From: Spirogloea muscicola
Taxonomy: Eukaryota; Streptophyta; Zygnematophyceae; Spirogloeales; Spirogloeaceae
DNA length: 48,495 nt
Direction: 5' to 3'
Assembly (NCBI GenBank): GCA_009602725.1
Contig: WELB01000403.1
Coordinates: 1 to 48,495 of the forward strand
Shown here piece after piece: positions 1 through 48,495 of this stretch. The notes beneath the pieces are model-generated. The model was given only the letters and a program-made list of their open reading frames with translations, was not told the DNA's origin and made no database searches. The stretch's first letter is position 1; every line of letters begins with the position of its first letter. Both the position numbers and the translations under genes were made by a program.

Positions 1-722
1 CTGTGGGAGAGGTCTCCGTACACATCTCTTAGGCCCTCGTACTGCAGCTCGTATCTCCTGAATGTACCCCTGAGCAAAGACATCACAACGTCTGCAGCTT
101 GTGGGCACGGTAGCTTAGACACCTTTATTGCAATGCCAGCCCTGTTCTTAGCCTTTATTACGGCTCTTACCTGAGCTTCGCCAATGTGTACTACCACAGA
201 CAACAGACGCTTGGTACCTATTGTCCCAAGACTCTCGCTCAAGACAGCATAGCGCGAAATCTCTGGATCGTTCGTAACAACATCTGCAAATATCGCCCTG
301 CTCCAAGGACATGATATCTTAGTATAACCCTGAGCCTTGAATTGCACTGTATCTACACCTGGCAGCGCTTTTGCCCCCATTATGCTCATAATATTGGCAA
401 GGTCTACCTTGTAGAAGGCATCTATGCTCTCATACTTTATGCCAGAGCATGTCAGTATGTTCCCTGCAACACTGTAAGTGCACTCAAGCAGGCCAAGGCT
501 TGCTCCGTATATCATCCTTACATTTGCTGTTCTCGGAGATACAATCCACTCTGGTATCGCATCTAGCCCTACGCCGTTCTTTACAACCCTTTCGATGCCG
601 TCAGATAGCGGTCGTTCTGCTCCTCTTGGATCAACCATAAACAGCACCTTATCGTCCACAGGAGTCTTAGGAGGGCTCAATAACACCAAGGACACCGAGG
701 CCTCTGTAACCTTATAATCCAT
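1..722 (-). CDS. Unknown protein, 3' end beyond the window
   Basis: Reading the minus strand from the ATG at 720-722 gives an open frame of about 240 codons with no stop before the left edge, so the C-terminus is missing. The product begins MDYKVTEASVSLVLL and is rich in Val, Ile and Ala, with no signal peptide, transmembrane segment or recognised motif. An open run this long at ~45% GC is unlikely by chance, so I take it as a real gene. A short stretch (SRAIFADVV followed later by LLSVVVHIGEAQ) resembles the protein at 1247-1750 (LRAAADVV, VGLLVGHFDDEK), which hints at paralogy but is weak. Function unknown. Confidence 0.6.
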   Translation of the reverse strand, partial: MDYKVTEASVSLVLLSPPKTPVDDKVLFMVDPRGAERPLSDGIERVVKNGVGLDAIPEWIVSPRTANVRMIYGASLGLLECTYSVAGNILTCSGIKYESIDAFYKVDLANIMSIMGAKALPGVDTVQFKAQGYTKISCPWSRAIFADVVTNDPEISRYAVLSESLGTIGTKRLLSVVVHIGEAQVRAVIKAKNRAGIAIKVSKLPCPQAADVVMSLLRGTFRRYELQYEGLRDVYGDLSH

Positions 723-939
723 GCCTTTTTACTAGCAGTTGCGTACTATACCTCAAAATTAGCACAACTACTTGCTCAATTTGTCGTCTTTATTTTGTGC
801 CAAGCCGATGTCTAAATAATCCTTCCAAGCTGAGCAGTATCTCAGGTATCTCTGCACGACTCAGCAAGTCTGTGCTAAAAGTATATCTCTGCCCTTGTAT
901 TAGCAGTTCGCATGTGATCTGTGCCTTTCGTTGAAGAAG

Positions 940-1179
940 TGCGGTTGTGCTGTGCCATTTATATTCACACTCATTGAGTCTCTTGGGTTCTGAGCAAGCC
1001 CTTCAAAGGCTACAGAGATATGTCTGCGATGAGCCAGTGCCTGTTATCATGTTTGATGCTCCTACAGCTATCTTCATAGATGCAAAGAGCATGTTGTCTA
1101 TGTGTTTGCTTAAATGTGCTATGCCCAAGGCTGTATATATGTCATGGCAAAGGTCTCTAGCACTGACATCTGTTAGCAT
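940..1179 (-). pseudogene. Decayed retropepsin-like aspartic protease gene
   Basis: Translation of the minus strand from the ATG at 1179 follows the intact genes at 17028-17513 and 40487-40966: LTDVSARDL, then an internal deletion, MLFASMKIAVGAS, and the active-site region reading GTGSSQTYLC where the intact gene has DTGSPQTYLC. A stop follows at once, and SVNINGT resumes in another frame. The catalytic Asp is lost, a stretch is deleted and the frame is broken, so it is a dead copy. It is closer to the 40487 copy, with long stretches of nucleotide similarity to 40620-40930. Confidence 0.7.
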
Positions 1180-1246
1180 CTAATTGTCAGGCCTGCTCTT
1201 TTAGGACTACAAGGGCAGGTATTAGCTTATAATTTCTTTCTCAGAC

Positions 1247-1750
1247 ATGTGTCAACTAGTTGTAGGAGCTATATTGATTAACATTGGCGCAGACTCATCC
1301 GTCGTAAACGGGGCAATGGCTACAAAGATACACATACTTCCGCACAAGGAAGAGGACATGCTAAAACTTCCGGTAGCCGTTACAGATAATAAGCTCTCAT
1401 CCTGTGCCGTGAGGTACAGAGAATACGTAGACGCATGCTGGCTAAGAGCAGCCGCAGACGTTGTTAGTGCTCCCTTCTTTGACAAAGGAGCGAGTAAGAT
1501 ATCCTCTATCATAGCGGAGCTTAATCCTGTATCAAGAAGTAATGTAGGCCTCCTTGTCGGTCACTTTGATGACGAAAAAGCCATGGACTTGTGGATTAAG
1601 TCTGTTTCTGATAGCATCTTGTACACAGAAAGACAGGTTGGTGATAATATCACGATAAAGATGTACAGAACAAGCAATGCTGTTGTCTCTAGGGCTTTTT
1701 GTAAGGGCTTTGACACTAAAGAGAGGGCGTTTTATGCACTTGTTCTTTGA
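1247..1750 (+). CDS. Unknown 167-residue protein
   Basis: Complete ATG-to-TGA frame. The sequence alternates hydrophobic strands and charged helices and is not low-complexity. There is no clear signal peptide: the N-terminal MCQLVVGAILINIGADSS is hydrophobic but lacks a typical cleavage region, and a second in-frame Met at residue 24 (MATKIHIL) could be the true start. I do not recognise the family. Possible weak similarity to the partial protein at 1-722 (see that entry). Its neighbours are a dead protease copy upstream and a long non-coding stretch downstream. It could also be the surviving part of a longer gene. Confidence 0.45.
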   Translation: MCQLVVGAILINIGADSSVVNGAMATKIHILPHKEEDMLKLPVAVTDNKLSSCAVRYREYVDACWLRAAADVVSAPFFDKGASKISSIIAELNPVSRSNVGLLVGHFDDEKAMDLWIKSVSDSILYTERQVGDNITIKMYRTSNAVVSRAFCKGFDTKERAFYALVL

Positions 1751-2293
1751 TAAGCATTGTGCCATTTAACGGAAGCGCACGATGTTATCACAAGTCGTAC
1801 ATGCTCGTACAACTGTGGTAGCACATTACAAGGCTTTGGTATGCCAGAGCTATCGTTATATAGATGCCTTTACAACACCTGCTAATAAGCAGGATCGTAA
1901 ACGAAGGTCCTGATAAAATCCCTCATCCATCGGGTAAGGTCATGTTTCTACCGTCTGGTCTCGCAACATCAACTGCTTCTCTCTTTTCCCATTCTTCTGA
2001 TGCAAGCAATAGTCACAGTACTTCCATGTCCTAGAGTTATTGCAACAAACACGAGGCAAAGTATACTGCCATTCATGTTGTGTTACATACACCTGTTCCA
2101 ACATTAAACTCACTGCAACTGACAGACCGATACCTTCCATCGAGTTATCAATAACCGTCATAATTAGGAAGACTAAGGAGCTCTCCTCTGACTGGCGGTT
2201 CCATTCTTGCTAATTTGTCGCCGTATTGCACATAAATCAGTGCCACCTACATTGCAAGCATAAGAAGCCTTTTAAGAGTAGCACACGGGCAGC
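1751..2293. other. Intergenic stretch, no convincing gene
   Basis: The only frame of note is 1940-2161 on the minus strand (73 residues, with a CDYC pair). It has no recognisable homology to other families in the window and I do not call it. No iterons or long repeats seen. Confidence 0.4.
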
Positions 2294-3136
2294 CTATGTT
2301 TGTAACACCGTCTGCAATTCTGTCTCATAAGATACCCTTATACCGCACAGAATCCTTAATATCATAAGCCTTTGGTCTGGCTCCTTGTAGTCAAATCCTG
2401 GGACCTCGCTCGTACAGCAGTTACCCCCTTTTCTTAGTATTACCATCTCTGTCTCTGGGAAGCCATTACCAAGCGAAACAAGGTATTCTAGAGGCACACA
2501 CGTCTTGTAAAAAGTAAACTTAGTCCCAATAACTCTTATTGCGTATATGGGATCAACAGAGTAGTTTGTACAGGCTGCTGCTAGTAACTCCCCTGCAATC
2601 TGATGCTCTCCCCATCTGTTTGAAGGGCTAACATTCTTCATGTGTTTGTCTTCTTCTACAACTATTATTCTGCTCTTCTTTACTATTCCAAAATCATACA
2701 CCGAAGTTATGCTCTTGCTTTCTACGTAAAACTTGTATGTTGGGCGTATCCTGAGAAAGAAGGGGTACGCTGCTAACCCTACACCACGCAGTATATAGTC
2801 AACTAACGTGTCTGTCCTAGACTCTTCTGTGCCTCTGACTACAGACTCGTTTGCTACGACATGGTCCAGCGCAATAGCATATGTCTTTTCTGTGCTATTT
2901 AGGCCCTCCAGAATATTGTCGTCATCACAACATCCAGCTATCCTTCTGTGCCCTCTCTCTTGTATCATCATATCGTGTGGTATACTCTCTGAGAGTTCAA
3001 CTATCTCTTCTGCATCTTGATACACGATGTTAAGAGATCTGGTGTCTATTTCCCTAAAATCACTGGTGCTGTCTTTAAGCTGCCGCGGGCTTATCAGGTT
3101 CCTTGTCGGCAACATAACACCAGACCTGGTATTCAT
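2294..3136 (-). CDS. PD-(D/E)XK nuclease-like family protein
   Basis: 280 residues, ATG start, complete. The C-terminal half carries the family core: SVYDFGIV (first acidic residue on a strand), IIVVEEDKH (the E-x-K strand) and WGEHQIAGELLAAA (conserved Gln on the following helix). A variable N-terminal half is followed by the conserved block ESRTDTLVDYIL...YPFFLRIRP. Closest relatives in the window are 23043-23897, 25821-26699, 38116-38997 and the broken copies at 11990 and 47127. The fold is known from restriction-like nucleases and related domains of fungal and oomycete effector-like proteins. Nuclease activity here is inference. No signal peptide, so probably intracellular. Confidence 0.75.
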   Translation of the reverse strand: MNTRSGVMLPTRNLISPRQLKDSTSDFREIDTRSLNIVYQDAEEIVELSESIPHDMMIQERGHRRIAGCCDDDNILEGLNSTEKTYAIALDHVVANESVVRGTEESRTDTLVDYILRGVGLAAYPFFLRIRPTYKFYVESKSITSVYDFGIVKKSRIIVVEEDKHMKNVSPSNRWGEHQIAGELLAAACTNYSVDPIYAIRVIGTKFTFYKTCVPLEYLVSLGNGFPETEMVILRKGGNCCTSEVPGFDYKEPDQRLMILRILCGIRVSYETELQTVLQT

Positions 3137-3489
3137 GTTGTATTGGGAGCAAAACTACATCAAGTTTATGACATATTACGCATGATAACATCTTTCAATT
3201 TATTATAATCTTCCTCTGAAACAGGGACTTATAGACGTGCACTGCTTCGTGAGCACAGTTGCATGCTGCTTAGCGCTGCGAGTAAGATGGTCAAGGATCT
3301 TAGTAAATTCGTGACAGATATCTCCCTACTCGCCCAAATACTCTGCGCAATACTGCACACGGTTAACAAGAGCCCTGTTGACGCAAGGCACAAGTTCAAC
3401 AGGGAATGTCTTAACACCTAACGCAGCCTTGAAGTGTTGCGCAAATGTCATGATCTTGTTCACCGTAAAATAAGCGATGTTTTATAACA

Positions 3490-3790
3490 CCTCTCTGTAC
3501 AATGCTGTTCTATGCTAAGAAGGCCCTGAAGGATTCCTTACGTGTATCCGATAAAGGTAGCGCAGGTTCTAAGCATTATCCCAGGTATATCTCTCCTCCC
3601 CAGTCTCTTGTATATTCTGGTGTTCCCCTGGGATGCAGTTACAGCTTCGGCTACGAGCTGCGCTTCTGGGTTATGTGCTATCCTGTTGTCCTCTTGGACC
3701 AGTAACTTGATAGAGAGCTCATAAGTCGCTGAATATCTAGCAACCGCAGCGTCAGATGAGCTACCCCCCTAAGGGTCTGCGAGCAGCGCT
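3490..3790 (-). pseudogene. Broken PD-(D/E)XK nuclease-like gene fragment
   Basis: The minus strand reads YELSIKLLVQEDN, then NPEAQLVAEAVTASQGNT and IPGIMLRTCATF, which follows the intact copies at 4642-5502 and 8095-8940. The catalytic Lys of E-x-K is Asn here, about ten residues between the strand and the helix are missing, and the frame ends early. Only the middle of the gene survives. Confidence 0.65.
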
Positions 3791-3805
3791 CTTGTTCGGG
3801 TTTTC

Positions 3806-4037
3806 AAGTATGACCGTCAAGACCCTCTTTGGGGTCGCACGAACAGCGCCGCCGTAAAGCTCAAGCAGCTCCCAGGGTAGGCTTCCCTGTCCAGGATCTC
3901 ACAAACTCGAGCAGCGCTACTTCGGCCTCGTCTACGGCGCAATCCTAGTAAGGCCTTCAACGTTCATGACCATCAGCACACCCTTGGGTGTCGCACGAGC
4001 CGTCCAGGATTTTACCAAGGTCCGGCAGCGCTACCAG
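3806..4037. repeat. Diverged tandem duplication
   Basis: Two related units are visible, at about 3806-3924 and 3964-4037. Both contain ATGACC(G/A)TCA followed by GGGTGTCGCACGA or GGGGTCGCACGA, then GTCCAGGAT and finally GCAGCGCTAC. The second unit is shorter. The region is more GC-rich than its surroundings and has no convincing reading frame. Confidence 0.5.
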
Positions 4038-4261
4038 GAGGCATTAATAGATGTTAGAGTAGGGCGCCGAAAAACATGGCAATATATCTTGTCTAAGTAT
4101 TCATGCTATTTCAGAGACGCAATTTCAGTTAAACACTTATTGCACAGGATGACATCATTAAATCTATTTAAACTCTCGTTATATAGGTCATACAAGTATA
4201 GTTCACCTCTGGTAACCCGCTTTGCAGGGGCACTATAATAGCATGCAGCATTTATAGTGCA

Positions 4262-4375
4262 TGTTCTGGCGACACGACATGCGCTTTAAGCACCCGCAGG
4301 TAATATCCTGCTGGACGAAGGACGCCTGGATTACGTGGTAGACCGCCGGCATACTATATGCGTGCGATTAAGAAC
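4262..4375 (+). pseudogene. Decayed C-terminal fragment of primase-helicase
   Basis: The plus strand gives DMRFKHPQV, WTKDAW and YVDRRHTICV in sequence. This matches the C-terminal region of the intact protein at 9270-11618 (YMRFRHPLV, WSKDYS, LVDRRHMCRA). The remainder of the gene is absent. One of many element remnants in the window. Confidence 0.55.
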
Positions 4376-4641
4376 AAATAAGCCCAAGGTTTACTGCCAG
4401 TACAGCGACATCCTCTTAAAAAGGCGAGGCTTGCAACAGAGCAGTCCAGGATGATAAGCCCTTCGCCGGCGCTTGCATTAAGCAAGCTTAGGGGCTCTCG
4501 ACACCATTGCACAATCTTGCACGTGCCGTATCCGTCGTGGCATTCTGATAAGAGAGATGGCGATGCACTTCGTCAGCCATGTTATTAGCAGCCTTGCAAT
4601 AATTGACCCTCTTTTAACAAGAGGCCTTGTCAAGGGTAAAC

Positions 4642-5502
4642 ATGACAACAAGGATGCGCTCTAGAATAAAGCGGAAGTTGCAAACAGTCACTCCAGGTTC
4701 TGAGTGGTCTGACAGAGAGCTAGATTTCTTTAAGATCAAGGTTGAGCCCTGCAAATTCTATCCCTTCTTCGAGAGTACACCTGTCGATAGTTTTGTTGCA
4801 GATGTTAAAGATGCACTGGAGCTAGACCTTTCAAGCGCTGATATACTTGAGACCATCGATTGGGATGCTATGAGATCAAGACAAGTATCAAGGTTTGCAA
4901 AGAATGTTCTGGCCGTAACAAAGACTCACAAGAACGTTGAGAGTGCAGTAGACGATCTTGCTAAAGTGATATTCGAGCTATTTGAATATGACGAGAGAGA
5001 TCTCAGCATACATACCCGTGAGGAGCTAAAACTTGAGATGTGTGGATATGAGACAAGTGCAAAGCCAGATATCTGCATTGAGACATCTAGATTAACTGTA
5101 AAACTCCTTGTACAAGAGGACAAGAACTATCATGTATCAACGAGTAAGAGCATGATGAACACGAACCCAGAAGCACAAGTAATAGCAGAAGCTGTGGCAG
5201 CCTTCCAAGAAAACAACAAGATAAACAAGAGGCTAGATTTAGGCGCCATAAATTCACAGGTGATCCCGTGCATTACAATGTTAGGTACGTATCCGACTTT
5301 CTATCTCTTCAATGTGACACAAGAGCTAGCAGAAGCAGTAAGGAGAGGAGAAGAGCCCAATAAAGACACGGTAATAAAGCGTCACAAGATTCAGATGCAA
5401 AGCATGCCTCTGGGGGATGCGATGTTGATAAACAGGCATAAGCTGGAGATATTTCAGTGTTACTCAGGGCTAAAGAAGTTTGTTACAAGCTCCGGGATCT
5501 AG
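4642..5502 (+). CDS. PD-(D/E)XK nuclease-like family protein
   Basis: 286 residues from the ATG at 4642. A longer frame from a TTG at 4627 adds only five residues and is not preferred in a eukaryote. The core is SAKPDICIE (Asp143), VKLLVQEDKNY (Glu159, Lys161) and NPEAQVIAEAVAAFQENN (Gln179). The N-terminus has PGSEWSDRELDFF, shared with 8095-8940 (PGSEWNDDDLVYY) and 15908-16894 (PGSGWTSTELDYY), so these three form one subgroup. The acidic, lysine and glutamine positions are all intact, so it could be catalytically competent. No signal peptide. Role unknown: a mobile or effector-type nuclease is possible. Confidence 0.78.
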   Translation: MTTRMRSRIKRKLQTVTPGSEWSDRELDFFKIKVEPCKFYPFFESTPVDSFVADVKDALELDLSSADILETIDWDAMRSRQVSRFAKNVLAVTKTHKNVESAVDDLAKVIFELFEYDERDLSIHTREELKLEMCGYETSAKPDICIETSRLTVKLLVQEDKNYHVSTSKSMMNTNPEAQVIAEAVAAFQENNKINKRLDLGAINSQVIPCITMLGTYPTFYLFNVTQELAEAVRRGEEPNKDTVIKRHKIQMQSMPLGDAMLINRHKLEIFQCYSGLKKFVTSSGI

Positions 5503-6529
5503 TACAGTCATCCTGGACAGATCAGTCTGAAAATTCCCACTAGCGCGGTACCGATCGCAACTAATGTACAGGTTATAAGAAGGTGTGCTTTATGCTGCAC
5601 AAAGAGGTACTTGAGCTTTATAATGGGAGACAATATATCTGAGTCCGTTCTTATCCTGTATCTTTGATCCCTGAAATAACTAGACAAATAACAGAAGGTA
5701 CCTGCACAAAATACAGGCATTTGTTACAGGATATCTTACAGAAATAAGAGATATAACACGGTCTTTACAGGAAAATAAGAGAAGACAAGACGAGACAGAC
5801 TATGTACGTGCGACTCATGTTGCATATATAGATAACATCTAGGAGAATATACTTAGGAATGCACAGAGTATCTTGTCTGACCGTCAAGTATATTTTGACA
5901 ATCACAGATAAGTACGATTCAGTCCATGTGAAATAAGGTATCTAACAGAGCTGATGTGCGGCAAAGAGTTTGTCCAATATGCCTTGTAGGAGTGCAACGT
6001 GTATACCTCTTAAAAGACAGACCATAAATACTCGTAAAACGGCGTGAAGTTTACAGCAGCATCTCACAATAATGCAATTCAATTTGTAAGCTATTGTTAT
6101 GTAACTTTCTCATGCCCCCGCCTTTACCAGCAAGATCTAATGTTATGTTAAGAGTGTTACGAAGACCGCGCGGTCCTCACCCATCAATGATATATGTTGA
6201 TTTACTCTTGATTAAGCGCTTTTTAAGGTACAAAGATGACTTGCATTTTGTGACACACAAAAAGGCATGCATAGTTAACGCTGGAAAAACGATCAAAAAA
6301 GTGCGTAAATCTCCTAGCTTGCACACATTATTTGTAGCATTTGATGCAGGTATCAAAATCTCTCAATCTGCAGCAAGATGCTGTTAAAATACCAGATATT
6401 TTGTATCAGACAAAACTGCTACACTAAGGGGAAAGCATATCCGCACTGTGGATATTTGTGCAAATATGTCTGTCTAACAAGTACAGCCCTCATGGAGTGT
6501 CGAAATCTTCTGCCCACTTTTAGATAAGG
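5503..6529. other. Long non-coding stretch
   Basis: No convincing gene over about 1 kb. Frames at 5508-5720 (minus) and 6094-6387 (plus) lack recognisable content. A short stretch near 6315-6385 resembles 42785-42850 (GCACACAT.ATTTGTAGCATTT and CTCTCAATCTGCAGCAAG), so a small dispersed repeat is present. No iterons seen. Confidence 0.4.
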
Positions 6530-7297
6530 CTAGTCACATGTTGCATCCGGGTCAAGGTTACCACCGTGTTGCACGCACGCGCTGCAGTCTTCACGAACTC
6601 CAGCGCAATGATTAAGGCTCCCCATACCTATAAAACCACAGCTACGCTGGCAGCGTGGCGCAGGAGTACAATCGCATCTTGCCGACCCGAATATCCCAGT
6701 CCTTCCACAAGTGCATGGAGGGGCACCACATTCACCACAACATGAGAGTACGCCTAATGCGTGTAATACACCGCTTGTGCACGGTGCGCAGTCCCCCATG
6801 TTGCAATCACCGGACAGTTTCCTCCCACGAGAGAGGATGAGATGGTGTTGCGAGCAATTACCGTCTCTTTCAGGTGGTATACCTACGTGATCTAGCGATG
6901 CGCGTGTGCAAAGCCTGTTGTTAGGGCCCACGAACTTTGGGTATCTGTCCTGCGTTTTTATCAGGATAGACTCGCCTGGTGTGTAATCTATCTTTAGAAC
7001 GCACTTTGCTGTAGTCAAAGGCCCTTGCTCTTCGAACGTCGGATGGCACGACACGTTCTCTGGTATAGGGCCGTTCTCACCGCACTTGTAACAACCAAAG
7101 AACCTGTCTGATTCACAGCCTTCGAGATACATCATTTCACATCCCGCATCGTGCGTTACAGAGGATCTCTTATAATGACTGTGAATCTTCCCTGAACTGC
7201 TTTCGACAACTACCACACCCACATTTCTAAGTACCTTTTCTCTTGCAAAAGCGGGCCTAAGCACTAACATCAAACAGATAATCCTGAACAAAGCCAT
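6530..7297 (-). CDS. Secreted cysteine-rich protein
   Basis: 255 residues, complete. MALFRIICLMLVLRPAFA is a clear signal peptide with cleavage expected after AFA. The mature part has about 30 cysteines, dense in the second half (CNMGDCAPC, CCGECGAPPCTCG, CDCTPAP) as pairs and CxxC or CxC spacings, so it is likely disulphide-rich and extracellular. NVS and NCS are possible N-glycosylation sites. I do not recognise a named domain. Broken cysteine-rich secreted genes at 37182-37768 and 25554-25830 look like the same general class. Function unknown; surface or extracellular role inferred. Confidence 0.7.
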   Translation of the reverse strand: MALFRIICLMLVLRPAFAREKVLRNVGVVVVESSSGKIHSHYKRSSVTHDAGCEMMYLEGCESDRFFGCYKCGENGPIPENVSCHPTFEEQGPLTTAKCVLKIDYTPGESILIKTQDRYPKFVGPNNRLCTRASLDHVGIPPERDGNCSQHHLILSRGRKLSGDCNMGDCAPCTSGVLHALGVLSCCGECGAPPCTCGRTGIFGSARCDCTPAPRCQRSCGFIGMGSLNHCAGVREDCSACVQHGGNLDPDATCD

Positions 7298-7410
7298 GTT
7301 ATATTGATATTCTACAGATCAATTTATTGGCGCGGTGCTACCATAGACATAGGGTTGTGCGTGTCTATGCACTAATTAGCGCATAGATCCTTGCGCATCA
7401 ATCAATTTAA

Positions 7411-7734
7411 TCAGTTAGCTACCTACAGTATCGTCTTATCGAGTACAAGTGCGGCACCAGGCTTATACATGCCTATACTGAGTCGAATATTGTATCCGTC
7501 TACATCCCACACTGTATGCAATGCAAGGATTCTTACAACAGGTACGTAAGTGAGCTGTACGACCAGCTAAACCCAACTACAGGTAATGCAGCTGTACACT
7601 TTACTGGTCCGAATAAAGCATATGGAATTTTCATGCCGTCAGACACTGGGTGCGGGAAGTACAAGTTCTATGCTTCTCTTGCATCTACTTCTTGCTCTAA
7701 CATCGGTGGTCCTATGTTTGACCTGTCATTTTAA
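7411..7734 (+). pseudogene. 5'-truncated fragment of unknown secreted-type gene
   Basis: An open frame runs from a stop near 7410 to the TAA at 7734. Its first ATG is internal (7516), and upstream codons in the same frame read sensibly (YKCGTRLIHAYTESNIVSV), so the 5' end seems lost. The C-terminal half contains HFTGPNKAYGIFMPSDTGCG and two further cysteines. FTGPNKA faintly recalls FIGPNHA in the N-terminal module of the cellulase at 31073-33745. About 107 bp (7542-7650) recur at 14181-14289. Confidence 0.4.
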
Positions 7735-8094
7735 AAGGACATAGGGCGGGTGCAGCGCAAAGGGCGGCGCAAAGGACGGAGAGGCCTCCGCTAATGTATG
7801 ACTGACTAGTTACAGCTGGCATAGTCCTAATTGCAACGGGTATTCGCCTGTTTATATCCTATATCTACTAATAGTATAGACATGCTTACGAACATGCAAG
7901 GCTATATAGCCTTTAATGACATGAAATTGCAACTAACGCCGGCTATGCTGCAGCACTTGGAATACCAGCAAAATAACGGCATAATAGCTTCGGAATCAAG
8001 CTTTCAGCTAACGAAATATAATTTATGCAGCACCCCGCCCCGATATCTAAAATGAGATATTGTGACTCCTCGTATGTAGCGAGCAAGTAATAAG
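7735..8094. other. Intergenic stretch
   Basis: Mostly without a recognisable gene. A small frame at 7831-8055 contains MLTNMQGYIAFNDM and could be a remnant, but nothing supports it. The start of the gene at 8095 is closely preceded by stops in all frames. Confidence 0.35.
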
Positions 8095-8940
8095 ATGGCC
8101 TTGCGTTCGGGCCTCACTAAGATAAGCACACGTTGCAAACCAGGTTCTGAATGGAATGATGACGACCTTGTATACTACAGGATAGACGTCAATGATACAG
8201 ATTATGTGCCTTTCTTTGGAGAGGACAGGCCTAAAGACTTTTACAAAGAGGACATACGGATCTTTCTTAGTTACAACTTGTCTAGTGTTACTGTCCAGCA
8301 AGACATAGATTGGCCCTCTATTTCGCCAAAAAACGTAATGACTGTTATAAAGGACCTTATAGCAGTAACAAAGACTCATCGCTTTGAAGAGTGTGCTGTT
8401 GATGATCTATCAAGATCAATCCTGCAACTGTTCGACTACGATGATGGCGACAAGGCTATACGTACGAGAGAGATACTAGACCTAGATATGGCAAACGGTA
8501 GAACACAGGCTACACCAGACATATGCATTGAAACAATGGAATTATCTATAAAGCTCCTAGTTAAAGAGGATAAGAGCTATAATGTAGGCAATGACAGGCA
8601 TCTCATGGGAAACAACCCAGAAGCACAGCTAATATCAGAAGCTGTCGCAGCATTCCAAGAGAACACCAAGATATACAACAGATTTGGGAGACCTAATGTG
8701 CCTAAACACCAGCTTATTCCAGGCATAACAATGTTAGGAACTTGTCCTACGTTCTATCTGATACCAATAAGCAGGTATCTATCCGATTGCGTAAGACGTG
8801 GGATCCAGCCTGCTGAAGATACATTAGTCATGCGGTATAAGATACCTAACCTACCAATGAACATATCTGATGCAATGTTGTCACAGAAGCATGCCCGTAT
8901 GATATCAGAATGTTATCAATCTTTCAAGAAGTACGTGTAA
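8095..8940 (+). CDS. PD-(D/E)XK nuclease-like family protein
   Basis: 281 residues, ATG start, complete. Core residues: ATPDICIE (Asp142), SIKLLVKEDKSY (Glu158, Lys160), NPEAQLISEAVAAFQENT (Gln178). It aligns with 4642-5502 over its whole length, including TKTH, ECAVDDL, FDYDDGD and PGITMLGTCPTFYL, so the two are recent paralogues in direct orientation 3.4 kb apart. All core residues are present. No signal peptide. The element at 9061-11849 begins about 120 bp downstream. Confidence 0.78.
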   Translation: MALRSGLTKISTRCKPGSEWNDDDLVYYRIDVNDTDYVPFFGEDRPKDFYKEDIRIFLSYNLSSVTVQQDIDWPSISPKNVMTVIKDLIAVTKTHRFEECAVDDLSRSILQLFDYDDGDKAIRTREILDLDMANGRTQATPDICIETMELSIKLLVKEDKSYNVGNDRHLMGNNPEAQLISEAVAAFQENTKIYNRFGRPNVPKHQLIPGITMLGTCPTFYLIPISRYLSDCVRRGIQPAEDTLVMRYKIPNLPMNISDAMLSQKHARMISECYQSFKKYV

Positions 8941-9149
8941 TCTGCTGGATCATTGTGTTTTATCGAGCAAGACACAGTGATTGACCTTATGGGATAAGTC
9001 CTTTCGGGGTCAACTCGTTATTCAGCAAGTGATTTAACACAGCAATTACTAGGCATAAGACATGCCTTATGGGGGTCAACTGGTCAACAATAATTGCGGT
9101 TTGCCTAGACATCCTATACCCATCTCATTATATAGGATATCTTTTAGGC

Positions 9150-9268
9150 TTACCCCATGTACCCCACACAAAAACTATTAATATGGAAGAAAAGTAGCAG
9201 TATAACTCGTTAAGTTGCCTACCTATGCAATTATATACTGTACCCCAAGCTACCCCACCGTACCCCAC
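9150..9268. repeat. TACCCCA iterons, 3' side of element
   Basis: TTACCCCATGTACCCCAC at 9150-9168, then after ~70 bp of AT-rich spacer three more copies in 9240-9268 (TACCCCAAGC, TACCCCACCG, TACCCCAC). They lie directly after the stop of the primase-helicase gene and mirror the set at its 5' side. Likely origin or end-binding sites. Confidence 0.65.
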
Positions 9269-9269
9269 A

Positions 9270-11618
9270 TCAATCAGCATTCTCAATCTGCAGATGCTCT
9301 TCCACGCAAACAATGTTCATAATCACATCAATATGCGACCGATTTGCCCTATTAAAATTGCCACAACACCCCCTAGTTGCAGGTTGTTTGCACGCTCGGC
9401 ACATATGCCGCCGGTCTACAAGGTACCCTAGTCGCTTAAAAGCGCTGTAATCCTTGCTCCACCGGTGCTTCACCAGCGGATGCCTAAAGCGCATGTAGTC
9501 GTAGAACTTCTTCTTAAATTCCTCCATCCACAAGACGTTGCAGGGTTGCTGCACAAAGTACATCGACTTGCGGCAATTGTGGGACTTGTCGTACCATATG
9601 TTGTCGCCGGGGCCGAGGGTGAGAAACATGTGCACGTAATCGGTGGTCTCGTGCATGCCGGAGGTGGTGTCCCTAAAATAGGCCGGGCAGCACGCCCAGA
9701 ATCCCGCTGTACCGGTGCGTTGCAAGAGCTGCCGGTAGGCAAGCAGGCAACGCACCACCAAGCGCGATAGCTCCTCCGTAATGATACGGTGTCTTAACGA
9801 TGAGTCTTGGGCTCTTACCAAGCGCGTGAAAGAGAATATGGCCAAGCGCTTCGACACTGATCCCCGCTCATCGCGATAGCGCGGATAATCGTTGCCGCAC
9901 ATAAACAGAGGGACTTGCCACTTGACAGTCTCCGCCACGGCGTGCTTGATGGGCACCATAACCATCTCGCCGCATATCATCTTCTTGAATTTGTCCGATG
10001 CCAGCTGATGAGCTATGTTTTCGGGCATCTCCGGCGCTACAATGAGCTCCTTGTTGTGCATAGATTGTAGGCCAAAGATGGTCTCGTGCGAAGAGTCTAC
10101 CACTCCTACACTGCTAGGGGTAAACATGGCGGTAATAATATCTACCAACGTCGACTTACCAGTGTTGGTATCGCCCACTACAAATGGCATAACATCGAAG
10201 TTGTCAAACTCACCTACCTTATAGAGCAGCCTGCCAATAAGGCCCAACAGATACGTGTACACAACATCCGATTCTTCTGCATCATTGCATTCAAGCTGGT
10301 AGCCAAAGACGCGGTCGAAAAGCGGGGTCTGCAAGTCTTCGAATTGGCAAATATGGTCGATATAATGCCTGGGAGATACACTCGGCGGTAAGTTGCCGTA
10401 GTACTCCAGCTCGCCGGTAGTAAGATTGAGCATGCCGTTGCGGAAGCCTATGTAATTACGGTCGCGTTTTACAAAGGGAAAGGTCGTATCGTCTACCCGG
10501 GCCATATAAACCAGCAGGTCATTAAAACGCCGCGGGAACGCCTTGAGTTGCGGGTTGTTAGCCAGACGCGCCGTTAAGAACGCATCGTAGGTGTCCAGCG
10601 GCTCGTAAACAGGCACAATGCGATTAATGCGCTTGAGTACCATCCCCTTCTCGCGTGCCAACATCTCGTCAGCGGCCAGCGCCAACAATTCATCGACAAG
10701 TTCGGTGACACCTTCGCTACGCCCTGCTTTTAGCTGATAAAAGAGCCCGCGCAAGCGCTTGCTGGCCTCGCCTAACAGCGGCCTTTTGCCATGGCTGAAG
10801 CATGTGAGCACCACCGAGTTGCACCGGACATACACGCAGCTATGCCCCGCCTGCGTATGCTCTGTAGAGGTGTCAACACAGCACTGCAACGTCGCAGGCA
10901 CCAGCATGTAGGAATCGGCTTCCTTGGTTATCTCCCAGGTCGTATCGCAATTAAGCGCGTCGTTTACGCTCTGGCTGGACGGCAAGTCGGTAGTGCTAAT
11001 ATTGACTGTGCCAATAGTCACATGGTAGTTATTGATTATGAGATTTGACACCGCAACTGGAGGTGGCTGCGGCAACATCTTATGTATCACCCTACATCCT
11101 TCGCCGTACATAAAGCCGCGCTTATTATGCATAACCTCACACAACGCTGCCTCTACCGGCTGGCCGTTTCTTATGCATCTTGCCAGCTCGTCAGTAAGCT
11201 TGTACACCTTGTGATACCCGCCGCCAACCGACCGTGACGTGAAAGTATCAGGCGTATCAATCGGCCCGCACCACATCTCAAAGGCCTCAACCCCATCTAT
11301 TTTGTCAGCATGGTCCGCACGACCGGCGTTCTTGCGATCAACGTCAATAACAAACAGCCCGGTCTCATCTCCTGTGAGAGAGATGAAGAACCTATGCCCA
11401 GCAAACTTCTTGGACACCAGAAGCTTGTGCGATTGTTCAGCAGTAATATCCGTCCATCCTGACAACGCAGGAACTTTATTGTGCTTGCCCTTGAGCGCAT
11501 CAAACTCTACGTAGCATGGCACAAAACGCGGGCAAAACGAGCGGATGAAAGCCAGGTCTGAAGCTAAATCTTGCGGCAGCTCGGATGAGGTCATGTTGCT
11601 CCCGAATAAGGCTGTCAT
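9270..11618 (-). CDS. Primase-polymerase / SF3 helicase (D5-like)
   Basis: 782 residues, complete. The N-terminal archaeo-eukaryotic primase-polymerase-like domain has FVIDVD (Asp92, Asp94) and SVGGGYHKVYK (His136). A Cys/His-rich middle segment (CCVDTSTEHTQAGHSC, TCFSHG) follows. The superfamily 3 helicase has Walker A GDTNTGKST (482-490), Walker B ELIVAPE (Glu530), motif C LFMCGN (Asn576) and the arginine region SVSKRL. The C-terminus has a cysteine cluster, CRAC...GCC (740-752), then NRSH. This architecture primes and unwinds DNA in many viruses and plasmids. All key residues are present, so it may be active. The base composition differs from neighbours, suggesting recent arrival. Confidence 0.88.
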   Translation of the reverse strand: MTALFGSNMTSSELPQDLASDLAFIRSFCPRFVPCYVEFDALKGKHNKVPALSGWTDITAEQSHKLLVSKKFAGHRFFISLTGDETGLFVIDVDRKNAGRADHADKIDGVEAFEMWCGPIDTPDTFTSRSVGGGYHKVYKLTDELARCIRNGQPVEAALCEVMHNKRGFMYGEGCRVIHKMLPQPPPVAVSNLIINNYHVTIGTVNISTTDLPSSQSVNDALNCDTTWEITKEADSYMLVPATLQCCVDTSTEHTQAGHSCVYVRCNSVVLTCFSHGKRPLLGEASKRLRGLFYQLKAGRSEGVTELVDELLALAADEMLAREKGMVLKRINRIVPVYEPLDTYDAFLTARLANNPQLKAFPRRFNDLLVYMARVDDTTFPFVKRDRNYIGFRNGMLNLTTGELEYYGNLPPSVSPRHYIDHICQFEDLQTPLFDRVFGYQLECNDAEESDVVYTYLLGLIGRLLYKVGEFDNFDVMPFVVGDTNTGKSTLVDIITAMFTPSSVGVVDSSHETIFGLQSMHNKELIVAPEMPENIAHQLASDKFKKMICGEMVMVPIKHAVAETVKWQVPLFMCGNDYPRYRDERGSVSKRLAIFSFTRLVRAQDSSLRHRIITEELSRLVVRCLLAYRQLLQRTGTAGFWACCPAYFRDTTSGMHETTDYVHMFLTLGPGDNIWYDKSHNCRKSMYFVQQPCNVLWMEEFKKKFYDYMRFRHPLVKHRWSKDYSAFKRLGYLVDRRHMCRACKQPATRGCCGNFNRANRSHIDVIMNIVCVEEHLQIENAD

Positions 11619-11640
11619 TTGTGCCTCAAGTGATCAATTT

Positions 11641-11759
11641 GGGGGTAAGATGGGGTAGCTTGGGGTACAAAATGATATGGCCAATATAATCAGAAGATCC
11701 TGATTATTACCTTTTTCTCTCTACTAAATAAGGATCTTTTAGGTGGGGTACGCGGGGTG
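11641..11759. repeat. TACCCCA iterons, 5' side of element
   Basis: In plus-strand terms: GGGGGTAAGATGGGGTAGCT and TGGGGTAC in 11641-11668, then GGTGGGGTACGCGGGGTG at 11742-11759. Read in gene orientation, the inner triplet is followed by CAAATTGA and then the start codon. The same order (iterons, AAATTGA, ATG) appears in the elements at 18660 and 27035. Confidence 0.65.
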
Positions 11760-11989
11760 AGCAAATAAAAAGCTCTAGTAGGGATGGTATGATGATACAG
11801 GGCTGGAAGATCGCAAATATAGTTAGCCAATTGACCCCACTTATGCATGAAAGACTTGTATTAACAAGAGCTTTTATACTAAACAACGAGCAATATCCAT
11901 CATTTATATGCACATGTGTTACGAGACTTGTCTGTTCTGTTATGTTGTAATATATATGCATACATACATTAGCGGAGGCCGTATGAGAG

Positions 11990-12729
11990 CGTTGACATAC
12001 TGCCAGATGGCATAAACGCAGAGGAGCATCTGTTTGTAAGAGATCTATCAAGAGACGATCTGTTGCTAGTGGAGCACAGACAAGACATCCTGAGCAACCT
12101 ATCAGACGACGAAAAGACGCTGGCGCTGTGCCTCTGTAAGGTAATACAGAGTTTTAACAACAGGTGTGCGCGATAGCTTGACAGATTATTTAGTAAACCT
12201 GATACTCACTAACATGAGGTTTAATAAGTACCCATTTATCATGAACTTGCAGCCAGACTACTGCTTTCAAGTGCTAGGAAACAGAGTATCAGCCAAGCCT
12301 GATTTTAGCATTGAAAAGAGCAGGAGTGTGCTCTGCTTTGACGAAGACAAACACTTCCATTCGATAAGCTCGACCACAGAATACGGTGAATCTCAGATAG
12401 CAGCAGAAGTGCTGGCATGTGCTTTTACAAACTTTGACAGACCTGACAGTTTAACCCAGGGCAGAGGGCAGGAGATATTTGCTACAAGAGTCATAGGAAC
12501 AAGGTTAACATTCTACATGTGCATTGTAAGTGAAGAGTACTGCAGGTGTGACAGTATTCGCGTAGAATGTCATGTCCCCGATTTTTCTTATGAAGTCGAG
12601 ATCGTCGATGATTTATTGAGCTGCTCTCTACTCAGAGCAATAAAAAGCAGGCTTATCTTGTTGAATATGGCTCATTGCAAGCTTCACAGATGTGCAATTA
12701 CTGTGCGGAATCCACTAGACGCTTTGTAA
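11990..12729 (+). pseudogene. Frameshifted PD-(D/E)XK nuclease-like gene
   Basis: An N-terminal part (VDILPDGINAEEHLFV ... LCLCKVIQSFNN) reads in one frame to a stop near 12175. The rest continues in another frame from about 12166 (RDSLTDYLVNLIL). The core is intact: SAKPDFSIE, LCFDEDKH and YGESQIAAEVLACAFTNF. The alignment with 23043-23897 spans the join, so one frameshift has split the gene. No ATG fits the second frame until residue 18. The extreme N-terminus is not found, perhaps removed when the adjacent element (ending ~11849) arrived. Confidence 0.65.
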
Positions 12730-13010
12730 TATACACCCGACCTTTCGTCATACAAAAGTCTGTCATTATAAATCACAAGCCAGAATGTGCTCTTCACGCT
12801 ACTATCTTTTAGATCGGAGAAGACTATGTCGACATACCCTGTTATCATCGCAAGAGGGGCAGAAGCAGAGAAAGGATGTTCGAGATCGATAAGCTTCAAC
12901 AACTCTTTAGCCTCTCTTCCAATTAACTTCTTTACGCCAGGCTGCTCAGTTGCAAGTCCGAACAACCCTTCGACTGGAGATTTCTTGTATGCTACACTTA
13001 CAACTTTATC
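12684..13010 (-). CDS. Unknown protein, probable 5'-truncated gene
   Basis: An open frame of ~109 codons. It has no ATG near its 5' end (the first usable codon is TTG at 13011-13013), and a stop lies about 13 codons upstream. It reads like real protein: VVSVAYKKSPVEGLFGLA, IGREAKELLKLIDLEHPF, MITGYVDIVFSDLKD and a Tyr-rich end. Not recognised. It overlaps the 3' end of the broken nuclease-like gene by 46 bp on the other strand. Either a fragment of a longer gene or chance; low confidence. Confidence 0.35.
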   Translation of the reverse strand, partial: DKVVSVAYKKSPVEGLFGLATEQPGVKKLIGREAKELLKLIDLEHPFSASAPLAMITGYVDIVFSDLKDSSVKSTFWLVIYNDRLLYDERSGVYYKASSGFRTVIAHL

Positions 13011-13168
13011 CAAGGATACAGACTTTTTCTGCCGTTATCTTGAGAAATAATGCTAACAAGGGGTCTCATGTGCACTGACGGAGCGGGGATTGCATATGGC
13101 CGCTGCGTTGGAGTAGCTACTTGCCAAGTAGATCCCGGCTCAAGATCACCATTACAATTAAGGTATCC

Positions 13169-13666
13169 CTACATAAAGGAGACGTCTAGCTTCTGTATCG
13201 GTGCCCTGCATATAGGGCAAAGACGCTGGCCTCGTGGGCCATCTATGAGCTTATCGGCACATGCCTGACACGATACGAGATGCCCACATGGGTTAAATCT
13301 TATACCTCTCGGGCGATCCATACATATTTAACAATAAAACACAGACTGGGCATCTTCCAGTCGCGATACTTCTTTCTTCAGAATATCCTTTTCTCTAAGG
13401 AGGTTGTTGATTTTTGCTATCTGATGTGACAGTATAGCATCGTTCTCTAGCATCTTTGCTTCTACTGAACGTATCTTATCCTCTAGAACCTTTACATCGT
13501 CCTTGAGTTGGACAAAAGACTCGGATACTACTGCACCAATCAGACCATCTGGCCTACTACTACCTGTGGGTACTAGCTGTACCCACGCACTTGCTAGTGT
13601 TATATCTCTCTCTAATCCGGGAGTAAGGGGATAATCAGGTGCGCAGACAAATTTGAAAACAGACAT
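13169..13666 (-). pseudogene. Coiled-coil RING-finger gene with one in-frame stop
   Basis: From the ATG at 13666 the frame runs 112 codons: a globular start, then a heptad-like coiled coil (VKVLEDKIRSVEAKMLEND through INNLLREKDILKKEVSRL), ending at a TAA (13328-13330). The same frame continues 52 codons to a TAG at 13169. Across the stop it spells a C3HC4 RING: C-[stop]-I-C, NPCGHLVSCQAC, then CPICRAPIQ. The stop replaces one non-conserved residue between the first two zinc-binding cysteines. RING proteins of this shape are E3 ubiquitin ligases. It is either a fresh nonsense mutation or a readthrough site; no other damage is visible. Confidence 0.75.
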
Positions 13667-14108
13667 CTCAGGTAAAGTCGCAGTCTTCCAACAAGGAATG
13701 TTATAGAGCTTATAGATACATCACTTTTATTGTGCGCATTATAGACAAAGCATAGACCGAAAGAGCAGCGTCATTAAATCAACGGCTGGGATTTAATTTG
13801 GGTATATCCAGTATTTGCTTTGTGTACCATTCTAAGGATGTAGATGGGCAATATGGACTGGCTGGCAGCAGCGTGGTCGCACCTTTACGCATGGACTAGT
13901 ATAACTATCGAGATAACCGATGTAAGCAGCATACAGATGGCCGAGGAACTTATGTAATCCTGTTTAACTACTACATACTCTATTGATCCAGTCGCAATAT
14001 CGTCTTCTACTACAGAATTCTCTCTCCAGTCTTGGCTCGCATACCGTCAGCTGCGATGCGGCCTTAATAAGATTGTATCGCTATTCTGCCAACAGAACAG
14101 CGATAGTC
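13667..14108. other. Intergenic stretch with weak gene remnant
   Basis: Around 13850-13955 the plus strand reads HLYAWTSITIEITDVSSIQM, which loosely follows the N-terminal region of the nuclease-like gene at 25821 (IVTSSLKIETKDVHDISAM). This may be a small remnant. Nothing else recognised. Confidence 0.3.
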
Positions 14109-14180
14109 CTTCTATCACAAATGAATTATGGAGTACGGAGTACGCTCATAAGGACATCTATAGATGATGGTGGTAGGGCA
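14109..14180. mobile_element. Solo terminus of GAGTACG-type element
   Basis: This is the inverted equivalent of about 24400-24480 and 42580-42655: TTCTATCACAA, then GGAGTACGGAGTACGCTCAT, then ATCTATAGATGATGG.G.TAGGG. Only one end is present. It abuts a truncated copy of the gene fragment seen at 7542, so the outer terminus is probably the TAGGG near 14178. Confidence 0.55.
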
Positions 14181-14289
14181 GTACGTAAGTGAGCTGTACG
14201 ACCAGCTAAACCCGACTACAGGTGGTGCAGCTGTACACTTTACTGGTCCGAATAAAGCATATCGAATTGTCATACCGTCAGACACTAGG
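14181..14289 (+). pseudogene. Duplicated fragment of the 7542-7650 gene piece
   Basis: About 107 bp match 7542-7650 with few differences (GTACGTAAGTGAGCTGTACG onward, encoding VSELYDQLNPTTG). One visible change turns TATGGAATTTTC into TATCGAATTGTC. The match stops just after CCGTCAGACACT. The left boundary coincides with the element terminus at 14180. Confidence 0.65.
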
Positions 14290-14419
14290 TGCTCATCCAC
14301 TTCTTGTTATCAACATTACTTCAAGAGATAAGTTACTGCCACATTATCATCTTAAAAAGCAGGTGCAATGCATCTAAAAAATGACTTAAAGCTGGATGAG
14401 GCTACCATGTGAACAATAA

Positions 14420-15289
14420 ATGGAAAACACACGCTATTTGCAGGTATTCTCTGCCTTATCTTGGATATTATTAACAGTAATGCTAGCATTTAAGTGTAGA
14501 CCGTGCCCAGAGATGCCTTTACTAATGAGCTCTCTACCAGAGGACTTTGCATTGTCAATAAAGCATGGACACAGACCCTATTATGATGGCCCTTTTGAGA
14601 CAGATCTTCCGTACCAGTTACTAAGTTCAGATGAATGTTGCCAGATAGCAAGCAAGTTTGCAGAGATCATTGTTATAGGGGCATCTTTGGAACGCCATTT
14701 GTTTAGCGGAATGATGATATCGCTAAGCGGAGACCACAGATACGGGGCTGCAAAAAGAGGCGATATGAAAGAGGAAGCTCTTGAACTGTGCAAAGGCGAC
14801 CGAGTTTTCAATGATAAGAAGAGCTGTTATAGGTACATACACTACAGCAGTTATCCAGGGCTTTGTTCAGAAGACGTGAAGCTGCGCCTTTTAGAGTGGC
14901 CTTCTACTAGCTCAGTAGATAGAGCCATATTACAGAGAATAGAGGACGGCACTTTGCTTATTGTATCCCATGGTATACATGGAGAATTTGAGCCTAAAGA
15001 TACCGACGATTTTATTGGCAATTTTGCAAGCTTAACTAGACCTAGAATAGTATGGGTTTCCATGCATGCAGCAGGTATTAACAAGCCTAAGACATACATA
15101 CACCAGCAAAACAACAACATTACGCAGTTTAACAATAGAACAGACAGTATTGCAAGGTCTTTTGGGTGGACTGTATTCAACACATTCAATCTTACCTACA
15201 ATGCAACGAGTTATGATGGCACTCACTATGGATTAGGTGTCAACTTCCTAAAAGCACAGCTGCTATTCAATCTGTTAAAAAAGCTCTGA
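14420..15289 (+). CDS. PC-esterase / Cas1p-like SGNH-fold membrane protein
   Basis: 289 residues, complete. A single transmembrane segment near residues 9-25 (FSALSWILLTVMLAF) marks a type II protein. The lumenal domain carries EIIVIGASLERHLFSG, the block I of this family, with Ser89 in a GAS rather than GDS context and a conserved Arg92. Near the C-terminus is YDGTHYG (Asp266, His269), the D-x-x-H block. Such proteins (PMR5, NXPE and Cas1p-type) transfer or remove acyl groups on glycans in the secretory pathway. Four N-x-S/T sequons in the last third fit a Golgi or extracellular site. GDS to GAS is unusual. Substrate unknown. Confidence 0.7.
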   Translation: MENTRYLQVFSALSWILLTVMLAFKCRPCPEMPLLMSSLPEDFALSIKHGHRPYYDGPFETDLPYQLLSSDECCQIASKFAEIIVIGASLERHLFSGMMISLSGDHRYGAAKRGDMKEEALELCKGDRVFNDKKSCYRYIHYSSYPGLCSEDVKLRLLEWPSTSSVDRAILQRIEDGTLLIVSHGIHGEFEPKDTDDFIGNFASLTRPRIVWVSMHAAGINKPKTYIHQQNNNITQFNNRTDSIARSFGWTVFNTFNLTYNATSYDGTHYGLGVNFLKAQLLFNLLKKL

Positions 15290-15907
15290 CGATCCATAAT
15301 TTAAGATCGATCACGTCCTATCATAGGTAAGAAGTCCGTGTTAACTAGACATCTCTTGTCGGTGTCATGATAAGCTCGATAGCATCTGGGACTAAAGAGA
15401 TGTCTGTACTCATATACACCTATTATCCTTTAAAATGCCATAAGTTTGGTGATAAAACAAGATCCCCAAGATGAGATAAGTATGCCCTGTGTCTTTTAGA
15501 CTCATATGGCCTTGATCACCTTTATTCTAAGAGAGCTCTCAAGATTTGCGTAATGATGCTCGTAAAAAAGGCCTACATATAGCCACACGCAAGGTTATCT
15601 TTCTTCAGATAGACGCTCGGTCTAAGAGGCCTAGGGTCGATAGCGGCGGTAACCCCAGAATGAACTTATAAAGCGCTTAGGATGATCACCTTTGACGACG
15701 GTCTTGAGTTTGGTGATTGCCTGGTACAGATTATTCTAGTGATGTCTATGCATTCAAGAGAGTTTATCAGGCCAAGTCGGACTTGGAGTTGCAAGACAGT
15801 CACGTTGGGGTACGCTTATTCTTAAGCATAGAGATATTAAGCCATCGGTTATTCATATTTTAAAAAAGATCTTATAAGGGGCTATGAGATGCAGAGTACC
15901 CCCTTGT
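15290..15907. other. Non-coding stretch with dispersed repeats
   Basis: No gene. At 15377-15430 lies one copy of a dispersed motif (GGGACTAAAGAGATGTC) also seen near 18320, 21735, 30300 and 34880. At 15657-15722 a block of ~65 bp (GAACTTATAAAGCG, GACGACGGTCTTG, TTTGGTGATTGCC) recurs in direct orientation at 26862-26927. 15810-15907 is part of a segment copied in inverted form at 35278-35410. Confidence 0.55.
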
Positions 15908-16894
15908 TTATGCGGCTTTAAAGCACTCTCTGATCTCTATTGACATACCGTTTAACATCTTTGTAAGGAGTTCACGATCTGCTGGACGCAACAGATTACA
16001 ACCAGGTGTACTACCAGAAAATAGCGGATCTTTAGGAGAGTATCTTAAGACGCTGAACGGTGTGCTTCTTCTTGTACCGGTTTTAACCGATGTTATGAGT
16101 TCTCTATCAAATATCGCTTTATACACACTCACAAAGACATCTGTCACTCTAAACATAAATATTGGCGCTCTTTCAGGCCACCTCTCTTGCTGTGCAATTG
16201 CTATGGCTTCTGCTATCAGCTGCGCTTCGGCGTTGTCCCATTGAGATGGTGTTCTTGACGAGTCTCGAGGCTTGTCTTCTACAACAATAACTCCCACATA
16301 CAACTTATCAAACAATATTGCAACTATGTCAGCTGTTGCCTTTCGCTTGACGTTTGATATGTATAAGTCCATGTCATATCTTTGTGTTATAAGGAATTCG
16401 CTCGTGTCCATAACACTTTCCATGAACTTTTGGAACATATTGTCTACACAGCTCTCCATAGAAGGGTTATTCAAGACTAGAACAATGCATCTCTGAAATT
16501 CTGTTGCTGCCATTCTTACCTGCTCCATGCCTATCTTGTCTGCAAGCGTTGACAATGCAAAATCCTTGTTGCTATCTATAAAACGTAGAGCCTTCTCTGA
16601 CAGAGGAGCATCTGTGTTGACTATACTATCTGGAGATACATCTTCAGAGACTATGTTGTAATAATCAAGTTCTGTACTAGTCCAGCCTGATCCAGGTGAC
16701 ACAGGGATTGTCTTTGTCTTAACAATATGGTCTGACGATAGGAATGTCTCTAGTATGCTCCGTAAGTCCTGGTCTATCAGGAATCTGATAACATCTGCTT
16801 CAGAAATAACTCTGTCATTAACTAATGTTCGCATAGCATGGACCTTTCTTCCATTATCAATATTCAGGTTTGTAATTGGTTTTAGGAGGTCCAT
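15908..16894 (-). CDS. PD-(D/E)XK nuclease-like family protein, long form
   Basis: 328 residues, ATG start, complete, and the longest family member here, with ~55 extra N-terminal residues. It contains PGSGWTSTELDYY, as in 4642 and 8095. The core is KATADIVAILF, VIVVEDKPR (E-D-K) and NAEAQLIAEAIAIAQQE. All core residues are present. The last 12 codons with about 100 bp of downstream DNA are duplicated in inverted orientation at 35278-35410, where they are fused to a primase fragment. No signal peptide. Confidence 0.78.
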   Translation of the reverse strand: MDLLKPITNLNIDNGRKVHAMRTLVNDRVISEADVIRFLIDQDLRSILETFLSSDHIVKTKTIPVSPGSGWTSTELDYYNIVSEDVSPDSIVNTDAPLSEKALRFIDSNKDFALSTLADKIGMEQVRMAATEFQRCIVLVLNNPSMESCVDNMFQKFMESVMDTSEFLITQRYDMDLYISNVKRKATADIVAILFDKLYVGVIVVEDKPRDSSRTPSQWDNAEAQLIAEAIAIAQQERWPERAPIFMFRVTDVFVSVYKAIFDRELITSVKTGTRRSTPFSVLRYSPKDPLFSGSTPGCNLLRPADRELLTKMLNGMSIEIRECFKAA

Positions 16895-17027
16895 TGTGCT
16901 CTCTTAGTTGCATTGATTGTCCACAAACAATCAGTTATTATGACGATCTTAAAGGCGTGTAGATCAGCACTGCAGCAACTTCTGCGTGCTCCATCAAAAT
17001 CTGCAAGGCAATCTCTTTAGTGATATT

Positions 17028-17513
17028 CTAAAGGGGTGTGTATACACTTACTGAGTTATCAGAGAAAGACACGTTTAGGGTAGCATTAGCTATCCTAAAG
17101 TAATCGCAACCAAGAACGTTTATGTCACTAAAATGCGACCCTTCTGGAGACTGAAGTATACTTAAACGCGTGCCGTTTATTGTTGCATTGACAGCGTCCC
17201 TTGTGTTTACCATCTCTGCATTTGATGCTTTAAAGACTCCCTGACACAGGTATGTTTGCGGAGAGCCTGTGTCAACAAGCATGTGTACGTTCTTTGTTGG
17301 CCTATTTCGTATGCGGACTTTCATATAGACAAACACTCTATTATTAGGTCCCCATATTATCCCGCTTACGTTCTCAACTGTCAAGTCATTGTCAGAACTC
17401 TCTAGGTAAGATGACTCTAAGCGTCTTGATATTTCCCCATAAAGATCTTGGGTATGGACATCGGTTACCAAAACATCGTATTCTAGAGGGGCATACTGTA
17501 CATCAAGCATCAT
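17028..17513 (-). CDS. Retropepsin-like aspartic protease
   Basis: 161 residues, complete. VHMLVDTGSPQTYLC is the catalytic D-T-G-S loop and INVLGCDYFR is the downstream hydrophobic-hydrophobic-Gly segment of retropepsin-like folds. Length fits a single-lobe enzyme that would dimerise. There is no gag, reverse transcriptase or integrase nearby, so it is not part of a recognisable retroelement. The N-terminus has YAPLEYDVLVTDV and IIWGPNNRVFVYMKV, conserved with 40487-40966. No signal peptide. The catalytic residues look intact, making this the likely active copy of a small family. Confidence 0.72.
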   Translation of the reverse strand: MMLDVQYAPLEYDVLVTDVHTQDLYGEISRRLESSYLESSDNDLTVENVSGIIWGPNNRVFVYMKVRIRNRPTKNVHMLVDTGSPQTYLCQGVFKASNAEMVNTRDAVNATINGTRLSILQSPEGSHFSDINVLGCDYFRIANATLNVSFSDNSVSVYTPL

Positions 17514-17767
17514 AAAGCTAAGCAGCTGTAAATAAATTACTACCTACTGTAGAGCATAGTATGTAAGATCGAATCAATAAGCCGATTTAATATGCTATAA
17601 ATATAGATAGGTAGCATGTTCGATAACCCTTCTCTTAATATTACTGACATGATCTGTCATGACAGGCCTCCTTCCGCCACCCTGTGCACCCACTTGTGCG
17701 CCGCACCGTCTTGCCATCCCCTAAATATGGGGCTTATGCACGGATAAGAGGGAGATGGCGGATAAGC

Positions 17768-18052
17768 GGATAATATGTTCACTTTGGGATACCTGTAAGA
17801 TTGTCGCCCACCGCACCCACCTCTATTGTCCCTACCGCCTCCATACGGCATTTGTGGAGAGCATACACATTGTCAACCAATGGCAGAGTCAGGATATTTG
17901 GCATTACTAGTACCTGTTACTGTACTCTTTATATTGGTATCCAGCATGTCCCATACTATTCTTATATATGAGGATGATATTAAGTGGATATTAAGTGGCT
18001 ATTTGATTAGCAGCGACAATCTTACAGGTATCCCAAAGTGAACATATTATCC
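17768..18052. repeat. 40-bp perfect inverted repeat around a 205-bp core
   Basis: 17768-17807 (starting GGATAATATGTTCACTTTGG) is the exact reverse complement of 18013-18052. The 205 bp between contain a frame with one hydrophobic segment (ALLVPVTVLFILVSSM) that I do not call as a gene. The structure resembles a miniature inverted-repeat element or an inverted duplication. No flanking direct repeat is evident. Confidence 0.65.
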
Positions 18053-18078
18053 AGGCTATTAGAGGGGATAGAGTAACA

Positions 18079-18213
18079 ATGAGCAAGCTGCAGGAAGACT
18101 TGGAGTTCATAAAGTCGTTCTGCCCATGCTATGTGCCGCTCTACCTTGCGGGGTCTAAGGCATAAAGTCGTTCTGCCCATGCTATGTGCCGCTCTACCTT
18201 GCGGGGTCTAAGG
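18079..18213 (+). pseudogene. N-terminal fragment of primase-helicase with tandem duplication
   Basis: ATG at 18079 starts MSKLQEDLEFIKSFCPCYVP, matching the N-terminus of the protein at 9270-11618 (DLAFIRSFCPRFVP). After the first unit a 53-bp stretch (18108-18160) is repeated exactly at 18161-18213, and the frame stops. The rest of the gene is absent. Confidence 0.65.
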
Positions 18214-18659
18214 TACAGATAATTATGGCAATTAGCAGAGGACAATGTAAGGAGGCAAATATCCCAAATGGCACTTCTCATGCTTTCCAACTGAATGGCA
18301 TGGATGGTAGACCCATGCCCTATGGGACTAAAGAGATGTTCCGTCTGCTTGAAGAGGTCAGATGACAGCAAAATGGATAAATCAACCGACTAGAAGCGCA
18401 GACCATATGTGTATATGTATAGACGCCCCGCGCGCTGATCCTATGAAGATGTAAAGGCCCCCTTACACCTCCTGCACCTCTTATCGTCCGTACGCCTTCT
18501 AAAAGCTAAAAAAATAGAGCACAAGTAACGCTTAGTCATATGCAACATAAGAGTAATTTGTTGCAGGATTTATCCCTTACCCTTTGAGTAAACTGAGAAA
18601 CCTTATAACGACTGTGTCAAATCCATTTATTCTGCTACTATGTATTGTATGTACGCGTT
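18214..18659. other. Intergenic stretch
   Basis: No gene. 18290-18350 holds a copy of the dispersed motif (ATGCCCTATGGGACTAAAG), here reading LNGMDGRPMPYGTKEMF in one frame. Otherwise featureless AT-rich sequence leading into the next element. Confidence 0.4.
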
Positions 18660-18785
18660 ATTACTATACTCACTTACTCAAAGTGGAATAATAATAATAA
18701 GATAATTGTGTTAAGTATTCTCTGTGTAGTTTGATAATAATCTAGTGTGCTAACATATTATAGGGTTTTTGTAGCTATTGTTAGG

Positions 18786-18835
18786 TTTTGAGTAAGCTGA
18801 GTAAGTTTGAGTAAGTTGTCGACTTACTCAAATTG
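18786..18835. repeat. GAGTAAG iteron cluster before start codon
   Basis: TTTTGAGTAAGCTGAGTAAG, TTTGAGTAAG, then the inverted copy ACTTACTCA, followed by AATTGAAG and shortly the start codon. Same order as at the other two large elements. Probable origin and/or promoter of the element. Confidence 0.65.
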
Positions 18836-18860
18836 AAGATGGCAGTGTCATGCGCGTTGA

Positions 18861-21098
18861 ATGTCGATGGGGAACAACAGAGCCGACCTCGAGTTCTTGC
18901 AAGACTTGTTCAAAAAGTTCGTGCCGGCAAAGATATCCGGATCATCGCATGCAGGTAAGAGCAGCAAGAAGCCTATATTTGAAGGATGGCTTAATATAAC
19001 AGAGGAGCAATCTAGAGACCTAGCAAGCCATGCCAAGTACAAATCTGGCCCATTCATCTTCATAACAGGTCAGAGCACGCAGTTTATGACCTTGGATGTG
19101 GATATAAAGGATCCTTCTAGAGAGGACCATGCAGATAAGATAGATGGGGTGTCGTATTGGGACAAGATACATCCAGATAGCACAAACACGCTGATTATAA
19201 AGACTCCTAGTGGCGGCTTCCATCTTGTATACAAGTACGATAATGGGATCAAGAGCGGCCAGCTAGAGAAGGATGTCTTGATCGACATACTATCAGACGG
19301 TAAAGGGATGTGCTTTGGGCCGGGTTACAAGATTCTTAGTCGTGCACGGCCGTTGTCACCACCTAGGGAGCTTGTTCAGCAGATAATATTTAATCAGAAT
19401 GTCAACTACGGAAATCAACATATAGTGAACAGAGATTCTAGGAGAGTCTGTTCATCAAAAGAGATAAACATCGTCACTGGCTGCAATCTTGTATGGGATG
19501 TAATACCCTCTCCTGACGGCAAAGTATTTACAATAATACCTCACACGAACACGTGTACAGTAGATGAGCACTATTTTCACAGCGAGTCTAAACATAGCCG
19601 CTTCATAATTACTAAGAGGCACGTAGTTGCAAGGTGCTTTAGCCATACGGTAGATCGCGAGGTTGTAGGCGTTGCGTCAAAGAAGCTTCGTGAACTGTTC
19701 TTTCCGCACGATGTAGACCCTTTCGAACACTTTATGCACAACCTGTTCAAGCTTTGCAACGATGGCCTTATGGGAAGGATGAATGGGCAAGTCTGGAAGG
19801 TGAGGAAAGAAAAGCCGTGGATATACGACCAGTTGTTATCATATGAGGACTTTGTGAACAAAGAATTCTCAGGAGATTCTCTCTTTGTAAAGAATCCCAG
19901 GAAGTTCTCGGATGTTGTGAAGTACATGGAATCTATTGACAATCCAAGCTTCCCCTTTCTGCATAAAGACTTGGATTACATAGGCTTTGACAACTGTGTA
20001 CTAAATATCGTCACGCTAGAGGTTGGCAACAGCTGGAAGCAGGGCACGTTGCCCAGGCACAATATCGACCAGGCATTCAGCTGGGACAACCTAAGCACCC
20101 CCCTATTTGACAGCTTATTGCAGTATCAATTGGGGAGTGGTGATGTGTTCCAGTATTTTTTGGGCCTCATAGGCAGGCTACTATTTGCTGTTAAAAGATT
20201 TGACAACTACAACATAGTGCCTATTATAAAGGGTGATACGGGAACTGGCAAGAGCACAATCCTAGAAGTCGTGCAAAGAATGTTCGCTCCAGGGACTGTT
20301 GGGGTTCTAAATACGAACAACGAGACTACCTTTGGGCTTCAGAACAAGTACAATAAAGAGCTGCTTATAGCCCACGAAATAGGGGACAGTTTTACAAGCA
20401 GGCTTTATAGTGACCTATTCAAGCAGATGGTGTGTGGTGAGGATGTGAGCGTCCCCCGTAAGAACAAGGATGCCCTTGATGTCAAGTGGCGCGTCCCTAT
20501 GCTAATATGCTCCAACATTCACATACCATATACTGATAGCCAAGGATCCGTCAGCCGCAGGTTAGCTATATTCAGGTTTGACAGGTATGTTGAGCACAAA
20601 GATGCTACGCTTGAGACAAACATAATAGGGTCTGAGCTACCAGCAATCGTAGGCAAGTGTCTACTAGCCTACAAGGCGATGTTAGACACAAGCGACTCTT
20701 TCTGGGCTGCATGTCCAGAATACTTCAATGAGAACACCCGCGAGATGAGCGAGCAGACGGACTACATATACATGTTCCTGACTCTACCACCGGGTGACAA
20801 CGTGTACGGCAATAAAGACGTGTACTTTATGAGGCAGCCAGGTGCATCAATGCTGCTACAGGATTTTAGAACCAAATTCATCAACTATATGCGGTTTAGG
20901 CATCCAGGAATCAAGTATAAATGGACGTCTGATTACAGTGCTTTAAAGAGACTCGGGTATCAGATTGAGCACATCAACGTCTGTAAGGGGTGCAAGAGTA
21001 TTGCAAAGGTAGGCTGCTGCGATAGATACAACATTGCAAACAGGAGCAAGCGCTACTTTATCAAGGATCTAGCGTGTATAGAGATGTCTGATGAGTAA
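18861..21098 (+). CDS. Primase-polymerase / SF3 helicase (D5-like)
   Basis: 745 residues, complete. The primase-polymerase part has FMTLDVD (Asp79, Asp81) and TPSGGFHLVYK (His121). The middle Cys/His segment has CTVDEHYFHSESKH and ARCFSH. The helicase has Walker A GDTGTGKST (458-466), Walker B ELLIAHE, motif C MLICSN and SVSRRLAIFRF. The C-terminal cysteine cluster is CKGCKSIAKVGCC followed by NRSK. All motifs are intact. Base composition is close to the surroundings, unlike the copy at 9270. The stop codon lies inside an iteron (GATGAGTAACTTGAGTAAC). It should prime and unwind DNA at the element's own iterons; this is inference from domain content and position. Confidence 0.88.
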   Translation: MSMGNNRADLEFLQDLFKKFVPAKISGSSHAGKSSKKPIFEGWLNITEEQSRDLASHAKYKSGPFIFITGQSTQFMTLDVDIKDPSREDHADKIDGVSYWDKIHPDSTNTLIIKTPSGGFHLVYKYDNGIKSGQLEKDVLIDILSDGKGMCFGPGYKILSRARPLSPPRELVQQIIFNQNVNYGNQHIVNRDSRRVCSSKEINIVTGCNLVWDVIPSPDGKVFTIIPHTNTCTVDEHYFHSESKHSRFIITKRHVVARCFSHTVDREVVGVASKKLRELFFPHDVDPFEHFMHNLFKLCNDGLMGRMNGQVWKVRKEKPWIYDQLLSYEDFVNKEFSGDSLFVKNPRKFSDVVKYMESIDNPSFPFLHKDLDYIGFDNCVLNIVTLEVGNSWKQGTLPRHNIDQAFSWDNLSTPLFDSLLQYQLGSGDVFQYFLGLIGRLLFAVKRFDNYNIVPIIKGDTGTGKSTILEVVQRMFAPGTVGVLNTNNETTFGLQNKYNKELLIAHEIGDSFTSRLYSDLFKQMVCGEDVSVPRKNKDALDVKWRVPMLICSNIHIPYTDSQGSVSRRLAIFRFDRYVEHKDATLETNIIGSELPAIVGKCLLAYKAMLDTSDSFWAACPEYFNENTREMSEQTDYIYMFLTLPPGDNVYGNKDVYFMRQPGASMLLQDFRTKFINYMRFRHPGIKYKWTSDYSALKRLGYQIEHINVCKGCKSIAKVGCCDRYNIANRSKRYFIKDLACIEMSDE

Positions 21099-21360
21099 CT
21101 TGAGTAACCTTATAATCCCCCTTCCAATATCCGACTTACGAAGACAAGTGCAACACATGAGCACCTATATGGCTTACTCAACTTACTCAAAACCTGTTAA
21201 AAGCAGCATCACTGTAATCCTCCTTTTTATTCCCACTCTAATAGTTGTTATAAATACTCTCTGTAAAAGCCTACATTTTGCTTAAGTTTACTGGATATTA
21301 ATCTTGAGTAAGTATGAGTAAGTTTGAGTAACTAGTGGACTTACTCAATCGAGTCTTTCG

Positions 21361-21887
21361 GGACATCGCTGCTGAGCGTAACAATGAGGGTATTTGAGGA
21401 GTTCGCTATGCCCCTGGCGTAATAGACGAGGCATTGGTACAGTCAACTGGACAGCAAGTTTTGTTGCAGCGAGCATTGTAGGCAAGACAACTCTAGTAAC
21501 AATACCAAATTATGGTGGAGCAACTATTGTAAAAGGTAACTACGACGGGCTTGCTGGGGAGGTGCAATTGTGTGTGTGTAAGAATACAGCCGCCTGCCGT
21601 GCCAAGACTCTTACTTGACCTCCTTAAAAAGAGGCTAGATTGTGGCGTCAATAGATACGATAGGTGCAGGCTTAGCCGCTTGTAATGTACATTCTCAGCA
21701 AGTTGAGAGCATCGTCGCGTATAATCTGGGTACGGACATCTCTTTAGTGCCATAGGGCATGGGGTATATCCCGTCTGAACATAGTTTGTGCTGTTGTTCA
21801 TCTTTCCAACGTTGTCTTTAAAATAGTCTGTACATAACGATGTAAATAACACTATCGCAATAATCTTACATATAGTGTTTGGATATT
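21361..21887. other. Intergenic stretch with element debris
   Basis: A frame at 21394-21618 (IPNYGGATIVKGNYDG, then several cysteines) may be a remnant but has no clear start. On the minus strand 21780-21852 reads CTDYFKDNVGKMNNSTNYV, matching the helicase C-terminal region (CPDYFNDNTDQMKEETDYI), so a fragment of a primase-helicase gene is present. Next to it, 21725-21775 carries the dispersed GGGACTAAAG motif, inverted. Confidence 0.5.
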
Positions 21888-22712
21888 ATGCCTGTTTTAA
21901 AAATGATTTTGCTTGTTTATTATGCAGGCTTTTTAATTGCAAAGTGTATTGCAAATAATATGGATGAAACGAGAGAAGAATTACAAGAGTTAAGGAGAGT
22001 GCACAGAGAGTATGCCTTCAATCTCTACAGATCCACCAAGAAAGGCGAGACGTTCTCTAATATTAGCCCGGGCGAGTTCTTTAGGTCTATGAAGATAGAC
22101 ATAAACAAGCTTTTGAATGATCAGGAATGCATCGGCAAAAGACCTGCAGACGATGATATAATTATATTTATTGCTCACATGTTGTCTGTCATATTTGATT
22201 CAGAAGGAAACCCCACAACTGGGAACGAGTCTAAACGCTCTGACTTTATACTCCCATTTCTAAGCAATCTTGTATCTGTTGCAAACAGAAAGATGTTACT
22301 AGGCGTAAGACTTGAAAAAGAGCTGCAAATAGAGGACCACATAGCAACAGGCCTTGTGGAGTTTATCATTGTAAAGGACGTCCTTATCCTTGTAATTGTA
22401 GGAGCAAAAAGAGAGAACTGGGACCTAGGCAGAGCTCAGAACATGCTGGAGATATTTGTCGCACATTCAAACAACATCACCAACAGCAGGGTGAGCAACG
22501 ACCACATTGTCTACGGAGTAGTCTCAACTGGATATGACTGGGAGATATTTAGTTACGAAGGCGAACCTATAGGATGGAAGTTTTATGGAAGATTCAGGGC
22601 GCTAGAACTAGAAGATACAAAACAGGAGATAGTGTTTAATATCAGCAATATTAAGAGCCTTTTTGAAGTACTAAGCTACATGTTGAATAACTCTGTAGCC
22701 AGGTGCGGGTAG
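21888..22712 (+). CDS. Secreted or anchored PD-(D/E)XK-like protein lacking Glu
   Basis: 274 residues from the ATG at 21888 (a TTG three codons upstream is not preferred). The N-terminus MPVLKMILLVYYAGFLIAKC is a signal peptide or signal anchor, which other nuclease-like genes here lack. The C-terminal domain reads GLVEFIIVKDVLILVIVGAKRENWDLGRAQNM, then VYGVVSTGYDWEIFSY. Related domains in many fungi have E-x-K where this has G-A-K, so the catalytic Glu appears lost. Probably a non-catalytic or binding domain exported from the cell; function unknown. A broken relative is at 24052-24814. Confidence 0.6.
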   Translation: MPVLKMILLVYYAGFLIAKCIANNMDETREELQELRRVHREYAFNLYRSTKKGETFSNISPGEFFRSMKIDINKLLNDQECIGKRPADDDIIIFIAHMLSVIFDSEGNPTTGNESKRSDFILPFLSNLVSVANRKMLLGVRLEKELQIEDHIATGLVEFIIVKDVLILVIVGAKRENWDLGRAQNMLEIFVAHSNNITNSRVSNDHIVYGVVSTGYDWEIFSYEGEPIGWKFYGRFRALELEDTKQEIVFNISNIKSLFEVLSYMLNNSVARCG

Positions 22713-23042
22713 CCGTTCAGCGCAGCATAATAACACATAGCTATAAGTCGGCTACGCTATTAACACCTAACTACGTCCCTGTTTTACTAATTATTCTGTA
22801 CATGGTAAAGAGTAATTATGGCAATATGGCCTCAAAAGATTGTTGATCGTGCTTGGATATCCTGTGTTTAGTGCATCTCTCTAAAAAATCACATGTGTTT
22901 TACAGGCATACTTTTACAAAATTGCGCTTGCTTCGGTTCTTATTAATATTGTCTAAAATCAATAAAAAACTATTAGCACTTCTACGCAGCCTTACAATTG
23001 AAGGGCACTGGTTGTAGTCTTATATTATATGGCCTTGCTGAT
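22713..23042. other. Intergenic stretch
   Basis: AT-rich, no gene or repeat recognised. A frame from a TTG at 22998 would extend the next gene by 15 codons but lacks an ATG. Confidence 0.4.
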
Positions 23043-23897
23043 ATGGAAGATAGGACAAGGTCTGGGCAACTTGCTTCTGTCAAGCACAAAAGCTTGAAGC
23101 GTTTTCCGAATTCTACAAGTGATTTTAGAAGGATTGACATTGTTACTCTCAACGTTGAGTATAAAGATGCTGAGAGTATCAATGATCTACTGTTTGTGCA
23201 ACCCGATTGGGACTTTGATGTCTGTAATGATGTGTACGTTGAGAACCTAGGTCTGCCTGATATAATAAACCTTCAAGAACGCTTAGCATCCGCAGACATA
23301 GACAACAAAGCGAAGACATTTGTTCAGCTCATATGCGATGTAGCGCAAAATGAGCTTGTTACAATAAGCACAGAAGAGTCAAGAACAGACTCTCTTGTAT
23401 GTCACCTGTTTGAAAGACTTGGATTCAATGACTATCCGTTGATGATACGGCATCAACCTCTGTTTAAGTTCTCGATCTACAACAAGGAGATATCGTCGAA
23501 GTACGATTTTGCAATAGTACGAGACAGAAGGGTGATGCTAGTCGACGAAGACAAGCACATAAAGAACACTGGCCCTCCTTCTGCGTGGGGTGAATATCAG
23601 ATTGCAGGAGAGCTTATAGCGGGTGCATACTGCAACTATCTGTCTAAGAGGACATACAATGAGACATTATATGCAGTAAGAGTGATAGGCCTAAGGTTCA
23701 CGTTTTATAGAGCTATAATATCGCCGGAGTATCTAGACTCTTTGGGCGAAGGTCTTCCTTCAACATCTGTGATCATACATAGATTCCCACCTGATGACAA
23801 GGTGCAGGACTTCCCTTCTCTTAATTATGGTAAGGCCATAGATAGAACACAGATAATAGATATACTTGTTCGTATACGTGAGTATCTAAGAAATTAG
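23043..23897 (+). CDS. PD-(D/E)XK nuclease-like family protein
   Basis: 284 residues from the ATG at 23043. The core is SSKYDFAIV, VMLVDEDKHIKN and WGEYQIAGELIAGAYCNY, followed by YAVRVIGLRFTFYRAI. It aligns end to end with 2294-3136 (opposite strand), including NSTSDFRRIDIVTLNVEYKDAE against DSTSDFREIDTRSLNIVYQDAE near the N-terminus. Core acidic, Lys and Gln residues are intact. No signal peptide. The N-terminal third is charged and poorly conserved. Confidence 0.78.
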   Translation: MEDRTRSGQLASVKHKSLKRFPNSTSDFRRIDIVTLNVEYKDAESINDLLFVQPDWDFDVCNDVYVENLGLPDIINLQERLASADIDNKAKTFVQLICDVAQNELVTISTEESRTDSLVCHLFERLGFNDYPLMIRHQPLFKFSIYNKEISSKYDFAIVRDRRVMLVDEDKHIKNTGPPSAWGEYQIAGELIAGAYCNYLSKRTYNETLYAVRVIGLRFTFYRAIISPEYLDSLGEGLPSTSVIIHRFPPDDKVQDFPSLNYGKAIDRTQIIDILVRIREYLRN

Positions 23898-24051
23898 TTT
23901 AAAGCCTGGATAATCACAGGCAAATGTTGCACCAATAACCAGGAATACTATGTGAAACGTCATTCTTCTTTGTACTTTTCTAGATGAACTTTTTTATGAG
24001 TTAATTGGGATAGTTACAACCTACAACCATATCTTTTAGCCAAGTGCAAGT

Positions 24052-24814
24052 ATGAGGTACTCTGTTTTATTCGTTTTGCTTGCCGCTGTAGTCAGACGTC
24101 CATCGATATCTGATGCTAGCGTGCCTGTATCTCATGTAATTCATGAACATCCGCTTGAAATCTTGGAGTAACATGCTCGCGTTGTCATCCTTCGAGATGA
24201 GAATTATGCTGAGTAATATCATGTCTCTGAGACCAATTCGGAGTACGTTGGAGTCAGGTGGAGTCAGCTCGATTTGTTATGAAAAAAGTTATAATAAAGA
24301 TATGATACACCTTTTCTCCTTATTTCTTGTATGTTTTCTTAATATTTACAAATGGAGTACGGAGTACAGTCATAAAAGGTCTATAGAGGGATGGATACCC
24401 TAACACCATCATCTATAGATATTCTTATGAGCGTACTCCGTACTCCGTACTCCATAATTTTTTGTGATAGAAGATGTAAAGTAACATTCTTCATCCGCAC
24501 TGTTATTGTGGCCACCATGATGTCTCGCATGTACATTGTGCCAATCATGTCACATTTATCGCGTCTCAGATGATGTAGCGCCTGGAGCGGGGTATAAAAG
24601 CCACACAGTATTTGGCGGTGTATCTATTGGAGACAAGTGGGAGATCTACAGCTATGGACTTACTGATCCAGAAAAAGACCTGTGTTGGACTTACTATGGC
24701 AAACATACACCACTTGTAGTGGAAGATGCAGATGCTATTGTAGTGTTCAATGTAGATAAGATAAGACATATGGCAGAGATGATACACACAATGTTAGAAC
24801 AGCACACTCTTTAG
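24052..24814 (+). pseudogene. Gene remnant split by an element insertion
   Basis: 24052-24171 starts at an ATG with a signal peptide-like MRYSVLFVLLAAVVRRP and stops after 39 codons. 24536-24814 then encodes VFGGVSIGDKWEIYSYG, WTYYGKHTPL and VVFNVDKI, which matches the C-terminal part of the protein at 21888-22712 (VYGVVSTGYDWEIFSY, WKFYGRF, IVFNISNI). The middle, including the nuclease-like core, is gone, and the gap is filled by the GAGTACG element at 24185-24510. Whether both halves belonged to one gene is inference; the C-terminal match is clear. Confidence 0.5.
24185..24510 (+). mobile_element. Joined right/left ends of GAGTACG-type element
   Basis: It begins with a trace of the primase-helicase C-terminus (CTTCGAGATGAGAATTATGC), then GAGTACGTTGGAGTCAGG and further GAGTCAG words, an AT-rich spacer, then GGAGTACGGAGTACAGTCAT and TCTATAGAGGG. 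After ~8 bp an inverted set follows: CCCTAACACCATCATCTATA and CGTACTCCGTACTCCGTACT. A right end therefore faces a left end across a short gap. The same arrangement occurs at 42369-42665. No coding capacity. Confidence 0.6.
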
Positions 24815-25553
24815 AAGGCAACATGCGCTTCCTCTTAAAACAGGAGGTTTTAAGAATCTCAAGTACCTTCTTATAGAACACATGTTCTGTCGTTCATATC
24901 GCATATGTCATACGCGCCGTCAGAGGATGCTGCTGGACCTCCATCGCACATAGTCATCATAATCGACAACTTTTCTTAAGGACTTCATAGCCAATATCTG
25001 GTCACCTGTGCACAGCATCTTTATCGATATAACTGTCTCGCAGCCTCTCATTTGTTGTCCATTAATATCATTATGATATCATCAAATGGATGTGTACCAA
25101 CAATCCTTATGTTTAGGGATTTATCAGCTTTATCACCAAAAGACGATGTAGAATTACCTATGATATCACCGACATCTCTCCTCTTTTTTGGAGCCATAGC
25201 ACAAGACTGCTTCAAAATATCCTACAATGGATGCTTGTATAAGACAATAATCTACCAACCGAGGGGTTTAAGCTAGGCTCTTGACGGGTAGCCGATATAA
25301 TGACATCAATAAGGTCAAAGCCTAATAGGCCATTCCCTTATCACTGTTTGACAGACGATCTAGCGCTATATCGATAATAAAGCGGGGAATATATGTGGTC
25401 AATCAGAATTATACCTCGTGACGAGCTTGTTCTTGTATCTATAGACCAGCTGTTTAACATGTACAAGAGTTGGGCTGAATCCTGCAAAAACTTATAATCA
25501 GCAGCACTTGCCATAGGGATCGACAGTCTGTTCGTTAAGTGTAAATGGCACAT
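24815..25553. other. Non-coding stretch
   Basis: Contains a frame at 25052-25276 (CVPTILMFRDLSALSPKDDV, FFGAIAQDCFKISYNGC) that reads plausibly but has no known relative. A 35-codon tail at ~25393-25497 (IIPRDELVLVSIDQLF) is similar in quality. Both may be remnants. No iterons. Confidence 0.35.
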
Positions 25554-25830
25554 TTACTTTAAGAGATCTCTACCCTTCTCCAAACATATTTTGATATCAT
25601 AGCTGCTCCGTTTGCATGGGTTGTTTTGGAGGGTACATTGACATTTGGAACAGTCAGTTGCACTGCGTTGTGCACATGCTAAGTACGGGTTGCTATATAT
25701 ATTTTGCTCAGGATCACGCTTCTCTTCAGTACCGTTTATGCAGATACAATCTAGGATCAAACTTGCCACACACACTACTACACACAGGATATCCCGATAT
25801 TGAGTGCAACTTGTGTCTAGATGGAGTCCT
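25554..25830 (-). pseudogene. Probable broken secreted cysteine-rich gene
   Basis: An open minus-strand frame without an ATG reads RDILCVVVCVASLILDCICI (a signal peptide-like segment), then NGTEEKRDPEQN, ACAQRSATDCSKCQCTLQNN and a few more cysteines before a stop at 25554. It resembles the class of 6530-7297. Its 5' end runs into the start of the divergent gene at 25821, so it was probably truncated. Confidence 0.35.
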
Positions 25831-26699
25831 TAAGAAAGAGAAGAGTTGTTGATTATGACGATACTCGCACATACGACAACTATGTGTTACTAAGTTTGGA
25901 CAAGATAAAGTCTACCAGTAGTTGGGACAATATCGTTACCAGTTCTCTAAAGATAGAGACAAAAGATGTACACGATATAAGCGCCATGTTTGAATGCAAC
26001 CTAGACATATATAATGAGGCGGAAATCCTGCGAATTCCCGAATGGAAAGACGGGAAATGGTTAAAAAACGCAGACATAAAGTGCATAAACGCGAGTAACA
26101 AAGTAAAGACTCTTGTTGGAAAGATAAAGAACATATACATGGCTAACAGCAGTCTAGCTGAAGTACACGTAGATGGCTTTATGGACAGTCTGTTGCACAT
26201 CATGTGCTTTGACGATTATCCATGTTTCCTTTATCCTCAGTACGAGTATTCAGCAGACATAGGAGATACCAAGATAAAGGCTAAGTCTGATTTTAGTGTC
26301 TTGTCTGAATCGTCTAGAGTTCTCCTGGTAATCGAGGATAAAACTTCAACCAACTCAAGCTATGCGAACAGGTGGAAAGAAGATCAGGTCCTAGGAGAAC
26401 TATTTGTAGCTGTCCATAACCTTGTTGCTAAAAAGTCGTACCCTATAAACGTGTATGCTATAAGAGTTGTAGGAACGCTATTCACGTTTTACAAGGCTGT
26501 AGCAACACTGGATTACATAAAAGAGACTGCGAGAGGGCTCCCAAGTATATCTAAGATGGAGGTCCAGCGGCATCCTCCGGTTGTAGACGACCCATCTGGG
26601 CTGACGGCATATAACATATGTGATATAAACGACAGGACATTGATATTGGGATGTATGTGCTCTATAAGAAGGTACGTGTCATCAGATTCTCATAAATAA
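25821..26699 (+). CDS. PD-(D/E)XK nuclease-like family protein
   Basis: 292 residues, ATG start, complete. The core is KAKSDFSVL, VLLVIEDKTSTN and WKEDQVLGELFVAVHNLV, then YAIRVVGTLFTFYKAV. The block VDGFMDSLLHIMCFDDYPCF precedes the core and aligns with TEVYSFMMSLLQYLKFDEWP in the frameshifted gene at 47127. Asp, Glu, Lys and Gln are all present. It opens with a basic stretch (MESLRKRRVV), as do 39304 (MANPRKRKHV) and 47127 (MRRRKKRSY), possibly a nuclear targeting signal. No signal peptide. Confidence 0.77.
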   Translation: MESLRKRRVVDYDDTRTYDNYVLLSLDKIKSTSSWDNIVTSSLKIETKDVHDISAMFECNLDIYNEAEILRIPEWKDGKWLKNADIKCINASNKVKTLVGKIKNIYMANSSLAEVHVDGFMDSLLHIMCFDDYPCFLYPQYEYSADIGDTKIKAKSDFSVLSESSRVLLVIEDKTSTNSSYANRWKEDQVLGELFVAVHNLVAKKSYPINVYAIRVVGTLFTFYKAVATLDYIKETARGLPSISKMEVQRHPPVVDDPSGLTAYNICDINDRTLILGCMCSIRRYVSSDSHK

Positions 26700-27034
26700 T
26701 GCTTTATGTTATCCCCATAAGTCGTATCATCAGATCTTTATACTTTAACGTCCACATATAATGCCTTAATATGGATGGAGTCAGTGGTGAGTTAGCATGA
26801 GAACATCAGATTCAAGCTCGCCACTTGTTATGCGTAGATACACATTTGTGCTGCACAGAAGAGTGAACTTATAAAGCGTTCAGATGATCGTTTTTGACGA
26901 CGGTCTTGGGTTTGGTGATTGCCGCAGCGGTACCACATTGACTAGGGCTAAGGTGATTGCCTCGCAGCTCTCTGTTGGTACCACCTTGACTTAATCATAT
27001 TTATCTCATGGTTACTGCGTATTTGCCTATGATT
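26700..27034. other. Intergenic stretch with dispersed repeat
   Basis: 26862-26927 repeats 15657-15722 in direct orientation (GAACTTATAAAGCG, GACGACGGTCTTG, GGTTTGGTGATTGCC). Just after, GCAG...GGTACCAC.TTGACT occurs twice about 50 bp apart. No gene. The outer end of the TIR element begins at 27035. Confidence 0.55.
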
Positions 27035-27289
27035 ACCCTATATTTACGCGCGCATACTATAAAATAATAAACATTGACAATGACGCATGCACAATCATCA
27101 TGTTGACTATGCTACCCTGCATATTACGTGCAAATAGATATACATCTAACGTTGACTTTCATGTGTGTGTGAGTTGTTCTTTTCTCTCTCTCCTAATCTC
27201 TTGTCTTCAACGCAAGATATTATAATAACCTTATATTAACTCACACACACTCACACATATTTGAGAAAAAAACATCATAAATATAGAGC
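27035..27289. repeat. Left terminal inverted repeat
   Basis: Outer end ACCCTATATTTACGCGCGCA; inner end near AACATCATAAATATAGAG. It contains TGTGTGTGAGTTG near 27165 and AACTCACACACACTCACACA near 27238. Differs from the right copy at only a few positions (for example TAAAATA against TGAAATA, and a C/T in GCTACCCTGCA). Confidence 0.85.
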
Positions 27290-27310
27290 GATTGAGTGCT
27301 AAAGTTGTGA

Positions 27311-27343
27311 TGTGTGAGTATGTGTGAGTAGGCTACTCACACA
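27311..27343. repeat. GTGTGAGT iteron cluster before start codon
   Basis: GTGTGAGTATGTGTGAGTAG followed by the inverted ACTCACAC and AAAATTGATAA: two forward copies, one inverted, then the AAATTGA word, as in the other elements. Confidence 0.7.
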
Positions 27344-27393
27344 AAATTGATAAAAAAACGCACTAAAAAGCGCACGATATTAAACAGAATGCA

Positions 27394-29022
27394 ATGGAAG
27401 ATACGACAGACATGCAGTTTCTCCAAGGTCTGTTTAAGAAGTTCGTGCCCGCGAAGGTGTCAAACGAAGGCGGCAAGAGGTCTAAACGCCCTATATTTAC
27501 AGGTTGGCTCAATGTGACGGCCAAGAAATCGATTTAATTAGCGCGTTGTGCTGAGTACGAGCATGGTCCTTTTATATTCCTGACAGGCAAGGCCACCAAG
27601 TACATGACAGTAGATCTTGACAGAAACGATGTGCTCAGGAAGGACCACGGAAATAAGCAGGACGGGGTTTTGTACTACACTAACAAGTTTGGTGACCTGG
27701 GATCGATCAAGACGCCAAGTGGCGGCTACCATCTCGTGTACAAGTACCGTGAGGGCATCAAGAGCGAGCAATTAGAGAAGGATGTGCTAATCGATATACT
27801 ATCCGACAATAGAGGCATGTGCTTCGGCCCAGATTACGGGATCGTAAACAAGATTATGCCGTCGTCTCCGCCAACCGAACTCGTACAGCACATATTCAAT
27901 GTGCAGAACAACATAAATGTTAATTGCAGCAATCAAGTTAATAACAACGTGTTCGCCACAGCCGCTGCCGCAAGACCAGACTATTCGTATTCAGATAAGA
28001 TAAATAATATCATAGAGACAGATTGGCAGTGGTACGTCGTGTCAAGCGATAGGCGATGTTACAAGCTCGTGCCGCTCACACGGACATGTATGGTTGATAA
28101 AGGGCATGAACACACGGACACAAAGCACAGCTGCCTGGTTGTTAGCAAGACGCGGGTCACGGCCAAGTGCTTCAGCCACGGAGAGAGTGCAATAACGCTG
28201 AATTCTAACAACGAGACCACGTTCGGTTTAGAAACAAGGTATGATAAGGAGGTACTTATTGCACACGAGATTGGCAATAATCTCACACACAGACTGGAGT
28301 CCGACCTGTTCAAACAGATGGTGTGCGGAGAGGACATACACATACCCAGAAAGAACAAGAGCGCTATTGACATCCGATGGCGCACTCCATTGTTCTTATG
28401 CTCAAATGTGCATCTGTCTTACAAGGATGTCCAGGGCTCTATAAGCCGCAGGCTCGTCATATTCCGATTCGATAACTATGTGACCGACGCGCACAAGGAC
28501 ACGTCACTCGAGGCGAAGATCTTAGGGTCAGAGCTCCCTGCCATCATAGCCAAGTGCCTGCATGCGTACAAGCTAATGCTATCAACGATTGGCAACGAAT
28601 CATTCTGGAGGTGTTGTCCGGATTACTTTAACGACAATACTGATCAGATGAAGGAAGAGACCGATTACATCTACATGTTCTTAACGCTACCTCCTGGCGA
28701 CAATATTTACGGCGGAAACAGCGTGTATTTTATGAAGGATGATAACACAAGCATGTCACTTCAAGATTTCAAACGGATGTTCATGAATTACATGAGATAC
28801 AGACACGCCGGAATCCGATACCGATGGACATCTGACTACAGCTCTATCAGGAAACTTGGTTACGAAGTTGAATACGGCAGTATTTGCAAGGGTTGTGGAC
28901 AAGAGGCCAAGCTAGGGTGCTGTAGCCGTTACAGTGTGGCCAACAGGTGCCGAAGGTTTATCATCAAGTATCTTCGTTGCGTTGAAATACCCGTGCAAGA
29001 GTATGATTACATGTGTGAGTAA
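27394..29022 (+). pseudogene. Defective primase-helicase: nonsense codon and deletion
   Basis: From the ATG at 27394 (MEDTTDMQFLQGLFKKFVP) the frame is homologous to 18861-21098 throughout. It has a TAA at 27535-27537, then continues in the same frame to 29022. Primase motifs are present (YMTVDLD, TPSGGYHLVYK). After AKCFSHGESAIT it jumps to LNSNNETTFGLETRYDK, so about 220 residues are missing in frame, including Walker A. Walker B (EVLIAHE), motif C (LFLCSN) and the cysteine cluster (CKGCGQEAKLGCC) remain. It cannot encode a working helicase. The last codons and stop (TGTGTGAGTAA) are formed by an iteron. Confidence 0.8.
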
Positions 29023-29064
29023 CCAACTCACACACACTCACACACCACGCATTAAGAACATAAT

Positions 29065-29320
29065 AGCTCTGTATTTATGATGTTTTTTTCTCAAATATGT
29101 GTGAGTGTGTGTGAGTTAATATAAGGTTATTATAATATCTTGCGTTGAAAACAAGAGATTAGGAGAGAGAGAAAAGAACAACTCACACACACATGAAAGT
29201 CAACGTTAGATGTATATCTATTTGCACGTAATATGCAGAGTAGCATAGTCAACATGATGATTGTGCATGCGTCATTGTCAATGTTTATTATTTCATAGTA
29301 TGCGCGCGTAAATATAGGGT
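29065..29320. repeat. Right terminal inverted repeat
   Basis: Reverse complement of 27035-27289 with a few differences. Contains TGTGTGAGTGTGTGTGAGTT near 29099 and CAACTCACACACAC near 29182. Outer end ...AAATATAGGGT at 29320. Confidence 0.85.
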
Positions 29321-29494
29321 GTTTAGACATGTATGTAAACTTGTTTTATATTGTTACCTATGGTAATAAACTCATTGTTTAACATCTCTGTTTCGTCAAA
29401 GGTGTCTTGTAAACGCGCCTCTAATAATCCTTCGTCGGGGACAGCATCTGCAAGAGGAGTACAAGTCCCCATCTTTATCGATAGAACTGGTCAT

Positions 29495-29745
29495 CTGTGC
29501 ACATACTGCAACTTCAGCTGGGACCAGATAGACACGCCCGTTTTCGACAGCTTAGTACAGGACCAGCTAGGTGATGGCGAGATATACGGGTACCTGTTGG
29601 CTCTTATAGGAAGGCTCTTCTTTGCAACCAAGCGCTTTGATAACTACGGTGTTGTACCCTTAGTAAAGGGCGACACAGGCACCGGTAAATCTACGCTGTT
29701 AACTGTTATAGAGCACATGTTTGCTCAGGGCTCTGTAGGGGTCTT
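29495..29745 (+). pseudogene. Helicase-core fragment with Walker A
   Basis: Encodes CNFSWDQIDTPVFDSLVQDQ, then GYLLALIGRLFFATKRFDNY and KGDTGTGKSTLL, ending at AQGSVGVL before unrelated sequence. It corresponds to about residues 400-483 of the protein at 18861, and stops almost exactly where the defective gene at 27394 resumes after its deletion. Upstream codons in this frame (29351 on) are not homologous. A displaced gene piece lying just outside the right TIR. Confidence 0.75.
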
Positions 29746-29799
29746 ATGTTTATCCTTATCTTTGATACATGCGCTTTAGACATCCTCCGCCTCCACACG

Positions 29800-29972
29800 A
29801 TGTCGAAAGCGCATGTAGTTGGTAATCCACGTGCCGCGCAAGCTCTGCTGACTGCTCCTCCGTTACGTTCAGCCACCCCCGGCCGCTTTGAGAGCTTCTG
29901 CCCCTTGCTTGATATCACCGCCGGCACAAACCGCTTGAACAAGTCCTGCAGGTCTGTGACTTGCGGGTCCAT
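29800..29972 (-). pseudogene. N-terminal primase-helicase fragment, inverted
   Basis: From an ATG at 29972 the minus strand reads MDPQVTDLQDLFKRFVPAVI, then KGQKLSKRPG. After a one-base shift it continues GWLNVTEEQSAELARHV, which matches residues 10-60 of the protein at 18861. Abruptly joined to other element debris on both sides. Confidence 0.7.
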
Positions 29973-30052
29973 CCTTGAGAGACGATGGCACGGAGCGAAC
30001 ATGATTGAACAAATAGCTGCAAGTGTGTAAGGCCATACACTGTGAGAACTAC

Positions 30053-30390
30053 AGTGGGGCCAATCTTTCGCATATCGATATCATCCTCAATGTCGTGTGC
30101 GTGGAGGAACATTTGGGACATGAGGAGTTTGAGTAGGAGTGCTCTTTTTGTGGGTAAATATGCTGTGTTTTGGCTCGTACATGGGTACGATGGGTATTTC
30201 TGGGTACGTTCGATAAATGGCTCGGTGTGATGCTTTTGGCAGTACTCTGCCTGAAGCTTCCGCTCTTTTGTGAATAAAAGGTAGATGGGTACGAACATCT
30301 TTTTAGTTCCATAGTGCATGGGTATACCATCCACCCGGCAATCCGGCCATATGCTGTGGATGGAGGCTACGTGCTTTCGGCATCTTTTGG
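30053..30390 (+). mobile_element. Right end of GGGTACG-type element
   Basis: 30055-30140 encodes the very C-terminus of a primase-helicase (SHIDIILNVVCVEEHLGHEE, stop TAG). GGGTACGATGGGTATTTCTG and GGGTACG follow near 30180-30215, then another GGGTACG near 30275. The outer part, 30235-30390, is the reverse complement of 34795-34990, the left end of the same element type. Just before it, 29996-30035 matches the 3' flank of another fragment at 43220-43262. Confidence 0.6.
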
Positions 30391-30419
30391 TAGAGCAAAG
30401 ATTGCGGCGCTTTTTTAAG

Positions 30420-30935
30420 CGGCCTCGGCGACAACATGTGGTTCGACAAGGCGGCGAGCTGCCGCAAGGTGATGTACTTCGTGCAGCAGCCGGGGTGCAC
30501 CTTGTGGATGGAAGAAGTTCTACGATTACATGCGCTTTCGGCACCCGCTGGTGAAACATCGCTGGAGCAAGGATTACAGCGCCTTTAAGCGCTTGGGGTA
30601 TGTTGTCGACCGCCGCCATATGTGTCGGGCGTGTAAGGCGCTCGCCAGGCGGGGGTGCTGTGATGACTTCAGTCGAGCCAATCGGTTGCACATTGATGTG
30701 ATTGCGAACATTGTTTGTGTGGAGGAGTTGGTGGGGTATGGGGATTGAGCTGGTATTGGGCTTGTGGTAAGCCTGCACCCCCGGGACCTAGGTCTCATGA
30801 AGCTTTTTGGGCATGCGTCCCATGCACCCCTTCTAAGAACTTTAAAAAAGAACAAAAGACACAGAGATATGCACCAGTTTAGTTCTTTATCGTGTTGCCA
30901 TGGCTGTACCCCAAGTGACCCCGACCTACCCCAGG
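30420..30935 (+). pseudogene. C-terminal primase-helicase fragment, TACCCCA type
   Basis: LGDNMWFDKAASCRK and MYFVQQPGCTLWMEE read first. After a small deletion and frameshift, FYDYMRFRHPLVKHRW, RRHMCRACKALARRGCCDDF and HIDVIANIVCVEEL run to a stop at 30748. The match is to the GC-rich gene at 9270-11618. GGTGGGGTATGGGG at 30729 and GTACCCCAAGTGACCC near 30912 are iterons of the same type. An inverted copy of 30690-30845 is at 42045-42200. Confidence 0.7.
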
Positions 30936-31072
30936 GCAAATTGTTTGTGTGGACGAGCCGGTGATGTCCACCCGGGTCAAAAGTTGACAAAAATGCTCAT
31001 TGTCCCAAGTGGCAATGCGGGACCCGGTAAATTGATATGATTGCTATCAGAGTAAGCAATCTTACGTATGAT

Positions 31073-33745
31073 ATGATGGCTCTCATAAAATACTTACTTT
31101 TTGTCTCATTTTGTGGGCTATCCTATGCATCAACACAGTGTGGTCCAAACACGCCATGCGCATCGGGTTTGTGCTGTTCCAAATACGGTTGTGGGATTAC
31201 GTATGCGTATTGTGGTTTGGGATGTTTAAATGGGCCATGCCGTGTAAATTTTAATAAGATTGGGAATGTTACCGTATTTCTGTCAATCAAAGTCCCAGCA
31301 AATCGTATATCATGGTATGATTCAGAGAACCGACCTCGCCATGCTGACATCAGCGATATTACTGTATCAGACGTGAACGATAAGTTTGGCGGTTGTGTTT
31401 ACAGTTATGTATATCAGAATCCTGATGGTAGTACTGTTAGTTCAACCTGTAGTGACACTAATCATCCTTGTTTTGGCTTGTTTGTAAATCATCCCAAAAC
31501 TGGCCCTCCCAAAGATTCTGCATCTCAAAAGGGTCTATATTCACGTATTGAGTTTATTGGACCCAATCATGCGATCTTCTCTTCTAAGACTGCGTACCCT
31601 ATAAATGGTGTTCTTGTAACATCGACGGCAAAGACGTTCTTTGCTAATGGGCGGGACCATATGACCACAGCGTATACACAGTGCTCGTCAGGAAACAACG
31701 CGGGGGACCTTAGCGCTGACACCCGTTCTCCCTATGGCAATCTTGACTACGGGGGCTCTTCTACTGCTCCTGTAAGCAATATTGAATGGGGTACAGATCG
31801 TGTGTTTTTTACTACAAATTTGAATGCTGCCTATACTAATGGATGGGATGACACTAGTGCAAATATTGTTCCATACGCAGTAGGTTCAAAAGGTTCTATA
31901 AATGCACAGATGGGATATGTTAGTACTCAAACACAGATGCAGAATGCGGGCGGTAATACAGATGGAGAGTCATTCTACCATGGCCAAAAGAGCAACGGAC
32001 CAATGCCTACAGGTCCGGAACTTGCGTACCAATTCAATCAGTACGAGAGTACAACTGGTGATCCACCTGTTTATATAACTTCGTCAAAGATTGCTTGGCA
32101 AACAAATATCGGCAGGATTACTGGCACAGGCTGTTACAGTCACTCTGTTACTGCGGCTATAGGACAGCTATTACTAGACCCTGTTCACCATGAAGTACGC
32201 GAAGTAGAGACTTTACAAGCAATTACACTTACGGGCGGGACAAACTTACAAACAGTAACAACTGGCCCTGCAGGTGTGTCTAGAGACGATCAGATATTGT
32301 ACAAGCCCCCCGGGTATAACCACATATACAAGACGTGGAACTTGCATATTATTAACAATACTGCTAGGGATTTCTCATTCTCTTTTAATCTTCCGAAAAA
32401 GACAGGAGCTGTTCTGAAAAATCCGGTCTTTGTGCTTAGTAATTGGCCTGTTGTCTCATTGCCTATTACGGTCTTTATTGGCAATACCGTTCTGCACAGT
32501 GGGTCTGATGTCCTTCTTAGTGTCTTATCTCAAGCAGTATGGCCCACGTTCGGCGAAAACAGACTGTATATGACCCTTATGCAATCCATTGACGCAAGTG
32601 TTTCTGCTCAGCATTTAGTCCTGCGCATATCATTAGGTCAATCACTACCATCGAAGAAGTCTCCGCCTGGCCATCACAAGCACAATCCACCGCCTCCTCC
32701 CCCTTTGAGTTGCACAATCCAAGAATGCCAATCGTGTGTTAACGAATTCCGTGGTGGACTATTTGCCATTGGTAACAGACTAAAGAATTCACTAGGACAA
32801 TCAGTGCGCCTTCACGGAGTGAACATACCAAGCTTAGAATGGGGCAACGGCGATCCTGCTAGTGATAGTAACCCTCTCCCGTGTTATAAAGGGCAAAGCA
32901 TCATTGATTCTGTAAAGAAAGCTATCAGCGATTGGCACGTAAACTTCATTCGTATCCCAATCAGTCAAGATCGTTGGTGGAATGCGGTTGATGGAAAGGT
33001 CGATTCATATCGTGCTACAGTTGACAGCATTGTTGGTTATGCATCAAGCAATGGTGTTTACGTGGATATTGACTTGCACTGGAGCAATGGAGGGACTTGG
33101 GGAGGCTCCAATCCTGGTCAATATAATATGCCAGATGATAACACAACTCCCGTACTAGCAGATATAGCATCGCGATATGCTAGTAATCCTTATGTTATTT
33201 TGGGCATATACAACGAGCCACGCGATGTGTCGTGGAGTATTTGGCTCCATGGCGGTCAGGTGGTAAACGAGGAAAGGAAAAAAGGCGTCTTTGTAAGCTA
33301 TCACACGCCAGGGATGCAAGCGCTTGTAAACAGTGTGCGGAAAGCAGGCTTTAACAACGTCGTTTCAGTAAGCGGCCTAGATTGGGGATTTGATTTACGT
33401 GGCATTGCTGAAGGCTTTGCCATTAGTGACAGTAACGTCATGTATGAGGCACACGTGTATCCGAACAAGAAAACAGAGAGTTGGTGGGATGAGAACGTGT
33501 CCATTATTAGTGCAAAGTACCCGATCCTTATTGGTGAGTTTGGCGCAACTTTTGACACTACAAAAGGGACGTTATATGCTACACCACAATCTTTCTTGGG
33601 AGTAGTTAAGACCTGGATCAGCAAACACAATTATAGTTTTAGTGCTTGGAGCATGCATCCTGGTGCAACGCCGCTGATAAAAGATTGGTGTTACGCGCCT
33701 ACAGATTACTTTGGAGCGCTGGTTATACCTTGGTTGAACCGTTGA
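31073..33745 (+). CDS. Secreted hevein-domain GH5 cellulase
   Basis: About 890 residues. The open frame begins at 31037, but the Met at 31073 directly precedes a signal peptide (MMALIKYLLFVSFCGLSYAS), so I prefer it. Next comes a compact hevein/CBM18-type chitin-binding module (CGPNTPCASGLCCSKYGCG, YCGLGC), then a large unrecognised beta-rich region of ~450 residues, a Pro-rich linker (HKHNPPPPPPLS) and a glycoside hydrolase family 5 domain. The GH5 has RLHGVNIPSLEWG, NFIRIPISQDRWW, GIYNEPRD (acid/base Glu715) and LIGEFGA (nucleophile Glu822). It should cleave beta-1,4-glucans extracellularly; the hevein module suggests chitin-containing walls. No introns. Flanked by inverted element ends. 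Confidence 0.85.
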   Translation: MMALIKYLLFVSFCGLSYASTQCGPNTPCASGLCCSKYGCGITYAYCGLGCLNGPCRVNFNKIGNVTVFLSIKVPANRISWYDSENRPRHADISDITVSDVNDKFGGCVYSYVYQNPDGSTVSSTCSDTNHPCFGLFVNHPKTGPPKDSASQKGLYSRIEFIGPNHAIFSSKTAYPINGVLVTSTAKTFFANGRDHMTTAYTQCSSGNNAGDLSADTRSPYGNLDYGGSSTAPVSNIEWGTDRVFFTTNLNAAYTNGWDDTSANIVPYAVGSKGSINAQMGYVSTQTQMQNAGGNTDGESFYHGQKSNGPMPTGPELAYQFNQYESTTGDPPVYITSSKIAWQTNIGRITGTGCYSHSVTAAIGQLLLDPVHHEVREVETLQAITLTGGTNLQTVTTGPAGVSRDDQILYKPPGYNHIYKTWNLHIINNTARDFSFSFNLPKKTGAVLKNPVFVLSNWPVVSLPITVFIGNTVLHSGSDVLLSVLSQAVWPTFGENRLYMTLMQSIDASVSAQHLVLRISLGQSLPSKKSPPGHHKHNPPPPPPLSCTIQECQSCVNEFRGGLFAIGNRLKNSLGQSVRLHGVNIPSLEWGNGDPASDSNPLPCYKGQSIIDSVKKAISDWHVNFIRIPISQDRWWNAVDGKVDSYRATVDSIVGYASSNGVYVDIDLHWSNGGTWGGSNPGQYNMPDDNTTPVLADIASRYASNPYVILGIYNEPRDVSWSIWLHGGQVVNEERKKGVFVSYHTPGMQALVNSVRKAGFNNVVSVSGLDWGFDLRGIAEGFAISDSNVMYEAHVYPNKKTESWWDENVSIISAKYPILIGEFGATFDTTKGTLYATPQSFLGVVKTWISKHNYSFSAWSMHPGATPLIKDWCYAPTDYFGALVIPWLNR

Positions 33746-34794
33746 CAAAGCTATCTTGTAGGGTATGGAGAAGCCTGAAGACAAGTAGCAACACCAATTG
33801 TTATGAGTACGCTTATGTCTTACAATTATCTCTGCTACCTAGGTAGTACTGAGCTTCTAGGTGAGTTTGTGCAACTGTGTTGACAAGAGGATACCAAAGA
33901 CAGCACTGCAGCCTTGCATAATGTGTTCTGAAATAATAATTCACAGTAATGACGTCGACCAAATGATGCAAAGAGTGTGTGCTTTTTACAATAAGTAATA
34001 GACAGATATAGAATGAAACAATTGGATCGAGATAAGGGCGAGCAAGAAGATAAATTGAAGCTAATTGATAGAGCGAACGGCCGCTTCTATTACATGACAA
34101 GGTCGCGCTATATATCAAATAAATAGATAGATAAACAGATAAGTCAATGAAGAATGCCGCGCGTATACTAAAAGACCAATAGAGCAATGCCTGTATAAGA
34201 TATTTTAAAAGCCTTGTCTTATCGCCGGGCAAAACGGCCCAGGAAAATATCAGGACTATCTTATAATCATAGCTCATAAATGATGATAAATTTGCGATTT
34301 AGATGCCTTATCGTCACTACAGTAAAGCCAACCGTTTGCATATCGCGTGCGTTGAAGAACTTCTGGGACGCAAGGAGTGTGAGTGAGTAGAGGATAGGCA
34401 AATCCTCGACGCATATAATATATTACCAATAAGACTGTTGATGGCACATCTATTTGTCTTCCACGGTCTCGACCAAGTAGATATTTGGTTAAACCGCTGT
34501 ACTTCCTGGATCTGGCAACCTCAGCAGAACCAATTATAACATAACCCCTCTAAAGTCTTGCGTATGTTCGGGGTATTATATCTACAAAGGTAAGTGCGAC
34601 ATCATGTACAATGCTGTGTGTGGAAAGTACAGTAAAAACACAGAGGCGTATTCAAGTGTAAGAGCAGATATTAATGCAATGATGATGCCAAGAATACTGT
34701 CTAATACAGAGGTTAACGCAATGAATATGGTAGTTCTAGTTAATACAGTATCTCAGTTCGCTGCTAATCACAAATGCTTGGTCACATGTGGCAC
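33746..34794. other. Long non-coding stretch
   Basis: No supported gene. A simple AAATAAATAGATAGATAAAC tract lies near 34118. A frame at 34604-34828 (KYSKNTEAYSSVRADINAMM) could be a remnant. No iterons until 34860. Confidence 0.4.
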
Positions 34795-35277
34795 CAAAAG
34801 ATGCCGAAAGCGCGTAGTTTATCTTTAAAATACTCCATCCATAGCATATGGCCGGATTGCCGGGTGGATGGTATACCCATGCCCCATGGAACTAAAGATA
34901 TGTCTGTACCCATATTACCCATTATCTATTTTATCCAAGAGTAAGCAGTTCCAAGGCAAAACACCGCCAAAAGCATCACGCTGAGCCATTTATCGAGCGT
35001 ACCCAGAGATACCCATCGTACCCAAAACTGAACCCCGACGGCGCATATTTTGATGCATTTTACGCGTTACACAATGGCTGCCCCCAAGCAAGCACTCGAT
35101 GCCCTGTTCGCCAACCTCGAATTAATCCGCTCATTCTGCAGCAGGTTTGTGCCGTGCTACGTCAAGTTCGAGGCAGGCAAGAACAAACACACCAAGGTGC
35201 CGGCCATCTCGGGCTGGACGTGCGTGACCCCGCAACAATCCCAAGCCCTGTTGATGCAGGAGCAGTTCGTCGGATAG
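34795..35277 (+). mobile_element. Left end of GGGTACG-type element with primase N-terminus
   Basis: 34795-34990 is the inverted equivalent of 30235-30390. GTACCCA words follow at 34916, 35007 and 35029, then CAAAACTGA and a start codon near 35074. The frame reads MAAPKQALDALFANLELIRS, FVPCYVKFEAGKNKHTKVPA and ISGWTCVTPQQSQALL, matching the first ~70 residues of 9270-11618. It is cut at 35277 by an unrelated duplicated segment. GC-rich like the 9270 gene. Confidence 0.7.
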
Positions 35278-35410
35278 AGATCAGAGAGTGCTTTAAAGCC
35301 GCGTAAACAAGGGGTACTCTGCATCTCATAGCCCCTTATAAGATCTTTTTAAGACATAAATAACCGGTGGTTTAATGTCTTTATGCTTAAGAATAAGCGG
35401 CTGTTATCTG
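35278..35410 (-). pseudogene. Inverted copy of a nuclease-like gene 3' end
   Basis: Near-identical reverse complement of 15810-15942: the last 12 codons of the gene at 15908-16894 (EIRECFKAA, stop) and about 100 bp downstream. The junction at ~35277 falls inside the primase fragment, so the copying event truncated that gene. Confidence 0.75.
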
Positions 35411-35738
35411 TCTGTTTCAGCCAGAGACCAACAGCACTTATGCTAGATATTTTAAAGAGAGGGTGCAGCAAGCATTGCGCAAAATCTGCGTGGCATCGTT
35501 TTGCCGAGCGCCTCTGTAGATAGATAGGAAGAGCATCTTAGGCACGATTGTAAGACACAGGTGCGCGGAGTCGGAGCAAGGCGTGCACCACGTTAGCCGG
35601 TATTTGTTGGGACAAGGCACAAAGGAGATATGTATCAGGCTTGAAAGATTGCAAGAGCTTTGGTTGCAGCAAAGGGTACTGCAGCAAGCGCATGGATTTC
35701 TCAAGGGCACTTATTAACAGGCAGTACTTGGCAGGCCT
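35411..35738. other. Intergenic stretch
   Basis: No gene called. A short plus-strand frame near 35620-35750 (KDCKSFGCSKGYCSK) is Cys-containing, but no start or homologue is evident. Confidence 0.35.
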
Positions 35739-35797
35739 GAGTGACTCTGAGTGACTCTGAGTGACTCTGAGTGACTCTGAGTGACTCTGAGTGACTC
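35739..35797. repeat. Tandem GAGTGACTCT array, six units
   Basis: Six 10-bp units in perfect tandem, the last ending GAGTGACTCA. Each unit holds a GAGT-G-ACTC quasi-palindrome. The array overlaps the stop codon of the minus-strand gene at 35796, the same relation seen between stops and iterons in the primase-helicase elements. Confidence 0.85.
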
Positions 35798-36714
35798 ATT
35801 CCCTTTCTAAGCCTATCACCATAAGCTTCTTGCTCCTGTTAGATGCACAGTAATTGCTGCAGCAACCTTTTGTCGCGTGCTGGTTGCAAGACTTGCAAAC
35901 ATTTACATACTTCTTATCAAAGCAGAGCTCCTCTTCTCTCCAGTTGGGCCCCCGCAATAGCCTCATCTCCTTGTAGCTTGTCATCGTGCCGCGCCTGTAG
36001 TGCGCGCTAATAAAATCGGAGAAACTATTGCACCTTAAGTGCAGGTTCTCCAGCTTGCTCTCTAAGCTTCCAAATACGTGCTCTACAAGGTGCTCTGGCA
36101 CATCGCATGGCTTGCGCTTCTTGTGGATAAGGCAGCCCTCTGTGTAGCTTAGAGACGGGATTGTTGTCACCCCTTCAAATATGCGCCTCTTAGGCCTGCG
36201 TGCAGAGTGATTGAATACAAGCATTACTCTGTCGTCGTTATCTCCGATTATTAGTGTCTCTTCTTCCATAGGGTCCTTTATCCTGCTCTTGTAGTTCTCG
36301 TAGCCCTCCTCTACCTGCAGCCTTACAATGATGCCGCCTATGTCATCTACTTTACTGAACATTGTCCTTAGGTATGCTGTGTCCCGCTCTAGCCGCTGCG
36401 CAAGGACTCTGCTCATCTAAGATCCAGTACCCTACCGCTTGCCCTGCTCCAGAGACCACTCTTACGCGTATGTCTTTGCTCTTGTTCGTCTTTACAACAA
36501 GGGTGCCAGGGGGGAGCTTTAGTTCTGTCCTAAACATCACAGTAAACATGCCATCGGAGGATGTTCCTGTGTCCCCTGGCCTGATGTTCATAACCCTATT
36601 GCATGCCTCGAAGTCCTCGTAGCTCTCGAAGCTTAGTGCTGCATAATAAGAAGACATAGCTCCTCTATAGCAGGGGAGCTGCACCTGCTCTCTAAAGATC
36701 ATTTTAAGAAACAA
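35796..36714 (-). pseudogene. Zn-tail protein with iteron array, frameshifted
   Basis: Two overlapping frames. 36352-36714 encodes 120 residues (MSSYYAALSFESYEDFEACN, LPPGTLVVKTNKSKDI) and 35796-36416 encodes 206 residues (LAQRLERDTAYLRTMFSKVD onward). The second ends in NVCKSCNQHATKGCCSNY then NRSKK, the same Cys cluster that closes the primase-helicases (CKGCKSIAKVGCC, NRSK). No Walker A or helicase motif is present; GTLVVKT faintly resembles the NTLIIKT segment of the primase domain. One frameshift between 36352 and 36416 would join them, or they are two overlapping genes. The array at 35739 suggests a distinct, divergent element type. Confidence 0.55.
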
Positions 36715-37046
36715 TAAGGCGTTACTATATTATCAGATAAGCAGGTAAATTGAGGACAATTGATAGAGCATAAGATATAGCACAGTATGCCCGTGCTGTG
36801 CGGTACCAGATAGGACATAAAGATACCTGGCACAGCCCTACATAAACCGACTTAAAATTGGATCTCTATTACATTATTGCATAAATAATCTGGGGCTACA
36901 AGATAGAGCTTTTAATGAGTTAGGACATGATAGAGCACATCTATGATAACAGAACACTTCTCTATCCAATTATTTCTATCAGTTGCCATATCTTGTGCCA
37001 TAACTTTTATCTCATCCGACATTTAAAAACCTTACTGTCATAGATC
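36715..37046. other. Intergenic stretch
   Basis: AT-rich, no gene. No mirror copy of the GAGTGACTC array is visible on this side of the Zn-tail gene. Confidence 0.4.
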
Positions 37047-37130
37047 ACTAGAAGCAAGGATCACAGGGTCTGAGTTACCAGCCATTGTAGGCAAGTGTCT
37101 ACTAGCCTATAAGACCATGTTAGACACAAG
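37047..37130 (+). pseudogene. Short primase-helicase fragment
   Basis: Reads LEARITGSELPAIVGKCLLA then YKTMLDTS. Nearly identical at the nucleotide level to about 20612-20696 of the intact gene at 18861, so a recent, very small copy. Confidence 0.7.
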
Positions 37131-37181
37131 CTGCATGCCATGCCCATGCAGAGACCTCGAGACAGGACTGGCGTGCTTAAA

Positions 37182-37768
37182 TTAAGAGCAATCTGTATCT
37201 GAGCCTCCTATTATCCCACACTGACATTGGCCAGTGTCATCCTTCTCTACACAGATGCATTTGTTGCCACAACCTCCGTAATTTGTGCGGCTACCTTGCG
37301 CTTCTGGTGCAGATTTTGGACCAGACACAATCACCAGTGTTTGGGTGTCTAACGCACGATTGCCCATTTGAGCACGTCCCTTGTACTGTGCATGTGTCAT
37401 CTTCTGAGCACATCTTGGGGGGGGTAGAGGCAACTGCGCACAGTCTGCAAGCAGATAATAGCCCATGTGCGATGTCATACAAGTCTTCGTGGTATTCAGC
37501 TCTATTTGTTGGGTATACCATCTGCGAGATTTGGTGTACATGCAGACGCAGTTAAAGTAGACACCCAAGTGCCTCTCTCTTTTGTAACAAAAGATCCCGT
37601 TATATTCATGCAATGCTGGCCGCGCCGCCCAAGCCCCACAGAATCTGCATCAAGCACAGTATTCTGTGATGCACATACCTGGTGATAGGCGCTTCCGCGA
37701 TGGGATACTGTTGCATATGCATGGCTAAACAAGATTGCAAGTGTAAACGCAAGGCATAACAAATACAT
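37182..37768 (-). pseudogene. Frameshifted secreted cysteine-rich gene
   Basis: Starts at 37768 with a signal peptide (MYLLCLAFTLAILFSHAYA). The frame stops near 37502, where another frame continues in register (AEYHEDLYDIAHGLLSACRL, PPKMCSEDDTCTVQGTC, CVWSKIC). A third frame then carries NYGGCGNKCICVEKDDTGQC to the stop at 37182. The first shift is at GGTATACCC near 37510 and looks like a single-base change, not an intron. Cysteine content and signal peptide place it with 6530-7297. Function unknown. Confidence 0.6.
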
Positions 37769-38115
37769 GTCTCTTTTTATTGTCGATCCTTCTTTAACAA
37801 CGCACTCAGTTTACAAGAGCATCACACTGAGCCATTTATAAAGCTAACTTGTTTATGGCCCAAGAGACATAATTTACCTACAAGATGAGCATCTTCTACC
37901 CAAACTCATCGCGTCCCAGATGTTCTTCAACATTGTAAGATATTCTCTTGTTGCAGGAACAAGGCTGTGAATTTTGCAAGACAGCGAAGTGCTTGCTCCC
38001 TGGTATGGCCGGCGTTACATCTCCAAAAGCTACAATGCCGATGTCTTAGAGGTTATAGCCGCATTACATGTAACAGGGCCTCTATTTTTTAAACAAACGT
38101 TACGCTTACTACAGA
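37769..38115. other. Intergenic stretch
   Basis: No gene or repeat recognised between the broken Cys-rich gene and the stop of 38116-38997. Confidence 0.4.
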
Positions 38116-38997
38116 TTATACAACAATGACTCTTTCTAGCTGCACCTTTATACAGTGTAATATCCTTACAATGTTATCTCTCTGGTTTATCCTGTTCAAT
38201 GATAGAGGATATTCACTTGCGCTTGGGAACCTTTTTATTAGCGTTTTTGCGCTAGGAATCTTGTTCCTTGTTATAAAAGAGAGGCAATCTTTTGAAAAGA
38301 CACCCCTGTAAAAGCGTGCATCTAGACCACTTAGTATAAGACCAAAGACTACTTTATCGTCTCTCTTGTTGTTGTACCTGTCTAGTGCAGACGCAAGCAT
38401 TTCTCCGCATAACTGGCACTCTTTGTAATGTTTGCTGTAGTTCCCAGGAGCTTTGTCTTCTACGACCACTAAGTACTCATCAGTTAGGTGGCCGCTGGAT
38501 CGATCTAAAAATACTCCGTAGTCGGGGATAGATGTTATCTCATACGACAAGAAGGAGAATTTAAAGCGCGGTCTCGGCCTAAAGTGGAGGACTTCAGACT
38601 CGAATCCAGTGTAGGTGAGAAGATCTGATGCAACCGCGTCTACTGGTGGCTCGTCGTCAAAGACAGTCAACTGCACAAGTCTGTTGAAGAAAGCTCTTTG
38701 CTCTGCGGATATATGCATTGCCGAAGAAGAGTCTCTTACATCAGCGCATGAGAGCAAGAGTCTATTTGAATCTGGGTGCAGCATTACTGTTGTTATGTCA
38801 ATGTTCCCAACTATGTCATCTCGGGCACCGTCTTCTATATCTATCCTCAATATCTCGAGCTGTATGTATCTCCATCTAGATGTCTGTTCCCAGATCTCTT
38901 TAGAGTCATTAGGATGCTTGTAGTCCTCATCAGATGACATCCAGCTATCTTTTAACGGAGCAGCTAATACTCCTTTGCTACTCTTTGGGTCCGTCAT
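38116..38997 (-). CDS. PD-(D/E)XK nuclease-like family protein
   Basis: 293 residues, ATG start, complete. The core is ITSIPDYGVF, EYLVVVEDKAPGN and YKECQLCGEMLASALDRY. SIPD-Y keeps the Asp, E-D-K is intact and Gln sits in CQLCGE. The N-terminal third is acidic. About 100 bp upstream plus the first ~20 codons are duplicated at 44489-44643, and the non-coding part is as well conserved as the coding part. That duplication marks 38998-39097 as its probable promoter region. No signal peptide. Confidence 0.77.
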   Translation of the reverse strand: MTDPKSSKGVLAAPLKDSWMSSDEDYKHPNDSKEIWEQTSRWRYIQLEILRIDIEDGARDDIVGNIDITTVMLHPDSNRLLLSCADVRDSSSAMHISAEQRAFFNRLVQLTVFDDEPPVDAVASDLLTYTGFESEVLHFRPRPRFKFSFLSYEITSIPDYGVFLDRSSGHLTDEYLVVVEDKAPGNYSKHYKECQLCGEMLASALDRYNNKRDDKVVFGLILSGLDARFYRGVFSKDCLSFITRNKIPSAKTLIKRFPSASEYPLSLNRINQRDNIVRILHCIKVQLERVIVV

Positions 38998-39124
38998 TTT
39001 GCTGTCTATCTTGCGCTCTGCATGATGGCCTGTTCTGTCTGATACAAGGTCTCATAAAAAGCCTGTAATAATGCATAATATGTGCGCCTTTAGCAGGTCT
39101 GGGTGGGATACTCGCAATGACGTT

Positions 39125-39210
39125 AATATGCGATTGGCGCGACTGAAGTCATCACAGCACCCTTGCTTGGCAGGTGCTCGGCAGGCCCGACACATATGGC
39201 GCCGTTCCAC
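39125..39210 (-). pseudogene. Cys-cluster fragment of primase-helicase
   Basis: The minus strand reads RRHMCRACRAPAKQGCCDDF then SRANR, the C-terminal cysteine cluster of the 9270-type gene. Only about 30 codons remain. Confidence 0.6.
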
Positions 39211-39303
39211 CGTTTTGCTGTTGTTATATAATTTATGACAATAAATCGCGCAATTTTAAGATACTCTATTGCGTGTTTGCAAGTTACGTGCCTGACTGTG
39301 TAT

Positions 39304-40385
39304 TCAGCAAGAGAGATCTACTGCATACTTCCTTACTTTCCACAGGTCAGCTAGCAATCTCACTCTATCTTTTGGATCCGATATGCGGAGCCCCTTTCTC
39401 GATGGGTACTTGATCACTACAGCAGGCAAGGATGGGGGCCCTCTAGCAAGGCTGTGCAAGTACTCCTCTGTCAACGTTAGACAGTACAAGTGCACTTCAT
39501 CACCTTTTACCTTAATTCCAACTACCTTATCAGGGTACAAGTATCCTTTGTTCCTGTAGTTTGCTTGAAAAGCTGCTATCATGCATGCTGCTAGTTGCAC
39601 GTCGCCCTCGCTATATCTTGTGTCATCAATGTGCTTGTTCTCTTGCATCACCCATATAACATCAAGGCCCTTCCTGCCCTCTCTGTATGCCTCAGCCGCA
39701 AAGCTTCTGTCACCAACTACAAGCCTTAAAGAGCAAGGCCTCATAGTAAGGTCCTTGCCATTGTCGTACTTTACAGCCTTCAGGAGCTCTATTGCCATGT
39801 CGTCAATGAACCTCTCTTCCCTTGGGATATCGTTCACTCTGGCATTGTTCTCAAGCACAAGCCTTAGCTTAACCAGGAAGGAGAGAGAAGTCTCGCTCAT
39901 GCTCTGGTGGTCTCTTGGATCAAAGATCTTTATTTGCTCCTCATTAAAGCCTTCTAAGCAGCAGAGATCTCTTGCAGAATCTGGCATGTCTGGTGCACTT
40001 ATTACGCCCACGATGCTATCAAGAGAGTCCGTCTTATTTATTGTTATGCGCAAGCTGTCTTTTTCTATGTAATTAAACCTGCTTGTAGAGCTCTTGTATG
40101 AATGCCTATCAGATGGGTCAGTAAGCGNCTTGGATCAAAGATCTTTATTTGCTCCTCATTAAAGCCTTCTAAGCAGCAGAGATCTCTTGCAGAATCTGGC
40201 ATGTCTGGTGCACTTATTACGCCCACGATGCTATCAAGAGAGTCCGTCTTATTTATTGTTATGCGCAAGCTGTCTTTTTCTATGTAATTAAACCTGCTTG
40301 TAGAGCTCTTGTATGAATGCCTATCAGATGGGTCAGTAAGCGGCTCCTTGTAGCTTACGTGCTTCCTTTTCCTAGGATTGGCCAT
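39304..40385 (-). CDS. PD-(D/E)XK-like protein, interrupted by assembly duplicate
   Basis: As written, the gene is broken by a 215-bp insertion that repeats its own sequence around an N. Removing one copy leaves 288 codons from the ATG at 40385 (MANPRKRKHVSYKEPL) to the stop at 39304. It groups with 44795-45643: VIWVMQENKHIDDTRYSEGD and VQLAACMIAAFQANY stand where other members have E-D-K and the Gln helix. In this subgroup the Asp preceding the E-x-K strand is not obvious (AYREGRKGLDVIWVM), so activity is doubtful. The basic N-terminus could be a nuclear signal. Confidence 0.72.
39914..40342. other. Duplicated contig overlap around a single N
   Basis: 39914-40127 and 40129-40342 are the same 214 bp, separated only by the N at 40128. 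The break falls in the middle of an open gene whose frame is restored if one copy is removed. This is the signature of two overlapping contigs joined end to end rather than merged. Confidence 0.93.
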
Positions 40386-40486
40386 GGTGAGCCGTCATAC
40401 ACTGCAGACCCGCAGAAGCTAAGAGGAGACCAATTTACACCGGGCCCGCTGTCTACCTTGTTGTCCGCTCGCGCTTTTAAAGAGTA

Positions 40487-40966
40487 CTATGGCATGAATA
40501 TATGCAAAGAATCGTTGCAAAAATCTACCTCCATTTTTGCATTGGTCGTCCGCATATAATCTGTGCCAAGTATATTTACTTCACTAAAGTGTGAACGTGC
40601 TGGCGACTCTAGCACGCTTAACGCTGTGCCGTTGATATTTACACTCGTTGGATTGCTTGGATTCTGGACAAGCCTTCCAAAAGCGCTAAACGCGTCGCTG
40701 CAAAGATACGTCTGCGGTGAACAGGTGTCTATTATCATATGAACATTCCTCATCCTTGATGCACCCACGGCTATTTTTAGAGAGGCAAAGAGCCGGTTGT
40801 GTGGTCCCCATATGATTCCACGGATGTCCTTGGCTACAGAGTCATCCGCGCATTCGCTTAGATATGGGATTCCTAAACCTGCAGATATGTCATAGCGAAG
40901 GTCTCGAGCATTAACGTCTGTGAGCAATACATCAAACTCTAGAGGAGAGTATTGTGCGTCAAACAT
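40487..40966 (-). CDS. Retropepsin-like protein with DTGS changed to DTCS
   Basis: 159 residues, complete, aligned along its length with 17028-17513: FDVLLTDV, IIWGPHNRLFASLKIA, VHMIIDTCSPQTYLC, VNINGTALSVLESP and VNILGTDYMR. The catalytic loop Asp-Thr-Gly-Ser has Cys in place of the invariant Gly. The Asp is kept but the fireman's-grip Gly is lost, so activity is doubtful. The frame is otherwise intact, which may mean a non-catalytic role or a recent loss. No signal peptide; no retroelement genes nearby. Confidence 0.7.
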   Translation of the reverse strand: MFDAQYSPLEFDVLLTDVNARDLRYDISAGLGIPYLSECADDSVAKDIRGIIWGPHNRLFASLKIAVGASRMRNVHMIIDTCSPQTYLCSDAFSAFGRLVQNPSNPTSVNINGTALSVLESPARSHFSEVNILGTDYMRTTNAKMEVDFCNDSLHIFMP

Positions 40967-41343
40967 ATCTATGAACGGTAATACCTTAAGACAGCACAGA
41001 CGTTCGTGTCAGTTTACGCACTTGCAACGGGTTAATGTCTTCAAAAATAAGATTTAAGATGTAGAGGGTATCAAATTTATGATATGTCAGGACTTACGGA
41101 GTATACTATAGACGTTCTTATCGTCAGATCATATGCCCTATGTAGGCAACTATAAAGTCTTTTGCAAAGGGTTAATTCGCTAAAACAATTATACAAGTGA
41201 ATTCGACAAGAACGACATAGCTAGGTTGCGGGGAATAAGAAGTAACTACAATAGCTTGATGCATAAAATTGAAACATTAAAAGAAAAAGAGCGCTAAGGG
41301 TGTGTTGCAAAAGCTTGCACTTGTGTTGGAAAACTCTGTCAAC
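40967..41343. other. Intergenic stretch
   Basis: AT-rich, no gene. A non-ATG extension of the next gene (from a GTG at 41302) is not preferred, because the signal peptide begins at the ATG at 41344. Confidence 0.4.
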
Positions 41344-41826
41344 ATGAGATATACGTTGCCTGTGCTGTTAATAATATTGCTAACAAGGAGAGCAGAGGCA
41401 GACAGCTGTGCAGGATACACAAGTTGCACAACATGTGAAGAGGTATACAGTGCTGAAACCGATTGCTGCTTTGTTGACAAGCAATGTAAGCAGTGCGGCG
41501 GGACTAAGATTGTAGATAGTGCAGGAGCAGAAACTTGCAATTCTGACAGCTACAAGACTACGGGGCTTACATGCGACTCTGAAACACTAGCACAAAACCC
41601 GGCAGCCAAGGGATGCCGTTCTTGTGCAGAGATATTCAGCACCACATCAACATGTTGTTTTGTAGAGGATAATTGCAAACAGTGTGGGTCGGTATTCGCT
41701 AATAACACATGTTTTCCAGACTCAGTGGATCCAGGAGTATCATCCGCCAATATAGATGCAACGAAGACAGTTGCAAGTATGATAATAGCAATAAGTGCCA
41801 TCTACCAGTTCCTACTAATAAGCTGA
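41344..41826 (+). CDS. Secreted PSI-like protein with hydrophobic tail
   Basis: 160 residues from the ATG at 41344. MRYTLPVLLIILLTRRAEA is a signal peptide. Two cysteine repeats follow with the same order: CTTCEEVYSAETDCCFVDKQ-CKQCG and CRSCAEIFSTTSTCCFVEDN-CKQCG, which resembles the plexin-semaphorin-integrin (PSI) pattern. The C-terminus ends in a hydrophobic stretch (ASMIIAISAIYQFLLIS) after a small-residue region (GVSSAN), typical of a GPI-anchor signal or a terminal membrane segment. NNT is a possible glycosylation site. Probably a small cell-surface protein; partner unknown. Confidence 0.7.
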   Translation: MRYTLPVLLIILLTRRAEADSCAGYTSCTTCEEVYSAETDCCFVDKQCKQCGGTKIVDSAGAETCNSDSYKTTGLTCDSETLAQNPAAKGCRSCAEIFSTTSTCCFVEDNCKQCGSVFANNTCFPDSVDPGVSSANIDATKTVASMIIAISAIYQFLLIS

Positions 41827-42039
41827 TAAGACATAAGCTGGTGTATTCTTAGAAGTCTAGCTACAACTCTTTCAATGACATAATAATGCAGAAGGTGATC
41901 CAGGCACCGGAAAAAAGGCTAAAAGATCAGACTTCCTACGTAACCAAAGATTGGCCGCGAGGAAGATGGCATCATCTTGAACATTCTAAACACGTAGCAA
42001 GGCCTGGGTGCTTCTGCTACTCTTTTGTACTTTTTAAAA

Positions 42040-42235
42040 GGTTTTAGAAGGGGTACATGGGGTGCATGCTAAAGAAGCTCCATGAGGCCCAGGTCCCAGG
42101 GGTGCAGAATCGTCACAAGCCCAATCCAGCTCAATCGCCATACCCCACCAACTCCTCCACACAAACGATGTTACCAATCACATCAATATGCGACCGATTG
42201 GCCCGACTGAAGTCATCACAGCAGCTTATAGAAGA
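42040..42235 (-). pseudogene. Inverted C-terminal primase-helicase fragment
   Basis: Reverse complement of about 30690-30845 with moderate divergence: DDFSRANRSHIDVIGN, CVEELVGYGD, then the downstream TACCCCA-type flank. The match includes non-coding DNA after the stop, so a chromosomal segment, not a transcript, was copied. Confidence 0.65.
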
Positions 42236-42299
42236 AATGAAGTGGGAAAAACCCTTAAAGAGTGATTTTTAGAATAGCGACATCTGTTGGCCTTTATAT

Positions 42300-42665
42300 G
42301 ACACCCAAAACTGAACCCCGCCGGCATATCGATATCATTACCAATATTATTTATGTGGAGGAGCACCTTCGGGATGATAATTATGCAGAGTAATATCAGA
42401 CTCCTGAGACCAATTTAGAGTACGATGGAGTCAGGTGGAGTCAGGTCGATTTGTTATGAAAAAAGTTATAAGCAATAACAATATATACCTTTATTCTCCT
42501 TATTTCTTGTATTATTTCTTAATATTTACAAATGGAGTACGGAGTACAGTCGTAAAAGGTCTATAGAGGGATGGATACCCTAACACCATCATCTATAGAT
42601 ATTCTTATGAGCGTACTCAGTACTCCATAATTCATTTGTGATAGAAGATGTAAAGTAACACTCTT
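42300..42665 (+). mobile_element. Deletion derivative with joined element ends
   Basis: A 5' leader (CCCAAAACTGAACCCCG, as at 35020) is fused directly to the last codons of a primase-helicase (HIDIITNIIYVEEHLRDDNY, stop). GAGTACGATGGAGTCAGGTG iterons follow. From 42369 the sequence parallels 24185-24510: spacer, GGAGTACGGAGTACAGTCGT, TCTATAGAGGG, short gap, then the inverted left-end set with CGTACTCAGTACTCC. All coding sequence except the tail is gone. Confidence 0.6.
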
Positions 42666-42966
42666 AATCCTTCTCTTCTTTCATATCGTTGATGTTGTCT
42701 CTGAAGTAGTCGGGACTACATTCATAGTTGTGCTGGAAGAACAATCATAAGAGTGCGTATAATATCTTAGCTAGCTTATATGTTCCTTAAATTGCACACA
42801 TCATTTGTAGCATTTTATGCGTCTCTCAATCTGCAGCAAGATGCTGTTAGAAGATTGAGGCCATGCCTTGAACTGGAGGCAATTACATGACAATATAGCC
42901 AGTAAGCACAACAAATACAGGTATAGTACGGCGTCATCTCCTTGAGAGTGTGAGGCGCGATGTCTA

Positions 42967-43231
42967 CTTCATGAGACAAGAGGGAGCATGCATGTAGTTC
43001 AAGAACAAATTCATGAACTACATGCGGTTTAGGCATCCCGGTGTTAAGTACAAGTGGACGTCTGACTACAGCTCGTTTAACAGGCTAGGGTACAGCGTAA
43101 AATACCTAAACTTTTGCAAGGGATGTGGCTCCCATGCCGAGATAGGATGTTGCACGCAGTACAGCCTTGCCAATCGGAGCAAGAGATATGTGGTACACGG
43201 CCTGCTGTGCGTAGGGAGTGAACATGATTGA
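42967..43231 (+). pseudogene. C-terminal primase-helicase fragment
   Basis: DVYFMRQEGACM is followed by an in-frame stop, then FKNKFMNYMRFRHPGVKYKW, TSDYSSFNRLGYSVKYLNFC and KGCGSHAEIGCCTQYSLANR to a stop at 43231. Closest to the 18861 gene. It is followed by GAGAGTGT-type iterons. Confidence 0.7.
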
Positions 43232-43450
43232 ACAAATAGCTGCGAGTGTGTAAGGCCATACACTCTCACACACTCAGAGCTTATTATAGCAAGATTGGAT
43301 AGAGACACACCCTATACTTGTTATTTTTTATCCCACTTGAGAGTGTGTAGAGAACGTTCTCTTGGAAACGTTAGCATATGGTTGTCTAGGGATACAAGGA
43401 AATGAGAGCGTATAAAGGAGCACACTCAGGACACTCTGCGCACTCTCAAA
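43232..43450. repeat. GAGAGTGT / ACACTCTC iteron region
   Basis: ACACTCTCACACACTCAGAG at 43260, CTTGAGAGTGTGTAGAG near 43338, and CACACTCAGGACACTCTGCG then CACTCTCAAAG near 43421-43450. Inner and outer clusters about 80 bp apart match the layout of the right ends of the intact elements. Confidence 0.6.
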
Positions 43451-44040
43451 GAGGCGATATCATGGGTATCGGAATAGCCAAGCTATTAGCATATTTCAGA
43501 CAATCAAATCGTCCAGATGCCCTTAGCCATTTATTCTATATCTCAGGATGCATGATTTGGTAGCCCGCGAGCGCTGGCTAGCATTGTTTAATTGGCTATT
43601 AGCTGGCGATATCTGTATTATGTGCTCAACCTTACCTGGCATTGAATGAGTTGGTTACTCACTAAGACTCGTATATTTATGGGAGGACTGCGCATAGTAT
43701 TTGCTAAATACAGCAAAAAGCGTTACAATTTCTTGTCAGACGCAAGGCAATTACCTATATTAACGATAATTCTCAAATAAATTAGAACATCGTGAATATC
43801 TGAGCATTTTGTATATTTTTGACCACAATTAAGGCTTAAACGTGCTATATTGGCAAAAAGCTGCGGTGCCACAATTAAGACGTAAAGTGTGTGTATTAGG
43901 ATATATTTATAGGTAATATTGGCTAAAAGCTGCGGTGCAAGTAAAATGTGTGTGTGGCATAAGATAAAGATGATAATGGCAAAAAGATGCTAAAAGCAAT
44001 GCTAAATGAAAAAGCCTAAATAATCAATTAAAACGTAAGA
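43451..44040. other. Non-coding stretch with degenerate repeats
   Basis: Between 43820 and 44000 three diverged units follow each other: CACAATTAAG.CGTAAA, then ATATTGGCAAAAAGCTGCGG or ATATTGGCTAAAAGCTGCGG, then a weaker third (AATGGCAAAAAGATGC). No gene. Confidence 0.5.
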
Positions 44041-44053
44041 TATGTACAGTACC

Positions 44054-44240
44054 GGGTAAGTTGCCTTAGTTACCCATACTTACCCAGTGCTCAGCACTTG
44101 CAAGAATACACCGTATACACACACTTTACTTTCTTTCCAATTGGGTGTATTGGGTAAGTACCCAGGGGGTAACAAAAAGGTCTTGCTAGAGAGACAAGAG
44201 GAATAGGAGTGAGGTTCTGAAGGTAACCCGACTTACCCAT
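44054..44240. repeat. Orphan GGGTAAGT / ACTTACCC iteron array
   Basis: GGGTAAGTTG at 44054, TACCCATACTTACCCAG at 44070, TTGGGTGTATTGGGTAAGTA near 44141, CCCAGGGGGTAAC at 44161 and GGTAACCCGACTTACCCATG near 44222. Clusters face each other across short spacers, as at the ends of the primase-helicase elements, but no primase-helicase sequence is found beside them. Confidence 0.6.
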
Positions 44241-44488
44241 GGCTTGCTGTATTATGTTAAACCTGTAGTAATGCAGTCGGATGGGCCTTTTTAAAAGAAA
44301 ACATCTGTTATCTTTGATCAGATCTTTTACAAGTACTTATATCTTGCTGTAGCGTCTTCTTAACTGGAAATACAACACATAATAAGACCGTAATTTGCGC
44401 AAGGCATCACGTTATCGGTAATTTATGCACTCTATTACAGATCTGTCTCTCCTGTAGCATTGCACAATTAGTACATGGTGTTCTCACA
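44241..44488. other. Intergenic stretch
   Basis: No gene or repeat recognised. Confidence 0.35.
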
Positions 44489-44643
44489 CCTGTTAAAGGC
44501 GCACATATTATGTATTATTACGGGCTTTTATGAGATCTTGTATTAGACAGAACAGGCCATCACGCAGAGCGCAGGATGGACAGCAAGATGACGGACCTAA
44601 AGAGTAGCAAATGAGTCTTAACCGCTCAGTTAAGAGATAGCTG
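44489..44643 (+). pseudogene. 5' fragment of nuclease-like gene with its promoter
   Basis: Matches the reverse complement of 38938-39097: ~90 bp upstream of the start codon, then ATGACGGACCTAAAGAGTAG and about 20 codons, with an early TGA after eight residues (MTDLKSSK). Similarity ends after GATAGCTGG. The upstream part is as similar as the coding part. Confidence 0.75.
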
Positions 44644-44794
44644 GATAGATCTCATATAATTGGCGGCGTATAAAGGTGCGAATTATACAGACAGCAAACA
44701 AGATGGCAACGGGCCTCCGAAGCGCTTCTAAAACAGCACGAGGTTATAACAAGGGGCTCTTTTGTGGAGTGAGTGCCAACGTATTGCACAGCCG

Positions 44795-45643
44795 CTAAAG
44801 GTCATCGTATGATGGCTGTATAGAGAGTCCGTACGCCCTTATCTGTGCAAGGTTCTGGAATATAGTTACTCTGTCCTCTTGGTTAGCTAGATACAGCCCT
44901 CTAGTCTTGGGATAAACCAACACCCTTAACCTGTGCATATTTGGGATACCGCTGGTAAGCTCATCTAGGTACTCGTCAGTAATGCCCGCAGAGCACGTGT
45001 ATATGCGGTCGCCTTTTATTAGGGTGCCTATAAGCTTTGTAGGTCTCCCACTTATTAGGTTGGACCTGTTGCGCTGCGCAGCAGCTATCAGACATACTAC
45101 CAGCTGGACAATGCCGTTCTTATACCTGGTATCGTGTCTATGCTTGTCTTCATCCAAGATCCATATAGTCTTGGTACCTCTACGACCCTCTCTATCAGCG
45201 TAAGCGGCAAACCGTGCACTACCTACAACAAGCTCGAGATTGCATGGAACCATGGTGAAATTGTGCCCGTCTTCTAGGTCTAAACAGTAGAACAGGTGAG
45301 CAGCAAATTCGTGCAGATAGCTCTCAAACCTGCTAACCTGCATGTCTTGGCTGTTGTTCCACAAGACCATCCTTAGCTTATCATAGAATAGTACCACGTC
45401 TTTGGTCATACCCGCATTCTTGGAAGGATTAAAGGATAGGACATCTCTTTTACAGAGATTGGCAGCCAGTATCTCTCTTGCAGTGTCGGGCATTGTAATA
45501 TCTGCTGGATCATAACTTACGATATCACTGAGATCATCTGTTAGAGCTATGTCTATATTAAGAGCATCATGTTCAGCCTTTCCAAAGTGCGAAGTATCAA
45601 CAGCAAATCTGTAGGTGTCATTGTCCCTGTAAAAAACGGCCAT
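44795..45643 (-). CDS. PD-(D/E)XK nuclease-like family protein, divergent subgroup
   Basis: 282 residues, ATG start, complete. It pairs with 39304-40385: TIWILDEDKHRHDTRYKNG (E-D-K) and VQLVVCLIAAAQRN (Gln helix), preceded by ADREGRRGTK. The region before the E-x-K strand differs from the other subgroups, and the usual P-D or S-D residue is not clear. N-terminal IDIALTDDLSDIVSYDPADI and MPDTAREIL resemble the partner copy (MPDSARDL). No signal peptide. Nuclease activity is inference. Confidence 0.73.
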   Translation of the reverse strand: MAVFYRDNDTYRFAVDTSHFGKAEHDALNIDIALTDDLSDIVSYDPADITMPDTAREILAANLCKRDVLSFNPSKNAGMTKDVVLFYDKLRMVLWNNSQDMQVSRFESYLHEFAAHLFYCLDLEDGHNFTMVPCNLELVVGSARFAAYADREGRRGTKTIWILDEDKHRHDTRYKNGIVQLVVCLIAAAQRNRSNLISGRPTKLIGTLIKGDRIYTCSAGITDEYLDELTSGIPNMHRLRVLVYPKTRGLYLANQEDRVTIFQNLAQIRAYGLSIQPSYDDL

Positions 45644-45771
45644 TTATCTAAGACAGCTTAGTAAGCCTAGTTGCTATCAGTACATCACTTTTAATGGCTT
45701 ATCTTGTGAGTAAATAGCCAGTTTATTGATGAATTGCAGAGATCCTAGGTAATGTCTAGACAGCACTTGCC

Positions 45772-46794
45772 ATGGGAGACAGAATATGCATTGCACTGCT
45801 TGCAGCAGTAATACTGGGGCTGAATGTAATAGGGTGGACGGTCTTGTTAGGCTTTGTAGTGCCTCGTCATTATCTAATAAAGGACCGCATCTTTGGAGCA
45901 GGAATAGGTGCCACTGCTTATACCCTCGGAATGCGCCATGCTTTTGATGCAGATCACATAGCAGCCATTGACAACGTTACAAGGAAGCTTATAGCAGACG
46001 GAAGGCGACCACTGTCAGTAGGCTTTTGGTTTGCTATGGGCCACTCTTCCGTTGTATTTATAGCGGCCCTGTTAGTATCACTAGGCGTCAGGTCTTTTAT
46101 CGGACAGGTAGAAGATGAGGGCTCTAGATTGCACAGTATAACGGGGCTTGTCGGATCGCTAGTCTCAGGGATATTCCTTTACATCATCGGAGTGCTGAAC
46201 CTAACGCTATTCGTTAAGATGGTTAGTATCCTAAGGAAATTCCGCAACGGAGTGCTAAGCGAGGCAGAAGTTGAAGCAACAATTAGCGAGAAAGGCTTCA
46301 CAAACAGGGTTGCTACAAGGATATCAGCGGGAATAAGCAGGTCATGGCATATGTTCCCTATAGGATTCCTTTTTGGGCTGGGGTTCGACACAGCAACAGA
46401 GATATCCCTGCTCTTTATAGCTGCAGGTGCTGCATCCAGCAACATCCCGTGGTTTGCTACTATGTGCTTGCCAGTACTATTTGCTGCTGGGATGTCGTTG
46501 TTAGACACTATAGACGGGTTGCTTATGAACTTTGCTTACGGCTGGGCATTCACAGAACCTCTGCGCAAGATACACTACAACATAGCCATTACGGGGCTCT
46601 CTGTGGCCGTAGCGCTTGTAGTTGGATCTATTGAAATTGTGCAAGTCGTTGCATCAAATTCTGGGCTATCGGGAGGATTCTGGGACTGGTGGGCAAATAT
46701 AGACCTGAATATTATAGGGTTCGCAGTTGTGGGGTCCTTTCTTGCAGCATGGGTCATATTCTATGCAGAATTATACGTAAAGGCTAAACGATAG
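45772..46794 (+). CDS. NiCoT-family nickel/cobalt transporter
   Basis: 340 residues, complete. The signature RHAFDADHI (residues 55-63, with His56, Asp59, Asp61, His62) lies in the second membrane segment and defines the HoxN/NixA/Nic1 nickel-cobalt permease family. FGLGFDTATEI and AGMSLLDTIDGLLM match the other conserved segments. About eight hydrophobic helices span the protein and its length is typical. It would import Ni2+ (and/or Co2+) across the plasma membrane, for example for urease; no urease or hydrogenase gene is present in this window. No introns. A single-copy gene among repeats. Confidence 0.9.
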   Translation: MGDRICIALLAAVILGLNVIGWTVLLGFVVPRHYLIKDRIFGAGIGATAYTLGMRHAFDADHIAAIDNVTRKLIADGRRPLSVGFWFAMGHSSVVFIAALLVSLGVRSFIGQVEDEGSRLHSITGLVGSLVSGIFLYIIGVLNLTLFVKMVSILRKFRNGVLSEAEVEATISEKGFTNRVATRISAGISRSWHMFPIGFLFGLGFDTATEISLLFIAAGAASSNIPWFATMCLPVLFAAGMSLLDTIDGLLMNFAYGWAFTEPLRKIHYNIAITGLSVAVALVVGSIEIVQVVASNSGLSGGFWDWWANIDLNIIGFAVVGSFLAAWVIFYAELYVKAKR

Positions 46795-46803
46795 CTCTAT
46801 GTG

Positions 46804-46992
46804 ATGGCCAAGTATGTGGCAAGATTTAGCAGTAAGCTTCCAATATCAATGAAAGATGTGTATTTGGAGATATTTAGCAGTGATGTTGGCTTAAAACGTG
46901 CCAAACGAATAAGAGATAGATGCGAAGAGGCGAAAGTGCAACAAAGAGCTACTCGCTACTTACTGGCAATATGGCCGACCGTAAAGGGCTAG
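46804..46992 (+). CDS. Small basic unknown protein
   Basis: 62 residues from the ATG at 46804, ten bases after the transporter stop. Basic and helix-prone (KDVYLEIFSSDVGLKRAKRI). No relative recognised and no signal peptide. It could be a chance frame. Confidence 0.25.
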   Translation: MAKYVARFSSKLPISMKDVYLEIFSSDVGLKRAKRIRDRCEEAKVQQRATRYLLAIWPTVKG

Positions 46993-47126
46993 AGGACATG
47001 CAAAGAGTTGTACGCCATCTCTTGATCACAGTTAAGGTGTGATGATAATTCTGATGGTGCTTAAGAAGTGGTCTCCTTCCTTATATTGACAATAACATAA
47101 GAGTGAGAGATAATATAAACAACGCA

Positions 47127-48018
47127 ATGAGGCGTAGAAAGAAGAGGAGCTATACGGAGACTAGTGATGGTGATCCCTTTCTTGAGATAAGCACAGCTGA
47201 CGACATCCCTAGTTATACGAGTAAGTGGACATCTGAGCACAGAGATGCAATGAAGATATCATTCGTAAATGCTGCTGACGTAGAAGATATAATACACTTA
47301 CAAGATGTGCACTACAACGTGCTGATATTAGAAGGATGGGATAGAACAAAGATAAGATCTCTTACCAACGAAGATATGCCTCTCTTTTCGTCTGATCTGT
47401 CTGCTGGGACTATAATATCAAAGGATAATAAGGGAAGAGGCTGGCGCTATAAGAGAGACAGAAGTCTACTCTTTTATGATGTCTTTGTTACAATACCTTA
47501 AATTTGACGAGTGGCCTTGTTTTGTAGAGCCTCAATGCCACTATTCTTTTGACATGCCTGCAAGTAAGCCCAAGCGTGTGGCTTCTATAGTAGGATTTCT
47601 AGTCACCGTAAACCAGAGATATGCTCTTATGTTTGTTGAAGACAAGCATAAAGGCAACACAGGTTCTCTTGTAGAATGGTCTGAGCCGCAGATAGCAGGA
47701 GAGATACTGGGACTAGCGTTTCATAACGCACAGCTGGGGAATGTAGGGATAGAGATACGTTATCCAACCTCTGTGTTTGCTGTTCGAGTAGTAGGCACGA
47801 GATTCACGTTCTATAGAGCAACAATAAGCAGAGAATACATGCAAGAAGTGAGCAAGTACGGGCTTCCTATAGGAACAAAGCTAGAGGTTCTGAGATATCC
47901 GCAACAAGTATCGAGCGAAATCCTCGACTCTTGGGATTTTTGCAACTATCCTGACCGTAAAGAGATATTAAAGGTCCTGCACGCACTTAAGCAGAAAATG
48001 GTCCGCGATTATGTTTGA
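47127..48018 (+). pseudogene. PD-(D/E)XK nuclease-like gene with one frameshift
   Basis: The ATG at 47127 (MRRRKKRSYTETSDG) opens a frame to a stop near 47501. The remaining two-thirds is in the next frame, from about 47455 (TEVYSFMMSLLQYLKFDEWP) to 48018. Alignment with 25821-26699 puts the shift near 47450-47460. The core is intact: VASIVGFLV, LMFVEDKHKGN, WSEPQIAGEILGLAFHNA. The expected Asp in the first core strand reads Ile-Val-Gly (compare SDFSV), which may be a further loss. One base change separates it from an open gene. Confidence 0.68.
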
Positions 48019-48495
48019 TCCCGCGTACCTTTTCCACTTGCCCGAGTATTGAACATTTTAAGACTATGTAGTAAGTTGTGACCCTTCAGAACTTACTCTT
48101 ACGCGGGCTAGGATTGTGCACACAATACAAGATGTGGTGCAGGGCTGTTACAGCAGCTTCGTAAAGTGGTTTAGTGACACAGAGTAGATGACGGACGATG
48201 TATTTGCGAGACCTTTTGGCCTTGTTGTAGTCACTACAGCAACAGAGAGGACATCATTGGTCTATCTTGAGATTTGCAAAGTGCCATCCCTATCATCAGA
48301 CCACTTTTCGAGCCGACGCCGGTTTTTGGCATCCGCACAATACAACAGGATGTGTAGAACTACACATCCTGTAACTACAGTCATGGTTATAAAGCGCTGC
48401 TCGAAGCGCATGCTCGGTGGCCTTCTAAGTGGACGTACGCCGCAAGGGCCTGTTCTTTATAAAACCTCCTATCCCTATAACTCCTAAGAGGTCGT
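48019..48495. other. Right-edge stretch with a perfect 28-bp palindrome
   Basis: A frame at 48188-48487 has no recognisable content. 48345-48357 and 48360-48372 are perfect 13-bp inverted arms (ACAGGATGTGTAG / CTACACATCCTGT) separated by AA, able to form a hairpin. No poly-T follows, so a bacterial-type terminator is not indicated. Confidence 0.55.

Follow-up and report, generated by a model that had tools for sequence, protein, structure and literature searches.

Primase-helicase genes between mirrored, iteron-bearing flanks in Spirogloea muscicola: probable minimal replicons, now mostly relics

In the genome assembly of Spirogloea muscicola (153,112,186 bases, 471 contigs), long copies of a primase-helicase gene family lie between inverted flanks that carry iterons. 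The window analysed here is the whole of contig C403 (48,495 bp). The best reading, to which we give a probability of about 60%, is that these units are minimal iteron replicons, in which one primase-helicase gene sits between two mirror-image origins of its own, namely its terminal inverted repeats (TIRs), and which presumably replicate and re-insert; on this reading most of the copies present today are relics.

The copy at 27035-29320, hereafter the 27k copy, is bounded by a left TIR at 27035-27343 (+) and a right TIR at 29012-29320 (−), which are 309 nt each and 95% complementary when compared as inverted repeats within the window. The outer ~250 bp of the arms are near-identical, and the inner ~55 bp are divergent. 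The initial annotation had placed near-identical inverted termini of ~255 bp here; its coordinates were right, and its length is that of the near-identical part of the arms. When the 153-Mb assembly was searched with the TIR sequence, the sole matches were its own two arms. All 12 copies of ACTCACACA in the window fall within the two arms at mirrored positions, as earlier reported for the iterons, compared with a mean of 0.58 and a maximum of 3 in 100 dinucleotide shuffles. Each arm holds six of these iterons, in an order that is mirrored between the arms. On the left, an outer ACTCACACA iteron (27166-27174, −) is followed by a middle pair (27239-27257, +), an AT-rich spacer (27258-27310; 53 bp, 72% AT, 98th window percentile) that separates two iteron sets, and an inner set of three copies (27311-27343). 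The right arm has the inner set of three copies (29012-29044), the AT-rich spacer (29045-29097; 53 bp, 72% AT), the middle pair (29098-29116, −) and the outer iteron (29181-29189, +). As the arms start with ACCCTA, a telomeric origin was considered for them and dropped; (TTAGGG)4 was not found in the assembly.

The open reading frame content between these TIRs consists of a primase-helicase relic alone, recognized by Pfam and by alignment to paralogues. Its start (27394-27537, +) comprises 47 codons and then an in-frame TAA at 27535-27537. The remainder (27538-29019, +) is open and contains the primase part followed by the C-terminal part of the helicase; between the two, there is no counterpart of residues 264-481 (~218 residues, including Walker A) of the paralogue at 18861-21095. 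A helicase Walker A fragment, 67% identical to residues 406-483 of the 18861 protein, is found just beyond the right arm at 29513-29746 (+). The single primase-helicase gene described between the TIRs is not intact: because of the in-frame TAA and the missing P-loop region, this copy cannot encode a working primase-helicase, and judging from its sequence it is a dead deletion derivative. Neither a transposase nor an integrase domain was matched in the enclosed ORF by Pfam or PHROGs, which agrees with the initial annotation, and in the sequence examined the TIRs did not belong to a larger element with a transposase.

The architecture of the 27k copy is not confined to it. The seven longest copies of the family (18861, 9273, 27k, C463:10961, C463:4943, C67:187617 and C290:123617; shorter fragments left out) were compared over flanks of 400 bp on each side of the gene; for C290, whose TIRs were already known by then, the flanks were set at the gene remnant. 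In every one of the seven loci, a repeated 8-mer is present in both flanks and the flanks align as inverted repeats better than in any of 200 dinucleotide shuffles, whereas none of 18 other window genes is positive on either measure. TIRs are clear in the 27k copy (309 bp, 95%), C463:4943 (221 bp, 95%), C67 (180 bp, 89%) and C290 (196 bp, 92%), and in these four the 1.6-2.4 kb between the arms are filled by the gene or its remnant. C463:10961 retains a TIR remnant of 110 bp (75%). At 9273 the inverted flanks are degenerate, and at 18861 nothing is left of them but mirrored iterons and short matches. What is conserved is the iterons and their layout; the outermost stretch of the TIR varies from one subfamily to another. 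The compact one-gene unit with iteron-bearing inverted flanks is therefore a recurrent architecture, and such flanks are the rule for long copies of this family in the assembly.

Copies of the gene are dispersed. A search with the 18861-21095 protein found 44 matches, some of them weak (weakest E 9.6e-4), spread over 18 contigs, and matches also lie inside long contigs of 689 kb, 874 kb and 1.48 Mb. Within the window, a hand count from the match table gives 15 separate places, most of them short N- or C-terminal fragments, of which several still adjoin their own iterons or terminal repeat. For example, a C-terminal fragment at 35808-35933 (−) is followed by six CTGAGTGACT repeats, and a right-end terminal repeat of a C463-type, clade B copy (24234-24470, −) adjoins a C-terminal gene fragment. 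A second C463-type right-end repeat is at 42411-42644 (−), and a truncated copy at 34865-35328 (+) consists of a left terminal repeat of C67 type, with TACCCA iterons, and an N-terminal gene fragment. Two paralogues are of intact length: one of 745 aa at 18861-21095 (+), in clade A, and one of 782 aa at 9273-11618 (−), in clade B. Clade A comprises 18861, C463:10961 and 27k (55-63% identity), and clade B comprises 9273, C463:4943, C67 and C290 (64-87%); identity between the clades is about 36-44%, all values being computed on the gene pieces as they stand. Separately, a 904-residue open frame at 31031-33742 encodes a GH5 cellulase domain, together with a chitin-binding match below the Pfam cut-off. 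It was considered as cargo between the inverted TACCCA clusters at 30151-30319 and 34874-35019, and rejected: beyond each cluster, on the side away from the GH5 gene, lies a gene fragment that belongs to it, which puts the GH5 gene between two truncated elements rather than inside one.

Iterons are private to individual copies or to close types. In the four sequences scanned, clusters of ACTCACACA occur only around 27k, those of CTTACTCAA only around 18861, those of TGACTCA only around C463:10961 and those of GTACCCCA only around 9273; GTACTCC clusters occur around C463:4943 and in related terminal repeats in the window, and TACCCA clusters around C67 as well as at four other sites in the window, of which two are truncated C67-type copies. 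Judged by eye, the iteron words follow the gene clades, with TGAGTAAGT, TGAGTCAGT and TGTGTGAGT in clade A and TGGGGTAC, GGAGTAC, TGGGTAC and GGATA in clade B. This is what co-evolving initiators and their predicted binding sites should look like.

The arrangement of the iterons is also origin-like. Two iteron sets enclose an AT-rich spacer in 12 of the 14 flanks (53-113 bp, 68-81% AT, at or above the 98th percentile), a result obtained with iteron words hand-picked from an earlier analysis and ranked against window stretches of the same length, coding and non-coding together, a comparison that favours AT-rich spacers. The same flanks also have spacers that lack this AT richness. At 18861, the CTTACTCAA iterons on the left (18673-18831) surround a spacer of 106 bp (74% AT) and those on the right (21173-21348) one of 113 bp (68% AT); at 9273, the GTACCCCA iterons surround an AT-rich spacer both 3' (9150-9270) and 5' (11640-11760) of the gene. 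Both flanks have this layout in six of the seven loci; the exception, C463:10961, has the iteron sets and lacks the AT-rich spacer on both sides. In several TIRs, inverted iteron pairs stand 49-53 nt apart. As an alternative to an origin function, the mirrored iterons could have a role in transcription.

The predicted model of the intact-length paralogue 18861 resembles, in structure comparison, the pRN1 primase-polymerase and a SaPI5/D5-type helicase. D5-type primase-helicases (poxvirus D5/E5, ASFV PrimPol and those of giant viruses) are among the best fold matches, and of the predicted viral structures compared, the D5 primase/helicase of Aureococcus anophagefferens virus matches best (Foldseek E 3.9e-49, TM 0.50). 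An HUH endonuclease domain was neither matched by Pfam nor present among the fold matches listed, which does not prove its absence. At the sequence level, a cut-off of E ≤ 1e-3 gives 48 database proteins similar to the primase-helicase; the top two are 74 and 87% identical to it, and the only organism name among them is Pyramimonas. Pattern-based scans of GTDB genomes and of 2.9 million viral contigs, the latter finding close relatives only, returned no relative, nor did tblastn against the plasmid collection; a phage search gave three weak records and PADLOC weak ATPase matches only. In one database relative, P0031, the primase part is replaced by a different N-terminal domain, which may resemble the T5orf172-type proteins of large viruses.

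The viral fold match, together with the lack of relatives in the plasmid and GTDB collections, would suit the broken remains of larger endogenous viruses with DNA genomes (giant, polinton-like or transpoviron-like) from which a D5-type gene and terminal repeats have by chance been preserved. This origin seems improbable to us, as the arms of the four loci with clear TIRs are separated by only 1.6-2.4 kb, Pfam recognized neither capsid nor packaging genes among the 20 ORFs or ORF pieces of the window that were scanned (of 70 ORFs of at least 80 aa), and the viral contigs yielded 0 matches at the level of close relatives. A Capsid_NCLDV search gave 0 matches in the assembly and likewise 0 in control genomes. 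For Rhizophagus irregularis, a viral region of 1.5 Mb is reported without D5 in the part of the source cited here (PMC10640383).

The primase-helicase copies share the window with a fast-diverging family of ~290-aa genes, of which 11 ORFs, linked by blastp, lie in the 48 kb (2297-3154 (−), 4618-5499, 8080-8937, 12145-12726, 15911-16903 (−), 22977-23894, 25821-26696, 38119-39051 (−), 39307-40134 (−), 44798-45643 (−) and 47416-48015). No confident Pfam match was obtained for the six members scanned; a PD-(D/E)XK nuclease fold is our guess from the sequences. These genes were considered as partner genes and set aside: the flanks of 10 of the 11 ORFs (47416-48015 was left out) have no iterons or inverted repeats above shuffles, and the family is for this reason treated as a neighbour and not as part of the element. 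One member is a mosaic (25818-26659), its 5' half being 96% identical to C104:5989-6436 and its 3' half 77% to C463 and C37, and a perfect 215-bp tandem duplication (39914-40343) stands at the start of another. The window also holds a NicO/HoxN nickel transporter gene (45760-46791) that is ~60% identical to actinobacterial and other proteins; its best 120 of 8000 matches bear bacterial names only, which makes it a candidate for horizontal transfer into a eukaryote.

Could the contigs come instead from a virus or bacterium in the sample, or be an assembly artefact? The contigs densest in copies are short (48 and 16 kb), and in a survey two AEP genes with a fungal annotation were put down to bacterial contamination, according to the portion of that paper cited (PMC5862659). 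We regard such an origin as extremely unlikely: matches are found inside contigs of up to 1.48 Mb, GTDB genomes, plasmids and viral contigs contain no relatives at the sensitivity of those searches, and among the 37 matches of the neighbouring ~290-aa family the two with names are from Cunninghamella echinulata and Diversispora epigaea, which point towards the mucoromycote fungi.

If the units are minimal replicons, they could work as follows. The single gene would encode a pRN1-type primase-polymerase fused to a SaPI/D5-type SF3 helicase, and each TIR would be a copy of the origin, with two iteron sets around an AT-rich spacer. The protein would bind its cognate iterons and melt the spacer, then load as a hexameric helicase, prime and start DNA synthesis, with no need for a nicking endonuclease. 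In this way the element would replicate outside or ahead of the chromosome, and the replicated molecules would be re-inserted, often truncated, through host end-joining or homologous recombination. A deletion derivative such as the 27k copy could be replicated only with protein from an intact relative. Replication from the element's own iterons, proposed in the initial annotation, is now the mechanism best supported by the origin-like layout and the predicted fold; replication itself is what we infer from them.

The insertion sites were compared with the expectations for a transposon. Target-site duplications above chance were found at none of five elements, the longest matches being 3, 5, 3, 4 and 3 nt, while 45 of 300 random pairs reach at least 5 nt. 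A comparison of occupied and empty sites, suggested in the initial annotation, yielded no empty site for the 27k copy: its right flank matches only itself, and its left flank recurs elsewhere only as pieces of 39-76 bp. If host repair acted on replicated and often broken molecules, both the truncated copies and the missing target duplications would be accounted for.

These results also bear on whether the units might be TIR DNA transposons, non-autonomous or self-sufficient, moved by an unlinked transposase with the primase-helicase as cargo or aid. The TIRs are long, and derivatives with good TIRs around genes that lack large parts exist (27k and C290), which is the usual sign of ends that act in cis and can be served in trans. 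In addition, a terminal repeat of the C463:4943 type occurs on C184, C52, C420, C9 and C61, where the protein search listed no gene. We nevertheless find a transposon unlikely, given that the enclosed ORF has no transposase domain, that the five elements show no duplication above chance, and that the subfamilies differ in their outermost TIR sequence while iterons and layout are conserved. As to the gene-less places themselves, C184, C52, C420 and C9 carry copies, 76-86% alike over 0.7-1.4 kb, of a dispersed repeat. It includes a terminal repeat of C463 type and part of the region upstream of 9273, with no primase-helicase match. C61:250323-251577 is a 1.25-kb inverted structure with 93% arms and no gene, in which the iterons run in the order gene-end, origin, gene-start; it may derive from element ends that were joined.

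In some cases, for instance C403:13871-14178 and C463:7774-7430, the shared flanks have the appearance of a segmental duplication more than of an insertion. Flank duplication at several sites, and the position of several copies near contig ends or on small contigs, would be compatible with a host gene family, for example a subtelomeric one, that spread by segmental duplication and recombination and whose mirrored repeats are autoregulatory. Such a family would leave the symmetric iterons, the AT-rich spacers, the 300-bp TIRs and the TIRs around dead genes unexplained, and we give it only a small chance.

Two copies have a further peculiarity. Near-perfect palindromes lie beyond the right TIRs of C67 and C290 only (C67:190055-191136 and C290:122566-123284), with ungapped arms of 203 bp around a 27-nt loop and 287 bp around a 28-nt loop, respectively, and a piece of the TIR returns after each. 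Similarity between the two palindromes is weak (score 69; the highest of 20 shuffles scored 51), and each is seen at one end of its element only. They hint at the remnant expected from a hairpin end or a tail-to-tail dimer; they may also be a host repeat, because parts of the C67 palindrome recur elsewhere in the genome.

Beyond the replicon reading, it is conceivable, at somewhat less than even odds, that the family represents a new class of eukaryotic mobile DNA. Its members would be self-replicating one-gene units whose TIRs are mirror-image origins rather than transposase sites; they would multiply extrachromosomally, perhaps in the hairpin-ended linear or inverted-dimer form hinted at by the giant palindromes, re-enter the genome by host repair without duplication, and support gene-less or broken derivatives in trans. 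Should extrachromosomal or mobile forms be shown, there is a fair chance that this is a new class of mobile element. If the replicon reading is right, eukaryotic nuclear genomes harbour minimal replicons like those of bacterial satellites and archaeal plasmids, and a route of spread that needs no transposase, integrase or capsid would be suggested. Initiator and origin would co-diverge copy by copy, forming a natural series of matched initiator-iteron pairs that could be used to test how a primase-helicase finds its origin. The family might also be a stepping stone linking plasmids, satellites and the replication genes of giant viruses.

Among known systems, the Pri-Rep-ori modules of PICIs and SaPIs offer one comparison. 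The fused primase and D5-type helicase, a putative initiator according to its predicted fold, is of their kind. In the parts of PMC6092414 cited here, origins of E. coli PICIs always have two iteron sets around an AT-rich region, and in Gram-positive PICIs the origin is the region 3' of the initiator gene; likewise, in six of the seven right flanks here, 3' of the gene, an AT-rich region stands between two iteron sets. Unlike in PICIs, the origin-like module is duplicated, with an inverted copy on each side of the gene, there is no integrase, packaging or further island gene between the 27k TIRs, and the assembly is eukaryotic. The crenarchaeal plasmid pRN1 (ORF904) and its family share the prim-pol domain type, but the proposed pRN1 origin is a stem-loop of ~100 nt instead of mirrored iterons, and pRN1 is larger (3097 bp make up 58% of it) and has further genes, compared with the one gene here. 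In large eukaryotic DNA viruses, the D5-type primase-helicase is one gene of a very large genome, whereas the units here, of 2-3.5 kb, have no other gene. Polintons, polinton-like elements, virophages and transpovirons are integrated in eukaryotic genomes or linear, and some have TIRs and a primase-helicase; in the sections of PMC10120064 and PMC3671162 cited here, such insertions in protists generally span 15-30 kb and include a capsid gene and usually also an integrase, the gene number of transpovirons is 6-8, and none described is a single-gene unit. By contrast, no capsid, packaging ATPase or integrase lies between the 27k TIRs, only the relic, and the linear, mimivirus-associated transpovirons with their 6-8 genes differ from the one gene here. 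Dispersed copies and deletion derivatives recall cut-and-paste transposons, from which the family differs in that no transposase was matched and no target duplication exceeds chance. On the features tested, the family matches neither a PICI island nor a Polinton nor a cut-and-paste transposon, and a limited search of the open-licence PMC literature found no description of a one-gene, TIR-bounded replicon in a nuclear genome. The parts are known from PICIs and pRN plasmids; what appears new, within that search, is their combination as a TIR-bounded one-gene unit in a nuclear genome.
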